Positions 1-64,000 of a stretch of 64,000 nt of DNA are shown here, piece after piece. The position numbers and the translations under genes are program-made. The stretch's first letter is position 1, and each line of letters starts with the position of its first letter. Under the pieces are notes generated by a model. It was not told where the DNA came from and searched no databases. It was given only the letters and a program-made list of their open reading frames with translations. The stretch spans positions 5,208,001 to 5,272,000 of the forward strand of contig CM065801.1 of the NCBI GenBank assembly GCA_033398695.1, read 5' to 3'. Source of the DNA: Orobanche coerulescens (lineage: Eukaryota; Streptophyta; Magnoliopsida; Lamiales; Orobanchaceae).

Positions 1-423
1 GACTCGGCTCACTGCTTCAATCGATCCACGTCCGCTTGGCCGCTTGGCGGTCTCCTCATACTCTTTCTCCATCGACCGAATCGGTTCGCATCCTCGATAT
101 TTCGTTAGGCGGTCTCGAGCTCGCGATGGAGATGAGCGGTGGAGGTTGCCCTCAAAATCCCGAAGCTTGGGCGGCCATCGCCGCTGAAGAGCAGGCAACG
201 GCCGCCTGCATGGCATCTCCAGATCGCCGACGAGCGATCGCGTCAAGGTCGGCCGTCAAGCCTTGGGCGGGGAAGTGATTGCACAGCGAACGTAGCGAGG
301 ACTTCGGTAACCTTGTGGAGCCTTGCTCGACAGAAATCCAGCACCATGGGGCGACGTACTGGTCGGCGAGGCGAACCCTGCATGTCAAACCAAGGAAATC
401 AAGGAGTTAGCCCATACCATGCT

Positions 424-2017
424 CTAATGCCTAACTCGAAAATTTTTTGACCCACTCTTACCTATTGACCACTCGGGGTCGCGTCCGAAAAAAGGCTTGC
501 CCCGGGGTGTCTCCGCATCGGCGATCGCCATCTTCTTCGCCGAGCTGCCAGATGACCGGGGTCCGGTGACCGAGGGCTTGGCGCCAGATCGCTCCATCAT
601 CGGGATGGCGGAGATAGGAGCCGCAGCGACCGGAGGCTCAAGAATCGATACGTCCGCCTCAGAGATCGACGGGGACTCCGACCTCCGCCTCTTGCGGCGT
701 TTGAGCTGTTCCTCCCCCTCGACCACCGGCTTGGCGGCCGGCGCCTCGGCGGGTCTCGTCACCGGGCAGTTGTGACGTCGTCGCAGAACGCGACCACCGC
801 TTGCCCAAATTAAGGCGACCAAGAACTCCCAAGTCCGACATAGCTATCTCTCGCGGAGGTTCGGCGATTCGGGAAAGTAAGCCTCTGTCAAAGAAAAGGT
901 GCAAACAAGTTAGATAAAATAAAACAACATCTTGGAGACGATCGTCAAAGAAAGGAAACACCATTTAACCTCATACCTTGAACTTTCAAGTGACGAGGGT
1001 AGCAAAACAAACGAGCCCCCAACCGATGAGCTTCAGTCAAGCGATCGAACGTTAATAAAGGAGTTCGGCAACGCACGAATACGCTCCCAAACGATCAAGA
1101 AATCAAACGGAGGTCGCCGGTCGCCGTACGAGAGGTCTGCAAAAGAAAACAAAATTAGATCACCCAAGACAAGCTCAATCAAAGGGAGAGTTTAAATCCT
1201 TACTCGGATTCCTCTCCTAAAATAGTGGGAATCTCCAACTCTTCATTCAAATTTCTTCACTCAACGCCGATCGCCATGCCCCGCCGACCCAACACCATTT
1301 TGCCAGTCGCCTTGGTCTTATTCGGCACGCCAAGAACCACTCTCCCGAGTCGGCCCTGGATATGATAACCGCCGATCGTCCCTTTCATGACCCAATTTAA
1401 ATGATAATTCATCTCCAGTAGCGCTAAGGTGACGAAATAACCGGTGACCGCCGAACAAGGTCAACGTGCGGGTGATCTGCACCAAGCATTCGGCGTCGAT
1501 TGAAGAGGCGCCAAATTCCAGCGATCGGCAAATAGGAGACGGCGAGTGGCAACGGGAATCGCAGACCCGCCTCCATAATCATCTCGTTGACGGCGACCAT
1601 ATCCTGGGGCGGTTGGTCGGCGCGCTCATTCTCCAAAGGCACGTGAAGGGAGACGTCTGAGGGGATGTGATATTTGGCCCTCCAGCGGCTCAGGTCATTC
1701 TTGGTCGCCGTACTCCGGATCTGGCCGAGAGTCCACGGAGACGGGACGGCGGCCTGAAAGACCGTCCGATTCACATGTTTGTAAGGGTGAGCGGCGGAGT
1801 AGGCCTCGAAATCGACCGGGCAAGGTCCAGCGATCGTTTCCATCATCCGAGCAAAAGCCACATAGGAGGGGCCGAATCTGCTCTCTCTTTCCCGTGCCTC
1901 CCGCACTGCATCGTCTTCATCCACCGCGAACCCCCCTGCTCTGCCGTCCTCGCCACCTCGGCCTCGTTGAAAAGTTTTTCGAGTTCTTCGGTGCAATCCC
2001 CGCTCGAATAGCTTCAC
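424..2017 (-). pseudogene. Antisense extra ORF of the Tat-like element (PF04195-like)
   Basis: The main open frame is 1424-2017 (197 codons). It contains the run SDVSLHVPLENERADQPPQD, then EAGLRFPLPLAVSYL, matching the remembered PF04195 pattern (a short charged helix, 'P...ERAD.PP', 'EAGLRFPL'). The homology continues past its stop in another frame to about 1290 (GYFVTLALLEMNYHLNWV...), so a frameshift or small indel breaks it. A further frame at 659-900 (Arg/Pro/Ser/Ala-rich) follows a plausible - strand acceptor near 890 and resembles the low-complexity tails of such proteins. It is encoded opposite to the host element. The biochemical function of this domain is not known to me. It could be non-functional in this copy. 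Confidence 0.55.
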
Positions 2018-2256
2018 CGCGTCTCCATATCCACTCTAACGGAACCTCCTCCCGTTCGAACGCAGCGGCGTGGAAGAACTTCCGGTCTCGAAGGTTTTCG
2101 ATCCTCCCGACATATTGGAAAGTAAAGATAAGGAGAAGGTTAAATTTAATCTTACCTAGAAAAAGAAGAAGATCGGCACTCAAAGGCTCCGTAAATTTGC
2201 AGTAAATTCGGCTATGGATGCTAAGGGTGCGTAAAAAGTGAAGGAGAAGAAGCCCC

Positions 2257-2265
2257 CTTTTTATA
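2257..2265 (-). promoter_or_regulatory. TATA box for the antisense ORF
   Basis: On the - strand this reads TATAAAAAG and is followed by a G-rich stretch. It lies 240 bp upstream of the first Met of the antisense ORF (2017), so the ORF probably has its own promoter next to the 3' LTR. Confidence 0.4.
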
Positions 2266-2545
2266 GATGGGAACGAGGGCCTAAGTGCAAAAAGGAGAAA
2301 CCTCGGGGACCGAATCGGAACTGTCACGTGGGGACGCATTAAATGCGGCCTCGAATCCATACGCGTCTTTTCGAGGGCATGCCGGTAGACAGTCGACAAA
2401 CCGCGTCGGATTCCCCCAGCAGCGACGACGCGTGTCGGCCGCTTGGAAAGGCCCGCCTTCTTTTCCCATTGCTCCGACGCGAAAGAAGGTCGTCCATATT
2501 TGAATTCAGATCGGCTGGTCGTCTAAACATCGGCGATCGCTAACA

Positions 2546-3550
2546 GTGCCACCTCACCCCGTGTTTTCAACATCAAGGCGAAATGGGGCAATTGTTGTGC
2601 GACGATTAACTCGCCACGATAGGCGATCGGCGACCTCCCTGAAAAGTCAACCATAGAAGCCAAACTCCTGACGAACACCTAAAGTCGGCATAATATAGCG
2701 ATCGTCTTTTGGTAACCGATCGTCTTTTGATACACAGCGATCGTCTTTGTCTAACGGTTCGCAGGCGATCGTCTCATGCCACGTGGGGATCCAAAGATCC
2801 GTCAAAGTCGTCGAAGACCGAATCTTGGACGATGGCCCACCCGCGGATCTTCATAGGATACCAACAAAAGGATCATTGACCCCACTGTCACCTACCGCAC
2901 CTACCGACAAGGCCGCCGAAAGGTACGAAGTGGACCCTCCTCGGACAGCGACTCGCGACGCGTGCTTGCTTCCCATTGGTTCACCCAGCTGGCCTCCAAC
3001 TGCAACCTCGGACCTCAAGGGAACAGGCCCACGTGACGGGACGATCGGCCGTTTATTTTAATATAGAAAACGGCGATCGCCCGCGATCGCCCGAGGGATC
3101 CCAACTACTTAGTCCCCTATAAATAGAGAACTCACTGGTGCGGCCAAAGGAGGGGATTCTACCACGAATTAAGTGCAAAAATACACACCAAAGAGAGAAC
3201 AAAAGGCTCTTTTGGCAAGCACTAACATATTCATAGTGACATTCACACACATTCATCATAAATTCCAAGCAAGAACTCACAGATTCATCCATCTGGTTCT
3301 TCCGGCAATCTACGCGCTCTAAAGCCTAGATAACTAGAAGCTTTTACACTCATTGTATTAGATTCTAACATTAATATTTGTACTCGACAGTATATTTATT
3401 AATAACATCTCGCGAGAGCATTCAAGCCCGGGACTAACAACCCCGGCAAATCTTGTGTTATCCATTTTCCCACGGAAGTGTTCTCGCATTTTGTTTGTTA
3501 CTCGATCGTTCCAGCAATACTATCTCCGGATAATATTTTGGGTAACAACA
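2546..3550 (+). repeat. 3' LTR (Tat-like), approximate bounds
   Basis: TATAAATAG at 3118-3126 is followed by an A-rich leader and a U5-like end closing at ...GGTAACAACA (3541-3550). The G-box-like CACGTG occurs at 3031, and GCGATCG is repeated many times in the U3-like part (for example 2696, 2728, 2763, 3072, 3082). The start at TG 2546 is a guess. The partner LTR is outside the window. Confidence 0.45.
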
Positions 3551-3684
3551 TTGTACATATAAGAATCAACACTGTTCACCACACGACTAGCACGACACAC
3601 AATCTCATTCAAAATCAGGTCATTTATGCCTTTCCAACAACCCCAACAGCACATGATCAACATACACAAATCCTCAATGGGTCC

Positions 3685-3831
3685 GGATCCCCTGCAGTGC
3701 ACAACACCATGCTGTGCACTGCCGTCCGTCGGATGGGACACGCACACACACACAAACACCCGTGCGGGTGTATTTGATCGGACGGCAGGGATTGCACAGC
3801 CCTCTGCAGCCACTGCAGAGGATCCCTGCCG
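3685..3831. mobile_element. Palindromic CA/TG-core MITE-like repeat, copy 1
   Basis: The ends are inverted: GGATCCCCTGCAGTG at left, and GGATCCTCTGCAGTG on the - strand at right. The centre is a hairpin, CACCCGTGCGGGTG flanked by CA and TG runs. A related copy is at 48446-48556. It interrupts LINE-derived sequence. No clear TSD. Confidence 0.5.
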
Positions 3832-3889
3832 ATCCTCAATAGAGTTCTGTTTACAACTAAGAGCAACACATTCAACAAAAGTGAGGTTC

Positions 3890-4320
3890 TAGTCCAACTT
3901 CACACCACCCTTAGCCATCCTCCACATCTCTTTAGTTACTGAACAATTCATAAGCAAGTGCTCTATAATCTCAACATTGATATTGCACAGCGAGTACACA
4001 CCATTAACGTGTACTCGTCTCATGAGCAGACGATCCTTCGTATGAAGGCAACCCAAACAAAGTTGCCAGAAAAAAGTTTTTACCCATGACAGAAGGAGTA
4101 ATGTTCCCGATAACAGCTTTTAACGGAATACATACCATTGTCCTCCCACCGCCAACTCAGCATATCCACTGTCTGCCTTTCGCTAAGGGTGATGTTCAAC
4201 ACCAGTTTCGCATCTCGTTCCTCAAGGATGCCGTTAACACACTCAACATCCCACGCCTTTTCGTCGGGCTGCATCAAACTACTGACTTTACGTTTGCGAG
4301 CTCCTCGGGTGGTATGGTGA
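3890..4320 (-). pseudogene. LINE reverse transcriptase fragment (zf-RVT region)
   Basis: Reading leftward, 4277-4080 encodes DMLSWRWEDNGMYSVKSCYR, the 'D.L.W....G.YSVKS.YR' hallmark preceding the zinc-binding segment of plant L1-type LINE ORF2. A second frame at 4035-3890 gives CNINVEIIEHLLMNC, the C..C....E...HL...C finger. At least one frameshift separates them. There is no 5' part, poly(A) or TSD, so this is an old fragment. Confidence 0.75.
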
Positions 4321-4734
4321 GAATTTAATTAACTTTGAGCCATTCAAAACATGGTAATAAAATCATGAATGAAGGGAGTACAGTAAATTGACATTAATAT
4401 AGATTTACGTTAATAGAATTGATTTAGTATAATATTTTTAACTTAATTCTGACAAAATAAAATATTAAATGTCATGATACTTGAACATAATTAATTAATA
4501 AAATAATAGAGCTCCAAATTTAGATCGACTTAGGGGCTGTTTACTTTTTTTTTCCATTAATATCTGAATGGATTAAGCTGTCTGAGTGGATTAATCTGTC
4601 TGATTAGAAAAAATATCTTATTGTTTCTTTCTTTTCTGAATGAACTATCTGAATGACAGAAATGACCATTTTACCCCTCAATATGAATTAAGTCCTTTTT
4701 GATAAAGGACAGATTGAGCATTTTAGTTTATATA

Positions 4735-6110
4735 ATTAATTTAAATAATATGACATAATATATATTTTAATTTATACTATAATATATATTCATAAATCAT
4801 ATTATAATTTTCAGGTATATTTAAATAATCGGACAATATTTTTATAAATATATTAAGTTATATTTTAATATATATAATTATATTAATTTTTTTAATAGTC
4901 AATATAAAAAATCAATTTAAATAATATAACATAATATATATTTTAATTTATATTAGAATATATATTTATAAATCATATTATAATTTTCAGGTATATTTAA
5001 ATAATCAGACAATATTTTTATAAATATATTAAGTTATATTTTAATATATATAGCTACATTAATTTTTTAATAGTCAATATAAAAAAATAAATTTAAATAA
5101 TATAACATAATATATATTTTAATTTATATTATAATATATATTCATAAATCATATTATAATTTTTAGATATATTTAAATAATTAGACAATATTTTTATAAA
5201 TATATTAAGTTATATAATTTTAATATATATAGTTATATTATTTTTTTAATTCAATATAAAAAAATAATTTATATAATATAACATAATATATATTTTAATT
5301 TATATTATAATATATATTCAAAAATCATATTATAATTTTCAGGTATATTTAAATAATCAGACAATATTTTTATAAATATATTAAGTTATATTTTAATATA
5401 TATAGTTATATTAATTTTTTTAATAGTCAATATAAAAAATCAATTTAAATAATATAACAAAATATATATTTTAATTTATATTATACTATATATTTATAAA
5501 TCTTATTATAATTTTCAGGTATATTTAAATAATCAGACAATACTTTTATAAATACATTAATTTATATTTTAATATATATAGTTATATGAATTTTTTTAAT
5601 AGTCAATATAAAAAAATCAATTTAAATAATATAACATAATATATATTTTAATATATTTTAATATATATTCATAAATCATATTATAATTTTTAGATATATT
5701 TAAATAATTAGACAATATTTTTGTAAATATATTAAGTTATATAATTTTAATATATATAGTTATATTATTTTTTTAATTCAATATAAAAAAATCAATTTAT
5801 ATAATATAACATAATATATATTTTAATTTATATTATAATATATGTTTATAAATCATATTATAATTTTCAGGTATATTTAAATAATCAGATAATATTTTTA
5901 TAAATATATTTTAATAGTCAATATAAAAAAAAATTAATTTATATAATATAAAATAAATATATATTTTAATTTATATTATAATATATATTCATAAATCATA
6001 TTATAATTTTCAGTATATTTAAATAATCAGACAATATTTTTATAAATATATTAAGTTATATTTTAATATATATAGTTATATTAATTTTTTTATCAATAAA
6101 TAGTTTATAT
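4735..6110. repeat. AT-rich tandem array, about 8 units of about 175 bp
   Basis: The block starting AATATAACATAATATATATTT recurs near 4747, 4921, 5098, 5276, 5449, 5627, 5805 and 5943. Each unit carries AATCATATTATAATTTTCAG, AATAATCAGACAATATTTTT and a TATATAGTTATATTAATTTT segment. Spacing is 173-178 bp except the last, shortened, unit. No coding potential. Confidence 0.85.
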
Positions 6111-6357
6111 TTTATGACTTTTAATTATATAATATTAATATATATTTTAAATTTATACTATATATACTCAATTATAATTAAGATTATATGATAACTTATA
6201 TATATACTCAATTCTTTTATTATTAGAGAGGGTAATTTTGGTATATTAGGGAAGTATTTCTGGCTTAATGGTAAGAACACCCCAAAAGTTGCTTAATGAA
6301 AAAGACATTATTAAAATAACAAAATATAGCTGATCGATTAAGCTGATTAAGCATTAA

Positions 6358-6676
6358 GAGCATGGGGTACGTGGTGCCAATGGCTCGTGCCAAAGGAAAA
6401 ACGCGAGAAACATGGTTGGCTCACGGTACCGTGGTTGGTGCCAAAGGGTCTTGGCTGGTCCCTAACAACCAACGCCAAACCTTTTTTTTTTTTTTTTGGT
6501 GTGTGTGTGTGTTGTATTTGTGTATTTAGTGGGGTATGTGTGGACCCAACGACACCACTTTCATGTGGCACATTTGTATGAGGAGGGGGCTTTTGATGTC
6601 GTTGAAAGTGCTTGACGCAGACCACTTTCTTGACGTGTGCGCACTTTCTACGGCACGGCGCTGGCACCCAATGCTC
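6358..6676. mobile_element. Tourist-type (PIF-Harbinger) MITE, TSD TAA
   Basis: The inverted termini are GAGCATGGGGTACGTGGTGCC (left) and GAGCATTGGGTGCCAGCGCC (right, - strand). The 3-bp TSD TAA is exact at 6355-6357 and 6677-6679. Length is 319 bp, with T and GT runs inside and no ORF. It appears to have landed in the right end of the neighbouring hAT-like element and ends 144 bp before the ALG3 start codon, so it lies in that gene's promoter or 5' UTR. Confidence 0.8.
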
Positions 6677-6820
6677 TAAGCTAAACAAGACTTGAAACGC
6701 TGCGTTTTACGTAAATCAGTCATCAGTGGCAGTGCCTTCACTTTACAGACAGAGTCTTTACCATCTTCAGCTTCGCAAAAAACCCACCCAATATCGGCCG
6801 GCGCTGAATTTGTTACACCG

Positions 6821-9800
6821 ATGCCGCGAAAAACCAGCGGTACCAGATCCGCCGCATCCGCCGCTGGATCGAAGGCGTCGAGGATACATGAGTCTTTTAT
6901 CCGACAAATTGTCAATAGCCGCAAAACACCCTTTGCTTTCGCCGTGCTCCTCGCCGACGCCATCCTGATATCTCTCATCATCATCTATGTCCCATGTAAC
7001 TTCGAAACGAAATCGCATTGTTTCAGATTGTAGTACTTGCAACAATTTTATGATCGTTGCATTTTCTACATCTTGATTTGTTTGGCATGTGTATTTCAGA
7101 TACGAAGATTGACTGGGATGCCTACATGTCACAGGTTAATGCACCATATGATATTTCTTCTTTCTTTGTTTTACTGCATTTGATTTTTGAAAGCAAAATG
7201 AAAGTTATTTGTTGGTGTAGCACTGTTACCCTAGTTTAATGTATAGGTTTGAAAGGAATATGATCGAAATTTGGTTTGCAGTGGCTTCTATTTTCTCAGC
7301 TGAATCCTTGTTCAGCAGAGTCTTAAATTCGGATTTTCATTGTTTAGCATTTTACTTTGCAAAACAGGTGGGCGGGTTTCTGGGAGGAGAAAGAGATTAC
7401 ATCAAACTTGAAGGGGATACCGGGCCTCTGGTATACCCGGCTGGATTTCTTTATATTTACTCTGCTATTCAGTATGTTACTGGTGGCCAGGTTTACCCTG
7501 CTCAGGTATATTTTTCCCGTTGTCCTATTATTTTTCTTTTAAAAATATTTTTGTTTGGGGATAATTACTTGTATTTTAGTTGATGTACACAGCTATGACG
7601 AGTATTGCCATTCTGGACGATTTAGATCTGTAGACTAGGGCTCGGATAGTTCGATTTCTTGAAAAAAAGTCTAGAACCGAAATTCAAAATTTGTTATGTA
7701 ATTCGGGTTCGGTTCCTGATCTTTTTATTCAGGAACCGAAGTAACTTTCTCAAGGTACCGAAATACCCGAACCAAAGTTTACATTTCAAATTTCTTAGAA
7801 AGAACCGAAAAGAACCGATTTTTTTTTTCTTTTTTTGGTTACTGCGGTCACTTTGGTTAATTTCAAATTTCTGGGGAAGGGATGGTAAATTAATATTGTA
7901 TTTTTAGTTGATGTACACAACTATGACGAGTATTGCCATTCTGGACGATTTAAATCTGTAAACTTCCTTTTTGGGTTACCTTTTACTCCTTTCGCGATAA
8001 ATACAATGCCAAGATTTACGTCAAACTATGGAAGGTACTTATTATATGTAATAATATCTCAATGGATCTTCCTGAGCAGTTTGTTAGAAGACATTTTGCG
8101 TTTTCGGAAGTCTTTCAAATGTGTATTCAGTCATTGATGCAATTATTAGAAACTGTCAGATCACTGTAATATCATATTTAGTCATTGATACAACTATGAC
8201 AAGTATTGCGATTTTATATATATAGGGGGCGTGTTCTATGCAGTACCAATATTAGATGCAGTACTAATATATGCATTTCGTGCATCAAAATTCAATGCAT
8301 TAATTCTCACAAAAATTTGATGCATATAATCTACTATTTTAATGCATCGATATTTTGATGCATATATTGCATATTTTAATGCATTGAAATTTTGATGCAC
8401 GAAATGCATATATTTCATGCATAATTAGTACAAAACTCATGCATAAATTAGTATGCATCTAATATTGGTATTGTTGTATAGAACGCGCCACTATATATAT
8501 ATATATCAAATGGTCCTAACTCGTGCACTTTTTTGATTGCAGATCTTATTTGGCATACTCTATGTTGTGAATCTTGGAATGGTTCTATTAATTTATTTGA
8601 AGACAGATGTGGTATGGAACTTTATGCTCGACTAGACTTGCCAATAGTTACAGTTACGAACTGCTTTACATATAGATTTTTAAAAATATTTGATCCTATA
8701 AGGTTTTCTAGTAGTGAGTCGATCTCATAGAGAAAACTGAAAAGTGACATGGATTTCACGATAGATACCTCCATTTTTCTCAGTGTACTCTCTTACATGT
8801 CACTTGCCCCTAACTGTTGTATCTGATTCGTTGACTGCTGGTTGAGAGTAGTATCATCTGAGAGATCTAAGAGGCAAGGACAAGTGGGGGTGGGGGGCAC
8901 TTTCCAATTAGCTTCAAGTTTATTAGGGGGGACAATATGTTGTTTGTGGTAGTATGGCTCCACAAATGAACATCTAAAATAACCCTGGTTGAAGGAGAAT
9001 CGTGCTCTTTTATGATGTGTCTTCAGGGTTATACCTCTTAACGCTGATACTGGAAATAAGATTGCTAGCACTGTTTTGTTCTCATGACCGTCTTATGAAC
9101 AATTAGCAAGTGTAGGATCAGATTCTGATTTCAGATTACATGTCTTGCAGCTTCCTTGGTGGGCTCTTTGCTTGCTTTCTTTGTCTAAAAGAGTGCACTC
9201 GATATTTGTGCTTCGCTTGTTCAATGACTGTTTTGCCACAACACTCTTCCATGCTGCATTGATTTCGTTTCTATATCAGAAGTGGCATCTGGGTTTAGTT
9301 ATTTTCAGGTAGGATATGCAGGCTATTGATTTTATATCAGCATTATCACTGTTTTTTTGGGTGTGTTTGTTTATTGACTAAAGTTGTTCTAGAAAATCTC
9401 TGTGTTAGCACAGTGGAGCTGTCTCAGTGAAGATGAACGTTCTTCTTTATGCACCTCCCTTGTTACTCCTCTTAGTAAAGGTAAATTGAATTCGATCGCT
9501 CATATTTTCATTAAGTCTGGAGATGAGCATTCACATCGTAATCAACCTTTAACTCTGACTGTAAAACTTGGAAACAGGCTATGGATCCTTTTGGGGTTAT
9601 ATCTGCTGGTGCAGGTGCGGCTCTGGTGCAGGTGCTTGTTTGTTAATCCTGCTTGATAATAAGTTACTGTTGCCTGATGAGTTGTACCCCTTTACTCTTG
9701 AATCATTTTGTATATATATATTTTTTTTTTGGTAAATAACTATGTATATTCATCAGTTAATGCCAGTTGATTTGTTGTGTGCTCACATATATATATACAC

Positions 9801-12125
9801 ACACACACACACACATTTCTTTTTGGTTTGTCATTAAATTGTTAGTTAATAGCCACTTAGTGTAAAAGATACTTCACAGAGGCATTATCTAATTGAAATT
9901 TTATCTCCACCTCTGGTGGATGATTCTGCAGATTCTTCTAGGCTTACCTTTCTTATTATCAAATCCAGTTGCATATATCTCAAGAGCCTTTAATCTTGGT
10001 CGCGTCTTCATACATTTTTGGTACTTCCACTAACCTATACGGCATTAATAATTTTCACCAGTTGAGTTTACACTTCATTAATTCTTTATTTGCTGTCCTG
10101 AAGTTATGTGCTAGGTTTAGTGAAACTTTTATCTATGATGTCGTGATTTCAACTTTCAAGTGTTCATATGTAGATCGTGTGGACTTTTAAAAACAAAATT
10201 AATAGTTAAAAGTTTGATGTGAATGGTGGAATTGCAGCATATTTCCTTGTGCTGTTGTGATTAACAATTGATAATAATTAACTTATTTATCCAGGTCTGT
10301 TAATTTCAAATTTGTTCCGGAACCTGTTTTCGTGTCTCGAGGATTTGCGATGTTTCTATTGGCTGCTCATCTAATTCTGCTTGCCGTCTTTGCCCATTAT
10401 AGATGGTGCAGGTAAGTACCATGCAGGATTATGACTAAATAGAGTGCCGCTACTAATAGAATTGAAGTTGGGTGCTTATGGTCATATATCTCCAATATTG
10501 TACTCTTTTTTAGTTAGTGAAGGCTATTATCAACCTAACATAAATATACCTTTTTCCTCCATCCTAGTAAAGATGGTTAGTAATATCCATAATCTTCCAG
10601 TAACAACGCATTATTGAACCATCTGATGGCTATAGGTCTTTCATATCTTCTTAAAGTAGTGTACTTTCTTTTGCTTCTGGCTTGACGCAGGCATGAAGGA
10701 GGACTTTTCTCGCTCATAGATTCTAAACTTGTTCAAGTCAAGCATAATATTTCTTATCTAAGTTCTTTTCCTCTCAGACAGTTCAGTACTCGCAACTCAA
10801 ATTTGAGAGTGCTGAAAACAGAGCGTAAGCAATAGCGGACCACTGTTGATCTTCTCTTCTCGTAGTTTTTTATTTATGTTTCATTTGCCTCTCTACGTTG
10901 GTTTTATTGGATACAGATATCACGACCACTATGTTTGTTGGGAACTTCATTGGCATTGTGTTTGCCCGGTCTCTGCATTATCAGTTCTATTCTTGGTATG
11001 CACTCCTCCACATGTGTATAAACTCATTCCTGTGCCTTTTAGTGTGTTGCATATACTTCAACCTCGGAAATATTCTTTCCGCTAGAGAAATAGTGATAAA
11101 AAAATTGAAATGGAGAGTGACGAACTTTTGGAAGTTAGATTGAATATAAGATGAAAATATAATTATTGAACTTGATCTGGTATGAAAATAGTAATATAAT
11201 GATCGAAGCGATTGGTAGTTGTGAATAGTGAAATTTGTTAGGGAAATATGTAGAAATGATTTATTATTCTTCAGAAAATGTGTAGATATAATTAAGTAGA
11301 GAAAATATTTCATTTTTTAAAAAATTTATAGTCAATTACAAACTTAGGGTAAAAGCGGCTGAATGGCGGATTTCCCCTGGGTTTTACGAAACAGTCCGTT
11401 TATTGCAGTGTGTAAATTAAATAATTATATTATCCACTTATATTATGGTAAAAAATAGTTGATTACCTCACATGTGTAAATTAAATAGGCACATTAATCC
11501 CGTGCGTTTTAAAAAAATGTGCAGATTAAACCCATGTATTTTATTCAGACTGTACAGAGCAGCCCTTGTGCACAAAACGACAGGGAGGACATGATGCACC
11601 TTTTAATAATACACGGGGTGATGTACGGGGATAATCACCTATTTTGTTTTAAAGACAAAAGGGGGTAAATTGACTATTTAAATTATAGGTGGGTAAATGA
11701 TTCATTTTGTAAAATACGAGTACTTTGCTCGAAACCCGGTAAAAGAATTTATCCAGTAGCATGAATAACGTCATTTTATGCGTGCAGGTATTTCTACAGC
11801 CTCCCCTACTTATTGTGGCGAACACCATTTCCTACATGGTTACGGTAGGTTGCTTTGACCTTTTCTAAAATTTTAATCCTCTTAGTTTCTCACTACAAGT
11901 TTGCCTCCTTTGGATGATTCAATAAATTTTGTTTGGTGCAGTTTAATTTTGTTCTTTACCGTGGAGTTATGTTGGAATGTCTACCCGTCTAATGTTTGCT
12001 CGTCGGCGGTGCTGGTTGGGGCCCACTTGGTTATATTAGGAGGCCTCTGGTCGGCACCACCAGAATATCCGTACGCCGAAGGTACAGATGAGAAATCGGC
12101 AACAATAGAAAAGAAAGCAAGTTAA
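6821..12125 (+). CDS. ALG3: Dol-P-Man:Man5GlcNAc2-PP-dolichol alpha-1,3-mannosyltransferase
   Basis: ALG3 (family GT58) adds the first dolichol-phosphate-mannose-derived mannose to the N-glycan precursor in the ER lumen. Thirteen exons join in frame with GT-AG introns: 6821-6995, 7100-7134, 7368-7505, 8543-8611, 9151-9308, 9414-9480, 9578-9631, 9932-10020, 10295-10411, 10691-10824, 10917-10995, 11788-11844, 11942-12125. They give 451 residues, close to other plant ALG3 proteins. Motifs: IDWDAYM (62-68) in the first lumenal loop, [11 protein letters not shown] (86-96), [64 protein letters not shown]. Many hydrophobic spans fit a polytopic GT-C enzyme. The C-terminus KKAS is a dilysine KKXX ER-retrieval signal. 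The start was chosen because MPRKTSG... then a membrane span matches the family N-terminus; an in-frame ATG at 6692 is possible but adds an unusual tail. The reading frame is unbroken. Confidence 0.97.
7578..8220. repeat. Triplicated ~58-bp direct repeat in ALG3 intron 3
   Basis: A block starting TAGTTGATGTACACA and containing CTATGACGAGTATTGCCATT occurs at 7578-7635 and 7908-7966 with only a few differences. A decayed third copy lies near 8185-8216. Between the first two is an insert rich in GAACCGAA/TTCGGTTC, including the hairpin GGTTCCTGA...TCAGGAACC. The insert looks like a small non-autonomous element. Confidence 0.6.
8225..8491. mobile_element. MITE in ALG3 intron 3
   Basis: Left terminus GGGGGCGTGTTCTATGCAG then ACCAATATTAGATGCA. 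The right terminus on the - strand is GTGGCGCGTTCTATACAA then ACCAATATTAGATGCA. It is flanked by TA-rich sequence, so a TA-type or TA-rich TSD is likely. The interior is full of ATGCAT motifs. No ORF. 267 bp. Confidence 0.7.
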
Positions 12126-12782
12126 AGACTCTGACTTTTACTAGTTTATATCAAATCAGAGTTTTGTGTTCTAATTATGCACTACAATATCAAAAAAATA
12201 GCTTAAGAGTAAAATCTCATTAACTTGAAATGTATGGGTTCTTTAGATTAATGAAGTTTTTTTTTTTTTTTTTGTATTTTTATTGCACTACAATAAGGGG
12301 CATTTCTGGTAGATAGTTGTTTGACGGTTGGTTGTTTCATTTGGTTGGTTTGATCGGCGGATTTACCGGTTGTTTACGGTAGTTGTTTGACTAATCAGAT
12401 GTTAGTTGTTAGTTGTTAGTTATTTTGTATAAAATATATTTTACTAAACGGGAAAAGCCAGAAGCACCAGATAAAAAAAGCTAAAAATAAATAGCCGATG
12501 AGAAACCATTTATTAAACACCCAAAATGTTTAGGAGTGTGCAAAAAAGATGAAGACCAAAAAAAAAAGTCGAAAAAAATAAAAAATCGAAACGAAAATCA
12601 GAACAAAATGTTTGTTTGTTTTTTAAAATTGAATTTTTTTGGTTTGATTTTGGTTTTATGTGGAAAAACTGAAAAAAAAAAAAACTAACTGAACCAAAGT
12701 TCAATATTAATTTCTTGAAAGCATAATTTTATAAGTAATATTTTTTGTTATTATATTTAGTGAGATAGTCTGTACTCAGAAT
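12126..12782. other. ALG3 3' flank, no gene seen
   Basis: Holds the presumed ALG3 3' UTR, a T17 run near 12250, GTTAGTTGTTAGTTGTTAG repeats near 12400 and A-rich low-complexity sequence. A TAGGAGTGTGCAAAAA motif near 12531 resembles a hAT terminus but no partner was found. Confidence 0.5.
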
Positions 12783-13024
12783 TAGAGATGTTAAGCCACA
12801 ATTTCTAGTGGTTCAATTTGCTGGCTTTAATTTCAGCCAAAAAGCGCTGGATTTAAACGCCAGACATATCGGCCATAACCGTAACGGGTTTCGGGCTAAA
12901 CGGGTTAAATATTTAAAAAATCTATTTTTTATTTTTTTATAAGTCATAAACAAAAAAAAACAGTAACAATATATTTTATATATATAGTAATAAATATACT
13001 ATAATAAATATAACAAAAAATACA

Positions 13025-13073
<49 letters not shown>

Positions 13074-13186
13074 ACACTATATTAACAAATACAGTAATAA
13101 TATACATTATATATAATATTAATATATATTATATATATAATATTAATATATGTTATATAAATATAGTATTACTGTAAGTTGAAATT

Positions 13187-13254
<68 letters not shown>

Positions 13255-13559
13255 GGCTTTGGGTTGGCCCTAGCGGGTTTTGGGCTAGCCTTAACGGAAA
13301 AAAGTCCGGATTTAAATGGGGTAGGAAATATCGGCTCTAACCTGATTTTTTAGCGGGTTAAACGGGTCAGTCCGACGGACTCGAGCCCGTTTAACATCTA
13401 TACTCAGAATTGGACAACAAATAATAAAAACCAGAGGAATATAAATTCAAGGGGTGATCGAGATAAAGTCAAAAAGCTGCTGGAATGGTTTGAGTTTGGG
13501 GAGGATGACATCAACACATCACCTATTTGGGCCGAACTTGCCGATTGGGCGTCGGAGTC
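12751..13559 (+). pseudogene. Possible host exon interrupted by the hAT
   Basis: With the hAT removed, a single frame from an acceptor-like TTATTATATTTAG (near 12750) runs through EIVCTQNWTTNNKNQ and KVKKLLEWFEFGEDDIN to IWAELADWASES and a TGA at 13557-13559. Composition is protein-like and the reading frame crosses the TSD cleanly. I do not recognise the protein. It may be the end of a host gene or a chance frame. Confidence 0.3.
12783..13402. mobile_element. Non-autonomous hAT, TSD CTCAGAAT
   Basis: Left end TAGAGATGTTAAG, right end on the - strand TATAGATGTTAAA. The 8-bp TSD CTCAGAAT is exact at 12775-12782 and 13403-13410. The ends carry CGGGTTT/GGGCTAAACGGG subterminal motifs. The middle contains two long (AT)n runs, about 13029-13070 and 13190-13252. 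No transposase ORF. 620 bp. Confidence 0.8.
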
Positions 13560-13577
13560 ATGAAATTCTTAGCCATT

Positions 13578-14101
13578 TAGGGTTCAGCATCGGGACTGAC
13601 CCGACCCGGATCGACCCGGTCCGAAATGGACAGGAATATAAATAGTCGGACTTTATCGACCCGTGGTCCGGACCTGTTCGGAACGGGTCCGGACCCGGTA
13701 AACCGGGTCGGTCCGGATTGGACCAGTTCTAGCCCGATTTTGTTAAAAAAAAATCCTGTTGAAAACTATTGTGCAAACAATATTTTAGGATAAACAAACT
13801 TAATTAGAATAATGTGCAAGCTTAATTAGGATAAACAAAGTTATTTAGAATGATGTGTAATTATAATCGGGCCATTAATCATCATTATTTCACCACCCCG
13901 AAGGTAAATTAGAATAAAAAAATGATTTTTATGCATTTTTATTTTTACCGGGCTGGACCTGGATTTTTTGGTATTTGACCCGGTCCGATGAGGAACCCTG
14001 AAATTATAAAAATGCAGACCCGGGACCCAGACCTGATTAACAGGTCCGGTCCGGGTCCAAGTAAAACCCGGGTCCGGCTCATTTGTGCTCAGCCAGCCCT
14101 A
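13578..14101. mobile_element. Non-autonomous hAT rich in GACCCGG motifs
   Basis: The ends are TAGGGTTCAGC and, on the - strand, TAGGGCTGGCTGAGC. Inverted subterminal blocks of GGGTCCGGACC/CGGGTCGG type are like those in the hAT at 18182. The TSD is imperfect (AGCCATTT against AGCCGTGT at the flanks). No ORF. Confidence 0.6.
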
Positions 14102-14191
14102 GCCGTGTTACGTACTTGTCTTGCGTTGATGTCTTGGTAAGGATTTTTTGTTGAGGTCGGTTGAGATAATCGACATTATGGGACTTTCTTT

Positions 14192-14659
14192 TCAGCAGAT
14201 TCAAGCAAGAACAAAGAGGGAAATAGCAATGCTAGATGTAAGGTAACAACGGAAATCCCAAAGGTTTCCTATCCACCAGCCACGATAGTCTCCATTCCGC
14301 CTTTGCCAGCTTCCCCACCTGTTCCAGCCGCAAGTTGTGACATTAGAGCGGATATTCCTGCATTATGCACTTCGCCTCCTCAGGGTCATACCGCGGACAA
14401 TTCATTGTCCCCCACAGCCGGTCCAGCTGACGGGGTTAAATCATAATTTTGCCAATCGAGACTCAAGGCCAACACATGTAAATATGCGGTTGTATGTTCG
14501 GTCCCAGCTTCTATTAATATTTTTTATCCTCTCTTGCAGCTAGAGATTCTGCCTCTTGTGAGCCTGCAGACCCGGAACTTGAAGGTTCCGTCACAGACTC
14601 AATTGGCTCAGATGAAACTGAATATACCCTCTCTGATGTCAAATTTCGGCACTCAATGG
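14192..14659 (+). pseudogene. Unidentified host exons, broken by the Tekay insertion
   Basis: After an acceptor-like TTTCTTTTCAG (14196-14206) one frame runs 14224-14444 and is Pro/Ser-rich (VTTEIPKVSYPPATIVSIPP...). A second candidate exon starts after CTCTTGCAG (about 14540) and reads SASCEPADPELEGSVTDSIG... up to the TSD AATGG. The sequence resumes at 42201 after the retrotransposon. Exon phases cannot be joined with certainty and I do not recognise the product. Confidence 0.3.
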
Positions 14660-16556
14660 TGTAACACCCCCACGATATCCGAGGTATATTACAGTGTCGT
14701 GAATCCCTATATGGGACCCACCAGGCTGAACAAGCATCATACTCATCGACTCACAGAAACAACAGAAAAATACCTCGTCATAAAGACGCCCAACAAAATA
14801 ATCCACCCGGTTCAACCGGTCAAACGTAACACCATAATCCATCACAAACATAATAAACAACAATACAATCCCGACGAGTAAAAATTCTTAAGTACTCGAG
14901 TACTTCTATTAGTTTAAAGACCACAAAAGGTAAAAAGATAGAAGGCAATAAGACACCACTCGTGCACAATCATCACGCACGGCCATCATCCGTATATATC
15001 TTGTCCAAAGACCCATTGCCTCGATGAACCTGACCTGAAATTCATAAAATGAATTTCACCAAAACGGGTCCCCAGAGGGGTTAGCAATTACGCTAGTACA
15101 AGTAACCAAATGAACGACTTACATCTTACACATATAGTAAATGCATGCAATCAAGAAAACATAGTTCAAAACACTCATTCCCGGAAATGCCAATATCAAA
15201 TCACATTTGTAAAAATGCACCACAATTAACCGCGGACCCACAGCTTCGTGGATCCCTACCGAGACCCCGTCGGATCTAACCCGTAGTGGTAAAAAGCAAC
15301 TCGCGGTTCCACAGCTTCGTGGAGCCCTACCGAGACCCCGTCGGGTCTAACCCGTAGTGAGTATACACACACACACACAATTCCCATACAATACTACTAT
15401 GTCAAGATCGTAAGTTCATAAGGATACTTGCCTCGGTTAATAGACGGTGATACGAACGGAAAGGAAGAATCGAACACGACCGCGAGGAACCGGCGGAAAT
15501 GAACCTAACGATTCGAATAACACAATCATAACCAACTCTAGACGAATACGGAAATGCAATACACCCGAAAACCCGCCTACGATTCATGTATATTCGTACC
15601 AAAAATAACAACAAGGGCGGACCACAACCAAACCCTCTCGATTCCGTAAAAACCCACAAAATATCCATGAATCCGTAGAAAAGCTAAAGATACTAACAAT
15701 ATTAATCGTATTAATCATGAATCCACCAACAAAACGGAACGAATCGGAAGAAAATCCCAAAACCCCCAAATTATCCAAAAGTAGGGTTCTAAGAGATATT
15801 ACCTTAGAAGATCCAAGTACTATGATCCGTAGAACACGCGTTAGATCGATTATCCGGGCTTCACAACCGAATGAAAATGATGAAAATCGACCCTCAAGTG
15901 ATGAATGATGAGAAGTTCTCCCCTCAACCCTCTCTCTCTCTCGTGCGTAGGTGAAGGAATGGAAGGAAATGGCTGATTTCGCCAAAAAAAACGAAGTTAT
16001 ACAGTTGACCGCATCGTGTGCCGCGGCTCAGCCAAAGTGTGCTGCGGCATAAGCCCAAAATCTGCTCCCAGGGGTAGGCAGTGTGCCGCGGCCCGGCCAG
16101 CGTGTGCCGCGACACCCGGTACAGTCGGGTTTTGGCCAAAAATGCCACACGAGTGTGTCGCGGCCCGGATGGGTGTGCCGCGGCACTGACTCGGCAGTGT
16201 GCCGTGGCCCCGTCGGCGTGTGCCGCGGCACACAGTACAGTCCGCTCGGCCAAAAACTGGAAAAATGTTTGTGCCGCGGCGCACACTCCTTGTGCCGCGG
16301 CCCACACCCCATTTGGGTCCTAAAATGATGAAAAATGATCCGGGAAGAGAATAAAAGCAATAGGAATCAATATTTGGGAAACAATAACACGAAATGGATC
16401 CACGGCAACCCCGAAACGGCGGTTCCGCACAACAATAACGAGAATCAAATCAATAGATGATAGGAAAGATACACTGAAAGATACACGAGGGTTACCACAA
16501 TCGAAAAAATACACCGGAAATGAAAATACAAGGGAAAGAAAAATGCGGATATTACA
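14660..16556 (-). repeat. Tekay 3' LTR (left copy)
   Basis: On the - strand it begins TGTAATATCCGC and ends GGGGGTGTTACA. It carries a 61-bp internal near-duplication containing CCGAGACCCCGTCGG (15229-15360), a (CA)n run near 15364, and a TATAAC box at 15996-16001 (- strand) with a cluster of TGTGCCGCGGC motifs just upstream (16013-16305). Confidence 0.93.
16013..16305 (-). promoter_or_regulatory. Clustered TGTGCCGCGGC motifs upstream of the LTR TATA
   Basis: About a dozen exact or one-mismatch copies of GTGCCGCGGC, each holding the palindrome CCGCGG, sit directly upstream (in element direction) of the TATAAC at 15996-16001. The same array is in the right LTR at 41664-41955. Position and repetition suggest a U3 enhancer array. 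Confidence 0.5.
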
Positions 16557-16591
16557 TTCTACCCCTCTAAAAATAAGTTTCGTCCCGAAAC

Positions 16592-18181
16592 TTAAGAAAC
16601 AAACAACTCAGGGTACCTAGCACGCATGCTATCCTCGGTTTCCCAAGTTGCCTCCTCGACACCGTGTCTCGACCACTGCACTTTGACCAAATGGATGGTC
16701 TTATGCCTCAGTCGTTTCTCACGATGCTCCAAAATCTTCAAAGGACGCTCCTCAAAAGTAATATCTTCAGCGACATCAATCTCGCCATAATCGATGACGT
16801 GACTAGGATCCGGGACATATTTCCTCAGCTGGGAAACATGAAAAACGCTATGGACATGACTCAAGGCCGGAGGTAACGCCAAACTGTATTCCAACCCACT
16901 GACTCGCTCGAGGATCTCAAAGGGTCCAATAAATCTCGGACTCAACTTCCCTTTCTTCCCGAAACGAAAAACTCCCTTCGTCGGCGACACCTTTAGCAGA
17001 ATGTGGTCTCCCACCTCGAATTCCAAAGGTCGACGACGGACGTCGGCATACGACTTTTGTCGACTCTGGGCAGTCAACATCCGTTCCCGAATTAATTCTA
17101 TCTTCCGTCTCGTCTCTAAAATGACATTTGGCTCGGTCCCGATCAAATCGGACGCCTCATTCCAACAAATCTGTGATCGACATCGCCGCCCATAAAGTGC
17201 CTCATACGGTGCCATCCGAATCGACGCGTGCCAACTGTTGTTGTACGTGAATTCGATCAATGGCAAATGCTCCTCTCAGTCACTGCTCCAATCGAGAGCA
17301 CAAGCACGCAACAAATCCTCGAACGTCTGGATAGTGCGTTCCGACTGTCCATCTGACTGGGGATGAAAAGAGGTACTCAAACGCAGATTGGTACCCAACG
17401 CCTTATGCACCGCCTGCCAGAAGTGCGATACAAAACGACCATCACGATCCGAAACAATAGACTTTGGAGTACCGTGAAGCCTCACAATCTGCGCGATAAA
17501 CACACGAGCTAACTTCTCCGGGCCCCAAGTGTCCTTGATGCCTAGAAAATGTGCCGACTTGGTCAGACGATCAACAATCACCCATACCATATTCATGCCC
17601 GACCTCAATCTCGGCAAACTCGTAATGAAATCCATCGATATATCTTCCCATTTCCATTCCGAAATGGGCAGTGACTGCAAAAACCCAGCCGGTCGCTGAT
17701 GCTCGATTTTGACTTGCTGGCAAGTCAAACATCTCACTACAAACTGCGCGACCTCCTCCTTCATATCATTCCACCATAAATTCCTTCTCAGGTCCTTGTA
17801 CATCTTACTCGAACCAGGATGAACGGAATAAGGGGTAGCATGGGCCTCACGCAAAATACTCTGTCTCAGCTCTGGGTCGTTCGGCACACAAAGCCGACTC
17901 TGGAATCTCAAAACACCATCCTCGTGAATCACAAACCCAGGAGACTTTCCTTTAAGAAAGTTCTCTCGGATTTGAGTAATCATCGGATCCTCTAACTGCT
18001 TCAGCTTAATTTCATCAATCAAAGACGACGAAACCTCTAAAGCACAAAGTTTCCCGACAGCCCCAGGCAACAAAACCTCAACATCAAACTCAATCAAAGC
18101 CCGCCGAAGCTCCGACTGAGACGTAAGGACCTCAAGCATTCGCAATGCGACCGGTTTCCGACTCAAGGCGTCGGCCACGAC
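16592..18181 (-). pseudogene. Tekay pol 3' part: integrase and chromodomain
   Basis: Continues the polyprotein after the hAT insertion; ADALSRKPVA rejoins KANVVA across the TSD. Frame 17276-18178 has the integrase zinc region (HPGSSKMYKDL... CLTCQQVK) and catalytic D-D-E residues in DISMDF, VSDRDGRF and SERTIQTFEDLLRA. A TGA near 17276 replaces an expected Trp in 'DW...*EEHLPLIEF'. Frame 16592-17266 continues with YNNSWHASI, the GPF.IL..V domain and a chromodomain-like end (VKVQWSRHGVEEATWE... ARYPELF). Apart from the stop the frame is well kept. Confidence 0.93.
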
Positions 18182-18610
18182 TAGAGGTGCCCAAAACGAC
18201 CCAACCCGCCGGGTCGACCCGCCGACCCGGACCCGGCTGACCCGTGCAAGACCCGAACCCGGCCGACCCGTGCGACCCGCCGACCCGGACCCATGGTATA
18301 CACAGGTGGGGTCCAGGTCGAGCTTCCCAACCGTCGACCACGGTCCGACCCGTCGACCCGGAAATTAAAAAAACAAAAAAATTCAAAAATGGCCGTTGGA
18401 CCTTGCTGGTCGGACCGACCGGCTGGTCGGACCGTGACCCGCGGGTCTAACGGCTAGTCCGATTTTTAAAAAAAAAAAAAATTCCTAACTATAAATACCC
18501 CCCGCCCCAACACAATTTTTCCACACCTTCAATACTATCTATCTCTCAAACTCTCATTGTTAATTGTTATACTACTTAATCTCTCTCTTTTTTTTTCGCA
18601 TTTTATCATT

Positions 18611-19678
18611 ATGTCGAGTTCTGACAAGGGAAAGGGTATTGCTACATCTCCCAAAAAATCCAAAATGTCCAAGTTCGAGCGAATGGGTCTTTGGGTCAAA
18701 TCGAAGAAACCATCTGGAATAATTATTCGGGAGCCCCAAAACCAAACTCCACCCGGTTTTGAAAATGAAAGTCAAGAACCTGAATATGATGTTACACATG
18801 AAAATATCTATTACGGTAGTACAACAACTACCAGTGAAGAAGAAGTTGATCTCCGGGATTTCGACGTGTCCCGAATCGTCAACAACCGCAAAACATCGAC
18901 GAAGAAATGGACCATGAAATCGATGAAGCTATGTTAAATCAAACATATGCAACATTCGAGCGCACTCTTCATGGCGTACCAACTCCGACGCAAAAATCAA
19001 AGTCGGCGCCCCGCGGCAAGCCAAGTCAAGAAGAACCTCCTTATGTTGAGGAGTTATCGTCCGAGGAAGAAAATGTGAAAGGCAGAGGAAGCAAGAAAAG
19101 TAAAGCAAGAAACAAGCCTCGCCCTTGCAGAAAGGAGACCGTATCCGTACTTTTTCAAAACACTTTAAGAAGGAAAAATGCGGATGGTTCGATTAAGGTA
19201 TCTTGCAACTATCGCTCGAAAGAGTATCCGTATAAAGCCGGGATGGATATGGAAATTTTAAAAGGCATTTTGAAAATAACCATGCCTCGGTCCACGGAGA
19301 ACAAAAGTCACAAAGTCAACTCAACTTCCAACCTTCTATCGGAGCCTAGCTGACGGCAATCAAGGTATGTCTGAATCTCAACTTTATAAATATAATGAAA
19401 AAATTGCTAGAGAACAAATGGCAAAATTATGTGAACAAGAATCTTTACCTTTTAATTTTGCGGATAGTACGGTTTGGGAATACAGGATGCAAAATGCCTA
19501 TAATCCTGCTATTAAAAGAATTCCACGTACCACAATGACTAGACAAGTAGTATACTTAGCCAAACAACATAAACTTGCACTACGAGCTTATTTTAGATCT
19601 ATAAATCATAGAGTTTCTTTAGCTGCAGATACTTGGGCAGATTTTAAACAAAAAAATGATTATATGGGAATAACTATA
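18611..19678 (+). pseudogene. hAT transposase, N-terminal part (BED finger)
   Basis: Starts MSSSDKGKGIATSPKKSK after a CT-rich leader; upstream in-frame ATGs are less likely. The frame shifts near 18890 (to ...NIDEEMDHEIDEA) and near 19243, where the DGYGNFKRHFENNH part of a BED zinc finger continues in another frame. A third frame (19367 on: YNEKIAREQMAKL... SLAADTWADF... YMGIT) holds the hAT core start. In the BED finger the second Cys of C..C appears as Arg (CNYRSKEY). The sequence ends at the CTATA target of the inserted element. Confidence 0.88.
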
Positions 19679-22600
19679 TGTAACACCCCCAATCCGCTCA
19701 GGGATATTACACGCCGTAGAACCTTTCCTCAAGGATCTACCAGGCTGGTAACGACATTTAACATCTCGACAATGCCTTCGAGGCTACAATGACTCAGTAG
19801 ACCGATTTGGTCTTTCCACAAATACATACAACTCAAATACAACTCATGCCCACGCAGGGGACAAAATACAACTACACCTGCATAACGGAACAATACAAGA
19901 AATGAAAATAAAGTACAACTGAACCAACACACGATGTACGGTTCCTCATGTGATTAGTATCGATCATCTTTCATCATCCTTCATGCCGACCCTGTGTTAT
20001 GCTCCAAAACCTGAATGCAAACAGACATCCACCCCGAATACTGGGGTTAGCAAACTCCACCGTTTTGCTAGTGCAAATACAAAGTGCAAATACGAGCCAT
20101 ACAATTCACATTCCACGAATAACAATAACCGAGGATCCTCAAAGATCCAAACGAAACGAAAAGTACTTCCCGAGGCAAGGGTTTGAGAAAACATTTCAAA
20201 AACGAAATATCATAAATCAATGGAAGTAATTTATAAAACAGTTTAGAATGCCATCGAGAGTTTTAATAGAAAACAATTTGGGATTATCAAATCCTACTTT
20301 TCGAAAACCAAAAGACAAAAGGGGTCACCGCCCCAAAGGTTTACTTTCTGAAAAATGACATTAACCAACCGTTGGGATTTTAGCCCCAACCAGAAACGAC
20401 TTTTACAAAACCATTGGGATTTTAGCCCCAAATCTCATCAACTCACAAGACACAAGAACGACTGTGAGGTTCGTATCCCAACATCAAAATCCACAAATAA
20501 AAGATTTAAAACAAACAACAAAATACTCCAAAGGCCATCCTAGCCAAGTAAGCCAAACGAACACTTACCTCTTACACACTTAGTCAATGCATGCAATCAT
20601 GAAAACCGTTCAAAGCACTCATTTCCGGAAATGCCAATAACAAATCACATTTGCAAAAATGCACCACAATTAACCGTCGATCCACACCTCCGTGGACCCC
20701 TACCGAGACCCCGTCGGATCTAACCCGTAGTGGTTAAAAGCAAAGCTCGTCGATCCACACCTCCGTGGACCCCTACCGAGACCCCGTCGGATCTAACCCG
20801 TAGTGAGCATACACACACACACGTTACTCATGCAACACTAATATGCTAAGAATGTAAGTTCATTACGAATACTTACTAGAGATGGCCATTAACTCGACAC
20901 CATTATCAAACTCTTCAAAATTACGATAACAAGATTAAATAAGGAAATACACGATTCCATAGCTTAAACAATATGAGTATCATCATAAAATCCTTCGACG
21001 TTCAAAATAATCAATTCATAATCGATTCTCAAAACACCGTTCACAAAACACACGCGTTTTGAAAGAAAGCCTTTAACGAGGCCAAACCGAAATTCCTTTG
21101 AAACGTCATTTCAAATAACCAAACAAACACATCAAGACGACCACCGATCATCATATACATAAAACGAGAAAAATATGGGCAAGGTACTTGCCTCGATACC
21201 ACGAGCACGGAACCACGAACGGATACGGCTCAACCGGGAAGCTTCGGAACGCCCGATGCTAACGAAAAGGAATACGACAACGAACGGAACGGAAGAATCA
21301 AGCACGACCGCGAGGAATCGACGAAAATGAACCTAACGATTCGAATAGCACAATCACAACCACTTCTAAATGATTACGGAAAAGGAATACACCCGGAAAC
21401 CCGCCTACGATTCATGTATATTCATACAAAAATAACAACGAGGGCGGACCACAACCAAACCCTCTCGATTCCATAAAAATCCACAAAATATCCATGAATC
21501 CGTAGGAAAACTAAAGATACTAACAATATCAATCGTATACATCATGAATCCACCAACGAAACGGAACGAATCGGAAGAAAAACCCAAAACCCCCAAATTA
21601 ATCGAAATAGGGTTTTAGAGCATTACCTTGGAAGATTCGAGTACTAAGATCCGTAGAACGCGCGTTAGATTGATTATCCGAGCCTCACAACCGAAAAGAA
21701 ATGATGAAAATCGACCCGGATGAAGAACTCTCTCCTCTCTAACTCTCTCTCTCGCGACTCGGTGGAAAAAAATGGGAAAGAATGAGCCGCTCACGCTCAA
21801 AACCACATTTATAGTGCAACACAAACAGAACCTATAAAGCCGCCTATCGGCCGATAGGCCCAACCGATACCCATACGGGATGCCGCAGAGAGTCTATCGG
21901 CCCCCTATCGGCCGAAAGGCTCCTGGAAGTGCTCGGCCAAAATCAAACGACCATAACTCTCTCGTCCGACTCAGATTGACTCACCGCTTGAACCATTGGA
22001 AAGCTAACTCGATGTTCTATAATATTGCAAGATTTATAATTTTTGGAGTTACCAAAAATTAATGGTGATCTAACAAAGACGAACTCATACTTAGAAAAGT
22101 CGTTTAGAAATCCCGAATTCAACAAAACGACACCGAAACCCGAACTCGAATACGAACCGAAGATACGGTTACGAAGTACTCACAAAGACGAATCTAAGAG
22201 CTAGTAGGACACACGATTCCGACCATCCGAAGGCTCGAAATTCGACAACGGAAGGTAATTACCCCAAACTTTGGGAAATTACGAAAATGGCCCAAAGGCC
22301 CGAAAATCACGATACGTGATCGAATAACCAAACCGAAGTTCACAACACGTCCAACAAAGATAAACGGACTTGCGGGAAACTCGAAACAACAGCTTCGGAT
22401 GAGATTCGCAAGAATCGAACTCAAGTGCGGAAAAGTCGCTAAAAAGCACGTAACTCAACGAAACGACACCGAAACGAACTCGGATGTCAAAAGTGTAGAA
22501 TTAATCATTCTCGAATGACGAAACGGTCATGAGAGAGTCGCCAAACGGACTCCGACCGAAAAAAAAGAAATTACCGGAATCGAAAATTGCGGATATTACA
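19679..22600 (-). repeat. Left (3') LTR of the non-autonomous Tekay relative
   Basis: Begins TGTAACACCCCC and ends GCGGATATTACA on the + strand. It holds two copies of a ~60-bp block (GATCCACACCTCCGTGGACC...), a (CA)n run at 20810 and, on the - strand, a TATAAAT box (21807-21813). Upstream of that box is the perfect palindrome CCTATCGGCCGATAGG (21843-21858) and related CTATCGGCC motifs. Confidence 0.93.
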
Positions 22601-24854
22601 TTCTACCCTCCTTAAAAGAAGTTTCGTCCGAAACTTAAAACAAGTAGGAGAAGAAATATTCCGCCAGAAAACTCAACGAGACACACAAGAATTCGTAACT
22701 AATGCCCAACGGCGAAATGTTACAAACAACGCAAAGGAATATACGGCGTGTAAACACGCTCCACGGTGACCAACACAACGTCGCCGTTAGGGATATAATA
22801 AAACCGACAAGTGACAAGCGTCATCAAACGGATACTATAGTCAAGTCAATTATCCGATAATCACAAAACACAACGAACGAAAATCAACATGATTGACCAA
22901 CCCAACGGTACCTCAATCAAAACGCGAGTCAACCGCTGAACAAACACGGAATCCCATCGCCTAAGGGATGGAAGATTGAAAACGAAACTAATTTCCCGAA
23001 CTAAAGGGAATTACGAAGGAGCCTGAACGTTCAACAATCACGAAACGAGAACAAAAACCGAACAAACAAACGATCGAGACAACAAAAATCGAAGAATCAT
23101 GTTCGAATCACGAAGAACAATAAAGTTCAACAATAACTCCCAGGATGATCTGGTGAGAACTACAAGACATGCATTCCCATAAAGATCCACAGGAAAGGGA
23201 ATAGCGATTGAAAAGTCACAACGACAAATAAGTTATTCCGAAATGATATCACACTCGTTCGATAAACAAAAACAAGGGCAGGACAAGCTCAGAAATGTCA
23301 ACGAACATAAATGAGTCGACAAAGTAGAAAATACAGAAGTTCAAAATCCGATCCTTCAATAAAAGGACTAGTAGAACCAAATGATGTTACTCCAACAAAG
23401 TTCACAAGAATCGAACCGAACTCGAAAAAAGTCACACCGATAACCGGATCGCCCACAACAAGATCACACTGCTCGGACGATGAAATCAAATACCGAACAA
23501 GTTCATAAAGTACCAACGAACATGAGCGAATCGATAGATCGGGAAGAGAAAACACGAAGTCAAAATAGTACGGGCATTACCTCCGACCTCGCCCACGAAA
23601 TTCACAAAAACGGAGCAAGGTAACAAGACATTAAACAATCGACGATAACGGAACCATCACCGATGCACACGGTCATACCAAATCAAGCTCTAACAGCTCG
23701 CACATGCGCGACAACGCAGAAATTGCCATGAGGCGACAACATTCAATACCAACACTCCGCCTCTCACAGGGGCTAGCACAACCAATGTGTGGAAAGCGTC
23801 TCAACGCTCACACCGCCAATTCGGTCATACTCGGGAGAAAGTATCAAAAGGACAACGCGAACATCACACATACATACCTTCAAACGGGAATGGATAGGTT
23901 TTAAAAACGAAAACTTCATTTTGAAAATAATTTAGAAGAACACCGATTGATCTTGAGTATCATCTTTCAAAAAAAAGTACAAACGTGAAACATCGTTATC
24001 GAGACATTGGAGAACCATTTCGCATTTGATAAAAATGAAGATACTTTCTCTTAGTGAAAACTTTCAAATTATTCGACCCTCGGGTCTAAATAAAAGTGTT
24101 GAAAATATTTCAAAACCTTTTGGTCCTCGAGGTAGAAAATTTTTGAAATACATTGTGGCATCTAGGATGTACCACAAGAAAATAACTCATTTGAAAAGTA
24201 TGTCTCGAAATTTATTTTTTTTAAGATACTCAAGGTTTTCAAAAATCCAATAGGCCAGAATGCCCAAAACTCACACATACCGACGTTCACTAAAACAACT
24301 CCTAGCACACGCATCAAAACGTTTAAAATCAAGACAATACAAGTCTTTAAACGAAAATAAACGATAAAATACCACATTCGTAACAAAACCGCTTATAAAA
24401 TACCCTCCCGCACTGGCTTGTGAACAAGTCGATCGTGTATAAGCACAAAGCTTCCACTAGAGACTTGTAAAACGTGCAAATCGATTCGAAAATCATCAAC
24501 AACGGAGAAAAACAACTATAAAAAGACATCACAACGATTTACACTCCTCGTATAAATCAAATACGAGAGTCGACTAAATACATATCGTGAAATCAAAATT
24601 CACATAAAATTCCACCACTTAACAAATAATCATAAAAATAGCTCGTGTCACACGAGGCACAACACAAAGAAGGGAGACTTACTTCCACAGTCGCACGAAG
24701 ATGATGATCGCCCACGATACTAATCACGACCAACAAACTCAAACGACGCGTCGCGACACGACTCGATCAGATAAAAATCCAACGAAACAAGACTCAAACA
24801 ACACGACTTGACCCGACAGCCTAGGTTCCTCAACCTAAGCTCCGATACCATTTA
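22601..24854 (-). other. Interior of the non-autonomous Tekay relative, no ORF
   Basis: Contains the PPT zone at its left edge and the PBS at its right edge. No open frame over about 85 codons and no recognisable gag, protease, RT or integrase motif on either strand. Composition is A/C-rich with many short CGA/ACG words. Confidence 0.75.
24839..24850 (-). other. Primer-binding site of the non-autonomous Tekay relative
   Basis: TGGTATCGGAGC on the - strand, four bases inside the 5' LTR; matches initiator-Met-tRNA PBS TGGTATCAGAGC with one change. Confidence 0.85.
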
Positions 24855-27769
24855 TGTAACACCCCAATCCGCTCGGGGATATTACACGCCGTAGAACCTT
24901 TCCTCAAGGATCTACCAGCCGGTAACGACATTTAACATCTCGACAATGCCTTCGAGGCTACAATGACTCGAGACCGATTTGGTCTTTCCACAAATACATA
25001 CAACTCAAATACAACTCATGCCCACGCAGGGACAAAATACAACTACACCTGCATAACGGAACAATACAAAGAATGAAAATAAAGTACAATCGAACCAACA
25101 CACGATGTACGGTTCCTCATGTGATTAGTATCGATCATCTTTCATCATCCTTCATGCCGACTCGTGTTATGCTCCAAAACCCGAATGCAAAACAGACATC
25201 CACCCCCGAATACTGGGGTTAGCAAACTCCACCGTTTTGCTAGTGCAAATACAAAGTGCAAATACGAGCCATACAATTCACATTCCACGAATAACAATAA
25301 CCGAGGATCCTCAAAGATCCAAACGAAACGAAAAGTACTTCCCGAGGCAAGGGTTTGAGAAAACATTTCAAAACGAAATATCATAAATCAATGGAAGTAA
25401 TTTATAAAGCAGTTTAGAATGCCATCGAGAGTTTTAATAGAAAACAATTTGGGATTATCAAATCCTACTTTTCAAAACCAAAAGACAAAAGGGGTCACCG
25501 CCCAAAGGTTTACTTTACGAAAAATGACATTAACCAACCGTTGGGATTTTAGCCCCAAATCCAGAAACGACTTTTACAAAACCATTGGGATTTTAGCCCC
25601 AAATCTCATCAACTCACAAGACACAAGAACGACTGGAGGTTCGTATCCCAACATCAAAATCCACAAATAAAAGATTTAAAACAAACAACAAAATACTCCA
25701 GTGCCATCCTAGCCAAGTAAGCCAAACGAACACTTACCTCTTACACACTTAGTCAATGCATGCAATCATGAAAACCGTTCGAAAGCACTCATTTCCGGAA
25801 ATGCCAATAACAAATCACATTTGCAAAAATGCACCACAATTAACCGTCGATCCACACCTCCGTGGACCCCTACCGAGACCCCGTCGGATCTAACCCGTAG
25901 TGGTTAAAAGCAAAGCTCGTCGATCCACACCTCCGTGGACCCCTACCGAGACCCCGTCGGATCTAACCCGTAGTGAGCATACACACACACACGTTACTCA
26001 TGCAACACTAATATGCTAAGAATGTAAGTTCATTACGAATACTTACTAGAGATGGCCATTAACTCGACACCATTATCAAACTCTTCAAAATTACGATAAC
26101 AAGATTAAATAAGGAAATACACGATTCCATAGCTTAAACAATATGAGTATCATCATAAAATCCTTCGACGTTCAAAATAATCAATTCATAATCGATTCTC
26201 AAAACACCGTTCACAAAACACACGCGTTTTGAAAGAAAGCCTTTAACGAGGCCAAACCGAAATTCCTTTGAAACGTCATTTCAAATAACCAAACAAACAC
26301 ATCAAGACGACCACCGATCATCATATACATAAAACGAGAAAAATATGGGCAAGGTACTTGCCTCGATACCACGAGCACGGAACCACGAACGGATACGGCT
26401 CAACGGAAGCTTCGGAACGCCCGATGCTAACGAAAAGGAATACGACAACGAACGGAACGGAAGAATCAAGCACGACCGCGAGGAATCGACGAAAATGAAC
26501 CTAACGATTCGAATAGCACAATCACAACCACTTCTAAACGATTACGGAAAAGGAATACACCCGAAACCCGCCTACGATTCATGTATATTCATACAAAAAT
26601 AACAACGAGGGCGGACCACAACCAAACCCTCTCGATTCCATAAAAATCCACAAAATATCCATGAATCCGTAGGAAAACTAAAGATACTAACAATATCAAT
26701 CGTATACATCATGAATCCACCAACGAAACGGAACGAATCGGAAGAAAAACCAAAAACCCCCAAATTAATCGAAATAGGGTTTTAGAGCATTACCTTGGAA
26801 GATTCGAGTACTAAGATCCGTAGAACGCGCGTTAGATTGATTATCCGAGCCTCACAACCGAAAAGAAATGATGAAAATCGACCCCCGGATGAAGAACTCT
26901 CTCCCTCTCTAACTCTCTCTCGCGACTCGGTGGAAAAAAATGGGAAAGAATGAGCATTTCACGCTCAAAACCACATTTATAGTGCAACACAAACAGAACC
27001 TATCGGCCGGCCTATCGGCCGATAGCCCAACCGATACCCATACGGGATGCCGGCAGAGAGTCTATCGGCCCCCTATCGGCCGAAAGGCTCTGGAAGTGCT
27101 CGGCCAAAATCGAAACGACCATAACTCTCTCGTCCGACTCATTGACTCACCGTTTGAACCATTGGAAAGCTAACTCGATGTTCTATAATATTGCAAGATT
27201 TATAATTTTTGGAGTTACCAAAAATTAATGGTGATCTAACAAAGACGAACTCATACTTAGAAAAGTCGTTTAGAAATCCCGAATTCAACAAAACGACACC
27301 GAAACCCGAACTCGAATACGAACCGAAGATACGGTTACGAAGTACTCACAAAGACGAATCTAAGAGCTAGTAGGACACACGATTCCGACCACCCGAAGGC
27401 TCGAAATTCGACAACGGAAGGTAATTACCCCAAACTTTGGGAAATTACGAAAATGGCCCAAAGGTTCGAAAATCACGATACGTGATCGAATAACCAAACC
27501 GAAGTTCACAACACGTCCAACAAAGATAAACGGACTTGGGAAACTCGAAACAACAGCTTCGGATGAGATTCGCAAGAATCGAACTCAAGTGCGGAAAAGT
27601 CGCTAAAAGCACGTAACTCAACGAAACGACACCGAAACGAACTCGGATGTCAAAAAGTGTAGAATTAATCATTCTCAGAATGACGAAACGGTCATGAGAG
27701 AGTCGTCAAAACGGACTCCGACCGAAAAAAAAAAGAAATTACCGGAAATCGAAAATTGCGGATATTACA
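24855..27769 (-). repeat. Right (5') LTR of the non-autonomous Tekay relative
   Basis: Near-identical partner of 19679-22600. Differences are mostly small indels (for example ACCCCC/ACCCC at the start, CCTG against TCG near 25163). Palindromic CTATCGGCC motifs are at 26999-27080. Confidence 0.93.
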
Positions 27770-27774
27770 CTATA

Positions 27775-28429
27775 CACTGGATTGATGAAAATTGGAACTT
27801 AAACAAAAGATTACTTGCGTTTAAAAAATTTAATTGTACACATAGTGCAGATAATATAGCTAGAGCAATTATTAAAATTTTAACTTTTTATTGCTTAAAA
27901 GATAAAATTTTCACAATTGGTTTTGATAATGCTAGTTCTAATCGCAAGTGTACCAAAGATTAATACAAGCTTGCAATCCTGTTTTAGCGGGTCGATTATT
28001 TCATACTAGATGTATATGTCATATTCTAAATTTATGTGTACAAGATGCATTAAAATTTGTAGATGAGGCAATAGAACCAATTAGAAAATGTGTCTTGTTT
28101 TTACATAATCGCACTAAGTTAGCTAGACAATGGGTAAAATTTTTAAAGTCAAAACAAATTCAACCCAAATTTTTTACTCCAGACGTCAAACATAGATGGA
28201 ACTCAACTTATGAGATGTTAAATTCAACTAATGAATATAAAGAATTATTGTGTGAATTTTTTGATACGTATTTTCACGTAGAAGGATTTTATTTATTGCC
28301 AACGTATTGGGATGAAACTAAAGATTTAATAAAACTATTAAGGGTTTTTGAAAATGCAACTAAAGATTTAAGTGGTTGTTATTATCCCACGTCTCCTAAA
28401 GTTTTATTTCATTGTTGTTTTATTGTATC
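27775..28429 (+). pseudogene. hAT transposase, middle part
   Basis: Joins in frame with the N-terminal part when the CTATA insertion is removed (YMGIT-I-HWIDENWNLNKRLL). Core hAT motifs follow: FTIGFDNASSN, then after a one-base frameshift near 27950 GRLFHTRCICHILNLCVQDAL, and DVKHRWNSTYEML... PTYWDET. It ends at target GTATC of the second insertion. Confidence 0.92.
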
Positions 28430-30408
28430 TGATCGGCCAAAAACTTATCCTAAAAATAGGAGTTCTTGAGTCGCTCGCAAATATATACGAGGTAGAAGTA
28501 GTTTGTGGTAAGTTCTACCAAGGTCTTTTCTCTCGAGGATTGTCCAATGAGCTTCGTATAATTTTTGTTACAAATTAGAAATAAATACTAAAATATTAAA
28601 AAAGATATTTTTGGGTTTTTTAAAAATTAACTAAATTAAAATGCACTATATTTTAAACCAAACTATTTTTATTAAGACTATTTATACTAGACTATTTATA
28701 TTAGACTATTTATACTAGACTATTTATATTAGACTATTTATATTAAAACTATTTTTATACTAGACTATTTTTAACTAGTGAAAATGAATAGAATTAAAAT
28801 AAGTTGGAATTTATAAAATCTAGGGGATTACGGGTTCATTAAATTAGGTTTTTAATTAAGTATAGGAATTGATTTATATGGATATAAAAGAAAAAACGAA
28901 TGTTTATCGAGTAATCAACTTTTCACCTCCGTACTTTCGTAATCAAAGATGTCTTAATCGCTGTCACTTTTTTAAGATGTTGATAACAAGATTACCACTT
29001 GATAGATTGAAAAGATGTGTTTCCAATACACTTAACAATCAATCAAGGAGGTTTCACTCGTAGAAATAGGATATGATCAATCTCTATTTAAACCAATTAG
29101 TCCTTTCATTTCTCTAACTTGACTATTTTTAGGATAAACGATCGTTCATCGAGTAATCAACTTTTCACCTCCGTACTTTCGTAATCAAAGATGTCTTAAC
29201 CATTTTCGCAATCTTAAGATGTTGATAACAAGATTAACATTTGATAGATTGAAAAGATATGTTTCCAATTCACTCAACAATCAATCAAGAAGGTTTCATT
29301 AGTAAAAATAGGATATGATCAATCTCTATTTAAACCAATTAGTCCTAAAAATAGTTTAAATCAATCAAATACTCAATATATAACCTAATAGAAATCCCCC
29401 TTCCCCTAGGAAGAAAGATTAGCTACTCATTGGTTTATACAAACTAAAATTATAATAGAAATAATGATATATATAATATATATATAGAAACTTTTAATTA
29501 CTAGAACTTAATGACAATAGATAAAACTTACTTGAATATGATGAATCAAAGTGCAAGAAACAAACTTCAAAATATAACTTTAAACTTGTTTAAAGGTTAC
29601 AAGCTTACAAAAATTGAAAGTAAAATACTAAGTGCTTATTGATCAAGCACTTTTCAATTACAAACTAAATGAAAGAAAAACTTCAAACCAAAAATAAAAT
29701 ACAAACTAAAATTGAAAGTTCTAAGGAAAATATATTGCTAAAGGAAAGGAGTATTTCTTAGCAAGAAGTTGAGGATTTCTTGGTAAGAAGGTGGGTTATT
29801 TTGCAATGGGTGAAGATGTCCTTTTATAGGTGATTTTCAAGAATACAATTGATTATTTAATTCAAAATATCTATTGTAATATCATTTTTTTAATTCTTTG
29901 TTCACACTTCACCCATGTCTTTGAATTTTCAGATTTTTGACCAAAAAAATATCTTGTGGTTGAGTTCACAAGTTGGTCAAAAGTGGACTAATTTTGCATG
30001 GCATCTCGAAAACGGCGATGAAAACGCCGGTTGCCTCGTGTTGTGCGCCGTTTTGTGCTGACTCGGTCTCTTCCGGAATACGCGCGAGGACACGGCGCTA
30101 AATGCCGGCCGTGTGTGAAACGGCCCAAGACACGGCCCTTGTTGTGCCGTATGTGAAACGGCCTACATAACACGGTCCTGTTTGTGCCGTGTTGTAGGTC
30201 GTTTTGCCTTGAAAAATTCCCGTCGTTGGATTTGATCTTGTTTTCCGTCCTTTTTGATGCTTCATGTCAGTAATCTGTAAAATAACCATTTTTAGCTCAT
30301 GTTTGGATATATCTGTAAAATATATATTTTTAATCACAAATCAGTACAATTATGCCCGGAAAAATGAATATTTTGTATATGAATTTTAGATCAATTATGC
30401 ACGAATCA
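28430..30408 (-). repeat. Left (3') LTR of the LOG-carrying element
   Basis: Contains a ~245-bp internal tandem duplication (AGTAATCAACTTTTCACCTC at about 28910 and 29151), short repeats of ACTAGACTATTTATATTAG (28685-28765), and a GC-rich patch with repeated ACACGGC/AACGGCC words (30000-30210). Confidence 0.93.
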
Positions 30409-31996
30409 AATACCCCACACTTAAATTCTTGCTAGTCCCGAGCAAGACTCTTTATTAATCACACACAAAATAAAAATTAAAATAAGACATAAAATAAAAA
30501 ATAAAAAATAATACACACAAATTTAAGAAAAATAATTATATATAAAGATAAAAAGAGATCAAAATGCCATTAATACACAATAACCAACTTTATACAGTAG
30601 ATAGAAAATGAATCAAGATTCAAAATAAATCTACTAACGATTTTGAAGTTAAAACACGGTTTTTATTTTTGTAATTCCAAAATACAAGGTTTTCCACCCA
30701 AAAGGTTGATTATTTCTTTCCCACTCGTGACTTCACACGACTCCCTTTAATGGTTGCTCTCGATCACTCGTTTATTTTTCGACTCAATATGAAGAAAAAT
30801 TTCATCGGCGTCATCAAATATTGTGATTTTCACAAAATTGAGTGTATTGAAATTCAGCTGCTAATTAATTCAAATCTGCTCATAAACTACATCCCTTTTA
30901 GTGATAGCTTTCACACCGTTATTTGCTAACGTGTAGCTCTTTTCACTAACACAATTTCTATCTCATTATTTTTCTTTCGTAAAAAGGTGATAGCTTTCAC
31001 ACCGTTATTTGCTAACGTGTAGCTCTTTTCACCAATTTTTCGAGACGGCACTACGCACCAACAATGGTTAGTCCTTTATTTTTCGCAAAATTTAAGACTT
31101 CCAAAATTAGGCATTTATTCTGCTCAACACTTCTCCTTTTCGTCATTTATTTTTAGGTGATAGCTTTCACACCGTTATTTGCTAACGTGTAGCTCTTTTC
31201 ACCAATGACTCCTTTTTTAGGGAATAGAATTTTGCAGAAAATCATTTTTAGTTAAGCATGAAAATCAAAACTCCACAAATTAAGTAAATTTCGCTTTATT
31301 TTTCATCAACCAATTGATTCTTCTTTTATCAAGGTAACGAATGACTCGATTTTATATGATAATTACAAGGCTTGGAAAGAGAGATTAAGGCTCAAAAATT
31401 TTTTGGAATATACAATTTTTTTACCGGTTAAAACAATATTAGAAGCTTGTATATAGTTAATTTATTGGTGTTTATGGCCAGATCTAGAAATCTCACAAAT
31501 CAAAATACTATATATATATATATATATATATACTAAAAAAAAATTTAAGGCAAATAAAAACACACCAAAATACTAACACACTAAAACATACTACAACAAA
31601 CCACCCCCAAACTTGAAAATAAACTGTCTCGGTTTATAAAATAAAAATAAAAATCAATGCGTAAAAGTAATACTCCCGTTAAGAAAGTTGATGTCTCGAG
31701 CCTAACGCCTTTTAGAATCTGCAAGAGAATAAATATACGAGGCACACACAAAAGAAAATAAAATATACTCGTAAGTATAACATAATTTTTAGATGCGCAT
31801 CAAGAAAGTCCGAAGAGTCGCCTTACGCGCCATCAAAGTTTTTATAAAAGCAAAACACGAAATAAAAATTACAAAGAATACATAAATCGCGAATAGATGC
31901 GCAAGAGATCAAGAAGAAACTCCTTAAGCCGCCATCATTTAGCACGATTATTACACACGACGTAAAGTAAAAATACAAGAGGTCCGTCATGGGTTA
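30409..31996 (-). other. Non-coding 3' interior of the LOG-carrying element
   Basis: No ORF of note. Holds the PPT zone at 30409-30425, three hairpin repeats (30901-31204), a (TA)n run near 31510 and A-rich sequence. Confidence 0.7.
30901..31204 (-). repeat. Three copies of a 48-bp hairpin
   Basis: Copies at 30901-30947, 30986-31034 and 31156-31204 are almost identical. Each starts GGTGATAGCTTTCACACCG and ends GTGTAGCTCTTTTCACC. The two halves are imperfect inverted repeats (CGTTA...TAACG core), so each can fold into a stem-loop. They lie upstream of the PPT in element direction. Confidence 0.85.
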
Positions 31997-32635
31997 TCAA
32001 AGGGAGAGGAATGAATCCACTTTTCGCTTTCTCACCGTAAAATCTTCTACCCATACAATTTTAGCTAGAGCCGGATCTGGTTGAGGAACAAATTCATTGA
32101 GTTTTTGATTAGTTCTTCCGTGTGGTTGCAACGACTATGATTCGTTTAGCACGCTCGGAAATAAAACCCTTTTCGGCAGAGTAGTCGATGAAAGACAAGA
32201 AACCATCAAAGAAACCATTGACATTAAGCACTCCTATTGGTTTTGATGAACATTTAGTCGGGCCTGTAACCACATGAAAAAGTTCCTCAAGGGTGCCAAA
32301 ACCACGGAAGGGCGATAAAGGCGCTGAATTATTTATCATGTGAGTTATGCGATCTTGCATATTCACGATCTAAACTCATCTCCAATAGTTGACCGGTGAT
32401 TTTACTTTCACCAGAGGTTTTGGGATTACTCCCAATACTCTTACTCCTTCCATATAGGCGTATGACAGCACTCGTCCCATTAATCCTAGACTTCCTCCTC
32501 CGTAAACTACATGAATGCATTTTTCTCCTAAGGTACGACCTAAGTCGTGGGTACTTCATGAAGCATGCCTCTTTTCCGTAACTAGATCCACCAAAATGCA
32601 GACTGTAAAATTTTTGTGGAAGATGATGACTCCAT
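31997..32635 (-). pseudogene. Intronless LOG-family gene (cytokinin riboside monophosphate phosphoribohydrolase)
   Basis: LOG enzymes release active cytokinin base from the nucleotide in one step. From an ATG at 32633-32635 (MESSSSTK...) to a TGA at 31997-31999 is 639 nt, the length of a ~212-residue LOG protein. Family segments appear in order: GGSSYGKEA, VVYGGGSLGLMGRVL, VRVLGVIPKPL, then FGTLEELFHVVTG, KPIGVLNVNGFFDGFLSFID, EKGFISERAKRIIV and NEFVPQPDPALAKIVW. They fall in different frames, so about four small indels break it. The catalytic PGGxGTxxE appears as SPFRGFGTLEE, with the two Gly after Pro altered. Typical LOG genes have several introns; none is present. It lies in the sense direction of the retrotransposon. 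Confidence 0.82.
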
Positions 32636-32712
32636 TTTTGAAAAGAAATTTATTTAGAGAGAAAAAGAGAAAAGTACAAGTTTGAGGGATGAATAAAAGA
32701 AACAAGCACAAA

Positions 32713-32722
32713 GGTTATTTAT
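32713..32722 (-). promoter_or_regulatory. TATA box upstream of the captured LOG gene
   Basis: On the - strand CTATAAATAA lies about 80 bp before the LOG ATG and is followed by a CT-rich, 5'-UTR-like leader. The captured unit may therefore include promoter sequence. Alternatively the box is chance AT-rich sequence. Confidence 0.4.
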
Positions 32723-32942
32723 AGAAGAAAAGATGAGGAAAAATTGTTTAACAAGTTTGTGATTGCGTTGATTGCGCTTCAACTACTCAATAGAATAATG
32801 AATGCATTTATCGCGTATCACATTTTTATTCGTAAAATCTCACCATACGACAAAATAAAAGATACTCACGTGTATGTACGGAGTTGTGATTGTGGCTCAC
32901 ATCTTCCTCTCGATTTTACGTCGTAAACGGCCTAAACGCCTT

Positions 32943-33488
32943 CTATGAGTCGGGGAGAAGCTTCCCATCCAATTTTCTTACAAATTGGCAAACAGGGTCT
33001 TTTAACGTCAGATTCCCAAGACGTTGTTCATATTCTGGTTTAAATTTATTCCACAAACATTGAATTCCGTAATATACAAGTCCACTAGGATGCGTGTCAA
33101 GAGAAATTTCGATATTATCTAAATTCACCTTATTCAGACCATCATTAATGAACTGAATTTTATCTTCTCTGTTTGTAGATGGAATTCCTAAAGATCGACA
33201 TTTTGCATTACAGTTCCATCTAGCACATTTATAGCAAACGGCTATAATCTTTGCTCGTCGTTTCTTGGCATATGAACTTTTTCCAAGCCCTGGTAAGAAT
33301 CTAGTTGGTGTTTCTGTGAATTCACCTTCTATTCTTACTTTGGCTTCGATAATGAATCTTATGTCAAAAGGTATGCTTTTATTCGTAAGCAACCTCATCC
33401 TTTCAAGCCTTGTCTTGTAAATTTTTAAAATTGCATTTTTGCTTAGAAAGGGAAATCTTTTTTCAATTTTATACAATGTTTCTTCCAT
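32943..33488 (-). CDS. Unidentified 181-residue ORF in the LOG-carrying element
   Basis: Open frame from ATG 33486-33488 (MEETLYKIEKR; an upstream in-frame Met at 33518 is less likely) to TAG at 32943. It begins about 150 bp after the PBS, where gag would normally start. It has no resemblance to gag that I can see. Features: basic N-terminal half (KIYKTRLERMRLL), the segment RFLPGLGKSSYAKKRRAK, then a Cys cluster CYKCARWNCNAKC (C-x2-C-x4-C-x3-C, zinc-knuckle-like), and an acidic/hydrophobic C-terminal half (DTHPSGLVYYGIQCLWNKF). Uninterrupted, unlike the neighbouring LOG gene. It may be a second captured gene or an element-specific protein. Confidence 0.5.
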   Translation of the reverse strand: MEETLYKIEKRFPFLSKNAILKIYKTRLERMRLLTNKSIPFDIRFIIEAKVRIEGEFTETPTRFLPGLGKSSYAKKRRAKIIAVCYKCARWNCNAKCRSLGIPSTNREDKIQFINDGLNKVNLDNIEISLDTHPSGLVYYGIQCLWNKFKPEYEQRLGNLTLKDPVCQFVRKLDGKLLPDS

Positions 33489-33641
33489 GATAAAAACAAA
33501 ACAAAAATAAAAAGACAATGAAAATAATTAAAAAAAATATATACAAATATCAGTTGTTGTGGGAAACGAAAATCCGACTTTGATAGTCACGAGTACCGTT
33601 ATCCGCCACTTGACCGAAGAAAAATTATATTTGGCCTAAAA

Positions 33642-33664
33642 CAATCCCCGAACGGCGCCAAAAT
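33642..33664 (-). other. Primer-binding site of the LOG-carrying element
   Basis: TTTTGGCGCCGTTCGGGG on the - strand next to the 5' LTR; like the TTTGGCGCCGTTGCCGGGG sites of Athila/Tat elements. Confidence 0.85.
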
Positions 33665-33665
33665 T

Positions 33666-35647
33666 TGATCGCCAAAACTTATCCTAAAAATAGGAGTTCT
33701 TGAGTCGCTCGCAAATATATACGAGGTAGAAGTAGTTTGTGGTAAGTTCTACCAAGGTCTTTTCTCTCGAGGATTGTCCAACAGGGCTTCGTATAATTTT
33801 TTGTTACAAATTGCGAGAAATAAATACTAAAATATTAAAAAAGATATTTTTGGGTTTTTTAAAAATTAACTAAATTAAAATGCACTATATTTTAAACCAA
33901 ACTATTTTTATTAAGACTATTTATACTAGACTATTTATATTAGACTATTTATACTAGACTATTTATATTAGACTATTTATATTAAAACTATTTTTATACT
34001 AGACTATTTTTAACTAGTGAAAATGAATAGAATTAAAATAAGTTGGAATTTATAAAATCTAGGGGATTACGGGTTCATTAAATTAGGTTTTTAATTAAGT
34101 ATAGGAATTGATTTATATGGATATAAAAGAAAAAACGAATGTTTATCGAGTAATCAACTTTTCACCTCCGTACTTTCGTAATCAAAGATGTCTTAATCGC
34201 TGTCACTTTTTTAAGATGTTGATAACAAGATTAACACTTGATAGATTGAAAAGATGTGTTTCCAATACACTTAACAATCAATCAAGGAGGTTTCACTAGT
34301 AGAAATAGGATATGATCAATCTCTATTTAAACTAATTAGTCCTTTCATTTCTCTAACTTGACTATTTTTAGGATAAACGATCGTTCATCGAGTAATAAAC
34401 TTTTCACCTCCGTACTTTCGTAATCAAAGATGTCTTAACCACTTTCGCAATCTTAAGATATTGATTACAAGATTAACATTTGATAGATTGAAAAGATATG
34501 TTTCCAATTCACTCAACAATCAATCAAGAAGGTTTCATTAGTAAAAATAGGATATGATCAATCTCTATTTAAACCAATTAGTCCTAAAAATAGTTTAAAT
34601 CAATCAAATACTCAATATATAACCTAATAGAAATCCCCCTTCCCCTAGGAAGAAAGATTAGCTACTCATTGGTTTATACAAACTAAAATTATAATAGAAA
34701 TAATGATATATATAATATATATATATATAGAAACTTTTAATTACTAGAACTTAATGACAATAGATAAAACTTACTTGAATATGATGAATCAAAGTGCAAG
34801 AAACAAACTTCAAAATATAACTTTAAACTTGTTTAAAGGTTACAAGCTTACAAAAATTGAAAGTAAAATACTAAGTGCTTATTGATCAAGCACTTTTCAA
34901 TTACAAACTAAATGAAAGAAAAACTTCAAACCAAAAATAAAATACAAACTAAAATTGAAAGTTCTAAGGAAAATATATTGCTAAAGGAAAGGAGTATTTC
35001 TTAGCAAGAAGTTGAGGATTTCTTGGTAAGAAGGTGGGTTATTTTGCAATGGGTGAAGATGTCCTTTTATAGGTGATTTTCAAGAATACAATTGATTATT
35101 TAATTCAAAATATCTATTGTAATATCATTTTTTTAATTCTTTGTTCACACTTCACCCATGTCTTTGAATTTTCAGATTTTTGACCAAAAATATCTTGTGG
35201 TTGAGTTCACAAGTTGGTCAAAAGTGGACTAATTTTGCATGGCATCTGCTAAAACGGCGATGAAAAACGGCCCGCTTTGCCTCGTGTTGTGCGCCGCTTT
35301 GTGCCGACTCGGTCTCTTCCGAATACGCGAGGACACGGCGCTAAATGCCGGCCGTGTGTGAAACGCCCAAGACACGGCCCTTGTTGCGTCGTATGTGAAA
35401 CGGCCTACATAACACGGTCTGTTTTGCGCCGTGTTGTAGGTCGTTTTGCCTTGAAAAATTCCGTCGTTGGATTTGATCTTGTTTTCCGTCCTTTTGATGC
35501 TTCATGTCGATGAATCAGAAATAACCATTTTTAGCTCATGTTTGGATATATCTGTAAAATATATATTTTTAATCACAAATCAGTACAATTATGCCCGGAA
35601 AAATGAATATTTTGTATATGAATTTTAGATCAATTATGCACGAATCA
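33666..35647 (-). repeat. Right (5') LTR of the LOG-carrying element
   Basis: Close partner of 28430-30408. Most differences cluster in the GC-rich patch (35250-35460) and near 33780-33815. Confidence 0.93.
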
Positions 35648-35652
35648 GTATC

Positions 35653-36517
35653 TGAAATGGATGCTTGTAGTAAATCCGAAAGATTATCGAATGCTATTTA
35701 CAATATGTGTTTAAAATGGCTAAAATACTTTAATCGTATTCATGATGTTTTCTTGATTAGTGCTGTTTTATCTCCCGATTTGAATTTAGCTCAAGTAGAA
35801 CAATTACTTGAAATATATTATAATATTCTTAAAAATTTGGGTTTTCCTAATATTGAGGTTACTGTTGAAAGTCAAACTTTATTTGAAAATATTCCTGACG
35901 TTGAACAAGTAAAAATTGATTTGAAAAATAGTTTAGAAACTGTTTTTTCTGAATATTCTTCTAAATATGGTGATAAGATTCAAACTCAAAAAACAAGAAC
36001 TAAGACTACAAATACATTTAACATGGAATTCGACAGAACTCCCACTAACCCATTTCAACAACAACTCTATTATATAGCAAGAAATAGGGGTGGTAGTAAC
36101 GTCGGTCAAAGAAATAACCTTAGTAGATATTATGCAACTAGTTTTGTGCCGGAGGATGACAATGCAGGTACCTTTGATCTGTTGGATTGGTGGAAAAGAA
36201 GGGAAACCGAATTTCTCATACTTTCCATTATGGCACAAGAAATTCTTGCAGTGCCCGCATCCACAGTCCCCGTTGAGAGTGCTTTTAGTGAAGGAGGCTA
36301 TATATTGGACGAGCGGAGATCCCGAATGACGCCAAAAAATCTTGAGGCTCAAATGATACTTAAAGACGCAACAAAAGCCGAGTTACGAGATCAAGAAAAT
36401 AAATGGGATGACCTATTAGCGGACCAAGATGCCTATCAAGAAGGCACTACCGAAGGAGAGTCTAGTCAAATGAGTCAAACCGATGATCAAGACGACGACG
36501 ACATCGACTTCGACTAA
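35653..36517 (+). pseudogene. hAT transposase, C-terminal part with hATC dimerisation domain
   Basis: Joins in frame to the middle part when the GTATC insertion is removed (FHCCFIVS-EMDACSKSER). It ends with the hATC domain: FDLLDWWKRRETEFLILSIM, then PASTVPVESAFSEGGYILDE and RRSRMTPKNLEAQMIL, then an acidic tail and TAA. This part alone is uninterrupted. The gene as a whole is dead because of two retrotransposon insertions and several frameshifts. Confidence 0.93.
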
Positions 36518-36542
36518 AGGTAAGTAAGGTAAGTCAGGTAAG

Positions 36543-36734
36543 TAAAGAACTACGTAGGGCTTTGATTCCTCACGAGGATACGTAGGCAATTTAATTTTAA
36601 GTGAAAACTTAAAATTAAATACAAGCCCATTTTTTTAACTCTTCTCAAGTAAAAGAACTACGTGGAGCTTTGATTCCTCACGGGGATACGTAGGCAATTT
36701 AATTTTAAGTAAAAACTTAAAATTAAATACAAGC
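36543..36734 (+). repeat. Two tandem ~108-bp units after the transposase gene
   Basis: AAGAACTACGT...GCTTTGATTCCTCACG...GATACGTAGGCAATTTAATT occurs at 36543-36624 and 36651-36734. Each copy contains a hairpin (TTAATTTTAAGT...ACTTAAAATTAA). Lies between transposase and right terminus of the hAT. Confidence 0.8.
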
Positions 36735-37028
36735 TAATTTTTTCCAATGATTTCCTTTTTCACTTATAGTTATTGTTCGTGTATAAAATGATAACAAATC
36801 AAAGTTTTATATACATTTAAACAATATATATATATATATATATATATAGACGGATCGACCCGTGACCCGGCGGGTCGGACCGGACCGGACCGTGGACCCG
36901 TCGACCCGTCAACCCGTACATTTCATATGTACGGGTGGGGTCCGGGTCCTGTCCTGCCGACCCGGCGACCCGGCGGGTCCGACCCGGACCCGGACCCGGA
37001 CCCGTGGTTGGGCACCTCTAGCCACGAC

Positions 37029-40000
37029 GTTCGCCTTGCCTGGATGATAAAGGATTTCGAGGTCATAATCCTTAATCAGCTCTAACCACCTCTTCTGCCT
37101 CATATTCAACTCCCGTTGAGTAAATATGTATTTCAGACTTTTATGATCGGTAAAAATTTGACACGCAGAGCCGAAAAGATAGTGACGTCAAATCTTGAGC
37201 GCAAAAACGACTGCCGCTAACTCCAAATCATGAGTAGGGTAGTTCAGCTCATACGGCCTCAACTGCCTCGACGCATAGGCAATGGTCTTGCTGTGCTGCA
37301 TCAGTACGCACCCAAGACCCTGACCCGAAGCATCACTATAAACGGAAAAACCCTCGTTGCCACATGGCAACGCCAAAACCGGGGTGGAAGTCAAACGCTT
37401 CTTCAGTTCCTCAAAACTCGACTGTCTCTCGTCATTCCAGACGAACTTCTCGGATTTCTGGAGCAACTGCGTAAGTGGCCGAGCTAGTTTCGAGAATCCC
37501 TCGACGAACCTACGATAGTAGCCCGCCAAACCCAAGAAACTACGGAGCTCCCTCACATTCTTGGGCGGTGCCCAATCCAACACTGCCTCGATCTTCTGCG
37601 GATCTACACGAACCCCCTACCAAATCACGTGACCTAGAAACATCACTTCCTTCAGCCAGAACTCACATTTCGAGAACTTCGCATAGAGTTGCTCGGTCCT
37701 CAAAATGTCTAACACTACCCGCAAATGATGGGCATGCTCTTCCTCGTTCCTCGAATAAATAAGAATATCGTCAATGAAGACGACGACACACTTATCCAAA
37801 TACTCGATAAAAACTTTGTTCATCAACTGCATGAACACCGCCGGTGCATTAGTTAACCCGAAAGGCATAACTACAAACTCATAATGTCCGTATCTCGTCC
37901 GAAAAGCTGTTTTCGGCACATCGGACTCTCTCACACGGAGCTGGTAGTACCCCGATTTCAAATCAATCTTCAAGAATACCGCAGCTCCCTGCAATTGATC
38001 GAACAAGTCATCAATTCTCGGCAAAGGATACTTGTTCTTGATGGTCACCTTGTTTAGTTCGCGATAGTCGATACACAAACGTAGCGAACCATCCTTCTTC
38101 CGCACAAACAGGACCGGCGCGCCCCAAGGCGAGGCGCTCGGTCGAACATACCCCGAATCAAGAAGCTCACTCAACTGCTTCTTCAACTCGGACATCTCTG
38201 AAGGTGCCATGCGATAGGGCGCCTTCGAAATAGGAGCCGCGCCCGGCTCTAACTCTATAGCAAACTCGACCTCATGATCCGGTGGCAATCCCGGTAACTC
38301 GTCAGGAAATACATCAGGAAACTCACTAACGATTGGAATCGAAGAAATCTCGACTCCACCACTCTCCGCCTTCAAGGCGTAGCACCAAAAGCCAGTACAC
38401 CCCTTTCGCAGGAGTCTCATCGCCTTCAAAGTGTTAATAACGAATTTCTGGTTCCCCCTCTTTCGCCCGGTGAAAGAGTGCTCGGTGCCGTCATCGGCTA
38501 ACATGGTGATGATCCTCGTGCGGTAGTTCATGATTGCACCATGCCGCTCGAGCCAATCATCCCCGAGAATTAAGTCCTCACCCTCAATACCCACAACAAT
38601 AAGATTAGAGGGCCAAGCCCTCTCACAAATAAATACAGAACAGTCTCGAACCTCCTGATCACCAACGATCCTATCACCGCTAGGAAGCTTAACGATGAAG
38701 GGCTCACAAGGCGTCAAACAGTCGAGACTCAAACGGCGCATACAATCCAGAGATATGAACGAATGCGTAGCACCAGAATCAAAAAGCACACTGACAGGAT
38801 GAGAAAGAATATGAACGGTACCTGTCGCCACGGTAGCCGCTGGATCATCGGCTCTTCGCATCTCATAGACACGCGGGTGGGCTGAGCCGACAATGGAAGC
38901 TCCCCCCTTAGAGGGCTGACCCCGACCTCTCCCCCGACTAGGACTCGGCGGAGATTGAGGAGCAAACGATCCTTGATTCACACTTGGTTCCCTAGGCGCT
39001 GGAATGGAAGCCCGGGCACCAAGGATTTTCTCCCTCTCCGCACAGAAAGAAGCCTTGTGACCCGGCTGGCCACACTGATTACACATCAGCAAAGGGTTCG
39101 GACAAATACGACTGATGTGGCCCTGCTGGCCACAGTTAAAGCACTTCACCTCTCGAGAAGGGGCACTGGCAGCCCGACGGGGAAACCCAGTAGATCGAGC
39201 TGGGCCACCACCAGCGGAAAAGTTAGCAGGCTGGAATTTCTGCTGACCCCCACCTTTGTGGCCCGAAAAATTCCCGCCGGACTTCTGCTTCTTGCTCTCG
39301 CGGGCCGCCTCACTCGCCGTCACAGACATATCGTAAGCAAGGGCCTTACTCTGGTAATCCTTCAAGGTAGTACAGACAAGCCCCGACATATAGTCCCGAA
39401 TAGACAATTTCATCCGCCTGGAAAAATGGAAAATTTTGTCGCTCTCCTCGACAACTTGGGTCTTCACATAACCCAACTCCTTGTTAAAATCGGCAATAGC
39501 CTGAGATACGGGAATATCCCGTGGTTGAGCATCATAGAAAGCATGTACTCGAGCATGTCTGACCGGCCACGGACAATATTCAGTCTCCATCAGTTCTTGG
39601 AATTCGGTCCACGAAGCAACATGGTCTTTGGGCCCAACGGCCTACCACCAATCCGTAGCGTCCCCAGTGAGAAAGTACTGGGCAATAGGGACCTTACGGT
39701 CCTCGGGACACTTGGTAGCAGTGAAGACTTTAGATATCTCCTTGATCCACCCCTCCCAGCCGATCGGGTCTGAAGCTCCCGAAAACTGAGGAGGATGCAT
39801 CTTGATGACATCCTGAAGCCAACGATCCGCTCCGCCCCGATTAGCATGGGTCGGGTCCGGGTTCTGAACCGCCTGAGCTATCGCCGCCATTTGATTCACC
39901 ATTTGTTGCATAAGAGCCGCAATACCAAGGTCGGCGCGCTCCTGAGAAGAAGCATGACTGTGACGGTCGCCAGATCGCGGCCTCGAAGATCGCGACGTGG

Positions 40001-40082
40001 CCGCCCCACCGGCTGCCCCACGTCCTCGGCCGCATCCACGACCGCGACCGCGACCACGACCACGACCTCTTCCAGCATCCAT
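37029..40082 (-). pseudogene. Tekay gag-protease-RT-RNase H (5' part of the polyprotein)
   Basis: Gag starts at ATG 40080-40082 (MDAGRGRGRGRG, a Gly/Arg-rich start), then WLQDVIKMHPPQFSG and FTATKCPEDRKV. A TAG at 39642 interrupts it (TDWW*). Frame 37617-39590 has gag C-terminus, two CCHC knuckles ([28 protein letters not shown]), protease [10 protein letters not shown], and RT with [16 protein letters not shown] and FIDDILIYS. Stops follow at 37617 (VIW*) and 37188 (ALKI*, expected Trp). RNase H ([30 protein letters not shown]) and [20 protein letters not shown] precede the hAT insertion. Confidence 0.95.
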
Positions 40083-40303
40083 ACTGGAGTTAAATAAGTA
40101 GCAAAAGCCATACGATGGTAAGTACAAGAAAAGAACAATCACAAATCGAGAATCAAAGGTACGATACAAGAGTATAAGGAACAGAGGAAGGAAAACTTAC
40201 GGGCACTGGTAGTACCGGAATCATGACAGCGTGATGATGATGTGCAAAACAAAATACAACAAGACCCAATAAACCGACAAGCCTAGGTATCCATAAACCT
40301 AGC

Positions 40304-40315
40304 GCTCCGATACCA
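40304..40315 (-). other. Primer-binding site of the Tekay element
   Basis: TGGTATCGGAGC on the - strand, five bases inside the 5' LTR. Confidence 0.85.
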
Positions 40316-40320
40316 TTTTC

Positions 40321-42195
40321 TGTAATACCCCCAGGATATCCGAGGTATATTACAGTGTCGTGAATCCCTATATGGGACCCACCAGGCTGAACAAGCATCA
40401 TACTCATCGACTCACAGAAACAACAGAAAAATACCTCGTCATAAATACGCCCAACAAAATAATCCACCCGGTTCAACCGGTCAAACGTAACACCATAATC
40501 CATCACAAACATAATAAACAACAATACAATCCCGACGAGTAAAAATTCTTAAGTACTCGAGTACTTCTATTAGTTTAAAGACCACAAAAGTTAAAAAGAT
40601 AGAAGGCAATAAGACACCACTCGTGCACAATCATCACGCACGGCCATCATCCGTATATGGTCCAAAGACCATTGCCTCGATGAACTCCGACAAATTCATA
40701 AAACGAATTTCCCCACAACGGGTCCCCGGAGGGGTTAGCAATTACGCTAGTACAAATAACTAAATGAACGACTTACATCTTACACATATAGTAAATGCAT
40801 GCAATCAAGAAAACATAGTTCAAAACACTCATTCCCGGAAATGCCAATATCAAATCACATTTGTAAAAATGCACCACAATTAACCGCGGACCCACAGCTT
40901 CATGGATCCCTAACGAGACCCCATCGGATCTAACCCGTAGTGGTAAAAAGCAACTCGCGGTTCCACAGCTTCGTGGAGCCCTACCGAGACCCCGTCGGGT
41001 CTAACCCGTAGTGAGTATACACACACACACACAATTCCCATACAATACTACTATGTCAAGATCGTAAGTTCATAAGGATACTTGCCTCGGTTAATAGACG
41101 GTGATACGAACGGAAAGGAAGAATCGAACACGACCGCGAGGAACCGGCGGAAATGAACCGAATGATTCGAATAACACAATCATAACCAACTCTAGACGAA
41201 TACGGAAATGCAATACACCCGAAAGCCCGCCTACGATTCATGTATATTCGTACCAAAAATAACAATGAGGGCGAACCACAACCAAACCCTCTCGATTCTG
41301 TAAAAACCCACAAAATATCCATGAATCCGTAGGAAAGCTAAAGATACTAACAATATTAATCGTATTCATCATGAATCCACCAACAAAACGGAACGAATCG
41401 GAAGAAAATCTCAAAACCCCCAAATTATCCAAAAGTAGGGTTCTAAGAGATATTACCTTAGAAGATCCAAGTACTATGATCCGTAGAACACGCGTTAGAT
41501 CGATTATCCGGGCTTCACAACCAAATGAAAATGATGAAAATCGACCCTCAAGTGATGAATGATGAGAAGTTCTCCCCTCAACCCTCTCTATCTCGTGCGC
41601 AGGTGAAGGAATGGAAGGAAATGGCTGATTTCGCCAAAAAAACGAAGTTATACAGTTGACCGCATCGTGTGCCACGACTCAGCCGAAGTGTGCCGCGGCA
41701 CAAGCCCAAAATCTGCTCCCAGGGGTAGGCAGTGTGCCGCGGCCCGGCCAGCGTGTGCCGCGGCACCCGGTACAGTCGGGTTTTGGCCGAAAATGCCATA
41801 CGAGTGTGCCGCGGCCCGGACGGGTGTGCCGCGGCACTGACTCGGCAGTGTGACGCGGCCCCGTCGGCGTGTGCCGCGGCACACAGTACAGTCCGCTCGG
41901 CCAAAAACTGGAAAAATGTGTGTGCCGCGGCGCACACTCCTTGTGCCGCGGCCCACACCCCCTTTGGGTCCTAAAATGATGAAAAATGATCCGGGAAGAG
42001 AATAAAAGCAATAGGAATCAATATTTGGGAAACAATAACACGAAATGGATCCACGGCAACCCCAAAACGGCGGTTCCGCACAACAATAACGAGAATCAGA
42101 TCAATAGATGATAGGAAAGATACACGAGGGTTACCACAACCGAAAAAATACACCGGAAATGAAAATACAAGGGAAAGAAAAATGCGGATATTACA
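40321..42195 (-). repeat. Tekay 5' LTR (right copy)
   Basis: Partner of 14660-16556; only about three substitutions in the first ~130 bases, so the insertion is fairly recent. Carries the same TGTGCCGCGGC cluster (41664-41955). Confidence 0.94.
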
Positions 42196-42200
42196 AATGG

Positions 42201-42440
42201 TACGAGAAGAAGCTCGGATATGAAACACGCATAAGGATTCATGCCTTAAGGCTAAGAAACAATGGATGCATTTTCTTTTGATTTTCAATCTAATCCTCGG
42301 TGTAATTTGAATGAATGTTTGATGTAATTTGCAGATTAAAGTCAAGTTGGGGTGATTGGTTCACCACTTGGGCTGAGTTTACCCGTCTGAGTTGTCTGAC
42401 ATCGTCGTGAGTTTGTTTTAAGCATTTTAGGCCACTTCCA
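42201..42440 (+). other. Continuation of the host locus interrupted by Tekay
   Basis: Sequence after the right TSD rejoins 14659. A possible terminal exon follows ATGTAATTTGCAG (42321-42333) and reads SSWGDWFTTWAEFTRLSCLT with a stop near 42415. Not recognised. A (TA)n run follows at 42444-42478. Confidence 0.25.
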
Positions 42441-42443
42441 TGG

Positions 42444-42480
<37 letters not shown>

Positions 42481-42501
42481 ATAATTGCCATGAAGATATT
42501 G

Positions 42502-43057
42502 CTAGGAAGTAGGGATTCTTCAGTTAGCTGCCGTACTGCGTATGGGATTCGCAGGAGTGCGGGGATTCGCCGGGGTGCGTACGGGGTGCGCCACGTGGCG
42601 TATCCCTGTATTTTGGAGCAGGGGTGCGGGGGGGGGGGGGTGCGGGGGTGCGGGAGAGGTTATTTACCAGTGTTTGAAAAAGCGCTGCACAAGCGTTCGC
42701 TTTTGTTTATTTTTTAAAAAACCCATACTACAAAAACAAAATTGTTACTGGGCCCAAAAAATAAAAATGGGAAACGAGATTTAAGCCCATAACGGGAAAA
42801 GGGTCTTAGCACCAAAAAACCCTATTATCACTTAAAAGAAAATGCTGCTCTCTCAAGTTCTCTCATTCTCTCTTCTAAGCTCTCTCACAGAAAAAAGCCC
42901 TTTAGACAACTTGAATTTGTTATCTTTATATATATATAAAATATATTTATATATGCCGTATCCCCCCGCACCCGAATCCCCATATTTTCAAATTTATCGA
43001 ATCCTCGTATCCCCGTACTACGCACCCGCACCCGCACCACGCACCCGTGCTTCTTAG
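42502..43057. mobile_element. Non-autonomous hAT, TSD AGATATTG
   Basis: The termini are CTAGGAAGTAGGGATTC and, on the - strand, CTAAGAAGCACGGGTGC. The 8-bp TSD AGATATTG is exact at 42494-42501 and 43058-43065. Both ends carry GTGCGGGG/CCCCGCAC motifs, including a G13 run near 42628. No ORF. Confidence 0.85.
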
Positions 43058-43111
43058 AGATATTGTGATGTCATCTTTTTTAAATACTAAAAACCCAAAA
43101 AACTATGATAG

Positions 43112-46100
43112 TGTTAAAGGAATAATACCCGTTGTGTGCCTAAGTCTGTTAGTTTATGAGCTTTCCTATATAGGATTTGGCTGAGGCTTGTTTGTATGTA
43201 CTTCACCCTATTTGAGGGATCTCATTGATGGAATAATATAACAACACTTTTGCCCTACTTTCTGTCTCAAGTTATTTTCCCTTCAACACGTTATCAACAC
43301 GTAGTTCCCAGCTGAGCACGAAATTTTCCTCCCGATTTTCTGAAAAAAAAAAAAATATCGAATCCCGCGGCCGAAACCCTAGCCGCCGCTACCCCCGACC
43401 AACAACCGGTCATCCCTTTCCCCCTCCGCCCAGACGCGACTACCCCTGACCGACCGACACATCCGACGTCTCCTTCCCCGACTGGTCACGTCACCTTCCT
43501 CCCCTGACCGACGACCTACTCTGGTAAGTCGCACCAGACCCGTCCACCTCTCGCACCAGATCCGTCGCCCGCGACTCCGGATTTCGTTCACAACCGCCGC
43601 GACTCCGGATTTCGTTCACAACCGCCGCGACTCCGATCTTGTCCTTGCACCAGACTGGTCCGTGAATCCAAATCCGACCGCGACCTGCTCCGTTTTCAAC
43701 CGCCCGTGAACAACTGCGACCCCCCATTTGCGACCGCCGTCTCCCGCTGCCCGTTCAAACCAGCCCGCGATCCAGACCCAATTGTCCAGCACTCGTCCCG
43801 CACGATCCAGAAGGACGAAACCGATTCGGTTGCTGACTCAACCCGGTTACAGACCCGACCCGATTGCTGAACGAACCAGATCCGGTTGCTGACCCGACCC
43901 GCACGCAATCTTGTTTTCAACTCGTTTCTGCTCCTATTCACAAAAAAAAGTACACAAATACGAACCCTACTATATGCAATGTGCGAATTTATATGTTTTT
44001 AATTACTATTGATTGCATATTTATATTCTGCAATTTATTTATGCTTAACTAAACTAAAAGCATGATGCATTAATAATTTTAACTAAACTAAAATAAATTG
44101 CTTAAGCAACTTGAATTAAAAATAAATTCACGTTCAATTAAAAATTATTGCGGCATAAGATATCTCTTTGACTGCATTTATACGTGTATAGATATATTCA
44201 TAGGGCTATGTGATTATATCTATAATTATATATATATTTTGCATGCATTGTTAGTTATGGCATGTACATTAAGTTCATCATTAGTAGAACCTAGAGGACT
44301 TATTTCTACTATCTATATCAACTCGAACCGTGATAAAGTAATTTCATCGGTAAAAACCACAATAGCATCGAAAGTAATTTTGACCACATCTTGGTTCTGA
44401 AAAATAATAACCCTCCACATTATTGAAAATTTTATCATGGAAAGTACTCATGATATACTGTGAAAATTCATTTTCCTTTTTTCTTGTCTCAAGAGGGCTG
44501 ATCCAACTCGTCCTGAATCATTAATGGGGGACGCCCCAGAGATCGATTCAGCATTAGAAAATAAAGAGATCTCGATCAATTATGAAAGTGCGTCTGATTT
44601 GATGGAACGATCGACCACTCATATTGATGATGTGTTTGCATACACAGTTGCTCAAGAAATCATAGAGCACGATGATGTCGAACCACGCTCCGTTGAAGAA
44701 TGTCAACAAAGAGCCAATTGGCCTAAATGGAAAGAAGCTATCCAGGAAGAGCTTGACTCTCTGACAAAACGCAAGGTACTTGGCCCAGTAGTGCTAACTC
44801 CGCCAAGTGTAAAGCCTGTTGGACACAAATGGGTTCTTGTCAGAAAGCGTAATGAGAATCACGAAGTCCTGAGGTACAAGGCTCGCCTTGTTGCACAAGG
44901 TTTCTCACAACGCCCTGGTATAGATTACGAGGAAACGTACTCCCGTAATGGACGTTATTACGTTCGCTATCTAATCACCTAGTTATTTCCGAAGGATTGG
45001 AAATGCACTAATGGACGTGGTCACCGCGTATCTCTATGGGGATCTAGATACGGAGATTTACATGAAAGTGCCCGACGGCATTTCATTGCCCAAATCAAGT
45101 AACCTGGACCACGAGAATGCGTATTCGATTCGTTTGAAACGCTCACTTTATCGTTTGAAACAATCCTAAGGATGTGGTATAACCGTCTGAGTGAATACTT
45201 GATTGAAAGGGATACAAGAACGATTTAACCGTGTCCTTGCGTCTTTATAAAGAAAACAAGTTCCGGATTTGCGATCATCGCAGTGTATGTCGACGATATG
45301 AATAAAATCGGCACTCTTGATGAAATAAGAGAAACCACCGGATACTTGAAAACTGAGTTTGAGATGAAAGATCTTGGGAAGACTCGTTTCTGTCTTGGTA
45401 TTCAGATAGAACATAGAGTCTGTGGAATTCTCATCCACCAGTCTGCTTATGTCCAGAAGATGCTTAGACGCTTTAACATGGACAAAGCACACCCGGTTAG
45501 CACTCCCATGATCGGTCGTAGCTTGGATGCGAAGAAAGATCCATTTCGTCCAAAGAAAGATGACGAAGAGCTTTTGGGAGCTGAAATTCCCTACTTAAGT
45601 GCAATAGGCGCTCTATTGTACTTAGCTCAATGTACGCGACCGAAGATCGCCTTCTCAGTAAACTTACTAGCTCGATTTAGTTCAGCACCGACGCAACGTC
45701 ATTGGAATGGTATCAAGAATATATTCCGATACCTAAAAGGAACCATTGACTTGGGACTATTCTTTCCCTACAAGCAGGCAAAGGAAGCTGCTTCCGTAAA
45801 GGCAAATGCTAAAGTAAATGCTAATGCCATAGAACCTATCCCGACGAACGTATTGGTAGGATTTGCTGATGCAGGGTATCTCTCCGACCCACACAAAGGT
45901 CGTTCCCAAACTGGCTATGTATTTGCTATTGGGAACACCGCTATATCTTGGAGATCCACAAAGCAAACCCTTGTAGCTACCTCATCCAATCACACCGAAA
46001 TTATCGCTTTGCATGAGGCGGTACGTGAGTGTATTTGGTTAAGAGCTATCATTACACATATCCGAGGTAACAGTGGACTAAGTAATGTCACTGGAGCACC

Positions 46101-47057
46101 CACATGCATATATGAAGATAATGCAGCTTGCATCGAACAGATGAAGCTTGGGTACATCAAGGGGGATAACACAAAACACATATCTCCAAAATTCTTCTAT
46201 AATCAGCAACAACAGGCTCTCCTCAATATTCAAGTAAAGCAAGTCAGATCTGAGGAGAATGTGACCGATTTGTTCACCAAATCTCTGCCCAAGGCCGTGT
46301 TTGAAAAACATGTGAGAAGTATCGGAATGCGGAGAATTTCCGAACTCCCAAAATCGATGTAAAGGTAGAGGGAGAAGGGTGAGTCATAAAGAAACTTACT
46401 CACCGACGTTGTACTCTTTTCTTTGACCAATGTTTATTTTCTCCCATTGGGTTTTGTTACTTGACAAAGTTTTTAATGAGGCAAACGACACATGCACAAG
46501 TTTTTCAAAGTATCCTTGATTGATGTACAAATCAGGGGGAGATGTAGACTTGAGGGGGAATCTTACATCCACACCGTACGTTATACTCTTTTCCTTCTAA
46601 GGATCATTTTTCCCACATGGTTTTTATCACTTGGAAAGGTTTTAACGAGGTAACAAGATGTACGATTTTAGGGATCGATGGAATGGTCACTTTAGTAGCG
46701 CTATGATCAAATGTAACGATCATATGAGAGGATAGATTCAAAGGACGAAGTCTAAACTTGATGTGTCTAGATGCTGTACTCTTTTCCCTACGATCAAGAC
46801 ATTTTTCCCACTGGGTTTTTGCTTGACGAGGTTTTAACGAGGCAACATGACATGCGCTTGTAGACTAGGCACAAGGGGGAGTGTTAAAGGAATAATACCG
46901 TTGTGCACAAGTGCATAGTTTATGGGCTTTCCTAGATAGGAGTTAGTTGAGGCCTGTTTGTATGTACTTCACCCTATTTAAGGGATCTTATTGATGGAAT
47001 AATACAACAACAACACTTTTACCCTACTTTCTGTCTCAAGTTATTTTCCTTTCAACA
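43112..47057 (+). mobile_element. Ty1/copia element A, internally deleted, TSD GATAG
   Basis: Short LTRs at 43112-43288 and 46882-47057 (TGTTAAAGG...TTCAACA); TSD GATAG exact at 43107-43111 and 47058-47062. A PBS-like CGTTATCAACACG follows the left LTR and PPT CAAGGGGGAG precedes the right one. After a GC-rich leader (43330-43940) only the first gag codons remain; gag, protease and integrase are deleted. RT and RNase H remain. It is the same family as the complete copy on the - strand at 50574-57543. RNase H features suggest the Ivana/Oryco lineage. Confidence 0.92.
44497..46362 (+). pseudogene. Copia A polyprotein remnant (RT and RNase H)
   Basis: Begins with a few gag codons (ADPTRPE, near 44497) fused to a pre-RT segment from 44524. 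RT starts WPKWKEAIQEELDSL and HKWVLVRKRNENHEVLRYK to GIDYEETYS. It is then frame-broken at 44980-45280. Frame 45283-46362 has the catalytic YVDDM, DLGKTRFCLGIQIE, YLSAIGALLYLAQCTRP, the RNase H region (VGFADAGYLSDPHKGRSQTG, NHTEIIALHEA, YEDNAACIEQMKLGYIKGD, TKHISPKFF) and the LFTKSLP end. Non-functional. Confidence 0.9.
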
Positions 47058-47062
47058 GATAG

Positions 47063-47934
47063 AGATTTTTCTCAAAATCAAAATCTTCATAAAAATAAAA
47101 AATGTATAGTTTTCCATATATATTGGAAGGACTTTCATAAGATTGTCGTATAATTATTTCATTTTTTTAAATCGTATAATTATCTCAAATTTAATAATTC
47201 TTCTAAAATTTCAGAAAATTCATTTCCTTTCATAAGATTATCGTATAATTTTTTTTTTTGAAATCGTATAAGTGTCGTAGGAAATTTAATAATTCTTTAG
47301 TAATCTCAAAAAAAATCACTTAAAATGTGTGAAAGTATCTCTGAAAAATTGAATTATTTTTTGAAATTGATTTCTTGAAAGAGTTTAAACTAACTTAAAA
47401 AGATATAAAAATTGTCCAAAATTTAGAAAATGAATTAGTACGAATATCTAATTTTATGAAAATAAGTAGATTTTTTGAAATTCAGAAAATTTATAGTTTT
47501 CGAATCCTTTTAATAAATTTAGAATGTTTTGGAAATTATAAAGCTTTCAATTCTACGAAAATAATTTTTTAATAATTAATAAAAATATTCTTTCTGAATC
47601 CTTAGAAATATAATTTAAAATTATAAACCTTCAATTTTCATGACTCTTTTTACGAAATATAAGTTCAGTTAAGTAAATTTTTACTAGAAACATTTTTTTC
47701 CAGATTTATAAGTAATTTCTATTTTTTTTAATTAATTTCCTGATTTTTAAATACATTTTTTTTCACCGGATTTTTCGGCCCAGCTTGCAAATTGATCAGT
47801 CGGTGTATACTCGGAGCAAATTAAATCCGTATTTTTTTTTTCGAAGAAGCAGAAGAGTACAAAATAAGAAGTACACCAAACTCTTGACTAGTGTGTGTGT
47901 GTGTGTGTACTCAGATTAGAGATCGGGAAAGTAA
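47063..47934. other. AT-rich stretch, no gene seen
   Basis: T- and A-rich sequence with short repeats of CGTATAATT (47155-47260). Ends in the presumed RALF 3' UTR with a (GT)9 run at 47890-47908. Confidence 0.5.
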
Positions 47935-48300
47935 TTATCCCCGGCACTTTGTGACGGAGCTGCATTTTCGAATGTACGGATTCACTGCGCCCTTTGAATT
48001 TGGATTGCAGTTGTTGTAGTACGAAGACCCGCGCCGGGAGCAGGGGACACTGCCCGGCTTAAGCGCACCGTAGCTGAGGTACTTCTTGGTGGCTAACATG
48101 CGCCGGCTCACTTCGGAATCCATGTCGAACTCGCCCGTGCCGTCGGCCATACACTCGGCGATCGATCCTTGGCAAGTCGCCGGATTGTCCATCGGTGTCC
48201 AGCTGGAGTATCCGCCGGAATCGGCGATGGTGAGGAGGAAGAACGCGGACAATACTGCGGCGGCGATGAGGAGGCGGAAAATGAGATCAGGTTTCGCCAT
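47935..48300 (-). CDS. Rapid alkalinisation factor (RALF) prepropeptide
   Basis: Single exon of 121 residues. RALFs are secreted peptides bound by CrRLK1L (FERONIA-type) receptors that raise apoplastic pH and restrain growth. Residues 1-27 are a signal peptide (hydrophobic LLIAAAVLSAFFLLTIA). The propeptide carries the dibasic site RRML (66-69) recognised by the subtilase S1P. The mature peptide starts ATKKYLSYGAL, holding the receptor-binding YLSYGAL motif, and has four Cys (87, 98, 113, 119) for two disulfides, ending TKCRG. Mature length ~52 residues. Most like the RALF1/RALF23/33 type. Start is the only Met before the signal peptide; the TATA box is at 48411-48420. Confidence 0.96.
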   Translation of the reverse strand: MAKPDLIFRLLIAAAVLSAFFLLTIADSGGYSSWTPMDNPATCQGSIAECMADGTGEFDMDSEVSRRMLATKKYLSYGALKPGSVPCSRRGSSYYNNCNPNSKGAVNPYIRKCSSVTKCRG

Positions 48301-48410
48301 TCGTCGACTGTTTTCTTTCTTTCCTATTAATTTTGGCTCTTTTTCGGCTTTGTCTGATTCAGAAAGGAAAGTGAGCGGGATGATGATGGCATTGGCATGG
48401 CAGGCAGGGA

Positions 48411-48420
48411 CTTATATATA
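48411..48420 (-). promoter_or_regulatory. RALF TATA box
   Basis: TATATATAAG on the - strand, about 110 bp upstream of the ATG. Confidence 0.6.
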
Positions 48421-48445
48421 GTAGTTTGATGGATTAAAAAAAGAA

Positions 48446-48556
48446 TAGCTGCACTGCGCCGCACGATTGGACACGCACACACACCCGTGCGGGTGTGTGT
48501 AATCTAACGGTTGGGATGCCGCACAGCACCGTGCTGTGCTGCAGAGGATCTCAGCC
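48446..48556. mobile_element. Palindromic CA/TG-core MITE-like repeat, copy 2
   Basis: Centre ACACACCCGTGCGGGTGTGT is a 20-bp palindrome. The outer part (GGACACGCACAC, GCAGAGGATCTCAG) matches copy 1 at 3685-3831. Sits within about 40 bp upstream of the RALF TATA box. Confidence 0.55.
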
Positions 48557-49333
48557 CTTAAAAAAATTGGTTTTAATCCATATATTCAAGGACTAGTTTA
48601 AACTAATACCACAAAATCCTTAATACAAGGAGCTCAAATTTATATTTTGCATTTTTTTTGGAAATTATATTAAATAATTTTTATACATATGAAATATTTA
48701 ATGGTAATAATTATATGTTTTTTAATGCGCTCGGCTAGCTCGCCCGCCCCATTTTTTCTGATTTTGACATACTTGATGACGTTGAAGGATCTAATCTATA
48801 ACCAATTTAGGAGGGAGGTGCTACCGGTCAAAATTCTCGAAATATGAGTAATTCTTCAATATATTTTGATGTGTTTGGAGTTACACTATCTTCTCTTTAT
48901 AATAAAAATGCTTATAATAGAGAAATTTTATCCTATATATTTTTAATAGGGAAAAAAATGCTTATAAATGATTTTTTTTATGTCGATTACATATATATAG
49001 TCGGTCATTGGAAGTTCCGGATCCGCTACTGCTGGCCGACAACTTTCTTTTTATGTGACTTGGGAGTGCTAATATCTCCTTACCTTTCATTATCGTTGTA
49101 GATATTAATTTTTTTCTTGAGATTATTTTGAAGTTGGGCCAAAATGATGAATAATGTGATTTTTGGACTAAATTTGGACTAAAAGTCCAAAAAGAAAAAA
49201 AAAATGAATCATATCCTGGCGCATTTCTTAGTCAAATAAAAGACTTTAGAGTAGAAATTCCTTTTTTCCTTTCTTTTTTCGGTGGAAGAGACTTTTTTAC
49301 GAATGTTTATGGTTGAAGAGAGACTTTTTTTCT
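48557..49333. other. No gene seen
   Basis: AT-rich sequence with several short open frames but no recognisable protein. Confidence 0.5.
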
Positions 49334-49346
49334 CCGAGTAATTATC

Positions 49347-49749
49347 TTTTTTTTGTGCGTGATACCGAGGTTTTAAGTTTACACCTGATTGTTTCTCGGG
49401 ATAACAAACGATCCCACAAGATCGCTATCGCTTAAATCATGAGATATTCAGCCTCCCTGGTTCTTAAATATCCTCAACTACCGCGCACAATGAGTCGTCA
49501 CTGGTGATTGCCCACGCCGACCCTCAAATCCAACCGTAGGATCCCACCGAGATCAGCCTCCTACACCGCGCTTGAGCCCTCAATATTTAATTGTTCCACT
49601 GCATTCTCAGGAGGCTGGACCCAACCCTTAGTCAAAGATTAAGGGATCATCGCCTTGAGTCAATTTCTCTGTGCCACTTGAGCATACCTCTGACCTCCAA
49701 CTAAATTGAAGGTCAGGTGGCCAACTGCGCCAAGTCAGTTGGTTGACCC
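49347..49749 (-). mobile_element. tRNA-derived SINE with 13-bp TSD
   Basis: The exact TSD CCGAGTAATTATC is at 49334-49346 and 49750-49762. On the - strand the element starts GGGTCAACCAACTGAC, contains the pol III A-box TGGCGCAGTTGG about 18 bases in, and ends CGGTATCACGCAC plus A8 against the TSD. No ORF. The B-box is not clear. About 403 bp. Confidence 0.75.
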
Positions 49750-49762
49750 CCGAGTAATTATC

Positions 49763-50106
49763 GACCTTATGGTACTTACACTGTCTTATTAAGATAATAT
49801 TATACTTCCTCCTTTTTCTTATTAATGCAATATATTGACTTTTATACTGTTCACACTCTCTCTTTTGACCATCGTTTGTGATTTATACGTATGGAAAAAA
49901 ATAGTCATATAAGATCTTGTTAGACTCGTATCGAATATACTCTCTAAATATCAACTTTTTGTCAGTTTTATAAATAAATAATTAAAGATATTACTAGTTA
50001 AAATTCTGCATTGACAAGGGTGAAAGTCCAAATGTTTTAGTTATAAGAGAATAGAGATAGTATGTGTTTGGGTGTGGCTCAATCATTTCTTTGAACAATA
50101 TTAATA
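49763..50106. other. No gene seen
   Basis: AT-rich; nothing recognised. Confidence 0.5.
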
Positions 50107-50286
50107 GGGAACTGATATAGCAACGGACCACACCCTCATACACACCACGTGTTTTATGTGGATTGTACCGCATGCTTTACAGATAAAATAGTCATAATAA
50201 TATTATAATAAAATTCATAGTAAAGCATGCAGTACAATACATGTAAAATACGAGTGTGTTTGGAGGCGTGGTCCAGGATGTTGCCC
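50107..50286. mobile_element. Fold-back MITE, 180 bp
   Basis: The two halves are inverted repeats: left GGACCACACCC...ATTGTACCGCATGCTTTAC; right on the - strand GGACCACGCCT...ATTGTACTGCATGCTTTAC. TA flanks both ends, as for mariner/Stowaway-type elements. Confidence 0.65.
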
Positions 50287-50435
50287 TATCATTTCTCGTA
50301 TTAATATAGTACAATGATGTAACATCGAATTTAATATCTTATAAATTAGAATTTTGGTAACCTGTAATTGTTATCTGCATAAAGTCGAATTGCACTGTAT
50401 TAATCTACTATCTATACAAGACATACACCATATAT

Positions 50436-50514
50436 GCAATGCATGATATATGAACATTGTGGATAATTTTTATTAATATGAGAATGAGAATACGCAATGA
50501 CCAATTAATCACGG

Positions 50515-50515
<1 letters not shown>
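50436..50515. repeat. Left flanking direct repeat of copia B
   Basis: GCAATGCATGAT...TTGTGGATAATTTTTA...AATCACGGC; repeated at 57548-57636 on the other side of copia B with an extra 9-11 bp there. Followed by a (TA)n run (50517-50575). Confidence 0.8.
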
Positions 50516-50578
<63 letters not shown>

Positions 50579-51252
50579 AAGGGAAAATAACTTGAGACAG
50601 AAAGTAGGGCAAAAGTTGTATATTATTCCATCAATGAGATCCCTTTAAATAGGGAGAAATAGATACAAACAGGCATTAGCCAAACCCTAACTAGGAAAGC
50701 TCATAAACTAACAGACTTAGGCACACAATGACTATTATTCCTTTAACACTCCCCCTTGTGCCTAGTCTATAAGCGCATGTCATGTTGCCTCGTTAAAACC
50801 TCGTCAAGCAAAAACCCAGTGGGAAAAATGTCTTGATCGTAGGGAAAAGAGTACAACATCTAGACACATCAAGTTTAGACTTCGTCCTTTGAATCTATCC
50901 TCTCATATGATCGTTACATTTGATCATAGCGCTACTAAGGTGACCATTCCATCGATCCCTAAAATCGTACATCTTGTTACCTCGTTAAAAACCTTTCCAA
51001 GTGATAAAAACCTTGCGGGAAAAATGATCCTTGAAAGGAAAAGAATATAACGTACGTTGTGGATGTAAGACTCCCCCTCAAGTCTACATCTCTCCTGACT
51101 TGTACATCAATCAAGGATACTTTGAAAAACTTGTGCATGTGTCGTTTGCCTCATTAAAATCTTTGCCAAGTAACAAAACCCAATGGGAGAAAATAAACCT
51201 TGGTCAAAGAAAAGAGTACAACGTTTTATGATTCACCCTTCTCCCTCTACCT

Positions 51253-54200
51253 CTACATCGATTTCGGGAGTTCGGAAATTCTCCGCATTCCGATACTTCT
51301 CACATGTTTTTCAAGCACGGCCTTGGGCAGAGATTTGGTGAACAAATCGGCCACATTCTCCTCAGATCTGACTTGCTTTACTTGAATATTGAGGAGAGCC
51401 TGTTGTTGCTGATTATAGAAGAATTTTGGAGATATGTGTTTTGTGTTATACCCCTTGATATACCCAAGCTTCATCTGTTCGATGCAAGCTGCATTATCTT
51501 CATATATGCACGTGGGTGCTCCAGTGACATTACTTAGTCCATTGTTACCTCGGATATGTGTAATGATAGCTCTTAACCAAACACACTCACGTACCGCCTC
51601 ATGCAAAACGATAATCTCGGCGTGATTAGATGAGGTAGCTACAAGGGTTTGTTTTGTAGATCTCCAAGATATAGCGGTGTTCCCAATAGCAAATACATAG
51701 CTAGTTTGGGAACGACCTTTGTATGGGTCGGAGAGGTACCCTGCGTCAGCAAATCCTACCAATACGTTCGTCGGGGTAGGTTCTATGGCATTAGCATTTA
51801 CTTTAGCATTTGCCTTTACGGAAGCAGCTTTCTTTGCCTGCTTGTAGGGTAAGAATAGTCCCAAGTCAATGGTTCCTTTTAGCTATCGGAATATATTCTT
51901 GATACCATTCCAATGACGTTGCGTCGGTGCTGAACTAAATCGAGCCAGCAAGTTTATTGAGAAGGCGATGTCCGCCCGCGTACATTGAGCTAAGTACAAT
52001 AGAGCACCTATTGCACTTAGGTAGGGAATTTCAGCTCCCAAAAGCTCTTTGTCATCTTCCTTTGGACGAAATGGATCCTTCTTCGCATCCAAGCTACGAC
52101 CGATCATGGGAGTGCTAACCGGGTGTGCTTTGTCCATGTTAAAGCGTCTGAGCATCTTCTGGACATAAGCAGACTGGTGGATGAGGATTCCAGAGACTCT
52201 ATGTTCTATCTGAATACCAAGACAGAAACGAGTCTTCCCAAGATCTTTCATCTCAAACTCAATTTTCAAGTATCCGGTGGTTTCTCTTATTTCATCAAGA
52301 GTGCCGATTATATTCATATCGTCGACATACACTGCGATGATCGCAAATCCGAAACTTGTTTTCTTTATAAAGACGCAAGGACACAGTTCAGCGTTCTTGT
52401 ATCCCTTTCCAATCAAGTATTCACTCAGACGGTTATGCCACATCCTTCCGGATTGTTTCAAACCGTAAAGTGAACGTTTCAAACGAACTGAATACGCACT
52501 CCGTGGTCTGGAGTTACTTGATTTGGGTAATGAAATGCCTTCGAACACTTTCATGTAAATCTCCGTATCTAGATCCCCATAGAGATACGTAGTGACCACG
52601 TCCATTAGCTGCATTTCCAATCCTTCAGAAAAAACTAGGCTGATTAGATAGCAGAACGTAATAACGTCCATTACGGGGAGTACGTTTCCTCGTAATCTAT
52701 ACCAGGGCGTTGTGAGAAACCTTGTGCAACAAGGCGAGCCTTGTACCTCAGGACTTCGTGATTCTCATTATGCTTTCTGACAAGAACCCATTTGTGTCCA
52801 ACAAGCTTTACACTTGGCGGAGTTAGCACTACTGGGCCAAGTACCTTGCGTTTTGTCATAGAGTCAAGCTCTGCCTGGATATATTCTTTCCATTTACGCC
52901 AATCGGCTCTTTGTTGACATTCTTCAACAGAGCGTGGTTCGACATCATCGTGCTCTATGATTTATTGAGCAATTGTGTATGCAAACACATCATCAATATG
53001 AGTGGTCGATCGTTCCATCAAATCAGATGCACTTTCATAGTTGATCGAGATCTCTTTATTCTCTAATGCCGAATCGATCTCCGGGGCGTCCCCCATTAAT
53101 AATTCGTGGACATAGCTATAGTCAGAGATGATCTCGTGGGAAGGATTGCCAGTATTGATGATTAATGGGTTGATTTGTGCCTCACCTTCCCTTTTCTTCC
53201 TTGGGCGGGTGTCTGTCGAACCGGGTGGCCTCCCCCTTTTCCTTTTGGGAGCCACGGCCTCGATCGCGCTTCTACTGGGTGCGATCGCATCACTCGGTTC
53301 ATTGGTGATGTGCCCCTTATTGGGGACTTCTAACCTTGCAGGCACATTTGCAGCTGGAATGTGTGATCTTGTCACTTTGGCGATATCAGTAAACGCATCT
53401 GGCATCAAATCTGCTACGCTCTGAAGATCGAGGATTCATTGTACTTCACGATCACATAGTGAGGTACGGGGATCATAATGAGACAGAATAGGGACGTACC
53501 AGGACAATTCCTGTCATTCCTTGAGAAATTTCTTTTTCTTCTCTCCCCATAACGACGGGAATTCTGACTCATTGAAGTGACAATCCACAAAGCGCGCGGT
53601 AAAGAGATCACCTGTCAAGGGATCTAAGTAGTGGATGATTGTTGGGGATTCGTATCCAACGTAGATACCTAAACGTCTATGAGGACCCATTTTATTGCGT
53701 TGTGGGGGCGCAATCGGCACATATGTTGCACAACTAAATATGCAAAGGTGTGAAATATCCAGTTCATATCTAGTTACCAACTGGTACGCAAAAAATGGTT
53801 GGCCAACAGTGGGTCCAAAGCGAATAAAAATGCAGTGCATGTAGATCGCATATCCCCAAGCAGAGATGGGCAGATTGGTGCGCAAAACCAATGCCCGTGC
53901 TACCATTTGGATTCTTTTAATGGTTGCCTTTGCGAGACCATTTTGTGTATGAACATGGGGAACGGGATGCTCTACATCGATTCCGATTGACATGCAGTAG
54001 TCATCAAATACTTTAGATGTAAATTCTCATGCATTATCGAGTCGAATAGACTTGATAGGGTGATCAGGATGGTGAGTCCTTAGACGAATGATCTGAGCTA
54101 GAAGTTTTGAAAATACAGCATTCCGAGTGGAAAGGAGTGCGACATGTGACCAGCGTGTCGAAGCATCCACCAATACCTTAAAGTACCTAAATGGTCCGCA

Positions 54201-55187
54201 TTCTAGGTGGATGGGTCCACAAATATCTCCTTGTATACGTTGTAAGAATAGGATGTTCGCTTTAGTATCTTTAGTGTAGGAAGATCTCGCTCCTACTTTA
54301 GCTAAAGAGCAGGCTTTGCAGAATGAGCGATGTGCTTTTGACGTAGTCAATTGCTTAGAAGGGGCATATGTCTCTATTTCTTTAGACGACATAGCATGAT
54401 TAACATCAATACTGTTCTTCGTGTTGAGTTGTTGCCCTTTTTTCACTCGGAAGAAATAATGTCCGTGCGAGTTCTTTAGGATGCGGATCATCATATCTCG
54501 ACCAGGATGGCCTAGTCTATCATGCCAAAGCCTATATGAGTCTTTGTCCCAAATTTCATTTATGGTGACAGCATAGGATTCGAATACCCTAATTGTTGTC
54601 GTGTACAGTCCACTATTTTGACTCTTAAGTTTTTCTAATATGCGTTTACGTCCACATTCATTAGATGTAATAAAAAGGAACTCGATTCCATTCTCACATT
54701 GGGTTTCAACGTGGAAACCATTGCTACGTATATCTTTAAAGCTTAGTAAGGTTCGAGGGGCCCTAGGTGCGTATAGAGCATCGGTAACTCAGAGAAGAGT
54801 GCCGTTAGGCAATAAAAATCGGGCAATGCCTCGCCCTTGGATGAGTTGGGAGGACCCAGTCATCGTGGTTACCGAGGATTGACATGCAACTAATTCAGTG
54901 AATAGAAGCCTATTCCTAAGAATGGTGTGGGTGGTCCCACTGTCAACCAAACATTCAAGTTCTCATCGATTCATTCCTACAAAAAAGAGGGAAAGATTCG
55001 AACCATAAACACGCAAGCAATATTCGTTTATTCGAAATAAAGCTAAGGATATAACGTAAGCAATAATAATGTCTTGTTCTAGAAAAATAAAGTTTCATCA
55101 CACCATTACTGAAAATAAAACATCGATAAAATCGTTCTGAGGTAACAATGCCAAATGTAAACGAGAAAGTAAACATAATGAAGATAT
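51253..55187 (-). pseudogene. Copia B pol: protease, integrase, RT, RNase H
   Basis: In order: protease DSGTTHT (near 54935), pre-integrase LWHDRLGHPG (near 54520), integrase HRSFCKAC, GDICGPIH, SIRLDNA then a stop (54027). The third catalytic segment HTQNGLAKATIKRI has Lys where the integrase Glu is expected. RT spans 52859-51883 (HKWVLVRKHNENHE, YVDDMN) with a stop near 52671; RNase H 51864-51253 (VGFADAGYLSDP, YEDNAACIEQ, LFTKSLP). At least five stops or shifts. Confidence 0.9.
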
Positions 55188-56243
55188 TCAGTCATAAAGG
55201 GGTGCCTCTAATGACTGTGACACGTATGGCCCATTGCGATTATCGGTGACTGTGAAATTGACGTTGGGGGACTCGTCGAGAGCATCTTCCTCCATATAGT
55301 GAGCCTCCCGTTCTTTGGATTCTCTATATTTCTTGTAGTGTGCTGCGACTTGCTTACTTGCATGGCATTTCTTGTACCAATGTCCAGCATCTCCACATCG
55401 ATAGCACGGTTCATCGCCAACTCTGACTTTGGGAGTGACATGGGGGGTAGGTGCTTTGTTTCCTTGGCTAGAAGATCCGGGAGCACCAAGTCTTCTCATT
55501 ACATTGGAAGAACCCCCACGTCCTCGACCACGTCCTCGACCATTGTGCCCTTTTCCACGTTGTGGTTTGGGGTTGCCATGACCAGTCCCCTGTGCATTGG
55601 GGTTCTTTCCACCTTTCACTTTGCCATAGTTGGCCTCAGGAACTTTCTTTGTCCCAGCTGGCCTCGTATTGTTGCTCACTAACACTTCATTATGCCTCTC
55701 AGCTACTTGCAGTAGGTTGATAAGCTTATTGAAGGTAGTGATGCGTTTTTTGTCATACTCCAGCCTATACTGGTTCGCTAGCATAAGGGCAGAAGTAGGG
55801 AATGTGGATAGGGTTTTCTGGATCATATCATCTTCTATGAGGTCCTTTCCACATAAATTAAGGCGTGCCTTCAGACGGAGCATATCTTTGTTGAAATTGT
55901 TGATCCGTTTATAATCAAGCAAGCGGATTTCATTCCACTGCACGGTCAACTCTGGGAGCAAGGTATTGTGGATGTTCCCAAAACGTCCCTTAAGGGCATC
56001 CCACACTTCTTTCGGGGATTTCAACTGAATATATTCCCATCTTAGGCTGGGGTCGATATGTCGCCTAAGGAACATTAATGCACTAGCTTTGGTTTTGTCG
56101 GACGGTACTTCGCCTGCTTTTTCAAAGATAGTAGCACTATACTCCTTAGCGACAAAAGTGGTCTCGACGTCAGAAACCCGTCTATGGTACTCAAGTCCTT
56201 CTGAGTCCAAGATGTCGAATTCAGGACGAGTTGGATCAGCCAT
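55188..56243 (-). CDS. Copia B Gag, intact
   Basis: 351 residues from MADPTRPEFD to APLYD. Capsid-like helical region (RRHIDPSLRWEYIQL, EVWDALKGRFGN, LPELTVQWNEIRL) followed by a Gly/Arg-rich stretch and one CCHC knuckle (CYRCGDAGHWYKKC). It would form the virus-like particle and bind element RNA. Uninterrupted, in contrast to pol. Confidence 0.92.
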   Translation of the reverse strand: MADPTRPEFDILDSEGLEYHRRVSDVETTFVAKEYSATIFEKAGEVPSDKTKASALMFLRRHIDPSLRWEYIQLKSPKEVWDALKGRFGNIHNTLLPELTVQWNEIRLLDYKRINNFNKDMLRLKARLNLCGKDLIEDDMIQKTLSTFPTSALMLANQYRLEYDKKRITTFNKLINLLQVAERHNEVLVSNNTRPAGTKKVPEANYGKVKGGKNPNAQGTGHGNPKPQRGKGHNGRGRGRGRGGSSNVMRRLGAPGSSSQGNKAPTPHVTPKVRVGDEPCYRCGDAGHWYKKCHASKQVAAHYKKYRESKEREAHYMEEDALDESPNVNFTVTDNRNGPYVSQSLEAPLYD

Positions 56244-56769
56244 CTTGAGACAAGAAAAAAGGAAAATGAGTTTTCACAGTATATCATGAGTACTTTCCAT
56301 GATAAAATTTTCAATAATGTGGAGGGTTATTATTTTTCAGAACCAAGATATGGTCAATAAATTACTTTCGATGCTATTGAAGGTGACCAATGAAATTACT
56401 TTATCATGGTTCGAGTTAAGTATAAACAGTAGATATAAGTCCTCTAAAATCTACCAATGATGAAGCCTAATTTGCATGGCATATCTAAATATGTATGCAA
56501 ATATATGTATATTTATAGATATAATCACATAGTCCTAGAAATATATCTATACACGTAAATATGCAGTCAAAGAGGTGTCTTATGCCGCAATATTTATTAA
56601 TTCAACGTGAATTTAATTTAAGTTGCTATAAGCTATTCGTTTTTAATTTAAATAAAATTATTAATACATCATGCTTTTGATTGATTTAATAGATATAAAT
56701 AAATTCGGAGTATAATATGCAATCAATAGTAATTAAAAGTATGTAAATTCGCACACTGCAGATAGTAGG

Positions 56770-57320
56770 GTTCGTATTTGTGTACTTTACTTCGTGTGAA
56801 TAGAGGCAGAAAAACCGGGCTGGAGAAAAAAGCGGATCGCCGAGTGGGTGCAGTCGGGTCGCTCAAGAATCGCCGCCAAGACTGGTCAGCCGATAAAGGG
56901 CGGAGCCGGACGGCGGGTCTGAACGGCGGAGAGGCAGCCGATGCAAACGGGGGGTCGCAGTTGTTCACGGGCGGTTGAAAACGGAGCAGGTCGCTGTCAA
57001 ATTTGGATTCACGGACCAGTCTGGTGCAGGGACAAGATCGAAGTCGCGGCGGTTGTGAACGAAATCCAGAGTCGCGGGCGACGGATCTGGTGTGAGAGGT
57101 GGACGGGTCTGGTGCGACTTACCAGAGTAGGTCGTCAGTCAGGGGAGGAAGGTGACGTGACCGGTCGGGGAAGGAGACGTCGGATGTGTCGGTCGGTCAG
57201 GGGTAGTCGCGTCCGGGCAGAGGGGGAAAGGGATGACCGGTTGTTGGTCGGGGGTAGCGGCGGCTAGGATTTTCTGCAGAAAATGATTTTTCGTTTTTTT
57301 TTTCGAATTTTGCAGAAAAT
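56770..57320 (-). other. GC-rich leader of copia B
   Basis: Non-coding leader between the 5' LTR and gag; the same sequence is at 43330-43940 in copia A. Arg/Gly-rich frames in it are compositional, broken differently in the two copies. Confidence 0.6.
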
Positions 57321-57547
57321 CGGGAGGAAAATTTTTTTTGATGCTCAGCTGGGAACTACGTGCTGATAACGTGTTGAAGGGAAAATAACTTGAGACAGAA
57401 AGTAGGGCAAAAGTTGTATATTATTCCATCAATGAGATCCCTTTAAATAGAGAGAAATAGATCACAGGCCTTAGCCAAACCCTAACTACGAAAGCCCATA
57501 AACTAACAGACTTAGGCACATAATGGATATTATTCCTTTAACAGTAC

Positions 57548-57636
57548 GCAATGCATGATGAACCTTGTGGATAATTTTTACTTTTCCTTTTTATTAATAT
57601 GAGAATGAGAATAAGCAATGACCAATTAATCACGGC
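57548..57636. repeat. Right flanking direct repeat of copia B
   Basis: Partner of 50436-50515; shares TTAATATGAGAATGAGAATA and GCAATGACCAATTAATCACG. Confidence 0.8.
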
Positions 57637-57804
57637 TAGATTTAAGGGGGTCGTCCCAGATACGAGTGTTCAAAATCGGATAGTAAATATTGATATCCGA
57701 ATATCCAAAATATTTTTTTACTATAAACTTTTTTACAACCAATTAAATATAGACTCAATCAATTATTTATCTTAAATAAATAATACCACAATACCAATTC
57801 AAAC

Positions 57805-59003
57805 GTCAAAATGAGTGCAAAGAAACTCAGTAAAGCAGATTGTGATTTCATGGCTGACAAAATCGTGGCAAGAATTAGGTCTTGGGGCATGAGGACTATC
57901 TCATATGCAGGGAGAACTCAGTTGGTGAATTCTGTGCTGCTGAATCTCCATAGCTATTGGGCTTCAATGTTCTTCATCCCTAAGAATGTCACTGATCAGG
58001 TGATTGCCATATGCAGAAATTACCTCTGGTCTGGACAGGCCTATTCATCCAAAACTCCTCCTATAGCTTGGAACTTCATTTGCCGGCCAAAGAAAGAGGG
58101 GGGATTAGGCTTTAAGGACAGTCATACCTGGAACCTAGCACTCCTTGGCAAATATATCTGGAGCATTGCAAGTAAGGCTGACAATCTTTGGGTGAAATGG
58201 GTGCATCATGTTTATCTTAAAAACAAAGATTGGAAGAGCTATTCCCCTCCTATAAATTTCAGCTGGTATTGGAAAAATCTTTGTAAGGTGAAGGACAAAT
58301 TTATAACAGGATACTATCATGACAAATGGTTGTTCAACAACAAGGGATATTCTGCTTCTTCTGGCTACAATTGGCTGAGAGGGAGTTCACAAGCTATGCC
58401 TTGGGCAGGTTGGGTTTGGAATCGATTGAACATTCCTAAATGTAGCTTCATAACTTGGATGATCATGTGGAGAAGGCTACAGACGAAGAATAAATTGAAG
58501 AAATTTGGTATTATCTCTGATGATCTGTGCCCTTTATGTCAACAAGCAATTGAGACCATTGATCACTTATACTTTGAATGCCAGTACTCTCAGAAGTGCA
58601 TTCAAGGTCTCCATCAGTCTTGCACATTCATGAGGACATCGGGACATTAGATGCATTTAGTAGATGGATCGAGAAACCCTAGTGGCGATTCAAAACTCAA
58701 ATCTTTGCAGTTATGTGGCTTTACTGTACAATATTTGGATGCAGAGGAACAATGCAATATGGAAGAGGACCATTATTCACCCAACTAAGGTTGTTGATCT
58801 TGTTAAACAGCAATGTATGTGGAGGATCAACACTGTAATGCCCAGGAAAACTAGCCAGAATAGCAAACTATGGCTTACTAATGTTTTTAGTTAGTTTATG
58901 CTATTGGATGCTGCTCCTTTATGTTGCCCCGGTGGCTGTAATGTTTTGATTGTACCATATTTTGTTCGTTAATAATACTTATTACCTTTTCCCAAAAAAA
59001 AAA
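57805..59003 (+). mobile_element. 5'-truncated L1-type LINE, 14-bp TSD
   Basis: The TSD ATACCAATTCAAAC is exact at 57791-57804 and 59004-59017. The insert begins inside ORF2, keeps a 3' UTR (ending TTCGTTAATAATACTTATTACC) and an A tail. Classic target-primed insertion. Confidence 0.95.
57811..58894 (+). pseudogene. LINE ORF2 C-terminal part
   Basis: Frame 57811-58650: the post-RT region (LSKADCDFMADKIVARIRSW, AGRTQLVNSVL, KKEGGLGFKDSHTWNLALLG) and the zinc-binding reverse-transcriptase domain (YSASSGYNWL... IPKCSFITWMIMWRRLQTK and CPLCQQAIETIDHLYFEC). After a frameshift near 58630 and another near 58670 it ends VALLYNIWMQRNNAIWKRTI... WLTNVFS. Truncated and dead. Confidence 0.93.
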
Positions 59004-59454
59004 ATACCAATTCAAACTAATAAACATAAAGATATTCATATTATTTGCCAAACAAAGTGTATATCTTCATATTATTTGAAATATAAAAAATATAAATTAT
59101 AGATTTTTCGGATATTTCGAATATCCGAATATTCAAAAATTTTTAAATTTTCGGATCGGATACCAGATATCAGATATTTTTTAATATCCCTAGTCCGAGA
59201 CCCTCCAACAACTTTTCTTCTCTCTCTTTATTTTTTATTCTATCGATTCGGTTTCTCCGTTAGCCCAACCCCAACCGGTAGAATTTTGAACTTATATTTT
59301 GAAATTCCAATCACAGCAGTCAATTTTTTTTATTTCACTTGTTTTTTTAACCATTTTGATTGTATTATATACAAATACCACGACTCAATTTTTTATTTGA
59401 GTTTCCGTATTCCCTTTATACTTCGTTCTTTTGAGCTTGATTATTAGCATATTT

Positions 59455-60385
59455 CAGTTCAATTTATTTCAATTTTTTAATATATATTATTAATTACTAT
59501 TATTATTATCATCATTATTATTTATATAATCGGTAATATTATATATAAATAATAATTATTATAATTGTTTAATTTATTATTATTATTGTTTTTATTTTTG
59601 TTGTAATATAAATAATAACTATTATATATATATATATATATTGCATTTTAGTTCGATTAATTACTAAGAGTATTATTATTGATATTACTTAATATCATCA
59701 ATAATATTATATATAATTATTATTAATAATATTAATATTTATATTATATTATTATTGTTGTTTTTGTTAATTACCGTTTTTTGTTGTTGCTATTTTTGTA
59801 ACATAAAATCATTATTCGTATTGTATTATTTTATTTTTATTATTTTTATTATTAATATCAATATTATTAATAGTATTATATATAATTTATATAAGTATTT
59901 ATATTTTTATTCTTATTAGTTTGATATTAATATTATCGATAGTATTATATATAAGAATAATTTTAGTATTATTATTAACATTATTATTTTTTCTAATAGT
60001 ATTATTATTAACATTATTATATATAAGAATAGTATTAAGGTTTTCTAATTTTATTTTTATTATTTTTTATTATTATTATCAATTATTAATCGTATTATAT
60101 ATAATTTATAGAATTATTTATATTTTTATTCTTATTATTATTGATATTAATATTATCGATAGTATTATATGTAAGAACAATTTTAGTATTATTATTAACA
60201 TTATTATATTTGTTGTAATATAAATAATTTTATTGTTATTGTACGTACTGTTATCTGATATTTCTATTATTACTCGTTATACTTATATTATTACTAATAT
60301 TATTATATATTATATATTATTACTATTACTATTTAATAACTTCATTTGAGTTCAATTTAACCAAATTTAATAGTGATATGACCCA
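59455..60385. repeat. TTA-rich low-complexity block
   Basis: Imperfect (TTA)n/(TAA)n sequence with TTATATATAA hairpins, starting after TTCAGTTCAATTT. Similar to 61780-62045. Reads as the interior of a TTCAGTTCA-type MITE, whose other end may be at 61473-61535 beyond the LTR. Confidence 0.55.
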
Positions 60386-60399
60386 AAATATACCTTCCC

Positions 60400-61480
60400 G
60401 GTTTATTGCGGTTCATCTCAAAATACCGGAACAAAGTCGGATTACTGAAAACCCAGCTTATTGTGTGAAGGTCCAGTAGGTCCAACCGACCTAGTATACA
60501 ATTTGGAGAGTGGAGCTCAGAGCCTAGCTCTACTAGGCGCGGCTCGGTCCCCACAGGTCTACCCCAACATGTGTAGACCTGCCAGGTCTAGACCAGTAGG
60601 TCATCCCACAAGTCAGCTCTCCCAAATGACAGGTCTAGTAGGTCATCATAAAAGTAGAATCCGTGATAATCAGGGATCTTTCCCAATCAAAGGCAGGATT
60701 TCAGGAATAGGTTCCGCCCTCTTCTATAAATATTGGAAGGTCTGTCCTCCTTCAAGAACCAGAGAAGAAAACAAACATACACACAGCTTAGAGAGTGGAG
60801 CTCAGAGCCTAGCTCTACTAGGCGCAACTCAGTCCCCACAGGTCTACCCCAACAGGTATAGACCTGCCAGGTCTAGACCAGCAGGTCATCCCACAGGTCA
60901 GCTCTCTCAGATGATATCATATTCAGGTCTGTTAAAGAACTTGGTCCACTAAACCTGCCTCTTAAGTAAACCCAACTGAACTACCGATCTGGAGTAGGTC
61001 GGAAAGCGGATGAGCTCGACATTCCCATAGAAGAACTTTCCCGTAAAGAAGATCCGACCTCCAAGTCTATACTCGGAGCTCATAACTAGATAGACGTCGG
61101 CATCATCAATTAGGCAAGCTAGAAAGAGATCGGTTCAAATAGGACAAAGTCGTGGAAAGCTGAGATTTCATCATAAAAGTAGAATCCCTAAAAATCAGGG
61201 ACCTTGCCCAATCAAAGACAGGATTTCAGGGACAGGTTCCCCTCTCTTCTATAAATATTGGAAGACCTGTCCTCCTTCAAAGACCAGAAGAAAACATACA
61301 TACACACATTATATTTTGATTTCTCTCAAAACCTGTTCCAGCTTAAGCATCAGAGAGTTTGTGCCGGGACCATCCCAGTGTCTTCTGCAGGAACTCCAGT
61401 GGTTTTTTTTAGTTCGGAACAGAGAGAACAATCCGATTCTTAGTGGCCGATCAGTTTGGATACATCAAACATAATTCAGT
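60400..61480 (+). repeat. Duplicated solo-LTR-like segment (Tat-like)
   Basis: No coding sequence. Two partial copies of one LTR: the AGGTCTACCCCAACA/GCCAGGTCTAGACCAG block at 60504-60630 and 60789-60912, and the block ending CTTCTATAAATATTGGAAG at 60642-60738 and 61168-61262. There are thus two TATA boxes. The end (GTTTGTGCCGGGACCATCCC ... CAATCCGATTCTTAGTGG) looks like Tat-lineage U5. Exact borders and TSD unresolved. Confidence 0.5.
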
Positions 61481-61578
61481 TCAGTTCAATTCAATTTTGT
61501 ATAATTCAGTTTTAAAGAACGGAGTCTTACGTATATAGCAAAATACAATTTGATAATTATTAAACGGTTTTTCTAGTG

Positions 61579-61594
61579 TGTGCCCATGGGCACA
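61579..61594. repeat. Perfect 16-bp palindrome
   Basis: TGTGCCCATGGGCACA, within CTAGTGTG...CACATGCTAAG. May be a fragment of a fold-back element. Confidence 0.5.
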
Positions 61595-61679
61595 TGCTAA
61601 GAATACTGATTTTGCTCCTTTTAATAACAATTAATATAATACAACTACTTTTAGTTACTTTCAAGATAAAGTAATTAGG

Positions 61680-62051
61680 CCTTGTTCTTTTGGACTTATT
61701 TTTCAGTTTTTCAGTTCAGTTTAGTTCAGGTCCATTCAGTTCAGTTCAGGTTCATTCAGTTCAGTTCAGTTCTTCTTCTTCTTATTATTAATTTATTATT
61801 ATTATTAGTTTATTATTATTATTATTAATTAATTATTATTATTGTTGTTGTTGTTGTTATTATTACTAATAATATTTACTATTATCGTTGTTGTTGTTGA
61901 TTACTATTATTATTAATTTATTATTATTATTATTATTAATACTAATTTATTATTATTATTATTAATAATTTATTATTAATATTAGTAATTTATTATTATT
62001 GTAATTATTACTAATAATATTTACTATTATCGTTGTTGTTGTTGATTACTA
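61680..62051. mobile_element. TTCAGTTCA/(TTA)n MITE, cut by the Helitron
   Basis: Starts GGCCTTGTTCTTTTGGACTT, then TTCAGTTCAG repeats and a long (TTA)n/(GTT)n block. The inverse of such an end (AAAGAACGGAGTCTTA) is at 61515-61530. The right end is missing because another element starts at 62052. Confidence 0.5.
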
Positions 62052-64000
62052 TCTCCCCTATATACTAATGCAGAATACGCTGAGCCTAACTGGCAGCTTC
62101 TCATGCTTTGGCTGCCACATGTCTTTTGCTGGTGCCTCGGATGCATATGTATCAGCCTCTCATGCTTCAGCTGACACATATTCAATTACTGGCCTAATCA
62201 TCAGTGCATTAATTATATTATAATTATACCTCAAATAACTCCTACTACCTTATTAATTTTTGTGAATTAAAGAATATGAATTATGAATAAATAAGAATTG
62301 ATTATATTTACAAAAATAATTCATATTTTCATTAATTAAAAATATAAATCCCAAACAAAGAGAAATTTAATATAGTAGTGTGGACTATATATTAAAAACT
62401 TAAATCTAAAATCTCGCGTAAATATTATATATTCAACTAATTAATTAGTTTATATTAGTTAGTCACTATAATTATGTATATCAATAAAAAACATATCAAC
62501 TGAAATGAAAGATGTTTGGGAGTATTGCAAAAGAAGTGTTGAATATATATATATAATTAAAAAGGTACTTGAAGTCCTAATCAATTAAATAAATCGAAAT
62601 AATCTTATTAAAAAATATTATTGAAAGTGTAGAAACAATGGTTTTAATTATTATTTATAAACAGATCAAAGAAATTTTGGAATAAATCAATTAGTCTATT
62701 TTAGTTTTAAAATCTTATTTAATTAATATAAACTAACCAAATAAATGAAAAAAATATATATTTACTAAATTATATAATTATTGATTTTATGAATTTTTAA
62801 AGAGATATTTAAAAATATATAAGAAATTAAAATTTAATATAATATACTAATCCATAGATCTTTGTACAAAGAGAATTTCATAAAATAAAAATTGATCGTT
62901 TTAAGTGCTTTTTAAGTGATTTTTTAATTATTTTTTGTTTTAAATTTATCTACTTTTAAAATCAACTATATATTTTTGAAAGTTTTGGATTTGCTTTTGC
63001 ATTTTAAACTATAACCAAATAATTTATGTAATTTTTTTTCTCAAATATAAGGATCAAATTATCTCCTTTTTGGCCATATAACAGAAACCGTTAAATACTT
63101 GATGATTTGGATCATTTTGGCAAAAAAAAGGACCAAAAAAGAACATGGAACTAAAATTTTATCAAATACAGTTTAACACAATCAGATATGAATGGAGTTT
63201 TTTTCAAATACGAGTTTCCGAAATTACTAAAGGTGTCCAGCTATTTATGTGTTGTCTTGCATGTAAAATGTGCCAACTTCAATACTTCTATATATTAAGT
63301 TAAATTTTTGAAAATAATATCATGTAAAAATAATATAAAGTTTCAACTGAACCAAATGTCACTTAGATTTTTTGTAATACAAGTTTCACAAATTACGAAA
63401 AATACTCTAATTATTTTCTCTTCTTTTGAATGTAAGATTTCTTGAATTTAGTACTCTTAATTATGAAGTTCAATGCCTGAAAAGTACCCTATAACTTTTT
63501 CTGGCTCATCTTATATTACAAACAAAATTGGATAAATTTTTTACTTTTAAAAAATGGGGATAATTTTAATTAGGCTAGGATGTAAATATAGTTTTCTTAG
63601 TTAACCCCACGATTAGTATATTTACAATTAGTCATACAAATAATTCACTTATATATATACTATGACCATGCTGTTTCTTTTTTTTTTGGCAAATTGGGAA
63701 GTACTTAATTTTAAGTTATAAGTCATAATCTCCTTACTTTGTAATTTCAAATTCTATTTTTAAAATAAATATACATATAGTTTCACTTCAACCAAATGCC
63801 ACCGAGATTTTTTGTAATACAGGTTTCCGAAATTAATAAAAGTACTTCAACTCTTTTCCTATATTTTTAATGTAAAATGGGTAGACTTCAATACTCTTAA
63901 ATATGAAGCCAAATGTTTGAAGAAATATGATATAAGCATAATATGCCATTTCACTTCAATCAAATCAATTGAGTTTTTTATTTTGTAATTTTTTAAAATT
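62052..64000 (+). mobile_element. Probable Helitron 5' end
   Basis: Begins TCTCCCCTATATACTAATGC right after an A, as expected for insertion between A and T. The target ...GTTGATTACTA|T matches the unbroken GTTGATTACTATTATTA at 61897-61912. Non-coding, AT-rich. It contains two copies of a GCCTCTCATGCTTCAGCTG-like hairpin (62092-62180) and about four degenerate ~165-bp units with ATTTTTTGTAATAC (63172, 63335, 63778, 63948). The CTRR 3' end was not found in the window. Confidence 0.5.

Follow-up and report, generated by a model that had tools for sequence, protein, structure and literature searches.

The locus described here raises the question of what an LTR retrotransposon without gag and pol carries between its LTRs, and whether this cargo does anything for the element. 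It lies in a stretch of 64,000 nucleotides of Orobanche coerulescens DNA (contig CM065801.1, hereafter the window, whose numbering is used throughout), for which a sequence-only reading had proposed that such an element harbours a gene for LOG (cytokinin riboside 5'-monophosphate phosphoribohydrolase).

Anatomy of the element

The element occupies positions 28430-35647 on the minus strand, where it is inserted into a hAT transposase, and is bounded by a target site duplication, GTATC, that can be read directly at 28425..28429 and 35648..35652. Its LTRs (3' LTR, 28430..30408, 1979 nt; 5' LTR, 33666..35647, 1982 nt; both minus strand) have TG...CA ends and show 34 mismatches over 1968 aligned bases. 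Between them we found a polypurine-tract-like (PPT-like) stretch (GAATTTAAGTGTGGGGTATT, 30409..30428, minus strand), which resembles AATTTAAGTTGGGGGG of a related contig, L001, and a primer-binding-site-like (PBS-like) stretch (TGGCGCCGTTCGGGGATTG, 33642..33660, minus strand), recognised by sequence resemblance and presumably of the tRNA-Asp type. As both stretches lie on the minus strand, the element and its LOG segment are read from right to left. Paired LTRs, target site duplication, and PBS- and PPT-like stretches define an LTR retrotransposon, as first proposed, and the absence of gag and pol noted at the time is borne out: no gag, protease, reverse transcriptase (RT) or integrase was recognised between the LTRs in the lists of open reading frames (ORFs) or by Pfam, with which six small internal ORFs gave no match, and the gag-pol reading frames of an autonomous element are missing. 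The internal region also contains three copies of a 52-nt hairpin repeat that had gone unmentioned before (minus strand; 30899..30950, z -2.30; 30985..31036, z -3.05; 31155..31206, z -3.05).

A broken LOG and an open carlavirus-type frame

The LOG segment (31997..32635, minus strand) runs without introns from an ATG at 32635 to a TGA ending at 31997. An intact 218-residue relative aligns across 32635-32000, with strong matches over its residues 30-177 and 183-218 and a weak one over residues 1-12, and the similarity to LOG is far above chance, given the matches to Arabidopsis At2g37210 in the PDB (E 3.2e-26), of one frame piece to the Lysine_decarbox/LOG domain (PF03641, E 3.6e-14), and to the best Orobanche protein (E 2.7e-55), in agreement with the family assignment made earlier. 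The pieces, however, sit in different frames with internal stops between them, the region of the PGGxGTxxE motif is altered, and identity between the in-frame part and three intact relatives from Orobanche is 63-69%. Of the full-length, intronless LOG gene originally described, the full length and the lack of introns thus stand, but this copy is, as sequenced, a pseudogene incapable of encoding LOG. It shares its family with the Arabidopsis LOGs At2g37210 and At5g11950, whose PGGxGTxxE-type motif recurs in its intact relatives, but lies a long branch away from them in the tree and differs in being intronless and broken. A TATA-box-like stretch (TATAAATAA, 32715..32723, minus strand) lies about 80 nt upstream of the LOG start, by resemblance only.

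An intact ORF of 181 codons (32943..33488, minus strand), overlooked in the sequence-only reading, encodes a carlavirus-type nucleic-acid-binding protein (NABP), with a basic patch followed by a C-x2-C-x4-C-x3-C finger. It scores above the Pfam cut-off for Carla_C4 (24.8 bits against 20.9) and just under that for Viral_NABP (22.4 against 23). At E≤0.01, Carla_C4 is matched by 61 of 62 aligned NABPs, with a best E of 3.7e-8, and Viral_NABP by 60. The six best matches in BFVD, none significant alone, are all plant-virus silencing suppressors or nucleic-acid-binding proteins and, at 77 (a fragment) to 133 residues, are shorter than the 181 residues found here. No relative was found in the PDB at E≤0.001 (none at E≤1 with a single protein; best profile matches at E 0.82 and 0.89), in scans of viral contigs with the NABP P0012 and the NABP alignment A2, or in a scan of phage records, and the structure model is poor (pLDDT 64.6). 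The basic patch, the cysteine finger and Carla_C4 are shared with the cysteine-rich NABPs of carlaviruses, such as those of potato virus H and chrysanthemum virus B (p12) as presented in PMC3689765, but the finger of potato virus H is there given as C-X2-C-X9-C-X4-C, and the NABP of the window is carried by a retrotransposon. Between the window and L001 its pairwise dN/dS is 0.36. The intact cargo of this element is, to judge from its reading frames, not LOG but the NABP, a member of a putative silencing suppressor family.

L001, a mis-binned plant contig, contains in order an Athila-like integrase (rve, E 2.4e-16), an NABP and a PPT-like stretch, and is 71% identical at the DNA level to window positions 32882-33616 over 752 bp, non-coding flanks included; it carries no LOG. 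Its integrase was identified by Pfam and the end of its RNase H by eye, with little room between the two for an archaeal RNase H, and its NABP occupies the post-integrase "envelope-like" position. Because that NABP lies between integrase and PPT, the element in the window looks like an internal-deletion derivative of a fuller Athila-like element. With the Athila clade of OTA Ty3/gypsy elements, in what Neumann et al. 2019 (PMC6317226) report of it, it shares the style of PBS and PPT, a 5-bp target site duplication, long LTRs and an extra ORF, but it lacks gag-pol and its extra ORF is carlavirus-type. That survey counted extra ORFs from at least 250 codons upwards, so that ones of 181 or 218 codons are too short for it.

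The earlier description of an OTA (Athila/Tat-type) element carrying an entire LOG without introns seems correct, but its supposed novelty does not hold: retrotransposons with a LOG are already on record, since PMC9289625, which in turn cites Steinbauerova 2011, describes LOG-type (YgdH) domains in consensus sequences of Ty3/gypsy elements from Citrus and Populus. Those consensuses likewise place a LOG-family domain inside Ty3/gypsy but carry RT, which the element in the window lacks; a search of the main text of PMC9289625 for carlavirus and for nucleic acid binding finds neither term. Extra ORFs are also reported in PMC11728184 for active sunflower Athila and Tekay elements, and its authors consider that the dsRNA-binding extra proteins of Tekay possibly parallel viral silencing suppressors. 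The sunflower Athila elements thus resemble ours in having extra ORFs, but the extra proteins characterised there are Transposase_32-type or transmembrane, unlike Carla_C4 or LOG. In the literature searched we found no description of a LOG paired with a viral-type gene, nor of LOG amplification in broomrapes.

Linkage and spread in other broomrapes

NABP and LOG are adjacent, near each other or fused in gene models of Orobanche minor, O. hederae and O. gracilis. In O. minor, two of the four listed NABP representatives have consecutive locus tags with a LOG (020768/020769 and 009435/009434; rough chance 6e-5), and in O. gracilis one of six lies four tags away (024434/024430); for the remaining two and five, no LOG is listed at a distance of up to five tags. 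A single O. hederae model, P0177, combines an NABP (residues 1-118, like P0001, 73%, E 9.8e-70) with a LOG (residues 125-335, like P0121, 88%, E 1.7e-136). Another model, P0230, consists of a LOG and a copia-type gag domain, which suggests that gene models can join unrelated neighbours. Equal sizes of LOG- and NABP-bearing contigs were set aside as a sign of linkage, as two of the five pairs (905 and 1006 nt) are too short for both genes; above 1300 nt there are three such pairs (2425, 2128 and 1386), against 0.43 expected. A common NABP-LOG spacer was likewise dropped, as the same spacer is present in the LOG-less L001.

At the level of proteins predicted by gene models, as for the NABPs, the relatives of the LOG in the window point to an amplification in broomrapes: 95 of the 120 listed clusters, with at least 830 listed member sequences, are represented by O. 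minor, O. hederae or O. gracilis. The catalytic motif is exact in 79 of the 120 listed relatives, and it is present in the 218-residue proteins that represent two of the clusters, one of 244 and one of 328 members; many broomrape copies look intact. Given these cluster and motif counts, the LOG is not a one-off of this element. The clade is found in several eudicots, in a tree that broadly tracks host relationships, with exceptions, and in the Orobanche sequences variability is lower at sites that are conserved elsewhere (Spearman 0.26, P 9e-5), a modest correlation that suggests constraint. A scan of viral contigs with the LOG P0121 found no relatives.

Cargo, passenger or artefact

To our knowledge, no function has been assigned to most of the extra ORFs that plant OTA elements carry. 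For the present one, we give roughly even credence to the reading that it is a non-autonomous, internally deleted, Athila-like (OTA) member of Ty3/gypsy with two cargo genes that act on the host cell, the NABP nearest the 5' LTR and the intronless LOG next. Autonomous relatives would supply in trans the proteins that move it, the NABP may bind nucleic acid and blunt RNA silencing in the host cell, and LOG would release active cytokinin, which could favour dividing, meristem-like cells and hence the inheritance of new element copies; the element would thereby benefit from both products. From the copy in the window, the NABP alone could still be made. Because this LOG is broken and L001 has none, LOG is dispensable for movement, and not every relative carries both genes.

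The same two facts are also what one would see if LOG were a passive passenger, captured and copied along without benefit, whose intact copies are simply young. We regard this as quite possible, if short of probable: the adjoining NABP stays open where LOG is broken, and the catalytic motif is missing in 41 of the 120 listed relatives, but mere carriage fits poorly with the recurrence in several eudicots of a clade whose tree broadly tracks that of the hosts, with the 218-residue, motif-bearing representatives of the two clusters mentioned and with the apparent constraint in Orobanche. That the breaks are assembly errors in a gene intact in the plant is improbable. The LOG match does change frame several times, and 34 of the 59 differing LTR columns fall within one 300-column stretch, which suggests local sequence error; the 546 nt of the adjoining NABP nevertheless read open, and the divergence of the in-frame LOG from its intact relatives exceeds what a few errors would produce. 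The lack of introns would also suit a separate, later retrocopy unlinked to the element family, but we consider this very unlikely, as gene models from three species of Orobanche connect the two genes, no poly-A tract is seen by eye, and direct repeats shared by the two flanks tested (32636-32760 and 31850-32000) do not exceed 8 nt.

Returning to the two-gene cargo, a stronger form, in which a retrotransposon lineage keeps the pair under selection as a cassette for host manipulation and has, in broomrapes, raised the number of active LOG genes to hundreds, is put forward tentatively and seems to us rather doubtful. If true, the NABP-LOG link and the hundreds of predicted broomrape LOG relatives would tie the success of a transposon to the proliferation of host cells, and the multiplied active genes would possibly alter the parasite's own hormone biology. 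As for the NABP, a conserved ORF akin to virus silencing suppressors, located after the integrase in L001, suggests a counter-defence role against RNA silencing, and this candidate is smaller than the size cut-off of the earlier survey.

A gag/pol-less element with a disrupted LOG sequence

The LTR retrotransposon at 28430-35647, which PBS-like and PPT-like stretches place on the minus strand, is delimited by the TSD GTATC on both flanks (28425-28429 and 35648-35652) and by paired LTRs (28430-30408 and 33666-35647; 34 mismatches in 1968 aligned bases), confirming the exact ends assigned to it in the sequence-only reading. It interrupts a hAT transposase, whose right-hand piece matches Dimer_Tnp_hAT (E 7.3e-22) and whose left-hand piece (27942-28427), without a Pfam match, was assigned by eye. 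As that reading had also stated, the element has no recognisable gag or pol: ORF inspection between the LTRs recognised no gag, protease, reverse transcriptase or integrase, and six small internal ORFs searched against Pfam gave no match. Between LOG and the PPT we also observe a 52-nt repeat in three copies (30899-30950, 30985-31036 and 31155-31206), each of which folds as a hairpin (z -2.30, -3.05 and -3.05, in order); the first differs from the others on both sides at the foot of its stem, with pairing kept.

The similarity to LOG (cytokinin riboside 5'-monophosphate phosphoribohydrolase) proposed for 31997-32635 is real: a PDB search with a single-frame piece in which stops were written as X finds At2g37210 (E 3.2e-26), and one open piece matches PF03641 (E 3.6e-14). 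The sequence runs from an ATG start to a TGA stop (32635-31997, minus strand) and, without introns, matches the intact 218-residue Orobanche protein P0121 strongly over residues 30-177 and 183-218 and weakly over residues 1-12 (E 1.4; E 0.14 for the P0125 counterpart), yet the matching pieces lie in different frames and hold internal stops. The claim of a full-length, intronless LOG gene thus stands for length and lack of introns, but the gene is dead as sequenced. Part of the disruption could come from sequence error, since 34 of the 59 differing LTR columns are concentrated in a single 300-column stretch. Nor is LOG in an LTR element unreported: PMC9289625, citing Steinbauerova 2011, describes the YgdH domain, which LONELY GUY proteins share, for LTR-retrotransposon consensuses from Citrus sinensis and C. 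clementina and, once a count filter was removed, from Populus trichocarpa.

A carlavirus-type gene and its place in a fuller element

Missed by the earlier reading, an intact 181-codon ORF (32943-33488, minus strand) lies between the PBS and LOG and encodes a carlavirus-type nucleic-acid-binding protein (NABP). It scores 24.8 bits against Carla_C4, above the Pfam cut-off of 20.9, and 22.4 bits against Viral_NABP, just under the cut-off of 23; in an alignment of 62 sequences (the window protein and the 61 near-full-length ones among 120 listed relatives), 61 have a Carla_C4 match and 60 a Viral_NABP match at E<=0.01. Of 229 relatives 120 are listed; those with a named source come from Orobanche minor, O. 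gracilis, Xanthoceras, Acer and Populus, and none of the 120 has a virus as its named source. The AlphaFold model is weak (pLDDT 64.6, pTM 0.29); compared with viral structures, this predicted fold has as its best six matches only silencing suppressors or nucleic-acid-binding proteins (E from 0.15 to 2.5, each short of significance by itself), from Fig latent virus 1, Helleborus mosaic virus, potato virus H, chrysanthemum virus B, sweet potato chlorotic fleck virus and cowpea mild mottle virus, all placed in Betaflexiviridae. Among the matches listed from the open-licence PMC literature, no title or abstract start points to a plant retrotransposon with a carlavirus-type protein; extra ORFs were counted from at least 250 codons in PMC6317226, and double-stranded-RNA-binding extra proteins of Tekay were already likened to viral silencing suppressors in PMC11728184.

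Contig L001 (DAIEQH010000041.1, 3330 bp), filed in a Candidatus Nomurabacteria MAG, looks like plant retrotransposon DNA. It holds, in order, an integrase ORF (rve E 2.4e-16), 207 nt, an NABP ORF and AATTTAAGTTGGGGGG, and is 71% identical to window 32882-33616 across 752 bp that take in non-coding blocks flanking NABP on either side. By eye alone, an RNase H end can be made out so near the integrase, on its upstream side, that an archaeal RNase H would hardly find space between them, an arrangement that, going by PMC6317226, appears to suit Athila more than Ogre or Retand. NABP can thus occupy the post-integrase position, the site of envelope-like ORFs, and the window element appears to derive from a fuller element by loss of gag-pol from the PBS to a site just upstream of NABP. 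Pairwise dN/dS between the two NABPs comes to 0.36, at a synonymous divergence that is already high (pS 0.51). Near-identical DNA is found at the NABP 3' end (window about 32880-33020, minus strand; L001 about 2270-2410), where the last 26 codons include 20 same-residue codons, 19 of them identical, compared with 50 of 89 in the preceding part (Fisher P 7e-4), and identical non-coding blocks of ~25-29 nt stand before and after NABP, the conserved upstream stretch spanning about 33575-33615 (minus strand) in the window and 1670-1700 in L001. This conserved DNA may be a cis-acting RNA signal.

Apparent LOG amplification in Orobanche and the wider clade

The LOG search gave 165 matches, of which 120 are listed; at least 95 of these are clusters with Orobanche representatives of the close type (55 O. 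minor, 33 O. hederae, 7 O. gracilis), comprising at least 830 member sequences (328 and 244 in the two largest clusters), which are predicted proteins rather than verified loci and whose species is known for the cluster representative only. The PGGxGTxxE motif is intact in 79 of the 120. LOG occupies the next locus tag in two of the four listed O. minor NABP representatives (rough chance 6e-5, estimated with the 57 LOG tags listed and the 35,001 coding sequences given in PMC13192451) and lies four tags away in one of six in O. gracilis; the other two and five, respectively, have no listed LOG within five tags. One O. hederae model, P0177, joins an NABP-like part (residues 1-118; P0001, E 9.8e-70) to a LOG-like part (125-335; P0121, E 1.7e-136), the latter alone being recognised by Pfam. 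Gene models can mislead on linkage, as in P0230, where LOG is fused with a copia-type gag domain. Searches for LTR, transposable and cytokinin gave no hit in PMC13192451, on the three Orobanche genomes, and LOG amplification in broomrapes is absent from the titles and abstract starts of the listed open-licence PMC matches.

A LOG profile search (7936 matches, 120 listed) includes, among those listed, several same-clade clusters in Rehmannia, Paulownia, Reevesia and Xanthoceras; three listed Xanthoceras models have 336-381 residues, and P0241 carries two LOG domains. Our tree of 106 sequences comprises 55 from Orobanche (205-222 residues; 40 of 95 excluded by length), 7 of 10 listed from Rehmannia, 4 from Paulownia, 18 from Reevesia, 2 from Diplodiscus, P0283 of Populus, P0287 (which we grouped with P0283), 11 environmental, 4 small-contig O. 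minor and two Arabidopsis sequences, and the window piece, leaving out Xanthoceras and the remaining matches. The window LOG groups with the Orobanche set (support 0.75), followed outward by environmental P0244, Rehmannia, the four small-contig O. minor sequences and Paulownia, while Populus, Reevesia and Diplodiscus form a separate group. This order is broadly in line with host relationships, except for the four O. minor sequences outside Rehmannia, which reveal either a second lineage or a different source. Sites conserved elsewhere vary less in Orobanche LOG (Spearman 0.26, P 9e-5), a modest indication of constraint.

A possible role, and the surrounding sequence

Autonomous relatives are the likely source of the proteins that move the element. 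Its NABP probably binds nucleic acid and blunts silencing, while LOG would raise active cytokinin and so favour dividing cells. That LOG is instead a passive passenger of the element is a serious rival, because the window copy is dead and LOG was not found in L001.

Around the element, nested insertions span 14660-42195, where a long repeat pair (14660-16556 and 40321-42195) with Ty3/gypsy-like ORFs, assigned by eye, surrounds a further pair (19677-22600 and 24853-27769) and the interrupted hAT. The window also holds a tandem array at 4734-6179, with a period of about 176 bp from self-match offsets, and a RALF peptide precursor ORF at 47938-48411 on the minus strand (PF05498, E 3.8e-22).
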